A stretch of DNA of 44,616 nt from a virus, in IMG/VR virus record IMGVR_UViG_3300049203_000200, positions 1-44,616 of that record; one strand, given 5' to 3'. Positions 1 through 44,616 of this stretch are shown here, piece by piece. Positions within the stretch are counted from its first letter, which is position 1, and the number at the start of each line of letters is the position of its first letter. The notes beneath the pieces were generated by a model. That model worked only from the letters and a program-made list of their open reading frames with translations. It made no database searches and was not told the origin of the DNA. The translations under genes were made by a program, and so were the position numbers.

Positions 1-395
1 CCCTGGTTGAGCACCAGGATGTCGTCCTCCACCACTTCTCGCCCCGGAACACGCAACGCCTCGCCATCTCGGATGACGAGCGCGCGTGGAGCGGAAAGAT
101 CGCGCAGCGCTTCGAGAACATTCTCCGTCCGGGCCTCCTGCACGATGGTGATCGCGATTGAGAAGCCGGCGAACATGATGAGGATCAGCGCCTCGGCAGT
201 ATCGCCAAGCAGCAAATAGATGGCACCGGCAGCAACCAGCATCGCGAGCATCGGCTCGCGAAGAACTTCGAACGCAATGCGCAGCGGCGTGCGTTGACGG
301 GCGTGGGGCAGCTCATTGGGCCCAGCGCGCTCAAGCCGCTCGCGCGCTTGCCAGACCGAAAGACCCGTGTGAGCGGTTTGGTGCTGCAGAATCAT
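1..395 (-). CDS. P-type cation-transporting ATPase, N-terminal part (runs off the window)
   Basis: The minus-strand frame is open from an ATG at 395 to the window edge, giving about 131 residues of a gene whose remainder lies outside. The start reads MILQHQTAHTGLSVWQAR and continues with RLERAGPNELP, typical of the cation ATPase N-terminal domain of Ca2+/cation P-type pumps. A first hydrophobic pair of segments (PMLAMLVAAGAIYLLLGD and ALILIMFAGFSIAITIV) follows, and then the beginning of the actuator domain. The family pumps cations across the cytoplasmic membrane using ATP and an aspartyl phosphate; that catalytic DKTGT motif lies outside the window, so the ion specificity cannot be judged. 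A purine-rich stretch lies just upstream of the ATG. This is probably ordinary chromosome flanking the accessory region. Confidence 0.85.
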   Translation of the reverse strand, partial: MILQHQTAHTGLSVWQARERLERAGPNELPHARQRTPLRIAFEVLREPMLAMLVAAGAIYLLLGDTAEALILIMFAGFSIAITIVQEARTENVLEALRDLSAPRALVIRDGEALRVPGREVVEDDILVLNQ

Positions 396-1052
396 GCTTC
401 TGTCCCCCGGAGGGATCGTATCCGCCGGGTATGCCGCTCAGCAAGCAGTGGCTTTGACAGGGCCGAGGGCGCAGCATCAATTTTTGATCCAGTGAGGTGA
501 AGAAGAATATTCGCTCCGTAATTAAACTAAGGTATTTTCGTACCGCCAGCCTAGCAACTCTCTGCAAAATGCTGTTTATCATTTCAGGGTCAACCGATCA
601 TAGTCTCGTAACTTCAGACTCCATTTGGAAATCATGGATGGCCGTTCCGGCGTAGGAGATTTCCGCCCATGGCGACGAGGATCATGGCGTGGGATACGTC
701 ACGGCTGCTTGTAGAAGCATAAGTGGCGGAGGGTGAGAGTCTGCCAGCGAACTCTCTTCGCGTAAGGCTGCGTATAGCGGGGTCCCCCTCGCTCGGAGTA
801 GTCGCGTAAACCCAAGGAGACGCACGCGATATGGCCTCCGGGAAACTCGGAATGTCCATCTTACATACGCTCGGCACACAAGCGCATTCTAGGCTCTCCT
901 ACTGCGAGGGCATATGCCGCAGCTCACGGCAAGTGCAACCGGCCGCCCCTTCGGCGCCGCAGGAGATCGCTTCCATTTCATCGCCCGTGGCCTGCCTAGC
1001 CGGAGCCTAGGGTACAATATGCGCAGTAGGGCAACCTACAGCATAATAATTA
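396..1052. other. Intergenic stretch, no recognisable gene
   Basis: About 650 bases between the divergent P-type ATPase and the restriction operon. Short open frames exist on both strands (for example minus 632-877), but none has a convincing ribosome site or recognisable protein, and the composition is less biased than in the neighbouring genes. It may be a degraded junction of the accessory island. Only the operator-like and promoter elements near its right end can be supported. Confidence 0.5.
995..1011. promoter_or_regulatory. Short inverted repeat upstream of the restriction operon promoter
   Basis: CCTAG - 7 bases - CTAGG is a perfect 5-bp inverted repeat about 40 bases upstream of the -35 box. 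It could be an operator, but nothing in the window identifies a partner protein, and a repeat this short can occur by chance. Confidence 0.2.
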
Positions 1053-1081
1053 TTGACAGCGAGATTCTGCCCGAATATCTT
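1053..1081 (+). promoter_or_regulatory. Sigma70-type promoter of the hsd operon
   Basis: TTGACA at 1053-1058 is a perfect -35 box, followed by exactly 17 bases and TATCTT at 1076-1081 as the -10 box. Transcription would begin near 1088, leaving a leader of about 20 bases with AGAGGA at 1098-1103 as ribosome site, six bases before the first ATG at 1110. This is the only strong promoter seen ahead of the six overlapping genes. Confidence 0.65.
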
Positions 1082-1109
1082 CTGTAGCGAAGTTTACAGA
1101 GGATTTTAG

Positions 1110-1715
1110 ATGCGCCTCGACGATGCATGCACCATTCATACTGGCTATACCGCCCGCGGCAGACTGGAGCCGGCCGCTGCGGGGGGCGTGCTCGCGATCC
1201 AGTTGCGGGACATTTCGCCCGATGGCCTCGTCGATCCGGAGCGCCTCACACGCGTCCAGTTGGATGGCCTGGCCGACAGGTATTTCGTGCGCGCCGGCGA
1301 CGTGGTGTTCCGCTCCCGGGGTGAGCGCAACACGGCATCGGCTCTCGATCAACGCCTCGGGGAACCAGCCCTTGCCGTGTTGCCCCTCATCGTGCTGCGT
1401 CCGAAGCGTGATGTCGTGACCCCGGAGTATCTGGCATGGGCCATCAACCAGCCCCCCGCCCAGCGCCATTTCGACAGCGCGGCACGCGGCACGAACATCC
1501 GGATGATCCCGCGGTCGAGCCTTGATGATCTCGCGCTCGATGTTCCCGACCTTGAAACTCAGAAGAAGATCGTCGCGGTCGATGGCCTGGCCGAGCGGGA
1601 ACGGGAACTGTCCCTTATCGCCGCCGAATTACGAAGAAAATTGATGAGCCTGATCCTCGTCGACCGAGCGAACAACATGCGCCCCGACGCCGGGCAGGAA
1701 AGGAAATCGAAATGA
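1110..1715 (+). CDS. Single-TRD HsdS-like specificity protein
   Basis: This 201-residue protein resembles half of a type I restriction specificity subunit. It has a TRD-like segment with the usual landmarks (FVRAGDVVFRSRG near the middle, ITLRP-like and YLAWAINQP segments, RMIPRSSLDDLALDVPDLE), followed by a helical tail (QKKIVAVDGLAERERELS) matching the conserved spacer helix of HsdS. Normal HsdS proteins have two such units and about 400 residues, so this one would need to dimerise or act with another subunit. It is the first gene of the operon, with AGAGGA six bases ahead of its ATG. Its stop overlaps the hsdM start by 4 bases (ATGA). A full-length HsdS is encoded two genes downstream, so this protein may offer an alternative DNA specificity or a regulatory role; that is inference. 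Confidence 0.75.
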   Translation: MRLDDACTIHTGYTARGRLEPAAAGGVLAIQLRDISPDGLVDPERLTRVQLDGLADRYFVRAGDVVFRSRGERNTASALDQRLGEPALAVLPLIVLRPKRDVVTPEYLAWAINQPPAQRHFDSAARGTNIRMIPRSSLDDLALDVPDLETQKKIVAVDGLAERERELSLIAAELRRKLMSLILVDRANNMRPDAGQERKSK

Positions 1716-3229
1716 CTGACCAGCTCACCCAACAGCAGGTCAACCAGACTGCCTGGGCTGCCTGCGACACCTTCCGCGGCGTCGTCGATGCGGGGCAGTA
1801 CAAGGACTACATCCTGGTGATGTTGTTTCTGAAGTACATCTCGGACCTCTGGAATGATCACGTCGAAACCTACCGCAAGCAGTTTGGTGGCGATGAGGCG
1901 CGCATCCGCCGCCGGCTTGAGCGTGAGCGCTTCGTGCTGCCCGAAGGGGCCAGCTTTTACGACCTTTACGATCGGCGCAACGAAGCCAACATCGGCGAGC
2001 TGATCAACGTCGCGCTCGAGAAGATCGAAGATACGAACCGCAGCAAGCTTGAAGGCGTGTTCCGCAACATCGACTTCAACTCGGAAGCCAACCTCGGCAA
2101 GGTCAAGGACCGCAATCGGCGCCTCAAGAATCTGCTTGAGGATTTCGTCAAGCCTGCGCTCGACCTTCGTCCGTCCCGTGTGACCGAGGACATTATCGGT
2201 GAGTGTTACATCTATCTGATCTCCCGCTTTGCCTCGGATGCGGGCAAGAAGGCTGGCGAATTCTATACGCCTTCGGCAGTTTCGGGCCTGCTCGCCAAGC
2301 TGGCCGGCGCGAAGCCGGGTGATACGATCTGTGACCCCGCCTGCGGTTCGGGCTCGCTGCTGGTTCAGGCTGCTCAAGAAGTGGGTTCGGACAACTTCGC
2401 GCTCTTCGGGCAAGAGGTGAACGGTGCGACGTGGGCACTGGCCCGCATGAACATGTTCCTGCACGCGAAAGATGCTGCGCGCATCGAATGGTGCGACACG
2501 CTTAACAGCCCGGCATTGGTCGAGGGCGACCATCTCATGAAGTTCGATGTCGTCGTCGCCAATCCCCCGTTCAGCCTCGACAAATGGGGCGCGGAGCACG
2601 CCGACAGCGATCAGTTCAATCGCTACTGGCGCGGTATCCCGCCCAAGTCGAAGGGCGATTACGCGTTCATCACGCACATGATCGAAATCGCCAAGCGGCA
2701 GAGCGGGCGCGTTGCGGTGATTGTGCCGCACGGCGTTCTCTTCCGCGGCGGGGCAGAAGGTCGGATCCGCCAGGCATTGATCGATGAGAATCTGCTAGAC
2801 GCTGTCATCGGGCTTCCCGCCAACCTGTTCACGACCACCGGCATTCCTGTCGCGATCCTGATCTTCGACCGTTCGCGCGAGCAAGGGGGGGTGAACGAGA
2901 AGCGCAAGGATGTGCTGTTCATCGATGCCAGCAACGAGTTTTCGCCGGGAAAGACCCAGAACGTGATGGGCGAAAACCATATTGCGAAGGTGCTGGAAAC
3001 CTATCGTGACCGAACGGAAATCGAGAAATATTCCCATCTCGCATTGCCGGAAGAGATTTCCGAAAACGACTTCAACCTCAACATCCCGCGTTATGTCGAC
3101 ACCTTTGAAGCCGAGGAGGAAATCGACGTTGCCGCCCTTCAACAGGACATCAACCGGATCGAGGCCGAGCTGGTCGAGGTGCGGGCGAAGATGGCCGGCT
3201 ATCTGAAGGAGCTTGGCGTCGATGTCTGA
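1712..3229 (+). CDS. hsdM: Type I restriction-modification DNA methyltransferase subunit HsdM
   Basis: A 505-residue N6-adenine methyltransferase subunit of normal length for HsdM. The N-terminal helical domain (AAWAACDTFRGVVDAGQYKD, FLKYISDLW) is followed by GEFYTP near residue 180, the SAM-binding motif DPACGSGSLL near 206, and the catalytic NPPF motif near 283. The tail is a coiled region that normally contacts HsdS. HsdM with HsdS modifies adenines in the bipartite recognition site; with HsdR the complex restricts unmodified DNA. The start overlaps the preceding gene by ATGA. All key motifs are intact, so the gene looks functional. Confidence 0.95.
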   Translation: MTDQLTQQQVNQTAWAACDTFRGVVDAGQYKDYILVMLFLKYISDLWNDHVETYRKQFGGDEARIRRRLERERFVLPEGASFYDLYDRRNEANIGELINVALEKIEDTNRSKLEGVFRNIDFNSEANLGKVKDRNRRLKNLLEDFVKPALDLRPSRVTEDIIGECYIYLISRFASDAGKKAGEFYTPSAVSGLLAKLAGAKPGDTICDPACGSGSLLVQAAQEVGSDNFALFGQEVNGATWALARMNMFLHAKDAARIEWCDTLNSPALVEGDHLMKFDVVVANPPFSLDKWGAEHADSDQFNRYWRGIPPKSKGDYAFITHMIEIAKRQSGRVAVIVPHGVLFRGGAEGRIRQALIDENLLDAVIGLPANLFTTTGIPVAILIFDRSREQGGVNEKRKDVLFIDASNEFSPGKTQNVMGENHIAKVLETYRDRTEIEKYSHLALPEEISENDFNLNIPRYVDTFEAEEEIDVAALQQDINRIEAELVEVRAKMAGYLKELGVDV

Positions 3230-4238
3230 GGGTAATCTGATCCTTTATACGACCGATGATGGTGCCGCGCAGATCCAGCTGCGCGCGGTGGGCGGCACCG
3301 TTTGGCTGTCGCTCAACCAAATTGCAGACCTGTTTGGTCGGGATAAATCCGTTGTTTCCCGCCACATCAAGGCGATTTTCGAAGATGGTGAGCTGGCGAT
3401 GGATTCAGTTGTTGCACGCCATGCAACAACTGCGGCTGATGGAAAGACGTATCAGGTCGACCACTACAACCTCGATATGGTCTTCGCCATTGGCTACCGT
3501 GTGCGATCGCAACGGGCGTCCCAGTTTCGCCGTTGGGCGACGACTGTCCTGAGGGAGTACCTGATCAAGGGCTTCGTAATGGACGATGCGCGCCTAAAGG
3601 ATGCCAGCTGGGATTATTTCGACGAACTGCTGGAACGCATTCGCGATATCCGGGCATCGGAAGCGCGGTTTTATCAGAAGATCCGGGACATCCTGGCCCT
3701 TAGTGAGGATTACGATCCCAAATCGGGTGCGGCGCATGAGTTTTACGCGACGATCCAGAACAAGATGCTGTTCGCCGTTACCGGCGGCACTGCGGCCGAA
3801 CTGATCAAATCCCGCGCCAATGCCAATACCCCCAATATGGGGCTGACGACATGGAAGGGCGCTGTCGTGCGCAAGGGGGACGTGGCTACCGCCAAGAACT
3901 ATCTGGGCGAGGCGGAGATCAAGGAACTCAACCTAATCGCCACCATGTTCCTCGACACGGCAGAACTGCGTGCCAGCCGTCGTCAGACGATGCGTCTGGC
4001 AGAGTGGGAAGGCGTGCTCGATACCTTCATCACATCCAACGAGCTGCCGCTGTTGCGCAATGCGGGCAGGGTTTCGGCGCGGCGGGCCGAACAGATTGCC
4101 CATGCGCGCTATGTCGAATTCGAGACCAAGCGGCGCGATGCAGAGCGGCTGGCAGCAGAACAGACGGATGATCTGGCTGAACTAGAGCGGATTGCCAAGG
4201 CCTCGAAGGGCCGGAAGAAGGACGTCAGGGATGCTTAA
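3222..4238 (+). CDS. rhuM: RhuM family protein embedded in the type I RM operon
   Basis: A 338-residue protein recognised as the RhuM family (first named in Salmonella pathogenicity island 3). The N-terminal part looks like a DNA-binding module: GTVWLSLNQIADLFGRDKS is helix-turn-helix-like, followed by VVSRHIKAIFEDGEL and YNLDMVFAIGYRVRS, close to the usual RhuM core. The C-terminal half is helical and charged. The molecular function of the family is unknown, but members commonly lie between hsd genes, which suggests a role in controlling or assisting the RM system. I chose the ATG at 3222, which overlaps the hsdM stop by 8 bases; a start at 3213 would add three residues. Confidence 0.85.
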   Translation: MSEGNLILYTTDDGAAQIQLRAVGGTVWLSLNQIADLFGRDKSVVSRHIKAIFEDGELAMDSVVARHATTAADGKTYQVDHYNLDMVFAIGYRVRSQRASQFRRWATTVLREYLIKGFVMDDARLKDASWDYFDELLERIRDIRASEARFYQKIRDILALSEDYDPKSGAAHEFYATIQNKMLFAVTGGTAAELIKSRANANTPNMGLTTWKGAVVRKGDVATAKNYLGEAEIKELNLIATMFLDTAELRASRRQTMRLAEWEGVLDTFITSNELPLLRNAGRVSARRAEQIAHARYVEFETKRRDAERLAAEQTDDLAELERIAKASKGRKKDVRDA

Positions 4239-5457
4239 ACGGTCGCTTCCCGCTGGCTGGCAGCGGACACCTCTCGACGAGGTTGCAGAGGTGCAAACCG
4301 GCATCGCCAAGGGTAAGGTAATCAATGGCATGACGGCAACCCTGCCATATTTGAGAGTGGCGAATGTCCAAGACGGGCACGTCGATCTGTCTGTCATCAA
4401 AGAAATCACGGTCAAGGCTTCAGAGGTAGAACGCTACAGCCTCCGAGCTGGCGACGTTCTTTTCACAGAAGGTGGAGACTTCGATAAACTTGGCCGCGGG
4501 ACCGTCTGGAATGGTCAAATCGCGCCGTGCCTCCATCAAAACCATGTCTTCGCAGTAAGGCCTAGCCTAAAGCGAGTAAATCCTGAGTTCCTCGCGTTTC
4601 AGGCTGCGTCAGAATACGGCAAGCGCTTCTTTCAACTTTCATCGAAGCAAAGCACCAATCTGGCTAGCATCAACTCGACGCAGTTGAAGCAATTTCCGGT
4701 ATTGTTGCCCCCCCTCCCAGAACAGCGCAAAATATCCGAAATTCTGCGCACATGGGACGAGGCGATCGAGAAGCTGGAGGCGCTGCGGGCGGCGAAGCGG
4801 TACCAGCTTATCGGACTAACGCAGAAATTGCTCGGCGTCGGCGGGGTTTTTCCGAACCGGTGGGAACAGCGCCCGCTTTCGGCAATATCAACGCGGGTGC
4901 GTCGCCAAAACGGCGGCGGCGAACATCCGGTGATGACCATTTCTGCAAAATCCGGCTTTCGATTGCAGTCCGACAAGTTTAGCCGTGACATGGCTGGCAG
5001 CAGTGTCGATCGCTACATTGTTTTGCATGAGGGCGAGTTTGCTTACAACAAAGGCAACTCACTCACGGCGCCCTATGGTTGCATCTTCCCGCTGGACCGT
5101 CCGACTGCGCTGGTGCCGTTCGTCTATTTCTGCTTCGCGCTCAACGCAGGCATGAACAGCGAATTCTATGCCCACCTGTTTGTAGCCGGAGCACTCAACC
5201 ACCAACTTTCACGCCTGATTAATTCTGGCGTCCGGAACGATGGCCTCCTGAACTTGGACCCGGAGGATTTCTTCGGCTGCAAGGTGCCAGTGCCTCCTGT
5301 CGAGGAACAATCTTCCATCGCACAGACCCTGACCGCCGCGAAACAAGAGGTCGGTCTGCTTGAGGCCGAAATTGATCTCCTGACCCGCCAGAAGCGTGGC
5401 CTGATGCAGAAGCTGCTGACGGGCGAATGGCGCGTGCAGGTGGAGGAGGCAGCATGA
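4231..5457 (+). CDS. hsdS: Type I restriction-modification specificity subunit HsdS
   Basis: A 408-residue specificity subunit with the classical two-TRD plan. TRD1 begins LPAGWQRTPLDEVAEVQTG and ends in the first spacer helix PLPEQRKISEILRTWDEAIE. TRD2 begins NRWEQRPLSAISTRV and ends in the second helix VEEQSSIAQTLTAAKQEV followed by GLMQKLLTGEWRV. It selects the bipartite DNA site recognised by the HsdM and HsdR subunits. The ATG at 4231 overlaps the rhuM stop by 8 bases; the frame is open 13 codons further upstream, but that extension reads as a shadow of rhuM. Its stop overlaps hsdR by ATGA. Confidence 0.95.
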   Translation: MLKRSLPAGWQRTPLDEVAEVQTGIAKGKVINGMTATLPYLRVANVQDGHVDLSVIKEITVKASEVERYSLRAGDVLFTEGGDFDKLGRGTVWNGQIAPCLHQNHVFAVRPSLKRVNPEFLAFQAASEYGKRFFQLSSKQSTNLASINSTQLKQFPVLLPPLPEQRKISEILRTWDEAIEKLEALRAAKRYQLIGLTQKLLGVGGVFPNRWEQRPLSAISTRVRRQNGGGEHPVMTISAKSGFRLQSDKFSRDMAGSSVDRYIVLHEGEFAYNKGNSLTAPYGCIFPLDRPTALVPFVYFCFALNAGMNSEFYAHLFVAGALNHQLSRLINSGVRNDGLLNLDPEDFFGCKVPVPPVEEQSSIAQTLTAAKQEVGLLEAEIDLLTRQKRGLMQKLLTGEWRVQVEEAA

Positions 5458-8400
5458 GCTTCAACGCCGCCGAGAAATTCCAGTCGCAAATCCCCGCGTT
5501 GCAACTGCTGGTGGCGCTGGGCTTCCAGCCGCTGAGCCTGGCAGAGGCGCTGCGCCTGCGTGGCGGGCGGCTGCGCAACGTCGTGCTTGACGATATCCTT
5601 GTCGAGAACCTGATGCGCATCAACCGGTTCACCCACAAGGGGCGCGAATACCCCTTCGATCTGGAAGACGCGCATGAGGCGATGCGCAAGCTGAAGCCGA
5701 CGCCGGACCGGCTCAAGGGACTGCGCGGCACCAACCAGGATATCTACGATACACTGGTGCTCGGCACGACGATCACCAAGACGATCGACGGGGATTCCAA
5801 AAGCTATTCGTTCCGCTTCATCAACTGGGACACACCCACCAACAACGCTTTCCATGTGACGGCTGAATTCTCGGTCGAACGAACCGGCAGCACCCAGTCG
5901 AAACGCTGTGACATCGTCGCATTTGTGAACGGCATCCCCATGCTGGTCATCGAGAACAAGCGCCCGACGGAAAGCCTGAAGAAGGCGGGCAGCCAGCTGA
6001 TAGGCTATCAAAACGAAGACAAAATCCCGCAGCTTTTCCATTTCACGCAGCTACTCCTGACGATGAACCGGATTGAAGCGCGCTATGCCACGGTTGGTAC
6101 CCCCCAGAAATTCTGGGGGACCTGGCGTGATGAGGAAGACACCGACCAGGCGATTGATCCATTCGCCAACCGTCCGCTTACCGCCGAGGAGAAGGACGCG
6201 GTTTTCTCCGGCGATTTCGCCGGCGCACGCCGCTACTTTGATGCCATGATGGCCGAAGGGACGCGCGCCATATCACCGCAGGACCGGACGATCTATTCGC
6301 TATGCCGGCCAGAACGGATGCTCGATCTGATCCGCCGCTTTACCGTCTTTGACGGGGGCATGCGCAAGGTGGCCCGCCACCAGCAGTACTTCGGTATCCG
6401 CAAGGCGGTGGAACGGGTGAAGCAGGTCGACGCCACCGGCGCCCGCAAGGGCGGCGTGATCTGGCACACCCAAGGCTCCGGTAAATCGCTGACGATGGTC
6501 ATGCTCGGGCGTTCGCTGGCGCTCGACAAGGCCATCCTCAATCCGCGGATCATTATCGTCACCGACCGCGATGACCTCGACAAGCAGATCAAGGACACCT
6601 TCAGGTCTTGCGACATGGAGCCTGTGCGGGCGACCACCGGCGCCAACCTGCTCGAGCTGATCGAGCAAAAAGCGGGCCTGATCACGACGATCATCAACAA
6701 GTTCGACACTGCCCTGCGCAACAGCGCCAGCACCGATGACGATGCGAACATCTTTGTCTTGGTCGATGAAAGCCACCGCACCCAGACCGGGAAATACGGC
6801 GGGCACAGCCAGTTCGCGACCAAGATGCGGCGGCTGCTGCCGAATGCCTGCTACCTCGGCTTCACCGGCACACCGTTGCTGAAGAAGGAAAAGAACACCC
6901 TCTCGACGTTCGGTGGGCTGATCCACAAGTATGCCATCAACGAGGCCGTGGCCGACGAGGCTGTCGTCCCGCTGCTTTACGAAGGCCGGATGGTCGAACA
7001 GCAGATCTCGGGCACCGTCATCGACAAGTGGTTCGAGAAAATCAGCGAAGGCCTGAACGACAAGCAGAAGGCTGACCTCAAGCAGAAATTTTCGCGCATG
7101 GATGCGCTGGCCAAGACCGGCCAGGCAATCCGGGCAAAGGCGTTCGATATCTCTGAGCACTACCGCCAGCACTGGCAGGGCACCGGATTCAAGGCCCAGC
7201 TTGTCGCCCCTTCCAAGGCAGCGGCGATCCGCTTCAAGGAAATGCTGGACGATATCGGCCATGTCACGAGCGAAATCATCATGTCGCCGCCCAACGACAA
7301 CGAGGGCAACGAGGAGGTCGATAAGGAATCCAAGGACCTGGTTCGGAAATTCTGGGACCAGATGATGGCCAGGTTCAAGGCCGAGGACGAATACAACCGG
7401 CAGATCATCGATGCGTTCAAGGGTTCCGGTGACCCCGAAATCCTGATCGTGGTGTCGAAGCTCCTGACCGGATTCGACGCCCCCCGGAACACGGTTCTTT
7501 ACGTCTGCAAATCACTGAAGGAGCATAATCTCCTGCAGGCCATCGCGCGCGTGAACCGCTTGTACGAGGACGACGGCGTCGAGAAGCAGTTCGGCTTCAT
7601 CATCGACTACGAAGGCCTGCTTGGCGAACTTGACAGCGCGCTTACCACCTACAGTGCTTTTGAGGGCTACGACGCTGGCGATCTTGTCGGGACCGTCCAC
7701 GATGTCCGGGAAGAAATCCGGAAGTTGCCGCAGCTGCACGACCAGCTCTGGGGCCTCTTCAAGTCCGTTCGCAATAAGAAGGACATGGAGGAATTTGAAC
7801 AGCTCCTTGGTGATGAAGCCATCCGGCATGATTTCTATGAACGGCTGAAGGCCTTCAGTCGGTGCCTGCACATCTCGATGTCGTCCGACAAGTTCCTCGA
7901 TGTTTTCGACGAGGCCAAGGTCGAGACGATGAAGCGCGACTGGAAGCGGTTCTCCGAGCTCAAGCGCTCGGTCCAGCTGCGATATCAGGAAGTCGTCGAC
8001 ATCAAGGAGTTCGAGCCGAAAATCCAGAAACTGCTCGATGATCATGTCGTCGCCTTGCCTGCCGAAACCATCATCGAGGTCGTCAACATCAATGATCCGG
8101 ACGCGCTCAAGGCGGTGGTTGAAGAAACCGGAGTGTCGGAGGGATCCAAGGCCGATCGTATTGCCAGCGCCACCCGCCGGACGATTACGGAAAAGATGGA
8201 TGAGGACCCGGCCTTCTACACGCAGTTCTCGGAGCTGCTGAAGGAGACGATCCGCGCCTACCGCGAAAAGCGTCTGTCTGAACGGGACTACCTGAATAGC
8301 GTCATTGATCTCGCCAGCAAGGTTGCTCGCAAGGATCGTGGTCGGGATGTGCCCGATGCGGTCAAAGGAAATGATGACGGACAGGCCTTCTTCGGCCTCC

Positions 8401-8666
8401 TCGATGGCAGCTTGACGACGCAGGCTGGCGAACCGGTGGAGCGAGAGGACGCCGCCCAGGTCGCTCTCGATATTATCGGGATCATCAAGGCCCACCACAT
8501 TGTGGGGGTGTGGTCCAATGAGGTTGCGCAGAACAATATGCGTAACGCCATCGACGACTATTTCTTCGATGTCCTGCGTGATGAAAAGGACGTTGGTGTC
8601 CCCGTTGAGATGCTTGATGACCTCGAGCAGAAGATCATGGACTTGGCCCGGGCAAGGTTTCCGTGA
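5454..8666 (+). CDS. hsdR: Type I restriction endonuclease subunit HsdR
   Basis: A 1070-residue motor and nuclease subunit, normal length for HsdR. The N-terminal PD-(D/E)xK nuclease shows CDIVAFVNGIPMLVIENKRP, with the E-x-K pair near residues 165-167. The SF2 translocase follows: Walker A in WHTQGSGKSLTM near 339, DESHR near 436 and FTGTP near 469, then helicase C motifs (LLTGFDAPRNTVLYV, QAIARVNRLY). The rest is the helical C-terminal domain that binds the methylase core. HsdR translocates DNA with ATP and cleaves at a distance when the site is unmethylated. All catalytic residues I can see are intact. Its start overlaps hsdS by ATGA and its end overlaps the next gene by GTGA. Confidence 0.96.
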   Translation: MSFNAAEKFQSQIPALQLLVALGFQPLSLAEALRLRGGRLRNVVLDDILVENLMRINRFTHKGREYPFDLEDAHEAMRKLKPTPDRLKGLRGTNQDIYDTLVLGTTITKTIDGDSKSYSFRFINWDTPTNNAFHVTAEFSVERTGSTQSKRCDIVAFVNGIPMLVIENKRPTESLKKAGSQLIGYQNEDKIPQLFHFTQLLLTMNRIEARYATVGTPQKFWGTWRDEEDTDQAIDPFANRPLTAEEKDAVFSGDFAGARRYFDAMMAEGTRAISPQDRTIYSLCRPERMLDLIRRFTVFDGGMRKVARHQQYFGIRKAVERVKQVDATGARKGGVIWHTQGSGKSLTMVMLGRSLALDKAILNPRIIIVTDRDDLDKQIKDTFRSCDMEPVRATTGANLLELIEQKAGLITTIINKFDTALRNSASTDDDANIFVLVDESHRTQTGKYGGHSQFATKMRRLLPNACYLGFTGTPLLKKEKNTLSTFGGLIHKYAINEAVADEAVVPLLYEGRMVEQQISGTVIDKWFEKISEGLNDKQKADLKQKFSRMDALAKTGQAIRAKAFDISEHYRQHWQGTGFKAQLVAPSKAAAIRFKEMLDDIGHVTSEIIMSPPNDNEGNEEVDKESKDLVRKFWDQMMARFKAEDEYNRQIIDAFKGSGDPEILIVVSKLLTGFDAPRNTVLYVCKSLKEHNLLQAIARVNRLYEDDGVEKQFGFIIDYEGLLGELDSALTTYSAFEGYDAGDLVGTVHDVREEIRKLPQLHDQLWGLFKSVRNKKDMEEFEQLLGDEAIRHDFYERLKAFSRCLHISMSSDKFLDVFDEAKVETMKRDWKRFSELKRSVQLRYQEVVDIKEFEPKIQKLLDDHVVALPAETIIEVVNINDPDALKAVVEETGVSEGSKADRIASATRRTITEKMDEDPAFYTQFSELLKETIRAYREKRLSERDYLNSVIDLASKVARKDRGRDVPDAVKGNDDGQAFFGLLDGSLTTQAGEPVEREDAAQVALDIIGIIKAHHIVGVWSNEVAQNNMRNAIDDYFFDVLRDEKDVGVPVEMLDDLEQKIMDLARARFP

Positions 8667-9382
8667 CGGAGCCTGAACATCTCAGCCTGCTCTATGGTGA
8701 AAACCGGATCGATTATCAGGTCGTCAGGCGGGCGCGCAAAACGCTCGAAATCGCCGTCGAGCCTGATACATCCGTGGTCATCGCCGCCCCAGAAGACGCG
8801 AGCCTCGAAGCCATCGAAGCCAAGTTGCGGAAACGGGCAGCCTGGGTGACGCGTCAGCAGCGGTTCTTTGCCCAATTCCTGCCTCGGGTCCCGCCGCGGG
8901 AGTTCGTGCCTGGGGAGACACATCTCTACCTCGGACGCCAATACCGGCTGAAGGTCGTCCCGCATGTGCAACAGGCGGTCAAACTGATCCGCGGCTACTT
9001 CGTGGTGCAAACGCACAGGCCGCTCAGTCCTGATGTCACACGGGAATTGGTCGAAGCTTGGTACCGCGAACGGGCGCATGTCAAATTCGCGGAACGGATC
9101 GAGGTCAATCTCAAGCGTTTCGCAGATATAGAGCTACGCCGACCCAAGGGGCTAATCGTCCGCCAACTCAAACAGCGCTGGGGTTCGATGTCACCCGGGT
9201 CTCGTCTCATGTTGAATCGCCGACTGATTGAGGCCCCGATCGACGCCATTGATTATGTCATCACCCATGAACTCTGCCACGTCAGCGAGCCGCACCATGG
9301 AGCCGCTTTTTACGAACTGCTAGCGCGGGTGATGCCGGACTGGGAGCGCCGAAAGCTGCGGCTTGAGCGGGCGATGGCCTGA
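8663..9382 (+). CDS. YgjP-like (DUF45) zinc metallopeptidase at the end of the RM operon
   Basis: A 239-residue protein of the YgjP/DUF45 (M48-related, SprT-like) family. It has the family signature KQRWGSMSP, then the zinc-binding HELCH near residues 201-205 with a third ligand in HHGAAFYELL. The family is predicted to be a cytosolic zinc-dependent protease. It often follows hsdR, where it may process or turn over RM subunits, though I know of no proven substrate. The GTG start is supported by the GTGA overlap with the hsdR stop. It closes the six-gene chain; the next 95 bases hold only a hairpin before the convergent prophage genes. Confidence 0.88.
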   Translation: MTEPEHLSLLYGENRIDYQVVRRARKTLEIAVEPDTSVVIAAPEDASLEAIEAKLRKRAAWVTRQQRFFAQFLPRVPPREFVPGETHLYLGRQYRLKVVPHVQQAVKLIRGYFVVQTHRPLSPDVTRELVEAWYRERAHVKFAERIEVNLKRFADIELRRPKGLIVRQLKQRWGSMSPGSRLMLNRRLIEAPIDAIDYVITHELCHVSEPHHGAAFYELLARVMPDWERRKLRLERAMA

Positions 9383-9449
9383 CCGCGCCCCTCGCCTTTG
9401 CGGTCGCCATCGGTGCGATGATCTTCGTCACCAAGATGATGGTGGCAGC

Positions 9450-9473
9450 TGCGGCAGCATTTACGCTGCCGCA
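9450..9473. terminator. Perfect 9-bp hairpin between the RM operon and the prophage
   Basis: TGCGGCAGC - ATTTAC - GCTGCCGCA is a perfect 9-bp GC-rich stem with a 6-base loop, located between two convergent transcription units. It lacks a clear T-tract on either strand, so bidirectional termination is plausible but not certain. A short hydrophobic frame overlapping it (9386-9478, plus, ending FTLPH) has no good start and may be the broken end of another gene. Confidence 0.45.
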
Positions 9474-9479
9474 CTAGCG

Positions 9480-9740
9480 TCAATTAACCAGCGTCATCTG
9501 TCGCCTTCGAGCGACTGTGGGCGGTGCGGTCGTATCTTCAACCACATAGAAATTGATTTTCGACGTCGCCACGCCCCCTTGGTCTGGGCCGGTGATGACA
9601 CCGAACATCAGCTTGGATGCGGCGACGCTGTTGCCCCCGGGGCCAGTCGCCACATTGAACGTCAGCTTCGCGACAGCAATGGTATCCGGACCGGGGCCGG
9701 CGACGACCCCGAAGGTAAGCTTGGAGACGTCGATCGCCAT
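9480..9740 (-). CDS. Small phage tail-end protein built of short repeats
   Basis: An 86-residue protein, the last gene of the late operon. Residues 5 to about 68 are three and a half copies of an 18-20 residue unit: SKLTFGVVAGPGP, AKLTFNVATGPGG, SKLMFGVITGPDQ and the start SKINFYVVED. The pattern of alternating hydrophobic strands and glycine-rich turns suggests a small beta structure. No function is recognised; its position after fibre-type genes suggests a virion tip accessory or receptor-binding component. It starts three bases after the preceding stop. Confidence 0.65.
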   Translation of the reverse strand: MAIDVSKLTFGVVAGPGPDTIAVAKLTFNVATGPGGNSVAASKLMFGVITGPDQGGVATSKINFYVVEDTTAPPTVARRRQMTLVN

Positions 9741-9743
9741 TTT

Positions 9744-10748
9744 TTATGCCTTTGACTTCACGCCGCTCTCAAGCGCGGTCGATGCTGCGTCCGCTGGAAC
9801 CCACGCTACGCCGGTGGACGGATCAAGCTGCCAAATGGCGATGTTGCCTTGATAAGTGCCATTGAGATTTCCCACGTTCCCGGAAGGGTAGTTCGTGCCG
9901 CTCTTGCGCAAGACCATTTGCATGTTGGTGGGACCCGCGCCGCCTGTCTTGGATCGAGCGCCAGCGATGACCGCCTTGACCGTCCCGGTAAGGGTGAGAG
10001 CCGCATGCGTGTAGGTCTCCACCTCATCGTTGTTGACGCTTTCGATAAAGTCGCCATCGGAGTTAACTACTTCATCCACATCGCCGAACGCGCCGGTCCA
10101 GGTCGTGACGCCACCGTTGCCGGTGGGCGGCTTGGTGTGGAGCTTCCAGCCAATCGTGCTGACACTCGCGACAATGATCTGACTCCACGCGGCTGCGCCT
10201 TGCGTGCTCGACCCGAAGCAAAGCCGTAGCTCTTTGACGTTGTTGGTGTCTGCGTCGGTGATGGAGCCATTAGCGGTAAGCACCTCATTGATATAAAACT
10301 CGAATGAGCCACTAGCGCCGCAGATCAGCTTCAGGTCGAAACGCTGGCGGGTGCCAGTGGTGATGGTAAACGTGCTTCCGGCGTTCTGCCACGCTGCGCC
10401 GTCCCAGAACTGCATTTGGAAAGTCGAGCCAACCGACGTGCGGAAGCAACGGAAGACAGGCGTGCCCGATGAATTGACGCACTGGAACAGGGTGATGTTG
10501 GTTCCGCCTGTCGTATTGGTGCTAAGGTGCTCCGCGTGAAACCAAAGTGTGGTCACGTTAGTCACAGCAGTTGTCGAGGGGTCGATCAGGAACGCCGACC
10601 AATAATCGGTGAAATTGACAGCGGAGCCGGTGAACCCAAGAGACCCCCGGCTATATGTGCTGTCAAAGGAACCAGCCGAGGCAAGCTCCACGCACTGCGG
10701 CTGTCCCGTCAGGGCGTCCGCTTCTCCACCCCCAAAGTAAACCGTCAT
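9744..10748 (-). CDS. Putative tail fibre or receptor-binding protein, lectin-like
   Basis: A 334-residue protein with no catalytic motif. The first two thirds are rich in aromatic beta-strand segments (FTDYWSAFLIDPS, TTLWFHAEHLS, FRCFRTSVGSTFQMQFWDG, GTRQRFDLKLICG, FEFYINEVLT), the pattern of concanavalin A/LamG-like jelly-roll domains used by phages to bind surfaces. It lies among tail-tip genes and overlaps the preceding stop by one base (TGATG), so it belongs to the same transcript. The role as adhesin is inferred from position and fold pattern only. Confidence 0.6.
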   Translation of the reverse strand: MTVYFGGGEADALTGQPQCVELASAGSFDSTYSRGSLGFTGSAVNFTDYWSAFLIDPSTTAVTNVTTLWFHAEHLSTNTTGGTNITLFQCVNSSGTPVFRCFRTSVGSTFQMQFWDGAAWQNAGSTFTITTGTRQRFDLKLICGASGSFEFYINEVLTANGSITDADTNNVKELRLCFGSSTQGAAAWSQIIVASVSTIGWKLHTKPPTGNGGVTTWTGAFGDVDEVVNSDGDFIESVNNDEVETYTHAALTLTGTVKAVIAGARSKTGGAGPTNMQMVLRKSGTNYPSGNVGNLNGTYQGNIAIWQLDPSTGVAWVPADAASTALESGVKSKA

Positions 10749-11440
10749 CAGATCGTCCCTTCAAGCGTGAATGCAGCGCATGCGGCGGTGGCGTCGGGTG
10801 TCGTCGGCCCCTTGAAGCCGATCATGTCGCCTTGGGAGATCGCCTTCGACGTGCCGCCGGCGGTGGCGAAGGTGTACGCCCCGCCCGTCGAAATCGTGAT
10901 CGTCCCGATATTGGTGCCGCCCGTGATCAGCAGGCCTGTGAAGGTCGGGTTCTGATAGACCGTGATGACAAACGAGCTGGAAGGGTTGATGCCGATCTTG
11001 CCGAACGCCCCGGAGAAATTGGCGGGCAGGGTAATCGCCTCGGCGGCGACGTGAAGGCCAAGGGTCTCGTCCGCCGTGGGGACCGAGGTGAAGAACCCGG
11101 CGAAGCGATAGAAGTTGACGCCGAGCGTCGCGCGCGCCGTTGCGGCATCTGGATCATCGATCAACGACCGCGCGAACGCGGTCAGATCCGCCAGCGCGGC
11201 CGTTCCCGAGCCGGTATAATAGGGCAGCTTGTCGGCGGCCGATGTCAGCGCGGCGATGCAGGACAGTTCGGGATCGAGCGTCCCGCCAACGAGCCCCTCC
11301 ATATAAGCCGCGAGCGCATTGGCATCGCTGACGAACAGCGCGAGCGCCGCGACAAATGCCTCCGCCTTGGATGTAAACGTCGCCGGATCTTCGCTGCGGA
11401 GCGGAGCGTCGGGGAGCGTGGTGATTGTCGGTGCTGGCAT
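10748..11440 (-). CDS. Tail fibre protein with fibre repeat
   Basis: A 230-residue protein beginning MPAPTITTLPDAPLRSEDPATF. Its centre carries the repeat AALTSAADKLPYYTGSGTAA followed by ADLTAFARSLIDDPDAATAR, nearly the same as a unit in the neighbouring fibre protein (11442-12347). The C-terminal part is glycine and threonine rich and strand-like, fitting a trimeric fibre tip. I chose the ATG at 11440, one base after the neighbour's stop; the frame is open a further 69 codons upstream, but that extension is arginine-rich and overlaps the neighbour, so it is a shadow. Confidence 0.7.
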   Translation of the reverse strand: MPAPTITTLPDAPLRSEDPATFTSKAEAFVAALALFVSDANALAAYMEGLVGGTLDPELSCIAALTSAADKLPYYTGSGTAALADLTAFARSLIDDPDAATARATLGVNFYRFAGFFTSVPTADETLGLHVAAEAITLPANFSGAFGKIGINPSSSFVITVYQNPTFTGLLITGGTNIGTITISTGGAYTFATAGGTSKAISQGDMIGFKGPTTPDATAACAAFTLEGTI

Positions 11441-11441
11441 A

Positions 11442-12347
11442 TCAGTATCCCGCCGCCATCCAGGAGAAATCGGTACTGCTGTCCGAAGCGCTCCAGATCG
11501 TGAAGCCCGTCGTCGTGATGCTGCCACTCTGCACGTCGGCGGCGTTGTCCTGCGCGTCGTTATCGATGTTCGAAGTGCCGCCTTTGGTGACGGAAACCTT
11601 CGACGCGTCGGTGAACGGAACCGGGAATGTCGCCGCCGTTGAGCCATTCGCGGAGGCCGTCTTGCGCCCCCACTGGAAATAGTAAGTCGTCCCGCTGATC
11701 GTTATGCCGATCGCCAGGCCGTTGCCATTGCTGGTGACAGTCAGCGAGGCTTGGGCGCCGAGCGTCGTCAAGGCGGCGGGGGCATTGGCATCGTCGAGCA
11801 GGGTTTTGGCGAAGGCGGTGAGGTCGAACAGCCCAGCGGTTCCTGAGCCCGTGAACTGGATGCCCTTGTCCGCCGCGCTCGTCAGGCCTGCCAGTGCCGC
11901 TAGCTCGGCGTCATAGGCTTGCACGTTGGTCCCGATGACCAGGCCGAGCAGCGTCCGCATCGCGGCATAATCCGCCGCCGTAACAAGGCTCTTGCCGTTC
12001 GCAGAAAGGCCAAGCGTCGTCAGCATGGCGTCGACGGTTGTGTCATCCAGCAGCGACCGGGCGGCCGCCGTGAATGTCGCCAGCGCCGATGTGGCCGAGC
12101 CATTGAAATAGGCAAGCCGGTCGGCCGCTGGCGTGAGGTCGGTGAGCGCCACAAGACCCGGATCGGCATAGGCCGGAGCTGCCGCGATCAGCGCCGCCGT
12201 CGCCTCCAGCTGCGCCGCCAGGGTCTGCATTTCTCCGACGAAGGTGTCGAACCATGCAACGAAGTCGTCGGCGCGCTCGATGAAGAGGTCTGGCGGGTCG
12301 CTGCGAGATGGCGCCGTTGGGGGCGACGTAAGGTCTTGCAGCGGCAT
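11442..12347 (-). CDS. Tail fibre protein with gp53-like C-terminus
   Basis: A 301-residue fibre protein. The N-terminal part (SRSDPPDLFIERADDFVAWF, then QTLAAQLEATAALIAA) is helical. Two copies of a fibre repeat follow (LTPAADRLAYFNGSATSALA and LTSAADKGIQFTGSGTAGLF, each followed by a segment like AFAKTLLDD). The C-terminus (TTYYFQWGRKTA, FTIWSASDSSTDFSWMAAGY) matches the short gp53-like terminal domain of phage fibres, which typically ends in a W-x-A-x-GY motif. It probably trimerises at the tail tip and contacts the cell surface. It shares its repeat with the next gene, which suggests duplication. Confidence 0.75.
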   Translation of the reverse strand: MPLQDLTSPPTAPSRSDPPDLFIERADDFVAWFDTFVGEMQTLAAQLEATAALIAAAPAYADPGLVALTDLTPAADRLAYFNGSATSALATFTAAARSLLDDTTVDAMLTTLGLSANGKSLVTAADYAAMRTLLGLVIGTNVQAYDAELAALAGLTSAADKGIQFTGSGTAGLFDLTAFAKTLLDDANAPAALTTLGAQASLTVTSNGNGLAIGITISGTTYYFQWGRKTASANGSTAATFPVPFTDASKVSVTKGGTSNIDNDAQDNAADVQSGSITTTGFTIWSASDSSTDFSWMAAGY

Positions 12348-13393
12348 CAGGTCAGCCCCTCCAGTTCAAGAGTGAGATAGGTCTCGTTCGGATTGGCGAA
12401 GTCGATTTTCCAGTCGCGCGCCCAGCCGTAGACCCATGTCGAGGTGTAGCTATCGACCCCGACCCAGACGACGGGGGTGGCACGGTATGACGCCAGGATC
12501 GCCGCGATGGCGTCCACCGCGTCTTCGTCCATAAGAATCCGGAAATTCGCCCGCTTGGCGAATGGGCGCTCGACAATGGTGAAGTTGCCGAAGTCGTCTT
12601 GAACCTTGCGGCTGAAATCCTGAATGCCGAAGCTCGATGAATGGATCAGCGTGCCGATGTCGCGGCTTTGCCCGATCACGAGCGTGCCGATGCTCGTCAT
12701 GTCGCCCGGTTCGTTGAGGATGACCGTTATCTTCGGGTCCGCATTAAGAGGCAGATCGTAGATGGTCAGATCGCCTTTTCGCCCGACCGGCTCGAAGAAA
12801 TACTCATACCAGTTGTCAATTCCGCTATCCGAAACGAGGTTGAAGGTTTCGTTGTAGATTTCCCCGTCTGTCACCGTCTCCATGATGACCTGGGCGGTGG
12901 CGCCGAGGATATTCAGCAGCGACACGGCATCAGCGCGACCGCTGATTTGAACCTCAACCTCGATACTTTCCTCGCGCGTGGTGACGCTGGTGTTTGACTG
13001 GTCGAACATGCGGTAGCGGTTGGTCGGGCCGAGATCGAGCCACCATGCCGCATCCGCCAGCGAATGCCCGACATTGCCGGCCTGCAAGGATTGGTATTCG
13101 TGATTGGTCGTGGTCGATATGACAATATCGTCCAGGCCGTAAGTCGTGCCACCATTATAGGTCGTGTAGGTGGTGCTAAGTTCATTCCACCAGAGCGGCG
13201 AAGACGCGGGCGTATTGCCGGTGTTGCCGTTTTGCAGGCTCTCATAGACGGTAACGACGGTCCCGGCCGCGACGCCTCTAATATCGCCGTCCGCGTAGGT
13301 CGTGCCCGCGTTATATTCGGCGGGCGCGGCATCGGTGACGTTGGAGGATAGGAGGTTCAGGGCATTGATGGTCGCTGGCCGGATTATCCGCAT
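12347..13393 (-). CDS. Tail tip protein with two carbohydrate-binding-like repeats
   Basis: A 348-residue protein directly after the tape measure gene. Residues about 27-70 and 78-118 are two copies of a module reading YNAGTTYADGDI ... YESLQNGNTGNT ... WW and YNGGTTYGLDDI ... YQSLQAGNVGHS ... WW, the pattern of CBM5/12-type chitin-binding modules frequently used in phage tails. The rest (FSRKVQDDFGNFTIVERPFA, LEGLT at the end) resembles a distal tail or hub protein. It overlaps both neighbours by one base (TGATG). Binding of surface glycans is inference. Confidence 0.7.
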   Translation of the reverse strand: MRIIRPATINALNLLSSNVTDAAPAEYNAGTTYADGDIRGVAAGTVVTVYESLQNGNTGNTPASSPLWWNELSTTYTTYNGGTTYGLDDIVISTTTNHEYQSLQAGNVGHSLADAAWWLDLGPTNRYRMFDQSNTSVTTREESIEVEVQISGRADAVSLLNILGATAQVIMETVTDGEIYNETFNLVSDSGIDNWYEYFFEPVGRKGDLTIYDLPLNADPKITVILNEPGDMTSIGTLVIGQSRDIGTLIHSSSFGIQDFSRKVQDDFGNFTIVERPFAKRANFRILMDEDAVDAIAAILASYRATPVVWVGVDSYTSTWVYGWARDWKIDFANPNETYLTLELEGLT

Positions 13394-16300
13394 CAGATTT
13401 GATCCACATAAACGGGAGCGTCAGCCGTGTTGGCGAGCGAGACATCGAGCGGCGTGTCGGGGTCGGTCTTGACCAGCAGGCCATCGCCATCCCACCGCCG
13501 TTGCAGACTCAGGATGGCGGCGGTGTTGTCGACGATCTTGGTATTCACCGCTGCGGTTTCGGCGCGCATGGCGCGTAGCTCAGCGGTGACGGGATCGGTG
13601 CCGGTGGAAACCGCTGCCGTTGCCGCCGTGACCGTCGACACCGTTGCCGGTGCGGACGATCCGCCGAGCAGCGTCTGGACGTTGACAATCCCGGCATCGA
13701 TGCTGGCCAGGATGCCCATGGAGGCGTTGAGCGCATCCAGCTGCAGCTGCGCATAGTCCGCCGTTTCGGTCGCCGCGAATATGCCCGCGTCGACCGCGTT
13801 GGCCACCATCGCCACATCGCGCAGATAGGCGTTGAACGTGCTGGCGTTGTCCCGGGATGCCGAAAGGAGCGCCTTTCCCGCACCCTCAAGCCCCGACAGG
13901 CCGGCAGCATTGCCCTGGGCGGCCAGAGCAGCGGTGGACAGGAATGCGCTTCTGGCTGCGCCGTAGGGGTTCCCGCTGGCCAGCGCGCCCTGCCGCAGCT
14001 CGTCCCGGTATTTGATCAGCGACTTGGCATAGCCCTCAAATTCCGAAACGGTCGATTTGAACGCGTCGGATAGAGTTCGGTTCGCCTCCTCGGCATATTC
14101 CGCAACCTTGTTGAAGGCGGGCGCCACCGCGAGCAGCGAGGCGTAAAGATCCTGTCCCGCCGCGCTGGTCAGGTCGATGCCGAGAACCGCCGCCTTGAAC
14201 TGGTCCTTGGTGTTGATGCCCGCCAATCCCAGGCGAGCCATTTCCTCACGTACAGCCGCTGCGATCGGCGCGATCTGCTCGGCATCGGTCAGGAAATTCT
14301 CGCGGAAATATTGCGTCTGCTCGGTGAAGGCGTCGAGCGAACCGAACAGGTCGATCAGGTTCTCCCGCGCCTCCACCGATGCGGCCCCCACCGCGCCGAA
14401 GATCATGCCGATCGACTTGAGCGACGTATCGATCGTCATATAATCCTTGGCCAGCCGCATCAGCGTCTCGAAGACGCCCTCGCCCACCTTCTGGAAGGCA
14501 TCCAGGCCGGGGATCGCAGCGCGCGCCATGTCGTCGCCGAGTTTCGAGAAGACGGCGTTCAGCTGCTCCTGGATCTCGGCGCCGGTCAGATCCTTCAGGC
14601 TGATCTTGCCAAGGTCGACCTTGAACGCGTCGAGCACGGCTGCCGCGCCGTCGATCCCGAGCACGGTGCCGGCCGACACGATGCCATCCCGCAGCGAGCC
14701 GATCAGCAGCGCGACCTGGCTCTCCAGTTCGCTGTCGAGATCGCCCGTCACCGTGTTGACGCTGGTCTTGTTCGATGTGGTGACGCCGAGGAACTTCTTT
14801 TTCTTCTTCTTCTGGATGTCCTGATAGGTTTGACCGTCGATCCCGCTCGCAAGGATGTCCTCGATTGTGGCTGCAGTGAACCGAAGCCCCTGATCGAGCA
14901 GGGTCAGCGTCGTCTTGGTGCCGAACAGCGCCTTGCCGATGGCGCCGAGGAAGCCGCCGATGACCGGTATGCTCGACAGGAGCTTCCACCCGATGCCGAG
15001 GATGCTGTCGATCTTGGTGTTGCCGCCCAGCCCGAGCGCCGAGGTATCGAATGCGCCGCCACTGATGCCGAGCTGGCGCGCGATCAGGCTCGAAAGCTGG
15101 CCAATGTTGGTCTCGATCGCACGGAGGCTCTTCACCATCGCGTTCGAATATTCGAGGTCGCGGTTGCTGTTCTTGGTCAGCAATTCGAGCGAGCGGGCGA
15201 TCGATTCCGACTTGGCTTTGCTATCACCGAGGGTTGAGCCAGTACCCTGCGCGTCCTGAAGTTCCTCGGCCGAGGGGATCGACGCGCCCTTGCTCCCGCC
15301 CCCCGCGATTTTGATGCCCACCGCCGCCAGTGCGGCGAGCACCGCCGCGCCAGCCGCGATGTTGAACGGGAACGGCAGCGAGGCGAGCGTCTTGGCGAAC
15401 GCGGCGGCACCATCTGCCGCTGCCCGGATGCCCGAGTTCGCGACCGATGATGCCGTCTTGGTGCTATCCACGATCATCGACTTGATCGCCATCGCGAGTT
15501 CGACGGCGCGGAAGGCTTTTTCGGCGGTTTCCATAACCTTGTAGCCGGCGGATTTCGTCTTGAAGAAGCCCTTCGCGGCGCTGGCGATGTTGCCATAGTG
15601 GTTGATCTGGGCGGCGGCGGATTTCTGCGCGGCGAGCGCCTCGATCTGGGCAATTCGCGTCGCGTCGGTGCCAGCCAGTTTTAATTGCGCGCGGCGATCG
15701 TCGGCGATCTTCTGCTGATAGACCGCATAGCCCGTCAGTTCGGTGGTGAGATTGCCGATCGCGGTGCCGATACTACCGAATGCGTCGGCCATGCCGCTCG
15801 CGGCGTCACGCGCGCACTGGTCGATCAGGTCGAGAAGGTCGGCCTGATATTCAAGCGAGGCGTTATAGTTGTTGGTCGCCGTCGTGAGCGCGTCTTGCGC
15901 GACGGCCCGACCGACGATTGCGGCGGTGAGCGCCCGCGCCTCTTCCGGGGTCAGATCTCGCATTCCTTTGAGCTTCTGCTCGGCTTCGAGTTGCGCGAGC
16001 GCGACGGCCCGCTCGGCGTTGGTTTTGCCGAGCAGCGATAATTCGAGCTTCATGCGCTCAGTGTCGTCGTTTGCGTTGGCGGTGGCAGCTTGAGCCTGCG
16101 CGCGCGCAGCCTCTAAATTGGAGGCCGCCTGCGCCGCAGTCATCCGCTCAATCTCCGTGGTCAGCAGGTCCAGAGACCTGCCGTGCGCGATAGCCGCCGC
16201 GCTAACCAGCGGGCGCAACTGCGCCTCATCACGCAAAGCGGCGCTGGCATCGGATGCGGACAATGTACCGGCCGCGACCTGATCATTCACGCGGCGCTGT

Positions 16301-18234
16301 GCGTCGGTCTGAGCTTCCATGCTGGCGATAGCCACGGCCCCGTCTGCCGCGCGCTGGGCAACAGATAGGCGGAGCTGGCGCGCGACGAACGCCTCAATCT
16401 CACCCTGCTTTTTAATCGCGTCGCCGCTCGCTTTAGCCCGCGCCTCGGCTGCCAAGCCGGCCTCGCTGCTGATCAGATAGGCATCCGCCAGCGCGAGGGT
16501 GGCCCTGATCGTTGCCTCAGCGGCCGACGCTCCACGGCCCAACCGTTCAGCAAGTCGCTCTGCGGAATTGGCGTCCGTCTTTGCCGCGTTCGCTGCCTTC
16601 TGGCTGGCCTCCGCCCCGTTTACGACCTTCGCCGCAGCCAGCAGTTTCTCTCGGTATACGTCGAGAGCCTTGCCGCCCGCCTTTTCGGCCTGCGCCCCCT
16701 GATCAAGCACGAGATTATATTGGGCGCGGGCGCGTTCCAGCGGCGTGGTCGCCGCAGCAAGCGCGACGTGTTTTTCAATCAGCGATGCGGCACCTTTCGC
16801 CGCTCCGGTGGTCTTGCCCTCCAGTTGCGATATCTCGTCGGCCAGCTTTTTGTTGTCTCGTGCCGCGAGCACCGAAGATGCCGCGAGGCCGCTGATTTCC
16901 GCGATCGCGTTCTTCAGGTATGGCCGGCTCTTCCCAAGACGCTGCAGCCCGACATCGAGCTTTTCAATATCGCCGTTTGCGGCGCGCACCACGGCCAATA
17001 TCTGAGGATCGAAGACCGGGGCTCCAGCTTGCCGCTCGGCGGTAAATGTGGTGCCGGTAATCGCAACTCGATCGACCGCCGACATAATTGATTTGCGGGT
17101 GTCTTTGATCTCCTGCTTGTTCTTGTCGATGTTTGCCTGGCGCAGAAGGATCGCGTTCTGGATCAGAGTGCTATTCTGCTCTTTCAGCTTCCCCGTCGTG
17201 GAATCAATGAAGTTGCCGATGTCGGCCTGACGATCCGCGAATTTCTTGGCCGCTGCTTCCGCCTCGTTTGAGGCATCCTTGTTATCGAGCAGTTTCGCCG
17301 AGAGCATGCCGACGATCATCACCGCACCCAAGATGACAGCGCCCCACGGACCGGCAAGGAAGCCGATCAAGCCAGACGCACCGCCCTTCATCAGGCTCAA
17401 CGCCTGCACAACCTGGCCGCCCTGCTGGGCGAAGATCGTCATCGGATTGACGCCGAGCGCGAATTGTTGGGACACGTCTCCGATCTGGAACGAGAGCTGC
17501 TGCATTCCGGCGCGCTGTGCGCCCGCTGAGGCGGTCAGCTGGTGCATGGGCCGCGTTGCCCCGGTCATGGCCGCGCCCGAGCCCGCGACGGCCGCCGCAT
17601 GGCCTTGAAGCGACTTACGGGCCATCTCTATCGCCGCCGTGTGCTCACGGGTCGTTATCGCCCCGGCACGCAGGAGGTCGTCGGCCTGGTCCAGCGCCGC
17701 ATTGAAGCGCTGCTGAGCACCGAACATCGGGTCGAGCTGCGCGCGGAGCGCCATTGCCTGTTGAGCGTAGAGGGCCGACTGACGGGCGGTTTCCGCAGCG
17801 GCGGCGGCCGATACGCGGGCCGCCTCTGCCGCTTCCAGCTGCGCCTGTTTCGCGGCCATCGCGGCGCGCTGCGCTTCGCCCTGGGCGGCGGAATTGGTAT
17901 GCAGGGACGCGCTATGCGCCTGCAATGCAGCCTGGGCCGCCTGTATGGCCCCAGCATATTCGCGCTCGGAGATGGCTCCAACCTTCAGCAGCTTTTCGGC
18001 CGATGCCATTTCGCTGTTGAAGCGTTGCTGTGCCGCGAACATCGGATCCAGTTTCGACCGGATGGCGTTCGCCTCATTGGCGTATTGCTTCATCGCGTCG
18101 ATCGCGGGCTTGGTGGACCGCGCCGCCCCACCCATCGCGCCCTCAATGGCAGACTGCGCCGCGCGCATATCGGACTGCAGACGCGCGACATCGGTGATCA
18201 ATTGGATTTCAAGGGTGGCGGCGGCCTTGACCAT
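13393..18234 (-). CDS. Phage tail tape measure protein
   Basis: A 1613-residue protein that scaffolds the tail tube, sets tail length and is expelled at DNA ejection. Position after the tail chaperones, great length, alanine/glutamine-rich helices and two hydrophobic stretches (about residues 283-315 and 945-975) are typical. FQIGDVSQQFALGVNPMTIF and AQQGGQVVQALSLMKGG are hallmarks of the tape measure family. The N-terminal region has an internal duplication (KLDPMFAAQQRFNSEMASAE and QLDPMFGAQQRFNAALDQAD about 100 residues later). A lysine run (KKKKKKFLG) occurs near residue 1140. The ATG at 18234 overlaps the preceding stop by one base; a longer open frame upstream is a shadow. Confidence 0.92.
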   Translation of the reverse strand: MVKAAATLEIQLITDVARLQSDMRAAQSAIEGAMGGAARSTKPAIDAMKQYANEANAIRSKLDPMFAAQQRFNSEMASAEKLLKVGAISEREYAGAIQAAQAALQAHSASLHTNSAAQGEAQRAAMAAKQAQLEAAEAARVSAAAAAETARQSALYAQQAMALRAQLDPMFGAQQRFNAALDQADDLLRAGAITTREHTAAIEMARKSLQGHAAAVAGSGAAMTGATRPMHQLTASAGAQRAGMQQLSFQIGDVSQQFALGVNPMTIFAQQGGQVVQALSLMKGGASGLIGFLAGPWGAVILGAVMIVGMLSAKLLDNKDASNEAEAAAKKFADRQADIGNFIDSTTGKLKEQNSTLIQNAILLRQANIDKNKQEIKDTRKSIMSAVDRVAITGTTFTAERQAGAPVFDPQILAVVRAANGDIEKLDVGLQRLGKSRPYLKNAIAEISGLAASSVLAARDNKKLADEISQLEGKTTGAAKGAASLIEKHVALAAATTPLERARAQYNLVLDQGAQAEKAGGKALDVYREKLLAAAKVVNGAEASQKAANAAKTDANSAERLAERLGRGASAAEATIRATLALADAYLISSEAGLAAEARAKASGDAIKKQGEIEAFVARQLRLSVAQRAADGAVAIASMEAQTDAQRRVNDQVAAGTLSASDASAALRDEAQLRPLVSAAAIAHGRSLDLLTTEIERMTAAQAASNLEAARAQAQAATANANDDTERMKLELSLLGKTNAERAVALAQLEAEQKLKGMRDLTPEEARALTAAIVGRAVAQDALTTATNNYNASLEYQADLLDLIDQCARDAASGMADAFGSIGTAIGNLTTELTGYAVYQQKIADDRRAQLKLAGTDATRIAQIEALAAQKSAAAQINHYGNIASAAKGFFKTKSAGYKVMETAEKAFRAVELAMAIKSMIVDSTKTASSVANSGIRAAADGAAAFAKTLASLPFPFNIAAGAAVLAALAAVGIKIAGGGSKGASIPSAEELQDAQGTGSTLGDSKAKSESIARSLELLTKNSNRDLEYSNAMVKSLRAIETNIGQLSSLIARQLGISGGAFDTSALGLGGNTKIDSILGIGWKLLSSIPVIGGFLGAIGKALFGTKTTLTLLDQGLRFTAATIEDILASGIDGQTYQDIQKKKKKKFLGVTTSNKTSVNTVTGDLDSELESQVALLIGSLRDGIVSAGTVLGIDGAAAVLDAFKVDLGKISLKDLTGAEIQEQLNAVFSKLGDDMARAAIPGLDAFQKVGEGVFETLMRLAKDYMTIDTSLKSIGMIFGAVGAASVEARENLIDLFGSLDAFTEQTQYFRENFLTDAEQIAPIAAAVREEMARLGLAGINTKDQFKAAVLGIDLTSAAGQDLYASLLAVAPAFNKVAEYAEEANRTLSDAFKSTVSEFEGYAKSLIKYRDELRQGALASGNPYGAARSAFLSTAALAAQGNAAGLSGLEGAGKALLSASRDNASTFNAYLRDVAMVANAVDAGIFAATETADYAQLQLDALNASMGILASIDAGIVNVQTLLGGSSAPATVSTVTAATAAVSTGTDPVTAELRAMRAETAAVNTKIVDNTAAILSLQRRWDGDGLLVKTDPDTPLDVSLANTADAPVYVDQI

Positions 18235-18710
18235 TATTTCGCCCCCTTCGCCATCATGATCGCCTTGAATGCGTTGGCAACCTTGCGGCCCACGGCATCC
18301 CGGTTCGCGTCGATTTCTTCGTCGCTCAGCCACGGCGCCGGGCATTCCGGCTTTTCAGCGTCACGGCTCATGTTGAGGTAATCGGTCGACAGCTGTTTGA
18401 TCAGCTTGGCCTGCCACGGCTCCAGATGGATGCCGGTGCAAATCTGCCAGTCGGCAATGTCGCGCCAACTGACAGAACCGGCCCCCATCCCAGCCGGGAC
18501 GATAGGGCCGATCTCCATCAGATATTCGACAAGAAACAGGCCGTCACAAGGCGGCGTCGGGGGGTCTATCCCTTCGGCCTGCATGCGCTTGAACCTTGTG
18601 ACCGCCTCGTCTGGAGTTGTGAGGGATTTTTTCTTTTCAGGAACCGGCGCGGTGTTGAGCCACGCCAGCTGGCGGACGTAGAGGCTTAGCTCGCGTCCGA
18701 GGACTTCGTA
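18234..18710 (-). CDS. Tail assembly chaperone, frameshift-encoded T part of a G-GT pair
   Basis: The frame is open from the slippery site at 18710 to the stop at 18234, 158 residues. The region before the internal ATG at 18584 encodes sensible protein (YEVLGRELSLYVRQLAWLN, then PVPEKKKSLTTPDEAVTRF), so the natural entry is a -1 shift from the upstream gene rather than the ATG. The expected product is a 289-residue fusion: 131 residues of the upstream protein plus these 158. In lambda and many siphophages the G and GT proteins chaperone tube assembly around the tape measure protein, which is encoded immediately downstream here. The ATG at 18584 (116 residues) is a weaker alternative start. 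Confidence 0.78.
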   Translation of the reverse strand, partial: YEVLGRELSLYVRQLAWLNTAPVPEKKKSLTTPDEAVTRFKRMQAEGIDPPTPPCDGLFLVEYLMEIGPIVPAGMGAGSVSWRDIADWQICTGIHLEPWQAKLIKQLSTDYLNMSRDAEKPECPAPWLSDEEIDANRDAVGRKVANAFKAIMMAKGAK

Positions 18711-19102
18711 AAATTTGCCCAGTCGCCGACAAAGGCGGTCACCTGATCGGCGATGAAGCCAATCGCGCGGTCCTTATACGCGGCTTTGAACAGCTCCGCC
18801 CCGGTCGCCTTGCCCGCTGGCGGATAGGTCCAGCCGTTGAAACTGACCGTCACGGAGGCGAGGAAATCCGCCTGTTCGGCCGTCTGCTCATCGGGAGAAA
18901 GGTCGGCCTTGCCCTTCTTCTTCAGGCGATCCAGCAGCTTGTTTTGGCGGCGCTGGCTGGCACGGGCAAATTGCGTCGTGCCAGGGCCATAGAGGGTGAT
19001 GGTCAGCGGCTTGCCGTCCGCGTCGAGCAAGGGCTCGTCAGCGGCGCTGACCAATTCGAGAACGGACGTTTCGGATGCGGCAACGGATGTGATGTCGAAC
19101 AT
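18686..19102 (-). CDS. Tail assembly chaperone, G-type
   Basis: A 138-residue protein beginning MFDITSVAASETSVLELV with AAAGGA-like ribosome site a few bases upstream. It contains a SLYG-like strand segment (KPLTITLYGPGTTQFARASQ) and helical parts (NKLLDRLKKKGKADLS), as in phage tail assembly chaperones. Its position between the tail tube genes and tape measure gene is the canonical one for lambda G. Seven codons before its stop lies A AAT TTT, a -1 slippery heptamer in the correct register, leading into the next frame. A longer open frame starts nine codons earlier without a better ribosome site. Confidence 0.8.
   Translation of the reverse strand: MFDITSVAASETSVLELVSAADEPLLDADGKPLTITLYGPGTTQFARASQRRQNKLLDRLKKKGKADLSPDEQTAEQADFLASVTVSFNGWTYPPAGKATGAELFKAAYKDRAIGFIADQVTAFVGDWANFTKSSDAS
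18710..18716 (-). promoter_or_regulatory. Programmed -1 ribosomal frameshift site
   Basis: On the minus strand the heptamer is A AAT TTT, read in the zero frame as GCA AAT TTT ACG. It has the X XXY YYZ form with the correct phase. Slipping back one base makes the next codon TAC and enters the 158-codon frame that ends at 18234. Without the slip, translation stops at 18688-18686. I did not identify a stimulatory structure downstream. Confidence 0.75.
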
Positions 19103-19177
19103 GGTATTCCTTTCGCGGGAAGGTTGCACCGACCCACCCCGAACCCCGCGAGAACGGGGCGGGCCGATGCGCAGTCA

Positions 19178-19192
19178 CCCGGCCAGGCCGGG
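19178..19192. repeat. GC-rich palindrome between tail tube and chaperone genes
   Basis: CCCGGCC-A-GGCCGGG is a perfect 7-bp inverted repeat with a one-base centre, in the 104-base gap between the tail tube gene and the tail chaperone gene. A second weaker hairpin (CCCCG-CGAGAA-CGGGG) lies beside it, near 19145-19160. There is no T-tract. It could dampen transcription or stabilise the abundant tail tube mRNA; both ideas are inference. Confidence 0.4.
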
Positions 19193-19206
19193 AAGGTCGT
19201 GCGGGG

Positions 19207-19668
19207 TTAGGCGGCGAGAACTTCGACCACGCCGACGCCTGCCGATGTGGTGGTCAGTTCGAGCGTCACGCTGGCGGCGGTGATCTGGTCGGTTGACCCG
19301 ACGCCAACCTTGAAGCTCATGACCTGGGCGGCGAAATAATATTTATCGCCGTTCTGGGTCGTGACGGTGAAATAATAATCGTTGTCCGACAGCGACGCGG
19401 CCTTGAGCAGGATCTGCCCGGCATCGTCGGTATCGAGGCCGAGCGACATCGACATGGTGCCTTCGTTGAAGGAACCCTTCTTCTTGACCGTGCCGCGCGA
19501 GCCAACCGGGTTATGGGTGACGAGCGCATATTCCCGGCCAAATTCGCCGAGGTCTGTCACCTCACCCACGGTGGTCATGGTCAGGGCATTATAGCCGCTG
19601 GCATCGAAGGTGGCGGGCGCCGTGGCGTGGACTTTCAGGGTCGTCCCTGCGGAAGTTTTGACAGTCAT
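19207..19668 (-). CDS. Major tail tube protein, copy 2
   Basis: A 153-residue protein highly similar to the one encoded immediately upstream (19682-20146). Shared segments include VTDLGEFGREYALVTHNPVG, SRGTVKKKGSFNEGTMSMSL, GLDTDDAGQ and VMSFKVGVGSTDQITAASVT. The beta-rich pattern, the size, and the position just ahead of the tail chaperones identify it as a tail tube-type structural protein. It starts 13 bases after the stop of the other copy. Having two copies side by side is unusual; one may form the tube and the other a tip, decoration or minor component. Confidence 0.75.
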   Translation of the reverse strand: MTVKTSAGTTLKVHATAPATFDASGYNALTMTTVGEVTDLGEFGREYALVTHNPVGSRGTVKKKGSFNEGTMSMSLGLDTDDAGQILLKAASLSDNDYYFTVTTQNGDKYYFAAQVMSFKVGVGSTDQITAASVTLELTTTSAGVGVVEVLAA

Positions 19669-19681
19669 TTCAGGCTACTCC

Positions 19682-20146
19682 TTATGCCAGCACTTCGACG
19701 ACACCGATGCCGGTGGCCGAGGTTGTGATTTCGAGGGTGATGGTGGCGGTGGTGATCTGGTCGGTCGACCCGACGCCAACCTTGAAGCTCATGACCTGAG
19801 CCTGGAAATAGTAATAATCGCCGGATGGCATCACGACCCGGAACGAATAGTTATTGTCCGAGGCGGCGGCGGCCTTGGCGATAACCTGCCCGGCGTCGTC
19901 AGTGTCGAGGCCCAGCGAAAGGCTCATCGTGCCTTCGTTGTAACTGCCCTTCTTCTTCACGGTGCCGCGCGAAGCGACGGGATTGTGCGTCACCAGCGCA
20001 AACTCGCGCCCAAACTCGCCGAGGTCGGTCACTTCGCCGATCGCGGTAAAAACGACGCCAACATCTTCATATCCGGCTTCGTTGAAGGTGGCGGGGATAT
20101 CGTCGGAAATAGAGATAACCGTCCCCGCAGACGTTCTGACTGTCAT
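19682..20146 (-). CDS. Major tail tube protein, copy 1
   Basis: A 154-residue tail tube-type protein and paralogue of 19207-19668, sharing VTDLGEFGREFALVTHNPVA, SRGTVKKKGSYNEGTMSLSL, LDTDDAGQV and QVMSFKVGVGSTDQITTATI. The N-terminal halves differ more (TFNEAGYEDVGVVFTAIGEV here). A terminator-like hairpin lies directly upstream at 20161-20185, so the tail genes from here on may be expressed at a level different from the head genes. Confidence 0.78.
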   Translation of the reverse strand: MTVRTSAGTVISISDDIPATFNEAGYEDVGVVFTAIGEVTDLGEFGREFALVTHNPVASRGTVKKKGSYNEGTMSLSLGLDTDDAGQVIAKAAAASDNNYSFRVVMPSGDYYYFQAQVMSFKVGVGSTDQITTATITLEITTSATGIGVVEVLA

Positions 20147-20160
20147 GATCCTGCCTCACA

Positions 20161-20185
20161 TAAAAAGGCCCCCAGAATGGGAGCC
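20161..20185 (-). terminator. Intrinsic terminator between head and tail genes
   Basis: On the minus strand GGCTCCC - ATTCT - GGGGGCC (one G-T wobble) is followed by TTTTTA, the form of a rho-independent terminator. It lies after the small ORF at 20211-20390 and just before the first tail tube gene. Since no other promoter was recognised here, it may act as a partial terminator setting the ratio of head to tail transcripts, or a tail promoter may hide in the 60-base gap. Confidence 0.6.
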
Positions 20186-20210
20186 TGCGACATTCCCTTG
20201 CGGGGAATTT

Positions 20211-20390
20211 CTACTTGGCGGGCTTGGCCCGAGCCTTGATTGGCGTCGGCGTCGGCTTAGGTGCTGCGCGGACGATGCCCGCGCCTGCCCACGCGTCGAA
20301 CTGGTCGTCGGGGAGCGAGATGCTGTCACCCTTGGCATATTCGGCGCCGGCGTGGCTGATGCGGCGGGTGGCGATTGCGGTCTTCATCAT
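20211..20390 (-). CDS. Small phage protein, 59 residues
   Basis: A short gene beginning MMKTAIATRRISHAGAEYAK and ending in a proline/alanine/lysine-rich tail (APKPTPTPIKARAKPAK). The ATG at 20390 overlaps the upstream stop (ATGA), which supports real translation. The centre (GDSISLPDDQFDAWAGAGIV) resembles small phage proteins found near head-tail joining genes, but no function is known to me. Confidence 0.65.
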   Translation of the reverse strand: MMKTAIATRRISHAGAEYAKGDSISLPDDQFDAWAGAGIVRAAPKPTPTPIKARAKPAK

Positions 20391-20791
20391 CGTGCCTCGC
20401 TGTAAGTGACTTTGAAATCCTGCGACCCGAGATAGATGCTGGCTTCGTCGTACATAAAATCCGGCCCGGCGCTGTCCGTATGGATTGTTACCGAGACCAG
20501 CCCGGTCACAGTCGGCATCGTGTCGGCCGCAGCCTTGCGAACAGCCTTCAGGATGGTCTTTTGGCTTGGGTAGGTCGCGGCCATTACCGTGACCTGCACC
20601 CGCTCCATGACGTGGCGATAGGTGCTGGGATTGGGGATATTGCGGTCAACCGAGGATACCGAGGTGATCGAAATCGCGGGCAGCGCCGTGCCTTGCGGCA
20701 GGACGCCCGAGCCGATGCGCGCGGCGGGAACAAGGGCAATCAGGGCCGCGTTGGCGACCAGCGCCGACCGAACCGCTGCGACGCCGTTCAT
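20387..20791 (-). CDS. Tail completion/terminator protein, DUF3168 family
   Basis: A 134-residue protein beginning MNGVAAVRSALVANAALIAL, with VLPQGTALPAISITSVSS and a later RVQVTVMAATYPSQKTILKA segment. This matches DUF3168, the tail terminator-like family that caps the tube before head joining. It overlaps the upstream gene by 4 bases and lies in the expected place after the HK97 gp10-like gene. The length is normal for the family. Confidence 0.8.
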   Translation of the reverse strand: MNGVAAVRSALVANAALIALVPAARIGSGVLPQGTALPAISITSVSSVDRNIPNPSTYRHVMERVQVTVMAATYPSQKTILKAVRKAAADTMPTVTGLVSVTIHTDSAGPDFMYDEASIYLGSQDFKVTYSEAR

Positions 20792-21285
20792 TCCTCGTCA
20801 TCCACAGCGACAACCGGGGCTTGGATCGTGCCGAATCGCAGATAGCTGCCGAGATATTCACCGATGACGTTGATCGCCTCTTCGGCCCTTGCGTCGAGCG
20901 CCGGCCGCATGAAGGGATGCGAGGCGTGGCCGGGATGCTTGACGGCGCCCGTCACGAAGTTTTTGCCTATCTTCATGGCCCCTTCGCCGTCGGCCACGCT
21001 GATGATGTGCGGCAACACGCCGTATTCCATGAAAGTGCCGACGTAGCTGTGCGGGCCTTTCAGCTTGACCTTGGCGATGACCTGGCCGTTTTTCGTATTG
21101 CGCGAGGTCTTGATGGATTTGCGCAAAAGCCCCTCATCGTCCGGCACCCGTAGTTTGGCTTCATCGGCGATAACCCGCGCGCCGCGCGCCATGGCGTTGC
21201 GGAGGATCTTCGTTTCCACTTCCACCGGCAATTGCTGCATCAGCGCGTGCAGCTCCTTGCCGCCCTTGATCTTGAACGCGATCAT
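20788..21285 (-). CDS. HK97 gp10-family head-tail joining protein
   Basis: A 165-residue protein with the gp10 family pattern: KGGKELHALMQQLPVEVETK, ILRNAMARGARVIADEAKLR, then a central strand region (GPHSYVGTFMEYGVLPHI) and SHPFMRPALDARAEEAINVI near the end. Members take part in tail completion or the head-tail interface. It overlaps both neighbours by 4 bases (ATGA). Confidence 0.85.
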   Translation of the reverse strand: MIAFKIKGGKELHALMQQLPVEVETKILRNAMARGARVIADEAKLRVPDDEGLLRKSIKTSRNTKNGQVIAKVKLKGPHSYVGTFMEYGVLPHIISVADGEGAMKIGKNFVTGAVKHPGHASHPFMRPALDARAEEAINVIGEYLGSYLRFGTIQAPVVAVDDEE

Positions 21286-21629
21286 GGGGCCGTCCCTTCG
21301 GTGGACATTTCCTCGGCCATCAGTTCGATGCCTTCGCGGCGCCCCAGCTCGGCCGGTCCCGCGACAATGCGGAGATAGCGGGCGCCATATGAAATCCGCA
21401 TGTCCGAGGTTATGCCGTCATAATAGAGAATGCGGACCCTACATGGGCGCTTTGCGAGGCTGATCCCTTCCGCCACCCGCTCGGCCCGTGAAGGCAAAAC
21501 GTCCTGCATTTCCGCCCAGATATTGGCGAGGAAGGGCGGCCAGGTGACAACATCCGTCCCATAGGTCGTGTCTTGCGTAACTACTCGATGCTGGATCGTG
21601 ATCAGCTTGTCACGCTTGCCGGATTTCAT
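21282..21629 (-). CDS. Head closure / head-tail adaptor protein
   Basis: A 115-residue protein beginning MKSGKRDKLITIQHRVVTQD, with TWPPFLANIWAEMQDVLPS and SYGARYLRIVAGP. This is the pattern of the SPP1 gp16 / HK97 gp9-like head closure family, which seals the portal after packaging and joins the tail. It overlaps its neighbours by 4 bases on both sides. Confidence 0.83.
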   Translation of the reverse strand: MKSGKRDKLITIQHRVVTQDTTYGTDVVTWPPFLANIWAEMQDVLPSRAERVAEGISLAKRPCRVRILYYDGITSDMRISYGARYLRIVAGPAELGRREGIELMAEEMSTEGTAP

Positions 21630-22168
21630 ACGAGCAAGTCACTATTGGGCCACAAGAGTGCGTCGACGGCGGGGGGCACTGGATCGGCAGGATTATCGAA
21701 CCAGGCCCGAACCAGCACCAGAATGGCGAATTTCACGGCCTCGGGGACCGTGGTGTAATTGGCGACAAAACGGATGATTACTTTGTTTATTCCGTCCGCC
21801 ACCTCTGGCCATGAGGCATCGGGAGCGCGCACCACCGCTTGCGGGTTGCTCACGCCATCGAAGACATAGCAATCGGTCGATAGGGTCTGTAAAGCGTCGT
21901 CGGCATCGTAATATTTGACCGAAGTAATGGACTGGACCGGGGCCAGCGGGATCTTCATCGTGTCCGAAAAGCTATCGAGCACCAGTTCCCATGTCTGCGC
22001 CATTAGCGCCCGGCCAAGAACTTTTTCCACATGGTTGATCGCCGCGAAATAGGCGGGCGACAGCTTGGCGTCATGAGTTGTATCCGAGATGTAGATCCCG
22101 CATTGCGCGCGGGCTTCAGCCATGGTGATCGGATAGGTTGATGGGGCGGTGACAAGGCGCAGGCTCAC
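21626..22168 (-). CDS. Head-tail connector protein, gp6/phiE125 gp8-like
   Basis: A 180-residue protein beginning MSLRLVTAPSTYPITMAEAR, with helices around AAINHVEKVLGRALMAQTWE, a strand region (IPLAPVQSITSVKYYDADDA) and a C-terminal helix (VPEAVKFAILVLVRAWFDNP). This is the layout of the gp6/phiE125 gp8 connector family that forms a ring beneath the portal. It overlaps the next gene by ATGA. Confidence 0.83.
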   Translation of the reverse strand: MSLRLVTAPSTYPITMAEARAQCGIYISDTTHDAKLSPAYFAAINHVEKVLGRALMAQTWELVLDSFSDTMKIPLAPVQSITSVKYYDADDALQTLSTDCYVFDGVSNPQAVVRAPDASWPEVADGINKVIIRFVANYTTVPEAVKFAILVLVRAWFDNPADPVPPAVDALLWPNSDLLV

Positions 22169-22173
22169 TGGCT

Positions 22174-22779
22174 TTAAGCCGCTATGACTGCGCTGGTTGC
22201 TGCACTTGTAGCGACCGTCGAGCCGGCCGCATTGATCGCCGTCACCTCAAAGGTGATCAGCGCGCCAACCTGGCCAACCGCCAGCACCAATGTCAGTGCC
22301 GTTTCGCCGCCGATTGCCACATCATCGGCCAACCAGCGATAGGTGGCGCTCGTGCCAGTGTGAGTGCCATCGTCGCCGGTCAGGGTTTCACCCTCCTGCG
22401 CCGTGCCGGTGATAGACGGCTGTACCGAGAAGGTCGGATCACCCAGAACCGCAGCAGTCGCTGCGCTGGTCGCTACCGCAGGCACGCCCGAGTTGGTCGC
22501 TGTCACTGTGCAGCTCATAGCGGCGCCGGCATCGGCAAGCGCCAGCACGCGGGTAGCAGCGGTCGCGCCGATGATCGCCGTCCCATCGCGGTGCCACTGA
22601 TAGGCGTAGCTGTCGGGCGTGTTGCTCCACGTTCCCGAGGAGCAAGTGAGCGTTTCGCCCTGGTATAGATCCCCCGTGATCGCCGGCAGAACCGAGCAGA
22701 CTGGGAGCTTCAAGGCGGCATCACAAGCCCGGCTCGCCGCGCGCCGGCCCGCGGGGGTATAGCGAGAGGTGCGAGCCAT
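22174..22779 (-). CDS. Ig-like two-domain protein, possible capsid decoration
   Basis: A 201-residue protein. After a basic N-terminus (MARTSRYTPAGRRAASRACD) come two similar beta-sandwich modules: LPAITGDLYQGETLTCSSGT with YAYQWHRDGTAIIGAT, and QPSITGTAQEGETLTGDDGT with ATYRWLADDVAIGG, each ending in TATNSG or TAINAAG. This is the Ig/bacterial Ig-like repeat common in phage surface proteins. Its place between capsid and connector genes suggests a head decoration or fibre protein displayed on the capsid; that role is inference. Confidence 0.68.
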   Translation of the reverse strand: MARTSRYTPAGRRAASRACDAALKLPVCSVLPAITGDLYQGETLTCSSGTWSNTPDSYAYQWHRDGTAIIGATAATRVLALADAGAAMSCTVTATNSGVPAVATSAATAAVLGDPTFSVQPSITGTAQEGETLTGDDGTHTGTSATYRWLADDVAIGGETALTLVLAVGQVGALITFEVTAINAAGSTVATSAATSAVIAA

Positions 22780-22780
22780 C

Positions 22781-23014
22781 TTACTTCCTTTTGGCCAGCG
22801 GCGCGGCTGCCTTCTTGTCTTCCGGCACCGGCTCCATTTTGTTTTCCGGCGCCTGCTCGGCCTTGACCTCGACGCGCTCGACGGGGAGGCCCCGCTTTTC
22901 GAGATCGTCGGCGACTGCCGCGCTCACTTCGAACTCTTCGCCGGGCCGCAGGGTGTCTGACTTCACCGAGGATATGAGGATCTGATCGGTGGCCTTCATC
23001 TTCACATTGGTCAT
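22781..23014 (-). CDS. Small phage protein downstream of the major capsid gene
   Basis: A 77-residue protein beginning MTNVKMKATDQILISSVKSD, with LRPGEEFEVSAAVADDLEKR and a charged, lysine/glutamate/proline-rich tail ending APLAKRK. Small proteins of this kind occur between capsid and connector genes in alphaproteobacterial prophages, but their role is not known to me. AAAGGAG lies nine bases before the start. A terminator lies between it and the capsid gene. Confidence 0.65.
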   Translation of the reverse strand: MTNVKMKATDQILISSVKSDTLRPGEEFEVSAAVADDLEKRGLPVERVEVKAEQAPENKMEPVPEDKKAAAPLAKRK

Positions 23015-23054
23015 TGGAAATTCTCCTTTCCAGACGGCTGCGCGCAGCGGTCAG

Positions 23055-23085
23055 AAAAAGAGGGGCCAGCCGAAGCCAGCCCCTC
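23055..23085 (-). terminator. Intrinsic terminator after the major capsid gene
   Basis: On the minus strand GAGGGGC ... GCCCCTC forms a 7-bp outer stem around a GC-rich loop containing TTCG, followed directly by TTTTT. It lies seven bases after the capsid stop codon. It would boost capsid mRNA 3' stability and reduce downstream expression, a common arrangement in phage late operons. Confidence 0.65.
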
Positions 23086-23091
23086 CAATTA

Positions 23092-24312
23092 TTACGAGGT
23101 CAGATCGGTGACCTGATCGCTGAAGTCGCCCTTCACGAAGGCGAGCGTGTTGTAGACCGCGAGGGCCAGGCGCTCCTCGCAAAGGATGGTCACCAGATTC
23201 TGCCTGAAGTTGGAAGCATCCTCGGTCGAAATCTCGACGCGCGCATCCATGCGGTCGAAGATCTGCGCGCCATATTTGAACGCGCCAACGAGGAATTTAT
23301 CCGCCGTCATAGCCGGAGTTTCGACCACCGGCAGACCCCACAGGCGGCGATTGGTCGCCTCTTGCGGATTGCCGATGATGTAGGCGCCGGCCGTGTCCTT
23401 GGTCGTCTCGATCTTGAACCAGTCGACCGGATTGAGGACGATGCCCGTGGGCGGGATGTTCGCGAGCGAAGCCTGCAGCATCGCCGCCCGGAGAACGTCG
23501 AGCCATGTGGGCGTTGCGATGACCGCGAGATTGGCGGTCGAAGCGGTCGCCTGGGTGTAGATGCCGCTCAGATCAGCACCGCCCGCGCCGTTGAGCAGCG
23601 CATTGTCCTCGACATAGCCCAGGCCGTAGCGCAGGCGACCGTCGATGTAGCTGCGCAGCATTGGCACGTCGTCCAAGATGCTGCGGTGGGCAATGACGAA
23701 GTGAGCGATGGTCTTCACCGACTCCGTAACGAGGTCGAACTTCAGTTCAGACTGCGGCTTCGTGGCACCGCTGGTTTCCGAGTGAGCAGCGGCGGAATTG
23801 GTGAAGCCGGTCTCCTTCGGATACTGGATGGCGTTCGAGCTGGTCTGACCCGGAGTAAGCAGGTCGCGTACCGTCAGACGGCGCTCGACGGGATCAACCA
23901 TCGGCTTGCGGTCAGGAACGATCAGGTCGCCTGCCGAGCCATCGGCATCGGTGGTTAGCGAGGTGATGATCGCCTTGACCTCGGCGCCGATGCGCTTGCC
24001 GGGTTGCTGATCCGCGAGGAATGCCTTGACCTCATCGTTGGCGACGAACATTTCGCCAGCAGAACGCGGACGGCGCGGAGCCTCATCGCGCTGACGAGCC
24101 ATCTTCTGCTCCATCTCGTCGAGACGGGCCTTGGCTTCGTTGACGGCAACGATCGCCTCATCGGCGGTCTGCTTGGCGCCAGCCGCAAGCGGCTCGCCCT
24201 TTTCGGCCTTACCGAGAGCATCGGTGGCGATTGCCTTTAGTTCGTCGAACTTCTTGTCGAAGTCGGCTTTCACTTCGCCGGCAAGCTGCTCGGCGGTTTT
24301 CATCTCGGACAT
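23092..24312 (-). CDS. Major capsid protein, HK97 family
   Basis: A 406-residue protein of the HK97 fold family. Residues 1 to about 95 are charged and helical (FDKKFDELKAIATDALGKAE, AVNEAKARLDEMEQKMARQR), the delta domain used as internal scaffold and removed by the protease encoded upstream. The mature part has SAGDLIVPDRKPMVDPVERR, LTVRDLLTPGQTSSNAIQYP, ISGIYTQA-like and LWGLPVVETPAMTADKFLVG, all usual for this family. AAGGA precedes the ATG by seven bases. A terminator follows the gene. Confidence 0.93.
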   Translation of the reverse strand: MSEMKTAEQLAGEVKADFDKKFDELKAIATDALGKAEKGEPLAAGAKQTADEAIVAVNEAKARLDEMEQKMARQRDEAPRRPRSAGEMFVANDEVKAFLADQQPGKRIGAEVKAIITSLTTDADGSAGDLIVPDRKPMVDPVERRLTVRDLLTPGQTSSNAIQYPKETGFTNSAAAHSETSGATKPQSELKFDLVTESVKTIAHFVIAHRSILDDVPMLRSYIDGRLRYGLGYVEDNALLNGAGGADLSGIYTQATASTANLAVIATPTWLDVLRAAMLQASLANIPPTGIVLNPVDWFKIETTKDTAGAYIIGNPQEATNRRLWGLPVVETPAMTADKFLVGAFKYGAQIFDRMDARVEISTEDASNFRQNLVTILCEERLALAVYNTLAFVKGDFSDQVTDLTS

Positions 24313-24336
24313 TTCAAATTCCTTGTTGGGGTGAGA

Positions 24337-24966
24337 TCAGGCGCGAAGTTGCGCCGCAAGTGCCGACATGAAGTCGACGGTGGGTTCACTGCCGGGCTCA
24401 CCCCGGAGCAGATGAGACAGGCCCTTGCCCGCGACTGCGGCGGCCTGCGTTTTCGAGAAGCCTACCTCGCGCAGGAACTCCTCAAAGGCGGGGAGCGACG
24501 GCAACTTGCCGTCCTCCAAAACGGATTTGACGCTGATGATGCGCGTCCGATCATTCATCGGGATCGTCACCAACGAGATTTCGTGCAGCGCCACTTCGAT
24601 CAACTGCCGGGCCTTGCCCTCGAAGCGCTGACGGATCGTCTTATAGCCCATCGAAAGGCCGCCCAGCGCGCCATCCTTGGCGAGCCCGTGGGCTTCCTTG
24701 CCGTAGCGGGTGGACATGGAGAAGCGGCCCTTCACGAGCAGCCCGTCGCGGGTCTCCTGAAAGCTGTTCCAGACGCCGGCCGGGCGCTTCTGGTCGTGAT
24801 AAAGCAGCATCGGGAGGGACTTTCGGCCCGCTATCGAGGCGGTGATCGCGCCTGGCATGACCTGATCGCCGCCGTGATCGATGTCGCCATAGCCGACCGC
24901 CAGGCCCTCGATATTGCCGTCGTCGTCGATCGCCTTGGCGTCGAGCGTGAAATCAAGTTCGTTCAT
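24337..24966 (-). CDS. HK97-family prohead protease
   Basis: A 209-residue serine protease of the HK97 prohead family (U35). The expected catalytic residues are visible: His in LLYHDQKRPAGVW and Ser in GALGGLSMGYKT. The N-terminus (LDAKAIDDDGNIEGLAVGYG) and the segment VALHEISLVTIPMNDRTRII are typical. It cleaves the delta domain of the major capsid protein during head maturation. The start overlaps the portal stop by ATGA. Confidence 0.92.
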   Translation of the reverse strand: MNELDFTLDAKAIDDDGNIEGLAVGYGDIDHGGDQVMPGAITASIAGRKSLPMLLYHDQKRPAGVWNSFQETRDGLLVKGRFSMSTRYGKEAHGLAKDGALGGLSMGYKTIRQRFEGKARQLIEVALHEISLVTIPMNDRTRIISVKSVLEDGKLPSLPAFEEFLREVGFSKTQAAAVAGKGLSHLLRGEPGSEPTVDFMSALAAQLRA

Positions 24967-26219
24967 GCCGCGTCCTCCAGCGGTGGCCCGCCGCCATTGC
25001 CCATCAAATCCGTGATCGGCACGTTCTGCATTTGCATTCTGATGATGTCGCCACCCTCAATTGGAGGCAGACCCTCAAGTTTGCGCACCTCGTTGATGGT
25101 CATCCATCCGTTTTGGAGGGCCATCTGGTAGAACTGAGCGCGGGCGGCGCTATCCCCACGAAGCAGCCCTTCCAAATTGAACTTTATCTTTAGGCCTCGC
25201 ACCCGGTCTGCGGGCGTTAGCAACTGCTTCTCTAATGATTTTTCGATGCGTTTCAGGCGCCGACGAAGCGTGAATATCTGGAATGCAAGGGTCTGCTGCT
25301 CGATACTACTGCCGAGTTGGGTGTTCCCGGCCGTATGTCCGATCAGGTGCGGCGGCACCTGAAACATGCGACAGACTTCCTCGACCGAAAATGCCCGGCT
25401 TTCCAGCATCTGGGCATCATCCGGGTTGATCGACAGCGCCTCCCACTTGACGCCATTGTCCAGCAGGAACGGGGTGCCAGTATTGATGGCGCCCTGATGT
25501 TTTTCGAGCAGAAGTTGCTCAGCCAAAGCGCGCTGTTCGGCGGTCAGAACCTTGTCAGTGGACAAAATCCCGGAGGCCCGAACGCCGTTGCGGAACGTCG
25601 CGGCGGCAGCCCTGTCGATAGCCAACGCCATGCCGAATGTTTTCCGGCCGGCGGCAATAGTGGACATGCCCCCAAGCGGCGAGCCGCCGAATCCTCGGAC
25701 GTGAAGCATCCGGCTTTGTGGGACGCGGCTTATAACTCCATTTTGCGTCCACTCATATTCGATGTCGCCGCTCGACGCCCGGCGGGCCTTCACCGACTCC
25801 GGCGGGATCGGCACGCCCAGCGCAATGACGCGGCCATTGGCGGCGCGTTCGATCTCGCTGTAGCTGTTGCCGTGCAGCTCTACCGAGGCTGCGACAAACT
25901 CCATGTAATCGACTGACGTTTGATCCGCGTTCGGGCTCTCGTAGAGCACCCGGTAGAGCGGATGATCCCACTCTTCTTCATCAACCCCGCCGCGTGATGC
26001 GCGTGTCACAGCCAGCGGGAGCGACCCGATGGTGCCGGCCACCAGATTGACGCAAGCCCAGGCTGTGGCCAATCCCAAAACGCTTCCCGAGCCTGCCGCT
26101 ATGGCATCATCATAATCAGCCAGCGTGACCGTGTTCGTTCGAAAGTTCGTGCCGTCTTGGCGGCTAACCCAAGGGTCGCCGAAGCCTAGCCACTCGATGG
26201 CCTTCTGCAGAAAATTCAC
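24963..26219 (-). CDS. Phage portal protein, HK97 family
   Basis: A 418-residue portal protein of normal length. It shows ATAWACVNLVAGTIGSLPLA, HPLYRVLYESPNADQTSVDY, LHGNSYSEIERAANGRVIAL and EVCRMFQVPPHLIGHTAGNT, all characteristic of the HK97 portal family. It forms the dodecameric ring through which DNA enters and leaves the head. Both ends overlap neighbours by 4 bases. Confidence 0.93.
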   Translation of the reverse strand: MNFLQKAIEWLGFGDPWVSRQDGTNFRTNTVTLADYDDAIAAGSGSVLGLATAWACVNLVAGTIGSLPLAVTRASRGGVDEEEWDHPLYRVLYESPNADQTSVDYMEFVAASVELHGNSYSEIERAANGRVIALGVPIPPESVKARRASSGDIEYEWTQNGVISRVPQSRMLHVRGFGGSPLGGMSTIAAGRKTFGMALAIDRAAAATFRNGVRASGILSTDKVLTAEQRALAEQLLLEKHQGAINTGTPFLLDNGVKWEALSINPDDAQMLESRAFSVEEVCRMFQVPPHLIGHTAGNTQLGSSIEQQTLAFQIFTLRRRLKRIEKSLEKQLLTPADRVRGLKIKFNLEGLLRGDSAARAQFYQMALQNGWMTINEVRKLEGLPPIEGGDIIRMQMQNVPITDLMGNGGGPPLEDAA

Positions 26220-28024
26220 GCGGCAAGGCTCGACAGCCAGGCGTCAACGGAGCCCGATGAATCATCTCCCATTGCCGCCCCCATCGCCATGCACAGCGCC
26301 ACCGCAGCGTCGATCTTGTTGACCGACCGCGATTTGGCGAGCCATGCGTTTTCCCATTTGTCCGATTCAGTGACCGCGCTCATCATCGCGGAAATGAGCA
26401 CCGGGTTGCTTTTCAGGCGGATGCGCCCTTCCAAAAGCGCATCTTCCAGCATCCGCAGCGATCCGGGCATCCATAGCCCTTCACCACCGGCCACCAGTGG
26501 CTTGCCCTTCTTCAGCCCGCCTTGCGGATGCTCCGCAAAGGCCAGCGACAAGCCGATCTCGTCGACATCTTCCTCGAACCGCTTGAAGGCGAAGCGATCA
26601 TAGGCGACCAGCTGCACCTCAAAATCGCGGTTATATTCAGCCAGCGTCTGCGCGACGTACCGGTAATTGATACTCTCGCCCTGCGGCGCGTGAATGTGGC
26701 CTTGCCGCACCCAGACGGCATAGGGCAGCTTGTCCCGCATCTCGCGCGCCTGGATCGTGTCGCCGGGCGTCCATGCCTCGACCCAGGCATCAAACATCGG
26801 CTTGTTATGCTCATCGGTGCCGGTGCGGATGATTGCCGCCAGGGCCGTGATGTCCCGGTTCTGCGAAAGATCCAGCCCGAGCCAGACCTTTTCGCCATGA
26901 TGATCGGCGATGTCGAAATCAGCGAGGCGCGGTTCCAACGTCGCCCGCGTCATCCACGCCGTTTCCGCATCGGTCCAGACGCAGAAGTGAAGCCGCAGGA
27001 TGCCGTTCAATTGGCCGGGGATGGCTTTGGCCTGCGCGACCACCTCGGTCAGATATTCCACCGTGATCGTCACGCCGAGCAGCGGGTTCGCTTTGATCCA
27101 GCAAGACGGATCATTCAGGGGATCGTCCCTCTCATCCAAGCTGCACACAAAACTGAACGTCGTGTCGTCGATGACGGCGCCCAGATAGGTCGGGTCCGTC
27201 ACCGCATCGATATTGCCGGCTGCGACCTTGATCGCGTGCTCATGTTCCTCCCAAGCAACCGAGTTGCGATCCGACCCGCTGTTCGTAATCATGAACAGCA
27301 GCGGCTCGCGGCGGAACTTGAACCCCCGCTCAAGCATCTCCAGAATCTTGCGATCGGGCAGTTCGTGGACCTCATCGGCCAGCACGAAATAGGGGCGGGG
27401 GCCTGATCCCGTCTTGCCGGTATCCCTCGACACCGGCCGGAAGAATGATCCGCTGGCATGGTGGGCGATATTGAACTCGCGGCCCATGCCGCCCGAAAAA
27501 TCCAGCCGCTTCTCCAGCGCCGGAGCCGCGCGAACCATCTTGCAGGCGTCCTGAAACAGGATATTCGCCTGCTCCTTCTTCGCCGCAGCCGCGTAAATCT
27601 GCGCGCCGGATTCCCCGTCCGCCGTCATGCCGTACAGGCCGATGCCGCCAGCGAGCGGGCTTTTCCCGTTGCCCTTTCCCTGCTCGATATAGGCACGGCG
27701 AAACCGCCGCATCCCGTTCGCCCGCTTCCACCCGAACAGCGATCCGATGATGAACGCCTGGCTGGGGTGAAGCTGAAACGGCAGCCCCTCGAACTGGCCT
27801 TCCGACAATCTCAGAACTTGCTCGAAAAAACCGAAAGCCCTCACCGCACCGTCATGGTCAAACCAGATGCCGTCGGTGCGCTTCAAGTCGTCCAGATGAC
27901 GACGGCAGGCGTTGCGAACATGCGGGCCGGCGACGATCTCCCCCGAGACCACACCCTCGGCATAATCCTTAGTTCGGTCGGGCAAAGAAGGCGTCTGCGG
28001 GGTCCTCATCCTCGTCCCCACCAT
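26216..28024 (-). CDS. terL: Terminase large subunit
   Basis: A 602-residue packaging motor and nuclease. The ATPase shows YIEQGKGNGKSPLAGGIGLY (Walker A-like) and YFVLADEVHEL (Walker B); the RNase H-like nuclease begins LGLDLSQNRDITALAAI with later acidic residues in AYDRFAFKRFEEDVDE. It cuts concatemeric DNA and pumps it through the portal. The ATG at 28024 overlaps the small subunit by 56 bases; the in-frame ATG at 28009 is an equally possible start. Confidence 0.93.
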   Translation of the reverse strand: MVGTRMRTPQTPSLPDRTKDYAEGVVSGEIVAGPHVRNACRRHLDDLKRTDGIWFDHDGAVRAFGFFEQVLRLSEGQFEGLPFQLHPSQAFIIGSLFGWKRANGMRRFRRAYIEQGKGNGKSPLAGGIGLYGMTADGESGAQIYAAAAKKEQANILFQDACKMVRAAPALEKRLDFSGGMGREFNIAHHASGSFFRPVSRDTGKTGSGPRPYFVLADEVHELPDRKILEMLERGFKFRREPLLFMITNSGSDRNSVAWEEHEHAIKVAAGNIDAVTDPTYLGAVIDDTTFSFVCSLDERDDPLNDPSCWIKANPLLGVTITVEYLTEVVAQAKAIPGQLNGILRLHFCVWTDAETAWMTRATLEPRLADFDIADHHGEKVWLGLDLSQNRDITALAAIIRTGTDEHNKPMFDAWVEAWTPGDTIQAREMRDKLPYAVWVRQGHIHAPQGESINYRYVAQTLAEYNRDFEVQLVAYDRFAFKRFEEDVDEIGLSLAFAEHPQGGLKKGKPLVAGGEGLWMPGSLRMLEDALLEGRIRLKSNPVLISAMMSAVTESDKWENAWLAKSRSVNKIDAAVALCMAMGAAMGDDSSGSVDAWLSSLAA

Positions 28025-28430
28025 CTACCTCCACGCGGGACCGCGACGCAGGGGTGAACCCCATCTCGCTCGCTGCCTTCATCATGATCGCCGCCTGCTT
28101 GTTCACGATCGAGATGTACGGCGACTGCACCGGCATCCCGTTCGGTGTCTTGATCAGCAAGGCGCCTGCATTCAGTTTCTGCGCCGCCTGACGGTGGAGG
28201 TCTTCCGCGATGACCCATGCCACCAGCGTCGACCGATCTACCCGTTTGAGCAGGCCATAGGGCGCTGTCTCGATCGCGTACTCCCAGCCGATCAGCTGCT
28301 GTTCCGTCAACCATGCCGGCGGATCGTACAGATTGCCGCGCGGCTTCGGTTCCTTCCTAGGCAGCGCCCGCTTGCCAGGATTGCCGGCAACGATCTTAAG
28401 CGCGGTCGGCTTCCTCGGTGGCCCTGGCAT
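27969..28430 (-). CDS. terS: Terminase small subunit, P27 family
   Basis: A 153-residue protein beginning MPGPPRKPTALKIVAGNPGK, the signature of P27-type small terminases, with PAWLTEQQLIGWEYAIETAP and PYISIVNKQAAIMMKAASEM. It recognises phage DNA and regulates the large subunit encoded next. The start overlaps the methyltransferase stop by one base (TGATG). Confidence 0.9.
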   Translation of the reverse strand: MPGPPRKPTALKIVAGNPGKRALPRKEPKPRGNLYDPPAWLTEQQLIGWEYAIETAPYGLLKRVDRSTLVAWVIAEDLHRQAAQKLNAGALLIKTPNGMPVQSPYISIVNKQAAIMMKAASEMGFTPASRSRVEVDGGDEDEDPADAFFARPN

Positions 28431-29668
28431 CAGGCGGCGACCTTGGTATCCCGCGCGGCCCGCATGTCATCGAACAGGCGGCCGTCAGCCTTCGTCGCCT
28501 GCAGGCCGGTGAACTCCTGCCAGCGGATGATCGCTACGTCGACATAGGCCGGGTTGAGCTCGATCGCGTGGATGGAGCGGCCCGTCATTTCCCCAGCAAT
28601 GATGGTCGTTCCGCTGCCGGAGAACGGCTCGTAAACCGCCTGCCCCGCGCTGCTGTTGTTTTCGATCGGGCGTTTCATGCACTCGACGGGCTTTTGGGTG
28701 GAGTGGCCGGTTTCGGACCTCTTGGGCTTATCGATCTGCCAGAGGGTGGTCTGCTTGCGGCCCCCATCATAACGGCCCGGCTTGCCCTTGCGGACGGCAT
28801 ACCAGCAGGGCTCGTGCTGCCAGTGATAGTCGCCTCTGCTCATCACCATCTGGTTCTTCGCCCAGATGATCTGCGAACGCGGCACAAGGCCCGCTGTGGC
28901 GAGGCTGTCGGCGACCGTGCCGGCATGGAGCCCGGCGTGCCAGACATAGGCCACGTCGCCGGGGAACAACGCCCACGCTTCGGTCCAATCGGCTTTGTCG
29001 TCGTTCATGACCTTGCCGTGCGCGGCAGTGTCCTTGTTCAGGCCCGCGTCCACACGCCAACTGGCATCATACTCCACCCCATAAGGCGGATCGGTCACCA
29101 TCAAATGCGGCACCACGCCGTTCAGCGCGGCCGCGACGCAATCCGCGTCGGTCGAATCCCCGCAGACAATCCGATGCTTTCCCATCAGCCAGACGTCGCC
29201 CAGCACCGAAACGGGATCGGCAGGCGCCTCGGGAATCTCGTCGGGATCGGTGAGGCCCTCGGTCTTGTCGACGGTCAGCGCCGCCATCTCGTCATCAGAG
29301 AATCCGAGCAAGCCCGTGTCGAAGTCCGCCGCGACCAGCTCGCCAATTTCCAGTGCCAGCATCGCCTGGTCCCAGCCAGCATTCATGGCCAGCTTGTTGT
29401 CGGCGATGATCAGTGCCCGCTTCTGCGTCTCGGTTAGGCCATCAAGGACAATGCACGGTACGTCTACATGGCCGAGCTTGCGAGCTGCGAGCAGCCGGCC
29501 GTGGCCCGCAATGACTCCATCGGCGCCGTCGATCAGGATCGGGTTCGTCCAGCCGAACTCACGGATGCTTGCCGCGATCTGAGCCACCTGCGCATCGGTG
29601 TGCGTGCGCGAATTGCGGGCATAGGGAATGAGCGCGGCGACCGGCCGGGCCTCAACTTGGATTGTCAT
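28430..29668 (-). CDS. ParB-like/DNA methyltransferase fusion
   Basis: A 412-residue protein. Residues 1 to about 95 are a ParB/sulfiredoxin-like domain (IPYARNSRTHTDAQVAQIAA, GVIAGHGRLLAARKLG). The rest is a beta-class DNA methyltransferase: the catalytic DPPYGVEYDASWR near residue 190 comes before the SAM-binding PFSGSGTTIIAGEM near 346. It probably methylates adenine N6 or cytosine N4. Such fusions are common beside terminase genes in prophages, where they are thought to protect phage DNA from host restriction or mark it for packaging. A GGAGGG ribosome site lies three bases before the ATG. Confidence 0.88.
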   Translation of the reverse strand: MTIQVEARPVAALIPYARNSRTHTDAQVAQIAASIREFGWTNPILIDGADGVIAGHGRLLAARKLGHVDVPCIVLDGLTETQKRALIIADNKLAMNAGWDQAMLALEIGELVAADFDTGLLGFSDDEMAALTVDKTEGLTDPDEIPEAPADPVSVLGDVWLMGKHRIVCGDSTDADCVAAALNGVVPHLMVTDPPYGVEYDASWRVDAGLNKDTAAHGKVMNDDKADWTEAWALFPGDVAYVWHAGLHAGTVADSLATAGLVPRSQIIWAKNQMVMSRGDYHWQHEPCWYAVRKGKPGRYDGGRKQTTLWQIDKPKRSETGHSTQKPVECMKRPIENNSSAGQAVYEPFSGSGTTIIAGEMTGRSIHAIELNPAYVDVAIIRWQEFTGLQATKADGRLFDDMRAARDTKVAA

Positions 29669-29709
29669 CGACCCTCCCTAGCTATCTTGCGGTGGTGAAA
29701 AGAAAGGTA

Positions 29710-29765
29710 CGGGGGCGGTTTCCGTCCCGCAGGCCCCAGAGTTTTGACCTCCCCCGGGGGCGGTT
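29710..29765. repeat. Direct repeat in the HNH-methyltransferase gap, possible cos region
   Basis: CGGGGGCGGTT occurs at 29710-29720 and again at 29755-29765, flanking a C/G-rich stretch in the 95-base gap between the HNH gene and the methyltransferase-terminase genes. Phages with an HNH protein next to the terminase use cohesive ends, and cos sites often lie in such gaps. The assignment as cos is a guess from position. Confidence 0.3.
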
Positions 29766-30030
29766 AGCCGATCGGCCAGCCATCGGGGCCGGTGGGGACC
29801 GTCCTGCGAAGTCCGAACTGCTCGGCGGTGCGGGCCTTGTGGCAGTCGGCGCAGAGGCAGCGGATATTACTGTCGTCGTCGCTGCCGCCCTGGGTGAGCG
29901 GAAAGATGTGATCGGGCACGGTCGCTGCCGTGATGATCATCTTCGCCTTGCAGTCCCGGCAAAGCGGCTCGGCCTGGAGGCGGCGGCGGCGCTGGGTGAC
30001 AGCAGCCCGTCCGCGCAGTCGCTCAGCCAT
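29764..30030 (-). CDS. HNH endonuclease, packaging type
   Basis: An 88-residue HNH nuclease. Zinc ligands are CRDC (residues 24-27) and CADC (60-63); the catalytic element reads VPDHIFPLTQGG (His 41), then DDDSNIRCLCADCHK with Asn 55 and His 64. Small HNH proteins next to terminase genes of HK97-like phages stimulate terminase cutting at cos. The ATG at 30030 has GAGG eight bases upstream, and a terminator-like hairpin lies just before it. Confidence 0.9.
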   Translation of the reverse strand: MAERLRGRAAVTQRRRRLQAEPLCRDCKAKMIITAATVPDHIFPLTQGGSDDDSNIRCLCADCHKARTAEQFGLRRTVPTGPDGWPIG

Positions 30031-30051
30031 GTGCGTAACCTCAAACGAAAT

Positions 30052-30079
30052 ACGCCCGAAAGCCTGTGGGCTCCGGGCG
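30052..30079 (-). terminator. Terminator-like hairpin upstream of the HNH gene
   Basis: On the minus strand CGCCCG-G-AGCC-CACA-GGCT-TT-CGGGCG forms two stacked stems, followed by TATTTCGTTT. It could end the early transcript (30200-31120 genes) before the packaging genes. The T-tract is interrupted, so termination may be partial. Confidence 0.45.
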
Positions 30080-30199
30080 CAGTTCTTAATTCTCTATTTC
30101 GGAAGGCCTACAGCAGTTGGCAAGTTAGGTCAATGGAATATGGAATAATAATCCAACAGATTCAGTTCGTTAGCTATCATGGTAGGCAAGGGAATCTGT

Positions 30200-30781
30200 T
30201 CACGAACTGTCGCCGCCAATACGGAACAGACGACACAGGGCGTGCAGACCATGGCCAAGGTTGACGATGTCAGCCGCAGACCAGTTCGATGCTTCCGCCT
30301 CGTGGCAGACGACCGCATGGACGAGGATGCTGGGCCTGCGGCCGGCCGTGCCCGGGACATCGCTATCAGCGGAACGAAGCATCAGGATCGCACTGGCCGC
30401 GCGGCGACGAACCTTCACAATCAGCTCGGGATCATGGTCAGGCGCACTGCCGCCGAAGATCCCCTCGTTGATCAGCAGCGCCGTGACCGAGCGAGGTTGA
30501 TCCATAGGCAGGCCCATCACGGCGCGATTGCGGGCCATGATCTTCCCATACATCTCGCCAGCTGCGTACTGGTCGGCAGTGACCTTGCCCGCGAACGCAA
30601 TCCGTCCCAGCGCGGTGCCGAGCCGTGCGTCACTGGCCTGCTTTGCCGTCACGCCATAATGTCGCTGCCGGGCCTCGATTACGGTTGCCATTGCCTCGCG
30701 CTGGAGTTTGCCGGTGCCGGGCTGCACCAGTTTGCCCGAAGGATGCCGCGGACCTGCTTTCCGCTTACGACCGCGCGCCAT
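30200..30781 (-). CDS. Phage protein of unknown function, 193 residues
   Basis: A basic-start protein (MARGRKRKAGPRHPSGKLVQ) with a helical middle (TVIEARQRHYGVTAKQASDA, ALGRIAFAGKVTADQYAAGE, MYGKIMARNRAVMGLP) and a cysteine-containing end (LGHGLHALCRLFRI). Proteins with this layout occur just upstream of HNH and terminase genes in alphaproteobacterial prophages; I know of no assigned role. The basic N-terminus could contact DNA. It overlaps the preceding small gene by 17 bases. Confidence 0.7.
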   Translation of the reverse strand: MARGRKRKAGPRHPSGKLVQPGTGKLQREAMATVIEARQRHYGVTAKQASDARLGTALGRIAFAGKVTADQYAAGEMYGKIMARNRAVMGLPMDQPRSVTALLINEGIFGGSAPDHDPELIVKVRRRAASAILMLRSADSDVPGTAGRRPSILVHAVVCHEAEASNWSAADIVNLGHGLHALCRLFRIGGDSS

Positions 30782-30974
30782 CGCTCACCTTCCTTGCTGC
30801 GGACGATGGTCCGTAGAGCTTCTCTCCCAATTGACGGACGAGTTCGCGTTCGGGCCAGGACAGCCGGGGGTCGACGGCCGAAATGGCGAGCACGCCCATT
30901 TCCCTCCAGCCATCGCGTTTTACTTCATCTGGGCTGCGGCGCTCGCCGCCATAACCGCGGGGATGCCACTTCAT
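30765..30974 (-). CDS. Small phage protein, 69 residues
   Basis: A short gene beginning MKWHPRGYGGERRSPDEVKR and containing VLAISAVDPRLSWPERELVR. It starts in an ATGA overlap with the 49-residue ORF upstream and ends overlapping the 193-residue gene, so it looks like part of a coupled string. No family is recognised. A longer open frame upstream lacks a ribosome site and is not proposed. Confidence 0.6.
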   Translation of the reverse strand: MKWHPRGYGGERRSPDEVKRDGWREMGVLAISAVDPRLSWPERELVRQLGEKLYGPSSAARKVSDGARS

Positions 30975-31120
30975 TGTGCTGCCTCCCCTGCCGGAGCCGA
31001 TGATGCACCGACACCGCTTGGGCGGAGGGCAGGGAATGGGATGCGGACCGGCGATACTGAACCGGGGGTCATGGAAGTGGATGCGATGCCGATGGGCAAA
31101 GCGGGGGTATGCGAAGCCAT
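30971..31120 (-). CDS. Very small ORF, 49 residues, first of the post-replication string
   Basis: It reads MASHTPALPIGIASTSMTPG and ends EAAQ. GGAG lies seven bases before the ATG at 31120, and its TGA overlaps the next ATG (ATGA). These two signs of translation are the only support; the serine/proline-rich sequence matches nothing I know. Confidence 0.5.
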   Translation of the reverse strand: MASHTPALPIGIASTSMTPGSVSPVRIPFPALRPSGVGASSAPAGEAAQ

Positions 31121-31166
31121 ACAGGTCTCCGTTGCATATTTTCCGGGACTGATAATTTGAGACGCG

Positions 31167-31178
31167 GATCAGCTGATC
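31167..31178. promoter_or_regulatory. 12-bp perfect palindrome upstream of the small-ORF string
   Basis: GATCAGCTGATC is a perfect palindrome 47 bases upstream of the ATG at 31120 on the minus strand. Its position suits an operator for the genes that follow, but no repressor can be linked to it. It also contains two GATC sites. Confidence 0.35.
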
Positions 31179-31221
31179 AGGGAGGCGCGCGCTGATGAGC
31201 TGAAACGACGAGACGCGGGTT

Positions 31222-31280
31222 CCCATTCTGATGGGGGACGCACACCTCACGGGGTGCGCCCCCATTCTTTAGAATGGGGG
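31222..31280. repeat. Nested inverted repeats downstream of the replication origin-like region
   Basis: CCCCCATTCT (31259-31268) and AGAATGGGGG (31271-31280) form a perfect 10-bp stem with a two-base centre. CCCAT/ATGGG (31222-31235) and CGCAC/GTGCG (31239-31258) form further hairpins, and the left and right halves (CATTCT...GGGG...CGCAC) also pair with each other imperfectly. The cluster may be a terminator for the replication transcript, a protein-binding site or part of the origin. Confidence 0.5.
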
Positions 31281-31330
31281 TTACACACCGACAACTTAAC
31301 AGAGGTCTGAAACCCCCAGAAAACTGCCAA

Positions 31331-31536
31331 CAATTGAAGTTGCGGAAGACGAAACCCGCTAGTGCGTCCGCAACTGGATTGTAGGCGTCACGGCGCATCG
31401 TTGCGCAGGTCTGCGGGGGTAGTTGCGAAAACCGCCCGCAACTGGATTGCGCGCATCCCGGCGAAGGGCAGCGGAGTTCTTCGGATGCAGTTACGGATGT
31501 TCGCCGCAACTTCCGCAACTGGATTGTGCGAAAACC
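31331..31536. repeat. Iteron-like repeat cluster next to the replication gene
   Basis: The 14-mer CCGCAACTGGATTG occurs three times without mismatch, at 31368-31381, 31436-31449 and 31513-31526. The core CCGCAACT occurs again at 31504-31511, and inverted cores lie at 31338-31345 (AGTTGCGG) and 31421-31427. TGCGAAAACC occurs at 31424-31433 and 31527-31536. Repeats of this type beside a rep gene are the usual form of iterons bound by an initiator protein, so this is a likely phage replication origin. No coding function is needed to explain it. Confidence 0.6.
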
Positions 31537-31565
31537 TGCGCAGGGCGCGTTTGTCCGGAGCGCGG

Positions 31566-33854
31566 TCACTGATCCTCCTCCGGATAGACCCAGATCCGTG
31601 GATTCTCGACCGGCAGCGGACCTCCTGACTGCGGACATTTGAAGTGGCTCGGCAGGACATCGAGCATGTCGCGATGCAACTCACCGGTGTCCCCATCGGC
31701 GACCTCATCGGTCCCGGGAAAGGCCATGCCTTCGGTGCACATGAAGCCGAACTTGGATGTCGTCCCGCCCAGGCCATAGGAGGCGCCCTCGCGCACGAAT
31801 TTGATGTAGCCCTTGGTCGCGAGCACGCTGATACGGTCCCGGATGGTGTGCTTGCCGCCAAGACCTGCCTGGTTTTCGAATTTCTCGGCAAACTGCGTCG
31901 AGGTGTACAGCCGTCCAGCCGCAGCCTCGTCGAGCAGGATCCCGAGAATTACGTCATGCTTACGCACGCGTTCGGCATCCAGGAGGCCACCGATTTCCTG
32001 GCGTACCAGCCGGTCATTATTGGCATCCACCTCCATCCACTGCCCGCCACGCTTGTCGATCAGCATCGGCTCAAGGGCCGGGCCGTTGCGCAGTTCGATC
32101 TCGAGCCGTCGCTCGCCGCGGCCTTCCAGCGGACGATGCATGATGATGCCTGAGGTATAGAAACCGCGCAGCGAACTCGCACCGGACAGCGCCTGGAACG
32201 GATCCTCCCCCACCTGCTTCTTCGTCAGCTTCTTGGTATGGTGAGCGAGGATCAAGCCTGCGTCAGGTGCGGCAGCGTCACGCAGGGCCTCGACCCGCTG
32301 CTGCAGGAAAAACAGCATGGCGGCATTGTCGTTTTCCCCACCGCCCTCGGGGCCGCCGTCGAACACATTACGAATGGGATCGATGCAGATGATGTCTGGC
32401 GGCGCGTCCGGAAAATACCTGGCGATCGCGTCGCTCGCGAGCGCGACGCCCTTTTCGTCAAGCAAGAGGTTCAGTTTTGGCGTCACGATGAGATTATCCC
32501 GCGCCGCCGCCAAAACCTGCTGATCGAGGCGGATCGCCTGCAATCGTTCGCGCAGATAATGGTACTGTATCTCGGCCTGAAGGTAGAAAATCCGCAGCGG
32601 CCGAGGGGGCGTGAACCGCAAAAATGGCCGACCAGCTGCCAGGTGCACGAGCATGCAGATCAAAAAATCGCTCTTGCCCACCTTGGGTGCGCCGCCCACA
32701 ACCAGCATGCCGCCGGGGGTCAAAACGCGAGGGGCGATGATATCGTCGGGCATCGGGCCGCTGTCATCAAGCAGCGCACCCAGCGATAAGGCTGGCAGCG
32801 ACCGAGGTGCGCGGGCGACAGTCACAGCGGCCGCGGGCCCGTTGCGCTCATAATGGCGCTTCGAAATGCGATCGGCTTCCTCACGCAGCCGCTCAAGTGG
32901 CCAGCTGGGCCGCAGCATGGCGGCATTGAACTCGCAGATTGCCTCCCAGCCTTCCGTCTTGCTGAGCCGACCCTCATGGACCATCCGCACGTAGTGACCG
33001 ATTGCAGCGCTTGCGCCGTCAAACCGTGTCCACGCATCTTCACCACCTTCACGCACCGGATTGGTCAGGATCGTGTCGAGGGAAGGTTTTGATGTCGATG
33101 GATGGATAGCGGCAATGAGTCCCGGCAGCATCGGCATCGCGGTGACGGCTGCGGCCACCTCTTGGAGGTGGGCTTCGTTCGCGCCCCGGTGATGCAGAAT
33201 GTTTACGAGGCGCCGTTCGCCACCTTTCCGGTATATGCTGCCTGCGACGCGGATCGGCTGATGGGCCGACCGGAAGGATAGATCGCCACCGACCTTACCA
33301 GCGATTTCGCCGCGCACCCGGCACAGGAGCGCGATATCGTCGCCCGCTGCTGGTTCCGACAGCCGCCAGTAGAGGTGCAACTTGCACTGCCCCTCAGTGG
33401 TCAGCCCGCCAGACGCGATCTCGAGCGTCGGCTCCCCGAGATGAAGCGCAAGGTGATCCCGCTTGGCATTGATGTCACCATGGTCGAGATCGACGAGGAT
33501 CGTCTGCATTTGCCGGACATCAGCGGCCTTCGCCTGTCCGGTCTCCGCGACGGTACCCGGCAAGACAAACACGCCCATTCCCGCATCGGCGGCCAACCGC
33601 GAAAAGTCCGCGATTTTGGAAGCGGCTGCAGCGTCTGCAGGCGTCCAGATGGTCTGCGGCGCGCGGTTCAAATCCTGACCCTTGTCGACATACGCACGCA
33701 CGGGGATGAGGCCGTCGCAGTGGCCGCAGACTACATCGATGAACGTCGCGATTTGCGCCGGATCGGGAATGGCGGGGGTGCCGCCTAGCGGCTGAGAAAA
33801 ATGACGATCCACAGGACCTGCTCCGCCGGAAGGGTCGCCAAGAAGATGTGGCAA
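31566..33854 (-). CDS. Phage replication protein: RepB-type primase with RepA-like helicase
   Basis: A 762-residue protein. The N-terminal part resembles RepB-like primases: ILVDLDHGD near residue 118 and SGGLTTEGQCKLHLYWRLSE with the expected His. A RecA-like ATPase (AAA_25/RepA type) follows: VVGGAPKVGKSDFLICML (Walker A) near 383, DIICIDPIRNVF (Walker B) near 490 and GLILAHHTKKL near 535. The C-terminus is a winged-helix-like region. It would prime and unwind phage DNA, probably at the iterons just downstream. The longest frame begins with TTG at 33854; GTG at 33812 has GGAG at good distance and may be the true start. Confidence 0.85.
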   Translation of the reverse strand: MPHLLGDPSGGAGPVDRHFSQPLGGTPAIPDPAQIATFIDVVCGHCDGLIPVRAYVDKGQDLNRAPQTIWTPADAAAASKIADFSRLAADAGMGVFVLPGTVAETGQAKAADVRQMQTILVDLDHGDINAKRDHLALHLGEPTLEIASGGLTTEGQCKLHLYWRLSEPAAGDDIALLCRVRGEIAGKVGGDLSFRSAHQPIRVAGSIYRKGGERRLVNILHHRGANEAHLQEVAAAVTAMPMLPGLIAAIHPSTSKPSLDTILTNPVREGGEDAWTRFDGASAAIGHYVRMVHEGRLSKTEGWEAICEFNAAMLRPSWPLERLREEADRISKRHYERNGPAAAVTVARAPRSLPALSLGALLDDSGPMPDDIIAPRVLTPGGMLVVGGAPKVGKSDFLICMLVHLAAGRPFLRFTPPRPLRIFYLQAEIQYHYLRERLQAIRLDQQVLAAARDNLIVTPKLNLLLDEKGVALASDAIARYFPDAPPDIICIDPIRNVFDGGPEGGGENDNAAMLFFLQQRVEALRDAAAPDAGLILAHHTKKLTKKQVGEDPFQALSGASSLRGFYTSGIIMHRPLEGRGERRLEIELRNGPALEPMLIDKRGGQWMEVDANNDRLVRQEIGGLLDAERVRKHDVILGILLDEAAAGRLYTSTQFAEKFENQAGLGGKHTIRDRISVLATKGYIKFVREGASYGLGGTTSKFGFMCTEGMAFPGTDEVADGDTGELHRDMLDVLPSHFKCPQSGGPLPVENPRIWVYPEEDQ

Positions 33855-33860
33855 CGCACG

Positions 33861-34064
33861 CTACAGCGCTCCCGGATTCTGGCGCGCCGTGCGGTCGCGC
33901 AACTGTTCTGCCTCGAACGCCTCGACGTCCTCAAGGCGGTAAACCACGCGGCCGCCGAGCTTGACGAACTGCGGCCCTTCGCCGACCCAACGCCAGCGCT
34001 CGAGCGTGCGGTGGGAGATATTCCAGCGATCAGCGAGATCGATCTGATTGAGGTGCTTTGTCAT
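33861..34064 (-). CDS. Excisionase/AlpA-type helix-turn-helix protein
   Basis: A 67-residue protein beginning MTKHLNQIDLADRWNISHRT with LERWRWVGEGPQFVKLGGRV and VYRLEDVEAFEAEQ. This is the HTH_17 (MerR-like excisionase) pattern: a helix-turn-helix followed by a beta wing. Such proteins direct excision or activate early genes. It lies seven bases before the longest replication ORF and is probably cotranscribed with it. No other prophage regulator was recognised. Confidence 0.82.
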   Translation of the reverse strand: MTKHLNQIDLADRWNISHRTLERWRWVGEGPQFVKLGGRVVYRLEDVEAFEAEQLRDRTARQNPGAL

Positions 34065-34261
34065 GATACCACTCCGTTGAACCGAGGTTTCCCGGGCTTC
34101 GAGGAGCCCCTTGGAAGTACGTCGATTTTCGTTGGAGTGGGCGTTTCGCGATATAATCAGCGCCGAAATTAGTTGTGACGTTCACCCACTATGAATCTCC
34201 AGGATTCCGGGGGCGTGCGCATCATGGCTGTGACATGGGCGTGCTTGCGATGTGACATCGC

Positions 34262-36109
34262 TTATTTTCGCAGCAGGTCACCCAGCGAAATTTCTTGAAG
34301 CCCCGGGTTGATTCGATAGCCTTTCCCGGGCTGGTTCTCGATGATATCGTTCTCATCAAAGGGCAGCCCTTGGCCGAGAACGATATCCTCGGTGATTGCC
34401 TTGCGCAGGCGGTTTACCTGCTGGCGAAGCGATTGATCTGTGAGACTGAGCTTATTAGCCAGATCCAGCGCCTGGATGGATGCAACTTCGTGGCCATCCG
34501 ACTTGCCCTCCCGGAACATGGGAAGCAGCGCCTCGAAAAGCTCAAAACTTTTCCCTTCCAGCACAACGTCGCCTCGGAACCTGATCTTGCGCGCGCTCGC
34601 ATCGACCGCGAATTCACAGACAGGTGCTGCGAGCCGATCCACAAACGTCCGGGCTTCTTCCTGATAGCCAGATGGCTCGGCTATTTCGATCCGGTTCTGA
34701 TTAAACAGCATGGCAAGCAAGGACCCAGCTGGAAGCCCGCCGCTCGTCAATTGAGGAAGGTGTGCCGCGACACCGCTGTTGAGCACTCCTATGACGTCCT
34801 CATGATGCCGCATGTACATCTCGTATATGCGGTCGGCCGCTTGGTCCCTCGGTGTGTCATGGAGGTGGTCGAGCGCGGAAACGATTTCCGGATATTCGCC
34901 AATAAACCGGTTTCTGGGGGTGTCCCGAAAATCCCGAAAGAACTTCACATACGCTGCTGCCATCCGCACGTCGCGATCGTGAGTACGGTCGCCGGTCAGG
35001 AGATCCACGCCGTAGAGACCGGAAGCCTCCATATTGCCCAGGCCGGCGGCAAGCACGGCGAACCGGCGATCGATGCATTGCGAGCACACCCCGCAATGAG
35101 GGCGCTTTATCGACATGACACGTGGACGAGTGCAGCTATTCGTTTGGGCAAGCAACTCGCCCGCGCCATACGCGTCAATCTTCCGAACTATCTCGGTTTT
35201 GGTCAGCCATTGAAATGGTGTCCGGACAATGATCTCTCGTTCAAGCAGCGATGAGAAGAACGTCTCGAAACCCCGGATTACTCTGGGATGCGTGGTCCGG
35301 GTGGCTCGAGCTCCCAGGACGTCCCCGGCAATCGGAATATTCAGGCTGACCACCCCGTTCTCGTAAAATGTGATTTCATCTTTGCCGAACATCCTGGCGA
35401 CAACGACACCTAGTGCTGCGAACAGGAAAGACCTTGTGCGCTGCGTATATTCGACAGGGACTGAGCCCGTGTTTGTGATGTTCACCGGAACGAAGAAGAG
35501 TCGCGGACCGCAAGCGCGTTGGTTCAGCGCGTCAACCAGCTGCTTTTGAATATTGAATATCTTGGGTGCTGAATGGTGACCGACCAGCACCATTTTTTTA
35601 CCTTCTGCCTGCGCTTCGATCACCCCGGCGAATGAATCCAGCCCGCCCGAAAAGAGGGCTATTTCATCGGGCTGATCGGCACGATCGGTGAGGTCGGAGA
35701 AGTAGGCTTCGCTCGCCGCCAACGGGGACTGCGCCCGGACAAACTCAAATGTATAGTGGTCGTCCGCCAGGAAGCCGAGCATATCCGCCAGACCGTCCCG
35801 AACTTCCTGACGCTGCCAGATGCTATGTGCGCGTACCGGAATTCGAAAGACCATCTCACGGCGCCAGTCGGTGCCATAGTCGGTCAGAAATTCTGAACCA
35901 CGGCGCGTCTGCTGATCTGCGCAATAGACATAGGCCGCGACCTCAAGCAGATCGAGCAGGACATCGGGGATATCGCTGACCAGCGCCTTGCTGATATCTG
36001 TGATCCGGAGATTTATGTTCCTAGCTGCCCCTTGCACATCCAGTGCCCGGCGGTCGCCTCCCAGCGTCGAGACGACATCCAGACCCCCGCAGGCGAATTC
36101 AAACCCCAC
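34262..36109 (-). CDS. QueC-like PP-loop enzyme fused to an OmpR-type winged helix
   Basis: About 615 residues. After a roughly 150-residue N-terminal region comes an ATP pyrophosphatase domain with an intact PP-loop (ALFSGGLDSFAGVIEA), as in 7-cyano-7-deazaguanine synthase QueC, and near residue 337 a complete four-cysteine zinc site (NSC ... HCGVCSQCIDRR) of the QueC type. The last 100 residues (VLEGKSFELFEALLPMFREG, SLRQQVNRLRKAITEDI, PGKGYRINP) match the OmpR/PhoB winged-helix DNA-binding domain. QueC makes preQ0 from carboxy-deazaguanine, ATP and ammonia; QueC relatives in defence (QatC, CBASS Cap9) modify other targets. GTG at 36109 has AAAGGG nine bases upstream; GTG at 36139 is an alternative. 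It overlaps the preceding gene. Confidence 0.82.
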   Translation of the reverse strand: MGFEFACGGLDVVSTLGGDRRALDVQGAARNINLRITDISKALVSDIPDVLLDLLEVAAYVYCADQQTRRGSEFLTDYGTDWRREMVFRIPVRAHSIWQRQEVRDGLADMLGFLADDHYTFEFVRAQSPLAASEAYFSDLTDRADQPDEIALFSGGLDSFAGVIEAQAEGKKMVLVGHHSAPKIFNIQKQLVDALNQRACGPRLFFVPVNITNTGSVPVEYTQRTRSFLFAALGVVVARMFGKDEITFYENGVVSLNIPIAGDVLGARATRTTHPRVIRGFETFFSSLLEREIIVRTPFQWLTKTEIVRKIDAYGAGELLAQTNSCTRPRVMSIKRPHCGVCSQCIDRRFAVLAAGLGNMEASGLYGVDLLTGDRTHDRDVRMAAAYVKFFRDFRDTPRNRFIGEYPEIVSALDHLHDTPRDQAADRIYEMYMRHHEDVIGVLNSGVAAHLPQLTSGGLPAGSLLAMLFNQNRIEIAEPSGYQEEARTFVDRLAAPVCEFAVDASARKIRFRGDVVLEGKSFELFEALLPMFREGKSDGHEVASIQALDLANKLSLTDQSLRQQVNRLRKAITEDIVLGQGLPFDENDIIENQPGKGYRINPGLQEISLGDLLRK

Positions 36110-36893
36110 CGGACGATGCCCTTTCTGCCAATTCCGCACTTATCTTCTTCAAGGCGAAGGAAGCGAAGTTGCGCGTCTGCAAACGTGAGATCTGTCGGTC
36201 TTTGACGTATACGTTCTTTGCCAGCCAATCTTTCGAGAAACCGCGCATGATGAGCGTCGACTCTTCACAATGACGACGAACAGAACGATTGAGAAGTGAC
36301 ATGTCGCCAAGCGAATGTGCCAGTTTGTCCCTGCCAATATGCTTGGGCCACTCCCGGTCCAGGTAGTAGAGGATGTTGCGCTCTGTCAGCTTCGTGAAAA
36401 ACCGTTGGGCAAGTTCACCAAACTTGTCCGGTGAAGCCAAGGTAGCCAGCGTCGTCCTCTCGTCGTCACCGCCTGCCTGCCAAAGAGATGGAAGCCGCTC
36501 CTGCGCCACTTCATAGAGGGCTGCAATCCCGGCTTGGCGCGACATCTCGCCCAAATCGGTGATGTGCGTGTCGGCCCGACGAATGACCTTTTCGATAGCG
36601 GCGTCAAAGCCGATCACCACATCCAACAGGGACGGAGCTGGCGGGCCTTCAATTCCAATCACTTTGAGAGCAGCAGCGAAATCAGCGGATTTTGCGGCCT
36701 GTGGAATTTTGATTAACAACCAGCACACCTCGACGAACGCTGCATCAGTTGCTGCTCGCTTCAGGGCCTTTTCAGTTGCCTTGTAGATGGCATTCGCCAG
36801 CTGCCCGACGTCGACGTCTCCGGCGGCGAGATAGGCAACGATATCTTTCCATTTCCGAGATGCCGGCAATTTGCCAAGCCTGACGTGCCCCAT
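36099..36893 (-). CDS. Unknown protein coupled to the QueC-like gene
   Basis: A 264-residue protein beginning MGHVRLGKLPASRKWKDIVA. It is mostly helical (VGQLANAIYKATEKALKRAA, LLDVVIGFDAAIEKVIRRAD), with an aromatic segment FFTKLTERNILYYLDREWPK and conserved-looking histidines and cysteines (RRHCEESTLIMRGFSKDWLA). No catalytic motif is evident. I recall similar proteins starting MGHIRLG-LP as a family of unknown function, but could not check. AGGGGGG precedes the ATG by five bases. Its end overlaps the QueC-like gene by about 11 bases, so the two are very probably made together and act together. Confidence 0.72.
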   Translation of the reverse strand: MGHVRLGKLPASRKWKDIVAYLAAGDVDVGQLANAIYKATEKALKRAATDAAFVEVCWLLIKIPQAAKSADFAAALKVIGIEGPPAPSLLDVVIGFDAAIEKVIRRADTHITDLGEMSRQAGIAALYEVAQERLPSLWQAGGDDERTTLATLASPDKFGELAQRFFTKLTERNILYYLDREWPKHIGRDKLAHSLGDMSLLNRSVRRHCEESTLIMRGFSKDWLAKNVYVKDRQISRLQTRNFASFALKKISAELAERASSGGV

Positions 36894-36932
36894 GGATGCC
36901 CCCCTGTCGCTAAAACCAAGCGATCAGGACAC

Positions 36933-36960
36933 AAGCTATCCATTTGTTGTTTTCTTTCAA
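36933..36960 (-). promoter_or_regulatory. Candidate promoter of the QueC cargo operon
   Basis: On the minus strand TTGAAA (36960-36955) is followed by 16 bases and TAGCTT (36938-36933). The -35 box matches five of six consensus bases, the -10 box only three. It would start transcription about 33 bases upstream of the ATG at 36893. Confidence 0.3.
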
Positions 36961-37218
36961 TCATTACCGTGGTCATCAGCGCATCGCTCGTGGCATCCCG
37001 CCTGATTTCGTCCGAGACCTCGAAGGGCAATCCGCCCGTCGGCACCGTAGTGGAGCCTTGGTGCAGTTCAGCAGCCGACCATTCTTGATACATAGAGCTC
37101 GCCGCAAACGGCGCCCCTTGCTTCGACCACGGCCACCGCGAATCAAATTGCGCAGATTTTCTTGCCGTCCGTTCTGCGGCCTTGGACAGTGCGGTGCTCG
37201 AACATCGAACCATTTCTC

Positions 37219-37365
37219 ATGATTTCGCAAGAACACGACAACTATATGATATTGCTTGTTTCTATGATCGTCGCGCTTACCGTTTTGGCAATCAACCTCA
37301 ATTGCGAACGGTCTCAATGCCCAGCCAGACATCCAAACCAAATGGCCTTTGCCCGACCAAAATGA
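37219..37365 (+). CDS. Possible small membrane protein, 48 residues
   Basis: The frame reads MISQEHDNYMILLVSMIVAL, then TVLAINL and a cysteine-containing tail ending FARPK. Residues 10-27 would form one membrane helix. Its TGA overlaps the ATG of the next gene (ATGA), which favours translation, but no ribosome site is clear. It lies in a 468-base gap (36894-37361) that otherwise holds only the cargo promoter and no recognised gene. Confidence 0.25.
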   Translation: MISQEHDNYMILLVSMIVALTVLAINLNCERSQCPARHPNQMAFARPK

Positions 37366-37535
37366 CAACTGACGCCCGACTGTCCGAGTTGGGCAGGATA
37401 CTCGCTGCCGGCGTCCTGCGCATGGCGGACAAGTCCAGTTTTATATCTGCCGACTGCGGAGATAGTTCACTCGCAATCCTGCCCACCAGGAGCGTCAGTT
37501 GTTCCCGGGCACGAGCCCGGATTGGAGGACGATAA
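37362..37535 (+). CDS. Small conserved ORF ahead of the DUF2924-recombinase module
   Basis: A 57-residue protein beginning MTTDARLSELGRILAAGVLR and continuing with KSSFISADCGDSSLAILPTR. Short proteins of the form ...AAGLLRL...KSS...GESSLD... regularly precede DUF2924 and recombinase genes in alphaproteobacteria; their role is unknown. Its TAA overlaps the next ATG (TAATG). Confidence 0.6.
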   Translation: MTTDARLSELGRILAAGVLRMADKSSFISADCGDSSLAILPTRSVSCSRARARIGGR

Positions 37536-38014
37536 TGCAAATTCAGACAATGAAGGTAGCGGCAGGCAACGCCCAGGTGCTGGCCAGGCTGGCCGCGCTG
37601 AAGGCGGTGACGGTCGGGGAGCTGAAAACCGAATGGCAAACCTTGATGGGATCGGCCGCGCCCAACAACAGCCGATCGTTTCTAGAGCAGCGGCTGGCCT
37701 ACAGAATCCAGGAGCTGACCTGGGGCGGGCTGGCCAAGCCGGTCACCCGGCTGCTTGATGCCTTGGCCGACGAGGTCGAGGGCAAGAAGGTGAGGAAGTT
37801 GGTGATCAGCGACCCACGCAATCCGGTCATCGGTACGAGGCTGGTGCGCGAATGGGATGGGGCGGAGCACGTCATCACCGTGATGAAGGACGGGTTCAAC
37901 TGGCAGGGCCGCCGCTACAAGTCGCTGTCGGCGGTCGCCCGCGACATCACCGGCACACGCTGGAACGGCTATCGCTTCTTCGGCCTGCGTGAAGCCAGGG
38001 GAGACGCACGATGA
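37535..38014 (+). CDS. DUF2924 protein of the recombinase module
   Basis: A 159-residue DUF2924 protein: AVTVGELKTEWQTLMGSAAP, FLEQRLAYRIQELTWGGLAK, GTRLVREWDGAEHVITVMKD and GFNWQGRRYKSLSAVARDIT then GTRWNGYRFFGLR. The family always accompanies large serine recombinases in this setting and its C-terminal part looks DNA-binding, so a recombination directionality or accessory role is plausible but unproven. GGAGGA lies five bases before the ATG at 37535. It overlaps the recombinase gene by ATGA. Confidence 0.85.
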   Translation: MQIQTMKVAAGNAQVLARLAALKAVTVGELKTEWQTLMGSAAPNNSRSFLEQRLAYRIQELTWGGLAKPVTRLLDALADEVEGKKVRKLVISDPRNPVIGTRLVREWDGAEHVITVMKDGFNWQGRRYKSLSAVARDITGTRWNGYRFFGLREARGDAR

Positions 38015-39330
38015 CGGAGATGACCCCCCGGCGCCGTCTGCGCTGCGCCATCTACACCCGCAAATCGAGCGAGGAAGGGTTGGACATGGAGTTCAACAGC
38101 CTCGATGCGCAGCGCGAATCCTGCGAGGCCTACGTTACCAGCCAGCGCGCCGAAGGCTGGGCCCTGATGCGCGAACGCTATGATGACGGCGGGTTCTCGG
38201 GCGGGACGCTCGATCGCCCGGGGCTGAAAACCCTGATCGAGGATATCGAGGCCGGGCTTGTCGACGTGATCGTGGTCTACAAGATCGACCGCCTCAGCCG
38301 TTCGCTGATGGATTTTGCCAAGCTGGTCGAGGTGTTCGACCGGCACGGGGTCACGTTCGTGTCGGTCACGCAGGCCTTCAACACGACCACCAGCATGGGG
38401 CGGCTGACGCTCAACATCCTGCTGTCGTTCGCCCAGTTCGAACGCGAGGTCACCGGCGAACGGATCCGCGACAAGTTCGCTGCCAGCCGCGCAAAAGGCA
38501 TGTGGATGGGCGGCTTCGTGCCGATGGGGTATGATGTGGTCGACCGCAAGCTCATCGTCAATGAAGCCGAGACGGCCACGGTCCGCCATATGTTTGAGCG
38601 GTTTGTCGAGCTGGGCTCCGCTACGACGCTGACGCGAGAGCTGGTGGCAAATGGCACCCTCAACAAGCGCGGCAAACCCATCGACAAGGGGTTCCTCTAC
38701 AAATTGTTCCGCAACCGGGTTTATCTCGGCGAGGCAGTCCACAAGGGCACCAGCTATCCCGGCGAACATCAGGCCATCATCACGCCCGAACTCTGGGATC
38801 AGGTGCATTCCATCCTGCAGGAGAGTCCCCGGGAACGGGCGGCCAACACCCGCGCCCAGACTCCGGCGCTGCTCAAGGGACTGATATTCACCGTCACCGG
38901 CATTGCCATGACGCCGACCGCCACCAAGAAGGGCAGCCGCCATTATCGCTACTATACCTCGATGGACGCCATCCGGAATCGCGCCGGTGAAGGCACCGAC
39001 AGGTTTGTCCGCCTGAACGCCGGGATGGTGGAGAATGCCGTAGTCCAACACATCCGGTCTCTGCTGCGCACCCCCGAGGTCGCGGCCCGGGCAGTGGAAG
39101 CCGCGCTCCGGATTGACCCGGACCTCGCCGAGCGTGATGTCGTCGCCGCGCTGTCGGGCTTTGACGGGCTGTGGGAATCGCTGTTCCCGGCCGAGCAGGC
39201 TCGTATCGCACGGCTGCTCATCGAGCGGGTCACGGTCAGCTCTGATGGCATGGCAGTGGATTTGCGCACCGAGGGGCTCGGGTCGGTCATCCGCGAGATG
39301 GTCACGCCGAAACAGGAGTTGGCAGCATGA
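38011..39330 (+). CDS. Large serine recombinase (probable prophage integrase)
   Basis: A 439-residue recombinase. The resolvase domain has AIYTRKSSEEGLDMEFNSLD with the nucleophile Ser 19 in Y-x-R-x-S, and VVYKIDRLSRSLMDFAKLVE and LLSFAQFEREVTGERIRDKF. The recombinase domain follows (GFLYKLFRNRVYLGEAVHKG, ELWDQVHSILQES), with a LLKGLIFTVTGIAMTPT segment replacing the cysteine zinc ribbon of other groups. Such enzymes integrate DNA by recombining short attP and attB sites through a Ser-DNA intermediate. It is the only recombinase in the window and is probably the prophage integrase. Confidence 0.92.
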   Translation: MTEMTPRRRLRCAIYTRKSSEEGLDMEFNSLDAQRESCEAYVTSQRAEGWALMRERYDDGGFSGGTLDRPGLKTLIEDIEAGLVDVIVVYKIDRLSRSLMDFAKLVEVFDRHGVTFVSVTQAFNTTTSMGRLTLNILLSFAQFEREVTGERIRDKFAASRAKGMWMGGFVPMGYDVVDRKLIVNEAETATVRHMFERFVELGSATTLTRELVANGTLNKRGKPIDKGFLYKLFRNRVYLGEAVHKGTSYPGEHQAIITPELWDQVHSILQESPRERAANTRAQTPALLKGLIFTVTGIAMTPTATKKGSRHYRYYTSMDAIRNRAGEGTDRFVRLNAGMVENAVVQHIRSLLRTPEVAARAVEAALRIDPDLAERDVVAALSGFDGLWESLFPAEQARIARLLIERVTVSSDGMAVDLRTEGLGSVIREMVTPKQELAA

Positions 39331-39707
39331 GCGCACTCACCACCATGCGGGTCTTCATCCCGCTCACCCTCCGCAAGCGCAACGGGCGACCAAAGATCCT
39401 GCCCCCGGCGGATATGATGCCGACCAACGACGGCGGCGTGGACCCGCATGTGCTGAAGGCGATCGCCAAGGCGTGGAGCTGGCGGCGGAAGCTGGAGAGC
39501 GGCGCGGCAGCGACCATCCAGGATGTCGCCCAAGCCGAGGATATCTCGGACCGCTATGTCGGTCGAATGCTGAGGCTGGCTTATTTGGGGCCGGCTGTAC
39601 TGGAAAAACTGCTGGTCCAGCGCGTGCCCCCGGCGGTGTCGATCAAGGATTTGGCGATGGCGGCGGAGTTGCCGTGGGCGGAGCAGGAGGCGGCGGTATT
39701 TGGCTGA
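39327..39707 (+). CDS. HTH accessory protein of the recombinase module
   Basis: A 126-residue protein beginning MSALTTMRVFIPLTLRKRNG, with VLKAIAKAWSWRRKLESGAA and TIQDVAQAEDISDRYVGRML, a helix-turn-helix-like segment, then VSIKDLAMAAELPW. Proteins of this kind follow DUF2924-associated recombinases; a DNA-binding regulatory or directionality role is likely but unproven. ATGA overlap with the recombinase stop. Confidence 0.78.
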   Translation: MSALTTMRVFIPLTLRKRNGRPKILPPADMMPTNDGGVDPHVLKAIAKAWSWRRKLESGAAATIQDVAQAEDISDRYVGRMLRLAYLGPAVLEKLLVQRVPPAVSIKDLAMAAELPWAEQEAAVFG

Positions 39708-40518
39708 GCGAAAGGTCCGCTTCGCGCCTAATTGCAGCCTTTCCGCCCACCATCAACTGATCCTGGAAGCTGACGTTCACTCGAGGTTGCCTATCGGATG
39801 CCACGCGATCCCAACTGTGACGCGTGGCATGCGCAAGGTCAGCACAACGGTCGAGTGGATGAAGCTGGTCAACGGCGTCGAGGCGCTTAGCGTCAACGAT
39901 ACCAGCGGCCGCTACCCGCTTGAAAAGGTGCTGCACCAGATCATCTTTCCGATGCGTTCGGGATCCGATGAGATTCTGTATTCGCAGCAGAATCTCTGGC
40001 TCCTCGACGAACGCCTCAACTATCATTCGGTCATCCATTCCGACCGCACGCTCAAATCGATCGACGGCCTGGAATCCGCATCGGCGATGCGCCCGGATCT
40101 GCTTGCCTTCGATCAGGAGCATCTGCTTGCCGACGGGCCGCAGCCGCTTAATGCGTTGACGGTCGTCGAGTTCAAGCGGCCGATGCGCGATGACTATAGC
40201 GACGAGGAAAATCCGTTGAACCAGGTGTTCAAGACGGTCGATTAGATTCGGGCCAACAAGCGGCTCGATGGGCAGGGGCGCCCGATTGCGATTGCGAGCG
40301 CCGATATTCCTACCAATTGCTATATCGTCTGCGATCTCACCGATCGCTTGCGCCGCGTCCTGCTCGACCGCGATGCGACTGAAATGCCTGACCGCCAAGG
40401 CTTTTACGGCTATAATCGCAACCATCGCATTTATTATGAGGTGCTCGACTACGGAAAGGTGCTGCGCGACGCGAAGCGTCGCAACATGGCGCTTTTCGAC
40501 AAGCTCAAGCTGCTTTGA
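39700..40518 (+). pseudogene. Relic of a GHKL (HSP90-like) ATPase gene: 5' part missing, one nonsense codon
   Basis: The frame from about 39830 to the TGA at 40516-40518 encodes the C-terminal region of a large ATPase family (GHKL ATPase followed by a nuclease-like domain): EWMKLVNGVEALSVNDTSGR, YPLEKVLHQIIFPMRSGSDE, MRPDLLAFDQ, VVEFKRPMRDDYSDEENPLN and, after an in-frame TAG at 40243-40245, NCYIVCDLTDRLRRVL, YGYNRNHRIYYEVLDYGKVL and RDAKRRNMALFDKL. E-x-K in VVEFKRP with the upstream Asp fits a PD-(D/E)xK site. The whole ATPase domain is absent; the first codons of the open frame look unrelated. Truncation and stop together indicate a dead gene. Confidence 0.8.
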
Positions 40519-40546
40519 TCGCCCAGGCCGGCGGCCTAGCTGCGTA

Positions 40547-43081
40547 TCATTTCTTGCGCGCCTGCTTGACCGGTAACCGGGCGGTTTTTGCCCGGGCCTC
40601 CGGGCCTTCCGACGAAGGTAGAACGGCACCGAATGGCAGGTCGATGCGAAGCTCGACACGGTTCCGGTCGGCTTCCGCGATCGCGCGAACTTCAACAATC
40701 GCTGTCTTGTCCGGAACCACGCCTTTCGCCGGAACCTTCCGCGCGGCCATGACGATCACGAGCTGCGAATTGAGCGCGAGGCCATAGCGCCGTCCTTGCA
40801 TGCCGGCGCCCTTCGCGACCGCAGGCGGGTTGGCCGGTGTTCCGTGATACTTGTTCTCGATCACGACCTGACGTTCGACCAGCAAGTCGAGTTCGCCGCC
40901 AGCGACTTCGGTTCCTTCATCGACGGCGAGCGTAGCGCGCAGATGCTCGACGAGCTTGGCCTGAAGCGCCCCTTCCTTGTCGAGGGCGGTGGTGGTCTGG
41001 TTGCCGGCATACCAGCTGTCGATGAAGCGCCACAGTGACCGCAGCGTTTTGGTGAGCGCATTTCGGCCGGCGACCATTAGGCCGCCTTTCAGTTGCTTGT
41101 TGAGTCCAACCGCCAGCTTGCTCGCGAAGTCCGGGTCGTCGGCCAGCCATTCGTCGGGAACCGCAAGGTCTTCGGTTCTGACACGCAGGAGCGAATGACG
41201 TTCACATGTGATCAGATCGGCGGTTTCCTGATCGATCAGACCGGCCGTGATCAGCGCCTCGATCCACCGCGCGTCGATATTCTGGCCCGCCTTGATGTAG
41301 CCATCAGCGTCCTTGGCCATGACCACGCCGAATTGGCGAAGGAAGATGATCCGGCTGGCGAGTGCGATCACCGGAACGACTTCTTTGGGGCAGAAAACGT
41401 AGCCGGTACGCTTCTGGAGATCGTACGCATCCGCCCATTTCTGCGGATTGAACGAGAATTCCGGCAGCTTGAGCGTGCCGTCCGGGTGACGCGCGAGAAT
41501 GCGGATCGCACCGGCTTTTCGCCCAGGCAGGTCCACGATGATCTGTTCCGCGCCAGTAGCTGACAGTGCCTGAAGCGCACGCTCCATATCCGCAGCGTCG
41601 ATGTCGGATGCCTTGAGCGTGTTGGCGATGTCGTTGGCCAGCACATGGATATCTGCACCGACCTCGTAGCGCGCTTGCAAGCCCTGCAGGCGCTTGACGA
41701 CTTCTTTCCATTGCGCGTCGCGGTTGGATTCGGCTGCATCTGCCCCCAGTCCCGGCGGTGATGCGATAAAGCGGCCGCGAAAGGCGAATGCGCGATGCAG
41801 GAGGTCGCGATTGAGGATGCCGCGCGCGAGTCCCGCGGCAGACGCCGATGCGACTTCAAGCTTTGGATGCGTGACCTCGCCGGCAATGATGCGCAGGAAC
41901 GTATCGTCGCCGACAGAAAGGAAGATCTCGTCGAAATTGAATCGCCGTCCCCGGTCGCGCTCGGCGACCAGCATCATGCGCTGCGCCATGGCCTCGGCCG
42001 CGCGGACCTTATGGTGATGATAGAGCCGGTCATACAGGAAGGTGCGTCCGATCAGCATCTGCTCAAACGAGCCATAGCCCGAAGCAGCGATACCGATTTG
42101 ATGGAAAACCTTGTTGGTAGCCTTGGCGATGCGCGCGCGCATCGCTTCATCGGCGCTCTCCAGATTGCCGTCGTGTACCTGCAGCACCTCGAGCTTGGAA
42201 AGCAGCCGCTCGGTATCGAAGCCGATCCGCAGGCCCGTATGATGCGCATCGCGCATCAGGAAATCGAGACGGTCGGCGTCAACTTGGCCGGAGATGATTG
42301 TCGAAAGGTGCGTGACTCCGGGCCCATCGACGCCGCCGATGATCGCCGCAACGATTCGCTCCTGAACCTGAGTGGAATCGAGACCGCCCAGCCGATACAT
42401 GCCGTGCTGGAGTAACTCGGTCACAGCATCGGATAGGACAATCATCACCGCGATGACTTCCGAGGTCGCTGGCGCACTGTTGAGGCTGTAACGCTCGATC
42501 AACATGGTGCGCGCGACCTTCAGCTCGCGGCGCCAATCGGCGTCGTTTGCGCCAGTCTGCGTGCCCAGCGGTGAGTGCACCTCGAGCACGGGCTCGATCG
42601 CATGGCTGAAAGGGCCATGCCCGAGATCGTGAAACATCGCGGCTAGGCGAAGCGTTTCGCGCTCCTCGTCATCGACGCCCGGCATGGTCTCCGCGGTAAT
42701 GCCGCTGCGCTTCATTTCGGCGTTTCTGCGGGTCACCTGCCGCTGCAGGGCGTCGGCCATGCGTTCGACCGCGCCCACCACGCCCATGATATGCTCGAGC
42801 CGGTCGTGCGACGCGCCGGGGAAAACCAACTGCGCCAGCCCGAGCTGCCGAACGCCGCGCATTCGCTGGAGCAATTGCGAATCGAGTAGAGCGACTTCGC
42901 GCGGCAGCAACTCGATCGTGCCCCAAACCGGGTCGTTCAGCTGCTTGGGTCTGAATTGCTTCGGATCGTCCTGTAATCGGCGAAGTAGGATTTCAACCCA
43001 GCCGGCGCACAACCCGTCTACCTGCATCGCGAGAGCAGGGGCGGCCTCGCGCAAAGCGACTCGAATTGATATTCCCCCCAA
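40547..43081 (-). CDS. HD-domain phosphohydrolase fused to a PD-(D/E)xK-like nuclease
   Basis: Up to 844 residues. The N-terminal half is a SAMHD1/dGTPase-like HD domain with the H-HD-D set: SHDRLEHIMGVV near residue 90, AAMFHDLGHGPFSHAIE near 149 and DADRLDFLMRDAHHTGL near 268. The middle is helical with no recognised motif. Near residues 725-742 GGELDLLVERQVVIENKYHG has the D ... E-x-K layout of PD-(D/E)xK nucleases. The family normally hydrolyses dNTPs; depletion of dNTPs or DNA cleavage would both hinder phages. The longest frame begins with TTG at 43081, six bases after the partner's stop; the first ATG is at 43027. It is convergent with the ATPase relic. Confidence 0.8.
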   Translation of the reverse strand: MGGISIRVALREAAPALAMQVDGLCAGWVEILLRRLQDDPKQFRPKQLNDPVWGTIELLPREVALLDSQLLQRMRGVRQLGLAQLVFPGASHDRLEHIMGVVGAVERMADALQRQVTRRNAEMKRSGITAETMPGVDDEERETLRLAAMFHDLGHGPFSHAIEPVLEVHSPLGTQTGANDADWRRELKVARTMLIERYSLNSAPATSEVIAVMIVLSDAVTELLQHGMYRLGGLDSTQVQERIVAAIIGGVDGPGVTHLSTIISGQVDADRLDFLMRDAHHTGLRIGFDTERLLSKLEVLQVHDGNLESADEAMRARIAKATNKVFHQIGIAASGYGSFEQMLIGRTFLYDRLYHHHKVRAAEAMAQRMMLVAERDRGRRFNFDEIFLSVGDDTFLRIIAGEVTHPKLEVASASAAGLARGILNRDLLHRAFAFRGRFIASPPGLGADAAESNRDAQWKEVVKRLQGLQARYEVGADIHVLANDIANTLKASDIDAADMERALQALSATGAEQIIVDLPGRKAGAIRILARHPDGTLKLPEFSFNPQKWADAYDLQKRTGYVFCPKEVVPVIALASRIIFLRQFGVVMAKDADGYIKAGQNIDARWIEALITAGLIDQETADLITCERHSLLRVRTEDLAVPDEWLADDPDFASKLAVGLNKQLKGGLMVAGRNALTKTLRSLWRFIDSWYAGNQTTTALDKEGALQAKLVEHLRATLAVDEGTEVAGGELDLLVERQVVIENKYHGTPANPPAVAKGAGMQGRRYGLALNSQLVIVMAARKVPAKGVVPDKTAIVEVRAIAEADRNRVELRIDLPFGAVLPSSEGPEARAKTARLPVKQARKK

Positions 43082-43087
43082 TCTGTA

Positions 43088-43495
43088 TCAGGCCTCCAGC
43101 GCCGCCTCCCGCAGCGGCGCGCGCGCGCGCTCGACCGCACCCCTGAGGCGCTCGCCGATCGCACAGGCGTCGCGCGTCGCGATACCGTAGGACAACACGA
43201 TTTGGCGTGCTTCTTCTTCGTCGAGCGTGACCACGGTCGACAAATAGGTCGGATTAGGCTCACTGGTCAGCATCGCTTCCTGCGCGGCCAGCAAAATGTC
43301 GGGCAATTCAAGGCACCTAAGACCAACCCCCGTTACTGAGAATGTCAGTTCCTCCGTGAGGGCGGCGGGAAGATAAGCACGCTCTTCGTTTAGCGCGCGG
43401 TCCAGAATCCCGTGCGAAGTGGGCATCAGCACGTCACTTGCGCCGAGTTTCCAGAGAGCCGTCAGAAGTTCGGCGCGTTCATAGCGATTGACCAT
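43088..43495 (-). CDS. Small partner of the HD-nuclease gene, unknown function
   Basis: A 135-residue acidic protein beginning MVNRYERAELLTALWKLGAS, with LPAALTEELTFSVTGVGLRC, LPDILLAAQEAMLTSEPNP and a helical C-terminus. No family is recognised. I prefer the ATG at 43495 because GGAGG lies five bases upstream; an in-frame start four codons earlier lies over that site. Six bases separate its stop from the HD-nuclease gene, so the two are an operon, transcribed away from the MerR-like gene at 43600. Confidence 0.68.
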   Translation of the reverse strand: MVNRYERAELLTALWKLGASDVLMPTSHGILDRALNEERAYLPAALTEELTFSVTGVGLRCLELPDILLAAQEAMLTSEPNPTYLSTVVTLDEEEARQIVLSYGIATRDACAIGERLRGAVERARAPLREAALEA

Positions 43496-43526
43496 GCCGT
43501 CCTCCATCTAGGCAAATCCCAAACAA

Positions 43527-43573
43527 GGGGTTAACACCATGTCGAAACGGGCTCAACCCCACAAAGTTTCAAC
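43527..43573. promoter_or_regulatory. Inverted repeats in the divergent promoter region
   Basis: The 104-base gap between the two divergent genes contains GGGGTT (43527-43532) with AACCCC (43555-43560), and GTCGAAAC (43541-43548) with GTTTCAAC (43566-43573, one mismatch). Interleaved repeats between a DNA-binding protein gene and its divergent neighbour are the usual form of an autoregulated operator. Confidence 0.45.
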
Positions 43574-43599
43574 TCGGCGTTTTGAGATGGCTCCACGCG

Positions 43600-44022
43600 A
43601 TGAATTATACGCAAGCGCAGCTCCTCAAATTGACCGGCATGAGCCTAGATCGCTTGCGCCATTGGCGGAAGGAAATTCCGGGACTCAAGCAACGCGCGGG
43701 ACGAAAGGCCGAGCTTAGCTTCGAAGAGGTGGCGCTGCTAGCGGTGCTTTCCAGGGCAACCGACGCGCTCGGCTTGTCGGTTACACTATTCGCTTCGAAA
43801 TATGACGATCTGCTCGCTGACTTCCAAGAAAACCCCGATATCGGCGACAAGCGCATCGTCCTGTGGTTATCGCCAGACAAGGCCGTGATTGGAGAAGTCA
43901 CGAACCCGCCGGCTGCAGAAGCACTCGCAATGTTAGAGATTGCGCCGGTTCTGGCGCGAATGGTCGCCGAGGTCCAGCGGCCGGCATCACAACAGCTCAG
44001 TCTGTTTTCCGCAGAGGCCTGA
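43600..44022 (+). CDS. MerR-like helix-turn-helix regulator
   Basis: A 140-residue protein beginning MNYTQAQLLKLTGMSLDRLR followed by HWRKEIPGLKQRAGRKAELS, a MerR-type helix-turn-helix with its wing. A helical region (EEVALLAVLSRATDALGLSV) and a C-terminal part (KRIVLWLSPDKAVIGEVTNP) complete it. It is divergent from the HD-nuclease pair and probably represses or activates it and itself. The ATG at 43600 fits the start of the helix-turn-helix; a TTG at 43582 would add six residues. Confidence 0.75.
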   Translation: MNYTQAQLLKLTGMSLDRLRHWRKEIPGLKQRAGRKAELSFEEVALLAVLSRATDALGLSVTLFASKYDDLLADFQENPDIGDKRIVLWLSPDKAVIGEVTNPPAAEALAMLEIAPVLARMVAEVQRPASQQLSLFSAEA

Positions 44023-44517
44023 GGAACTAGGTGCAGAACCACTCGGCGCGCTCTTCCCCCGCGCGACGGATGGGAGCAGCGCGAGCCGAGGTCGAGAGCG
44101 GTCTGGACTGCCTAGCGCTGTCTCACGGGCGTACCCAAAACGAAGGGCCGCTTTCCAGTATCCGCTTCCCAAAATCTGCCCGGCAGTTTGCGGCCCCAAA
44201 TCAGACGATGACAGCCCTCCGCACTTAGCTCCGCTGCGCTTCAGAACGCCCACTTTGAGTTCTCTGCCCCACACGCCTGCCGCTATTGGTGCCAAAAGGT
44301 GCGATGGCCATCGATCGCAAAAGTCCCAGAAATCCGACGTTTTCTGAACCCGAACCTTTGCGGGTGAGGTTCGGGTGAAAAGAGACGAAAGCCGATCAGA
44401 GACTGATTTTGGCGTTTCCGTCAGTTTCCGAGGTTCGGTCGCCAACAGCAGAACGGCGCGGAAGCTGGGGGTATTCGGCCCTGCAGCGGGGCATCTTATT
44501 GTTTCGCAATAACATGT
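44023..44517. other. Intergenic stretch between regulator and tRNA-Ser
   Basis: About 500 bases without a convincing gene. A long minus-strand open frame here runs into the tRNA and is not proposed. The one clear element is a 9-bp perfect inverted repeat at 44347-44375. Confidence 0.5.
44347..44375. repeat. 9-bp inverted repeat near the tRNA
   Basis: ACCCGAACC - 11 bases - GGTTCGGGT. The stem is perfect and the loop contains GCGGGT. No T-tract follows on either strand. It may be a weak terminator or a recombinase-type site near the tRNA; neither can be shown. Confidence 0.4.
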
Positions 44518-44607
<90 letters not shown>

Positions 44608-44616
44608 GCAAGGGCG

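What the first reader, a model, noticed from the sequence alone, without database searches (positions are those of the whole stretch)
34262..36893. Prophage-borne two-gene cargo: QueC-like enzyme with a DNA-binding winged helix plus an unknown helical partner
Seen: an intact QueC-type PP-loop (SGGLDS) and four-cysteine zinc site, a C-terminal OmpR/PhoB-type winged helix, and an overlapping upstream gene of unknown function, placed between the replication and recombinase genes of a prophage. Known: QueC relatives occur in Qat (QatC) and type IV CBASS (Cap9). Neither a QatA/B/D set nor a CD-NTase is present here. Inferred: a separate, possibly anti-phage system in which the QueC-like enzyme modifies a protein or nucleic acid, with the winged helix targeting DNA or sensing. 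No queuosine genes (queD, queE, queF) lie nearby, so a housekeeping role is unlikely.
Basis: partly seen in the sequence, partly recalled or inferred. Interest (0 to 1): 0.88.

Follow-up and report, generated by a model that had tools for sequence, protein, structure and literature searches.

The report
Minimal two-gene Qat-like defence module
A prophage carries two genes that match the core of a known bacterial anti-phage system: an enzyme that probably tags a partner protein at its first amino acid, here fused to a DNA-binding domain, in a widespread form that was not annotated as such in any library searched.

Summary
Two overlapping genes (34262-36893, minus strand) encode a QueC-like enzyme with an intact SGGLDS loop, four cysteines and an OmpR-type winged helix, and a 264-residue helical partner. 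They are not separate from Qat: residues 11-478 of the enzyme match crystal QatC (Z 36.6, 409 residues; sequence E 1.7e-56), and the partner's best fold match is QatB (Z 10.7, next 6.3). QatB and QatC alone give defence (PMC13279940). In about 150 homologous loci from many phyla the partner is present with an almost fixed start, MGHxRLGxLP, where QatB has MGTS. No QatA or QatD lies near. Outside phages several loci sit beside known defence genes. The C-terminal module varies: winged helix, a second conserved type, or a DpnII-like nuclease. I conclude it is a new, widespread QatBC-type module whose enzyme most likely modifies Gly2 of its partner. About 18 of 50 host genomes lack QueC and QueE, so host-made 7-carboxy-7-deazaguanine may not be the donor. 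Most pair-carrying phages lack an ordinary repressor (2/28 have one, against 13/22 controls), so lysogeny control is the main rival. Function is inferred; nothing was tested at the bench.

The parts
36099..36893 (-). Partner gene (QatB-like), 264 aa, all-alpha with a flexible N-terminus
   Evidence: ORF; AlphaFold2 pLDDT 90.6, 11 helices, first 14 residues without structure; best fold match QatB 9y01_A/9y02_A, Z 10.7
36849..36893 (-). Codons of the partner N-terminal motif MGHVRLGKLPASRKW; Gly2 is the predicted acceptor once Met is removed
   Evidence: Motif residues 5-15 found in 147 of 152 loci without asking for a start; position 1 is a start codon and residue 2 Gly in 147/147, residue 3 His in 146/147
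34262..36109 (-). QatC-like enzyme with C-terminal winged helix (615 aa from GTG 36109; 625 aa from GTG 36139)
   Evidence: PADLOC QatC E 3.3e-53; PDB QatC 9vlk E 1.7e-56; fold match QatC 9y01_B Z 36.6 over 409 residues
35633..35650 (-). SGGLDS pyrophosphate loop (residues 164-169)
   Evidence: 164-165 of 168 homologues conserve each residue
35285..35302 (-). TRTTHP (residues 280-285): T280/T282 correspond to QatC T278/T280, in place of the Tyr/Asp that read 7-carboxy-7-deazaguanine in QueC and Cap9
   Evidence: Thr or Ser in 168/168 at both positions; alignment to QatC; role of T278/T280 from PMC13279940
35075..35134 (-). Zinc site C336, C349, C352, C355
   Evidence: Invariant in 168/168
34286..34621 (-). 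OmpR/PhoB/ToxR-type winged helix (residues 507-618)
   Evidence: Fold matches CadC 5ju7 Z 9.2, AdeR-DNA 5x5l Z 9.0, ToxR-DNA 8b4b Z 8.7, ArlR 9dlu Z 8.3; invariant R72, R77 and GYR wing in alignment A9
33861..34064 (-). Small HTH_17 gene (excisionase/AlpA-like) directly downstream; constant neighbour in the winged-helix group
   Evidence: PF12728 E 3.3e-7, phrog_66; present in 102 of 108 winged-helix loci, usually 100-300 nt behind the enzyme gene
37499..39330 (+). DUF2924 gene and large serine recombinase that bound the cargo slot on the other side
   Evidence: PF11149 E 7.9e-50, PF00239 E 3.6e-38; relatives of this recombinase carry other cargo in the slot

Best explanation
This is a QatBC-type module without QatA and QatD. 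Methionine is removed from the partner, leaving a free Gly2 on a flexible tail (MGHxRLGxLPxx[RK]x[WL]). The QatC-like enzyme binds the partner, threads the tail into its ATP site, activates a carboxylated small molecule with ATP and joins it to Gly2, as Cap9 does for its CD-NTase and as is proposed for QatC and QatB. The modified partner, with the enzyme, then restricts incoming phages. The C-terminal module (here a winged helix, a DpnII-like nuclease in Leptospira, a second conserved module elsewhere) probably ties the complex to DNA or supplies the output. Shown here: homology and fold, invariant active-site residues, fixed N-terminus, pair conservation, cargo status, defence neighbours in part of the family. 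Inferred: the reaction, the donor, the trigger and the anti-phage outcome.
For: Enzyme is QatC-type: PADLOC E 3.3e-53, PDB QatC E 1.7e-56 and 4.2e-53, fold Z 36.6 over 409 residues; the QatC cluster motifs listed in PMC13329287, such as D63, D75/R80/W92, RxRxxxF, HP, TK and Y376, are invariant or nearly so. Partner: best PDB fold is QatB, Z 10.7 against 6.3 for the best unrelated chain, in the qatB position with overlapping genes. N-terminal MGH motif in all readable loci, start codon and Gly2 in 147/147, in a protein whose median pairwise identity is 34%. QatBC alone protects against lambda and G2D abolishes defence (PMC13279940). Cargo: only 2 of 80 relatives of the recombinase carry the pair, and pair GC is below its flanks in 92% of loci. 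Defence company: type I MTase near L044 and L064, Druantia DruE near L065, HEC-05 near L068, with DISARM, AbiE and GmrSD homologues in the pooled flanks. DpnII-MboI nuclease fused in Leptospira.
Against: No experiment. Partner and QatB are not detectably related by sequence, Foldseek alone is not significant (E 0.14), and Z 10.7 for a helical bundle is suggestive only. NCBIfam's QatC cut-off is missed (201 against 280 bits). The QatC reaction has never been reconstituted (PMC13279940). No effector is visible in the winged-helix form. Seven of ten individually tested large neighbours had no defence hit, and no background rate for defence neighbours was computed. Most winged-helix copies are prophage-borne and their phages lack a normal repressor, which also fits a regulatory role.
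Confidence: 0.62

Rival explanations
1. Lysogeny or superinfection-immunity switch: the winged-helix QatC-like enzyme and its partner regulate the prophage itself, with partner modification as the signal, in place of a CI- or ImmR-type repressor.
For: S24 or M78 repressor proteins in 2 of 28 pair-carrying viral records against 13 of 22 recombinase-matched controls (Fisher p 1e-4). In controls the same slot holds S24 or HTH+M78 repressors on the opposite strand. The winged helix has the OmpR-type GYR wing and the pair heads the leftward operon next to an excisionase-like HTH gene, which is present in 102/108 loci.
Against: The same enzyme-partner pair occurs without phage markers near R-M, Druantia and candidate defence genes and with a nuclease instead of the winged helix. 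Records are fragments and 9 of 22 controls also lack S24/M78. No conserved operator repeats were found upstream.
Confidence: 0.17
2. Ordinary qatABCD remnant: a qat locus that lost qatA and qatD and is decaying.
For: Clear QatC homology; only QatB and QatC counterparts present.
Against: About 150 loci over many phyla all have just the pair, with purifying selection on the window's copy, a different fixed N-terminus, a separate clade from the MGTS QatC set (FastTree support 0.92), and no qatA/qatB/qatD match in any locus.
Confidence: 0.03
3. A QueC-family enzyme that modifies DNA or a small molecule (for example 7-deazaguanine metabolism of phage DNA), with the partner as a scaffold and the winged helix as DNA anchor.
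For: QueC-family ancestry (PF06508); phage-borne 7-deazaguanine DNA modification is known (PMC13329287).
Against: Tyr/Asp substrate residues replaced by Thr; no second QueC and no PTPS/QueD in the window; the fixed Gly2 start points to the partner as substrate; about 18 of 50 hosts lack QueC and QueE.
Confidence: 0.08
4. Toxin-antitoxin-like addiction pair of the prophage.
For: Two overlapping genes with a DNA-binding domain, lower GC than flanks.
Against: Large QatC-type enzyme with invariant catalytic residues and no toxin fold; QatB/QatC relatives are defence proteins.
Confidence: 0.05

Closest known systems
qatABCD (QatB-QatC complex; PDB 9y01, 9y02, 9vlk, 9zee; PMC13279940)
   Same: QatC fold over N-extension, QueC core and C-extension; ATP loop, Thr/Thr pocket, zinc site, catalytic D63; helical partner encoded just upstream with a flexible N-terminus that begins Met-Gly and has a later Leu-Pro and Trp.
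   Different: No QatA ATPase and no QatD nuclease; N-terminus MGHxRLGxLP instead of MGTS; partner tail about 15 residues instead of 30-90; partner not alignable to QatB by sequence; extra C-terminal winged helix or other module.
Type IV CBASS Cap9 with its CD-NTase (N-terminal deazaguanylation, PDB 9nto)
   Same: QueC-family enzyme whose partner begins Met-Gly and is joined to a nucleobase at Gly2.
   Different: No CD-NTase; Cap9 is about 185 aa and keeps the Tyr/Asp base-recognition residues, which are Thr/Thr here.
Canonical QueC (PF06508, TIGR00364)
   Same: PP-loop and four-cysteine zinc site.
   Different: Far below the QueC equivalog cut-off (29.8 against 150 bits); long extensions; no queuosine neighbours.
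QatC-XRE plasmid loci in Bosea and Labrenzia (L264, L265)
   Same: A QatC-like enzyme after a small gene whose product starts MSDGPHRSLPM and has a Trp at about residue 15, no qatA/qatD.
   Different: Partner 187-189 aa starting Met-Ser; a separate XRE regulator gene downstream instead of a fused winged helix.

Membership tests
Qat (qatABCD) | QatC: QueC-like enzyme with N- and C-terminal extensions and the cluster-2 motifs | tested here: met
   E 1.7e-56 to QatC chains; Z 36.6 over 409 residues; motif residues conserved in 158-168 of 168. NCBIfam QatC equivalog cut-off missed, 201 against 280 bits.
Qat (qatABCD) | QatB: helical partner upstream of qatC | tested here: inconclusive
   Fold match Z 10.7, clearly first, and gene position; no sequence match to QatB chains or HMMs.
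Qat (qatABCD) | QatB N-terminal MGTS motif | tested here: not met
   MGH in 146 of 147; MGTS, MGTT or MGTN in the canonical comparators.
Qat (qatABCD) | QatA KAP-type ATPase | tested here: not met
   No PF07693 match in the window record; no tblastn match to QatA in any pair locus.
Qat (qatABCD) | QatD TatD nuclease | tested here: not met
   No PF01026 match in the window record; none in any pair locus.
Qat (qatABCD) | Anti-phage activity | not testable with these tools
   Needs plaque assays.
Type IV CBASS (Cap9) | CD-NTase substrate | tested here: not met
   No SMODS match in the window record; partner is all-alpha and matches QatB.
Type IV CBASS (Cap9) | Tyr/Asp base-recognition residues | tested here: not met
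   Thr (or Ser) in all homologues.
Canonical QueC | Equivalog score and queuosine neighbours | tested here: not met
   TIGR00364 29.8 bits against 150.3; no PTPS in the window record.
CI/ImmR-type phage repressor | Cro/CI HTH with S24 or M78 domain | tested here: not met
   The window record does not match PF00717, PF06114 or PF01381.
OmpR/PhoB-type winged helix (C-terminal domain only) | beta sheet, three helices, C-terminal hairpin with GYR wing | tested here: met
   Model topology, Z 8.3-9.2 to four DNA-binding domains over 85-94 residues; GYR invariant in the winged-helix set. Pfam Trans_reg_C below cut-off.

The most novel reading that the evidence does not exclude
The pair joins something other than host-made 7-carboxy-7-deazaguanine to Gly2 of its partner, and in the winged-helix branch the modified complex works as a prophage-encoded switch that both controls lysogeny and excludes other phages: a regulator built from an immune protein-modification enzyme.
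Probability: 0.13. Interest if true: 0.92.

Novelty: new variant of a known kind. Interest (0 to 1): 0.7.

Why it matters
What QatC attaches to QatB and how that stops phages is an open question, stated as such in 2026 (PMC13279940). This family reduces the problem to its two core genes in nature, supplies hundreds of diverse natural pairs, marks the exact N-terminal residues under selection, and offers fused output modules (a DpnII-like nuclease in one case) that hint at the final step. The finding that about 18 of 50 carriers lack QueC and QueE makes the donor question directly testable. It also means that current defence annotation misses or mislabels a widespread module: the partner had no match in Pfam, PADLOC, NCBIfam or PHROGs.

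Tried and rejected
Sequence search of the partner against PDB, Pfam, PADLOC, NCBIfam and PHROGs: nothing significant. Foldseek alone gave no significant partner match; the second aligner did. Searched for operator-like repeats upstream of the partner: no conserved repeat. Direct repeats as attachment sites between the tested ends: only one 12-mer, uninformative. IQ-TREE bootstrap timed out; only FastTree support is given. Considered and rejected: qat remnant, housekeeping QueC, CBASS. The second C-terminal module (A10) had no recognisable fold by sequence. Complex prediction of enzyme plus partner was not possible with the tools.

Full report
Observation. The enzyme frame is open from 36139, but homologues start about ten codons later and overlap the partner by 4-14 nt, so GTG 36109 (615 aa) is the likelier start. 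The partner is 264 aa, 36099-36893. Both are under purifying selection (dN/dS 0.14-0.21 against two relatives).

What the enzyme is. PADLOC's QatC model matches residues 46-381 at E 3.3e-53, NCBIfam QatC gives 201 bits, below its cut-off of 280, and a family profile finds the crystal QatC chains at E 1.7e-56 and 4.2e-53. The AlphaFold2 model (pLDDT 86) superposes on QatC 9y01_B over 409 residues, residues 11-478, Z 36.6, with QueC and Cap9 far behind at about 14. Across 168 homologues D63, D75, R80, W92, the SGGxDS loop, THP, the four cysteines and Y376 are invariant or nearly so, and the two threonines that replace the base-reading Tyr/Asp of QueC and Cap9 are Thr or Ser in all. A caveat: homologues were found by DNA patterns for parts of TQRxRSF, ENGxxSLN and HCGxCxQC, so conservation of those particular residues is partly by construction; the other residues were not used. 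Residues 507-618 form an OmpR/ToxR-type winged helix (Z 8.3-9.2 over 85-94 residues).

What the partner is. No family library knows it. Its model (pLDDT 90.6) is eleven helices with a loose first 14 residues. Of 999 PDB chains compared, QatB of the QatBC crystal is first at Z 10.7 with 193-199 aligned residues; the next, unrelated, is 6.3. For a helical protein that Z alone would not be proof; gene position, pairing with a QatC enzyme and the N-terminal logic make it persuasive.

The pair is a unit. Of 154 loci with enough upstream sequence, 146 have an intact partner with the motif and two are the canonical qat comparators. The other six are frameshifted or interrupted copies that still show the start motif (L038, L047, L083, L142), a contig discontinuity (L057) and an IS-truncated copy (L007). 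Searching only for residues 5-15, without asking for a start codon, position 1 is a start codon and residue 2 is Gly in 147/147, residue 3 His in 146/147. Positions 2-18 are clearly better conserved than the rest of a protein with 34% median identity. QatB in true qat loci starts MGTS or close to it. The Leptospira noguchii plasmid copy, 24% identical, still reads MGHERLGILPKTRSW. The MGH-paired enzymes separate from the canonical ones (FastTree support 0.92).

C-terminal modules. About 110 tails cluster with the window's winged helix, 45 form a second type ending in a conserved helical region, three are 438-457 aa long, and single ones differ. The Leptospira tail is a DpnII-MboI nuclease (E 1e-10). 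So the enzyme-partner core is constant and the C-terminal module is exchanged.

Where it sits. In the winged-helix group the small HTH_17 gene is present in 102 of 108 loci. Of the 80 closest viral relatives of the window's recombinase only two carry the pair, so it is accessory; its GC is below its flanks in 92% of loci. In relatives without the pair the same slot holds S24 or HTH+M78 repressors and, in single cases, GmrSD, AbiJ, Abi_C or PADLOC candidates. Of the genome loci, 24 have none of the phage markers used; their pooled flanks contain type I MTases, DrmA/DrmD, AbiE, GmrSD and integrases. Individually checked: type I MTase at L044 and L064, DruE at L065, HEC-05 at L068, while seven other large neighbours had no hit. 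No background rate was measured. No QatA, QatB or QatD homologue was found near any pair, and the window record has no KAP, TatD, SMODS or PTPS match.

How it most likely works. Published work shows that Cap9 joins 7-carboxy-7-deazaguanine to Gly2 of its CD-NTase, that QatBC alone protects against lambda, and that the QatB G2D, QatC SSAA and Thr mutants abolish defence, while the QatC reaction is unresolved (PMC13279940). The present pair keeps every element needed for such a reaction: ATP loop, zinc site, Thr pocket, partner with a fixed Met-Gly tail. I therefore propose ATP-dependent modification of Gly2 and phage restriction by the resulting complex, with the C-terminal module for DNA contact or output. 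Shown: anatomy, homology, conservation, context. Inferred: reaction, donor, trigger, outcome.

The donor. Among 50 host genomes carrying the pair, 18 (19 if one weak QueC match at 1.8e-33 is discounted) have no canonical QueC and no QueE beyond background; about ten are isolate genomes such as Seohaeicola saemankumensis, Antarctobacter heliothermus, Rubellimicrobium thermophilum and Flavimaricola marinus. Nineteen of 50 lack any PTPS, but these are not all the same genomes, and some of them have QueC and QueE. The QueE model missed about three genomes with clear QueC, so single absences are uncertain, some genomes are incomplete, and no comparison group was run. Still, host-made 7-carboxy-7-deazaguanine cannot be taken for granted, in line with the Thr/Thr pocket. 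PMC13329287 writes of carboxydeazaguanylation for QatC; this result argues for caution.

The main rival. S24 or M78 repressors occur in 2 of 28 pair-carrying viral records and 13 of 22 controls (p 1e-4). With the winged helix and the position at the head of the leftward operon, a lysogeny or immunity switch is possible, at least in that branch. Records are fragments, phages are related by descent, and the absence of these domain families does not prove absence of a repressor. The chromosomal, nuclease-fused and defence-linked members argue that defence is the older role.

Novelty. I found no description of an MGH-type, QatA/QatD-free module in the two QueC-family papers or in seven literature searches of the held library; most subscription papers and preprints are not covered. 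PMC13329287 notes that only about a third of its QatC cluster is next to qatA or qatD, so sequences of this type are probably in that cluster without comment. It is a new variant of a known kind.

Noticed in passing
window 1712-8666 (+): Type I restriction-modification genes: HsdM (505 aa, PDB E 3.2e-91), HsdS-like (421 aa, E 6e-16) and HsdR (1079 aa, E 2.5e-34) at the left end of the record. Whether they are phage cargo or host flank was not settled.
   Followed up: partly
window 40547-43081 (-): 844-aa protein with a SAMHD1-like HD phosphohydrolase domain (PDB E 4e-24) and a C-terminal stretch GGELDLLVERQVVIENKYHG that looks like a PD-(D/E)XK nuclease; possibly another defence gene next to the recombinase.
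   Followed up: partly
L264 3893-7629 and L265 3779-7482: A third QatBC-like arrangement on Bosea and Labrenzia plasmids: 187-189 aa protein starting MSDGPHRSLPM, QatC-like enzyme, then an XRE regulator gene and a ~210 aa gene, without qatA or qatD.
   Followed up: partly
L189 5286-7398 (-), also L191, L193, L196, L198, L220: A conserved gene pair of about 312-330 and 395 aa of unknown function takes the same slot next to the HTH_17 gene in related phages; the larger one matches phrog_37634 (unknown function). Another candidate cargo system.
   Followed up: no
L062, L065, L085: QatC-like proteins of about 910-930 aa with a 438-457 aa C-terminal module of unknown fold; no Pfam match.
   Followed up: partly
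L263 4303-4848: The annotated QatB of Agrobacterium fabrum C58 (181 aa) looks mis-started: the open frame continues upstream to MGTSKTSTGPGKNVPLVPNW (298 aa).
   Followed up: no

Follow-up and report, generated by a model that had tools for sequence, protein, structure and literature searches.

Depletion of dNTPs is an antiviral strategy common to animals and bacteria: SAMHD1 is a human antiviral enzyme, and anti-phage dGTPases were reportedly described by Tal et al. in 2022. The nearest described system considered here, going by the sections of its paper on which we draw, is Clover, which consists of the dGTPase CloA and the nucleotidyltransferase CloB; in the same sections CloA is said to sense dTTP, and its HE dyad is H126/E129 (PMC12265719). 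For the control of immune operons, the sections used of a second paper describe CapW/BrxR, CapH+CapP and CapK+CapS as regulators (PMC13373217). In the open-access literature, subscription papers lying outside the search, we found neither a SAMHD1-nuclease fusion in defence nor a clamp-binding defence regulator. The bacterial locus analysed here encodes a relative of SAMHD1 fused to a predicted DNA-cutting domain. Its gene set is probably an antiviral system that is yet undescribed, and with moderate confidence we read it as a mobile anti-phage operon, in which a regulator holds back a SAMHD1-nuclease effector accompanied by a small partner.

The window (the whole stretch of DNA that was analysed) is a virus record of 44,616 bases. 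A sequence-only reading had placed the locus next to a prophage, and one is present in the left and middle parts of the window, recognisable by its tape measure, portal, terminase, primase/helicase-like protein and serine integrase; no long direct repeat that could mark the prophage ends was found in the window. The locus itself comprises three genes, a divergent regulator on the plus strand and the small gene and the HD fusion on the minus strand, and since it lies past the serine integrase and beside a tRNA-Ser it is probably part of the flanking host or island DNA and not of the phage core. The features are as follows.

34262-36139: QatC-like gene
38011-39330: serine integrase, a prophage gene
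40547-43081, minus strand: 844-aa SAMHD1-type HD protein with a PD-(D/E)XK-type domain at its C-terminus (from homologues and a predicted model)
40616-40984, minus strand: predicted nuclease domain of this protein, residues about 700-822 (from invariant columns and AlphaFold2 element order)
41192-42955, minus strand: SAMHD1-like half of this protein, residues about 43-630 (from structure match, residue alignment and invariant columns)
43088-43495, minus strand: small acidic partner, predicted to be winged-helix-like; 135 aa when read from the conserved ATG
43526-43539: operator copy 2, two mismatches to TGGGGTTRACCCCA, nearer the small gene and 22 bp from copy 1
43548-43561: operator copy 1, two mismatches to TGGGGTTRACCCCA, nearer the regulator (conserved sequence)
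43600-44022, plus strand: divergent MerR-like regulator, 140 aa
43993-44007, plus strand: C-terminal tail of the regulator, QLSLF, a candidate beta-clamp-binding motif
44518-44607: tRNA-Ser, adjoining the three-gene locus

The six-base gap reported between the small gene and the HD ORF is there (43082-43087). The HD ORF starts with a TTG that lines up with the starts of its homologues, the conserved start of the small gene is its second ATG, at 43495 and in agreement with the end coordinate of the earlier reading, the open frame reaching 43507, and the regulator has its conserved start at the ATG at 43600. An ATPase-nuclease relic had also been proposed next to the locus; the neighbouring relic, at 39700-40518, has one in-frame TAG at 40243 and matched no Pfam family even when read through the stop, so that its description as ATPase-nuclease could not be confirmed.

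The HD protein had been credited with a complete H-HD-D set, and these residues are present as H97, H151-D152 and D270, invariant in 11 homologues. On the fusion only the Pfam family HD scored above threshold (30.1 bits), with HD_assoc_2 below it, and sequence searches of the PDB led to 2hek, SAMHD1 and EF1143-type proteins. The AlphaFold2 model built from 11 homologues (pLDDT 83.4) matched human SAMHD1 (6u6z_A) with a Z of 30.7 in VIA-align, with 413 residues aligned at an rmsd of 3.7 Å across model residues 45-594, and other SAMHD1 chains carried the structural match on to model residue 630. It also matched the PDB entries 2o6i (Z 28.6) and 4lrl (Z 28.1), and in Foldseek 8d94_A (E 2.3e-15). 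The N-terminal part, read earlier as an HD phosphohydrolase, is thus modelled with the SAMHD1 catalytic-core fold, which we predict for residues about 43-630. Another PDB entry, 9mr6, is the SAMHD1 of Rhizophagus irregularis.

The invariant residues of the 11 homologues include K46, D67, Q72, R75, R94, H97, H151, D152, H160, D270 and D278, whose SAMHD1 equivalents we take to be K116, D137, Q142, R145, R164, H167, H206, D207, H215, D311 and D319, respectively, the numbers having been checked by counting along the sequence alignment. In SAMHD1 the first four of these (K116, D137, Q142 and R145) are GTP-site residues, and their equivalents K46, D67, Q72 and R75 are all kept; dNTP hydrolysis by the fusion may be activated by GTP or dNTPs. 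The HE dyad, H160-x2-E163, is invariant too. Averaged over pairs of sequences, identity amounts to 52% for the HD core (residues 43-390), 39% for the nuclease domain (701-822) and 29% for the linker (641-700).

In PD-(D/E)XK nucleases the signature is a catalytic D...(D/E)xK with a preceding Glu and a following Gln, and the core is alpha-beta-beta-beta-alpha-beta. The C-terminus of the fusion carries this catalytic signature in E703, D732, E742-x-K744 and Q762, all invariant in the 11 homologues. The nuclease-like motif picked out earlier is GGELDLLVERQVVIENK, at residues 728-744, and is well founded, with D732, E742, N743 and K744 invariant; R764-R765-Y766 are further residues of the predicted domain. 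In the whole-protein AlphaFold2 model residues 703-782 follow the order helix (703-715), strand (720-722), strand (732-735), strand (739-746), helix (759-769) and strand (774-782), an order that fits a nuclease-type topology where a nuclease fold had been expected; together with the residues it suggests a PD-(D/E)XK arrangement for this region. By sequence the predicted domain matched no Pfam family and no solved PDB chain, and an hhalign comparison of its profile with four single proteins, uninformative as a comparison, gave no match. One protein of 541 aa with a weak nuclease-only match (E 5.6e-5) was dropped, neither an HD gene nor the small gene lying close to it.

It is possible, though we would not call it likely, that the fusion is a dNTP-gated nuclease, its SAMHD1 half serving mainly as a sensor: dNTP pools raised or altered in phage replication would bring about assembly, the nuclease domains would thereby be gathered and cut DNA, and dNTP hydrolysis would be the off-switch. 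The invariance of the equivalent of every SAMHD1 GTP-site residue, a nuclease catalytic set kept as strictly as the HD set, and the sensing of dTTP by CloA (in the sections used of PMC12265719) speak for such an arrangement. However, stand-alone HD dNTPase-type proteins such as 2hek keep similar residues, so a sensor role is not singled out, and a protein acting purely as a sensor could do without the complete HD/HE catalytic set that is retained here. For the anti-phage operon that we prefer, the conserved residues suggest more broadly that nucleotide binding may gate dNTP depletion, DNA cutting or both.

The small partner is invariant in 16 sequences at PTSHGILD, C65, L68-P69 and P84-N85-P86, and it is acidic, with a median pI of 5.0 and a pI below 6 in 14 of the 16. 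Its model (pLDDT 88.4) resembles a winged helix, the fold matches being unspecific winged-helix domains with Z of at most 5.7 (ORC, Wadjet JetABC, BusR and Lamassu). Pfam gave nothing beyond three weak single-member matches and no nucleotidyltransferase; there was no match in PADLOC or PHROGs, and no solved homologue by sequence. In each of the six opened loci that HD or nuclease queries had retrieved (L002, L003, L004, L005, L021 and L044), the small gene lies immediately upstream of the fusion. In the reverse direction, searching with the small protein gave 14 genome loci, and in 12 of these the fusion adjoins the small gene (not in L017 and L018). Identity distances for the small protein correlate with those for the HD protein (r = 0.90 over 11 loci). 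A Rhizobium leguminosarum plasmid locus (L006) likewise has the small gene without the fusion, and given these three loci the role of the small gene may extend beyond the fusion.

A toxin-antitoxin-like pair, with the fusion as toxin, the small acidic protein as neutralising antitoxin, plasmid or island maintenance as the function and any phage effect secondary, would agree with a small acidic gene that comes first and adjacent, that stands alone in those three loci when the fusion was not seen without it (6 of 6 opened loci), and with the location of several loci on plasmids. We nevertheless consider it unlikely, since anti-phage systems recur in the flanks, the effector is far larger than usual toxins, and a separate regulator is present in 10 loci, with a conserved operator at the promoter in 8.

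This regulator was described earlier as a divergent MerR-like gene; the divergent gene is present, while its MerR-like character is less firm, with Pfam MerR_1 at 18.5 bits, under the cut-off of 21.6, and 2jml matched weakly in a profile comparison (E 0.098). The inverted repeats seen between the genes correspond to TGGGGTTRACCCCA, present in two imperfect copies (43526-43539 and 43548-43561) and conserved in relatives. The divergent regulator occurs in 10 loci (the window, L002, L003, L005, L007, L008, L009, L010, L012 and L021) and was not found at 9 of the 18 non-window loci with the HD gene (L004, L011, L013-L016, L019, L020 and L044), so it is not universal. Eight of the 10 regulator loci have TGGGGTTRACCCCA, with up to two mismatches, in the stretch that separates the regulator from the small gene; the exceptions hold different perfect palindromes, CCATTTATAAATGG in L008 and CGGCTTAAGCCG in L021. 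Upstream of the small gene TGGGGTTRACCCCA was found in none of the 11 regulator-less loci (L004, L006, L011 and L013-L020). In the window, L002, L003, L005 and L007 it is accompanied by another copy at a distance of 22 bp, weaker in some cases. TGGGGTTAACCCCA is a putative DNA target of the MerR-like regulator.

In six loci the operator copies overlie TTGANN-N17-TAACC[CA], reading toward the small gene, an overlap that would suit a repressor; the promoter is a proposal, because consensus-hexamer scoring prefers other promoter pairs in several loci. MerR activators place their dyad inside a promoter spacer of 19-20 bp, and here a pair of operators with a separation of 22 bp covers a possible promoter that consensus scoring does not single out. 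As for the suggestion that the regulator or the partner keeps the protein silent, the conserved operator supports control by the divergent gene, and repression itself we infer.

In an alignment of nine regulators, invariant columns beyond the HTH are limited to one Q and one L near the C-terminus, in a tail that reads QLSLF in the window and QLDLPF, QLDLPL, QLSLSL or other variants elsewhere. A QLxLF-type motif, usually C-terminal, is the beta-clamp-binding consensus in the sections used of PMC4549789. A tail pattern fixed on 17 regulators and scored in the last 40 residues matched 16 of these 17 (shuffles: mean 1.6, maximum 6, 2000 draws) and 7/7 of a later-found set (mean 0.9, maximum 6, 5000 draws); the 25th regulator, that of L021, matches with QYSLPL, giving 24 of 25, with L037 lacking the pattern. 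Because the later regulators are related to the first (L057 is close to L025), these counts show conservation and not independent origin, and the pattern also appears in 22 of 325 proteins of at least 140 aa among the ORFs of fetched loci, a set that includes some regulators. We therefore regard the tail as a candidate beta-clamp-binding-like motif.

Relatives of the regulator were found by sequence in 15 other loci (L023-L026, L034-L037 and L057-L063), and in every one of these they stand ahead of a methyltransferase-like gene, which is frequently accompanied by a gene for a PIN protein; Pfam confirmed N6_Mtase and PIN for representatives. Weaker regulator matches (E 4.8e-6 to 9.4e-4; G197, G250, G862, G923, G972, G979 and G1048) were dropped. 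A speculative and rather doubtful extension is that a MerR-like regulator family with a sliding-clamp tail ties immune-operon expression to the state of the replisome, heading N6-methyltransferase operons as well as the divergent SAMHD1-nuclease fusion, and that phage replication titrates the repressor off its operator and supplies the dNTP signal that licenses DNA cutting. If true, the system would read phage DNA synthesis twice, through clamp titration and through the dNTP signal.

When genomes representing 84,980 species were scanned with a pattern, 14 loci came up; apart from two Bryobacterales loci, their titles name Alphaproteobacteria or genera of that class. Of 385 Alphaproteobacteria just one, the search centre itself, carries the small gene or the predicted nuclease domain, and in the phylum to which G010 belongs two of 396 genomes, G010 and G470, have the full fusion. 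Plasmid copies are found in Sphingobium, Rhizobium, Methylocystis and Desulfosarcina. Several copies look broken: in L005 the two halves lie apart with IS6 at the breaks, L011 has one TGA, and L015 and L019 have frame breaks; some of these defects could be assembly errors. The module is a rare, mobile and sometimes broken operon. Keeping dNTPs in balance is a housekeeping function that SAMHD1-like HD proteins serve as well, and by this token the fusion might be a nucleotide-pool enzyme with a DNA-repair domain and no part in defence; its very sparse distribution, its plasmid and island contexts with unrelated flanks, and its broken copies make this highly improbable.

PADLOC was run on 102 neighbours from 13 loci and on 8 chosen neighbours of L002, L003 and L004. 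Defence genes stood beside 7 of the 16 scanned loci, a raw count in which several contigs are short. Septu accounted for four, with PtuA and PtuB in L002, L003 and L008 and only a PtuB remnant in L012; the other matches that could be traced were CBASS E1-E2 in L004, type IIG in L009 and PifA in L014. SspA/B/C, DndA and BrxC matches were also present in the 13-locus scan, and we tentatively assign the Ssp matches to L014 because its proteins read as cysteine desulfurase-like (11929-13086) and P-loop-like (14082-15992). When 18 more single proteins were passed through PADLOC, 13 had no match. The surroundings are thus accessory and not housekeeping, and defence-gene neighbours recur, in line with the defence island proposed at the outset. 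The anti-phage reading is favoured because the operon is rare, mobile and sometimes broken, lies among anti-phage genes and strictly keeps its double catalytic set.

How such an anti-phage operon might act can be sketched as follows. The divergent MerR-like repressor, sitting on paired operators in the promoter region, would keep the operon low, and infection would release it, perhaps as sliding clamps on replicating DNA attract the clamp-binding-like tail of the regulator. Judging from its conserved residues the HD-nuclease would bind dNTPs and GTP at SAMHD1-like sites and probably oligomerise; once activated it would destroy dNTPs, and in the same state it would cut DNA through its PD-(D/E)XK domain. 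In view of its constant linkage and its charge, the most likely role of the small acidic partner is to bind the fusion and serve as its obligatory adaptor or its inhibitor. If borne out, the SAMHD1 core joined to a nuclease would be a directly testable case of nucleotide sensing and DNA destruction in one polypeptide.

Among known systems, Clover resembles this one, as far as the sections used of its paper go, in that a dNTPase-type effector and a partner gene occur together in defence contexts, and in the H-x2-E spacing of the HE dyad. In contrast to Clover, the partner here is acidic and predicted to be winged-helix-like and not a nucleotidyltransferase, there is an extra nuclease domain, and the HD half is nearer SAMHD1/EF1143 than dGTPase models; membership of Clover was rejected because a Pfam search of the partner gave no nucleotidyltransferase. 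With the anti-phage dGTPases the system shares predicted dNTP depletion, but dGTPase models match the fusion only weakly and partially: the PADLOC model at E 4.9e-4 over profile positions 74-123, and two NCBIfam models at 17.3 bits (cut-off 390) and 14.4 bits (cut-off 152.35). With scores this far under the cut-offs, membership of the dGTPase family was rejected as well.

Like CapW/BrxR, CapH+CapP and CapK+CapS, as presented in the sections used of PMC13373217, the regulator is a small DNA-binding protein found beside several unrelated immune operons. Unlike them, it has a MerR-like DNA-binding end and a clamp-binding-like tail, and neither a WYL nor a protease nor a kinase domain was seen in it; the text of PMC13373217 contains neither 'MerR' nor 'sliding clamp'. 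The likeness to SAMHD1/EF1143-type dNTPases (6u6z, 2o6i and 4lrl) takes in the core fold, the HD metal set, the position of the dyad and the equivalents of the GTP-site residues. Whereas those chains match up to about residue 630, the protein described here continues into a PD-(D/E)XK-type domain, and it comes with a linked small partner and often with a regulator.

In several of the compared loci the module, a small partner gene with an HD-nuclease fusion gene, stands beside Septu, and in two plasmids it immediately adjoins both Septu (PtuA/PtuB) and a DUF2235 (Tle1-like) gene:

L002, 9154-12506, plasmid
L003, 16539-20082, plasmid

The module of L008 likewise adjoins Septu, and a Septu remnant lies beside that of L012. 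In Methylocystis parvus (L005) the fusion gene is split into two halves (7667-8980 and 41929-43251); roughly 33 kb separates them, and both breaks are marked by IS6 transposase genes. The small partner gene was also found without the fusion, and may either persist once the effector has been lost or pair with other proteins:

L006, about 10001-10333
L017, 571-990
L018, 3135-3572

Three further reading frames of the window stand out:

34262-36139, minus strand, QatC-like protein with a C-terminal extension (PADLOC, E 3.3e-53)
36099-36893, minus strand, neighbouring 264-aa gene without a match
39700-40518, plus strand, relic frame with a single in-frame TAG at 40243

The first two sit between a phage replication gene and the integrase, and are possibly defence cargo carried by the prophage. 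The relic frame contains a nuclease-like V-V-E-F-K-R motif, and a Pfam search of it returned no match.

Away from the module, at L023-L026, L034-L037 and L057-L063, a MerR-like regulator with a clamp-binding-like tail is followed by an N6-methyltransferase-like protein, mostly of 620-1040 aa, and then by a PIN, RES or uncharacterised protein. These operons are a type separate from the HD-nuclease module, and appear to be a restriction or defence system of Alphaproteobacteria that has yet to be described.
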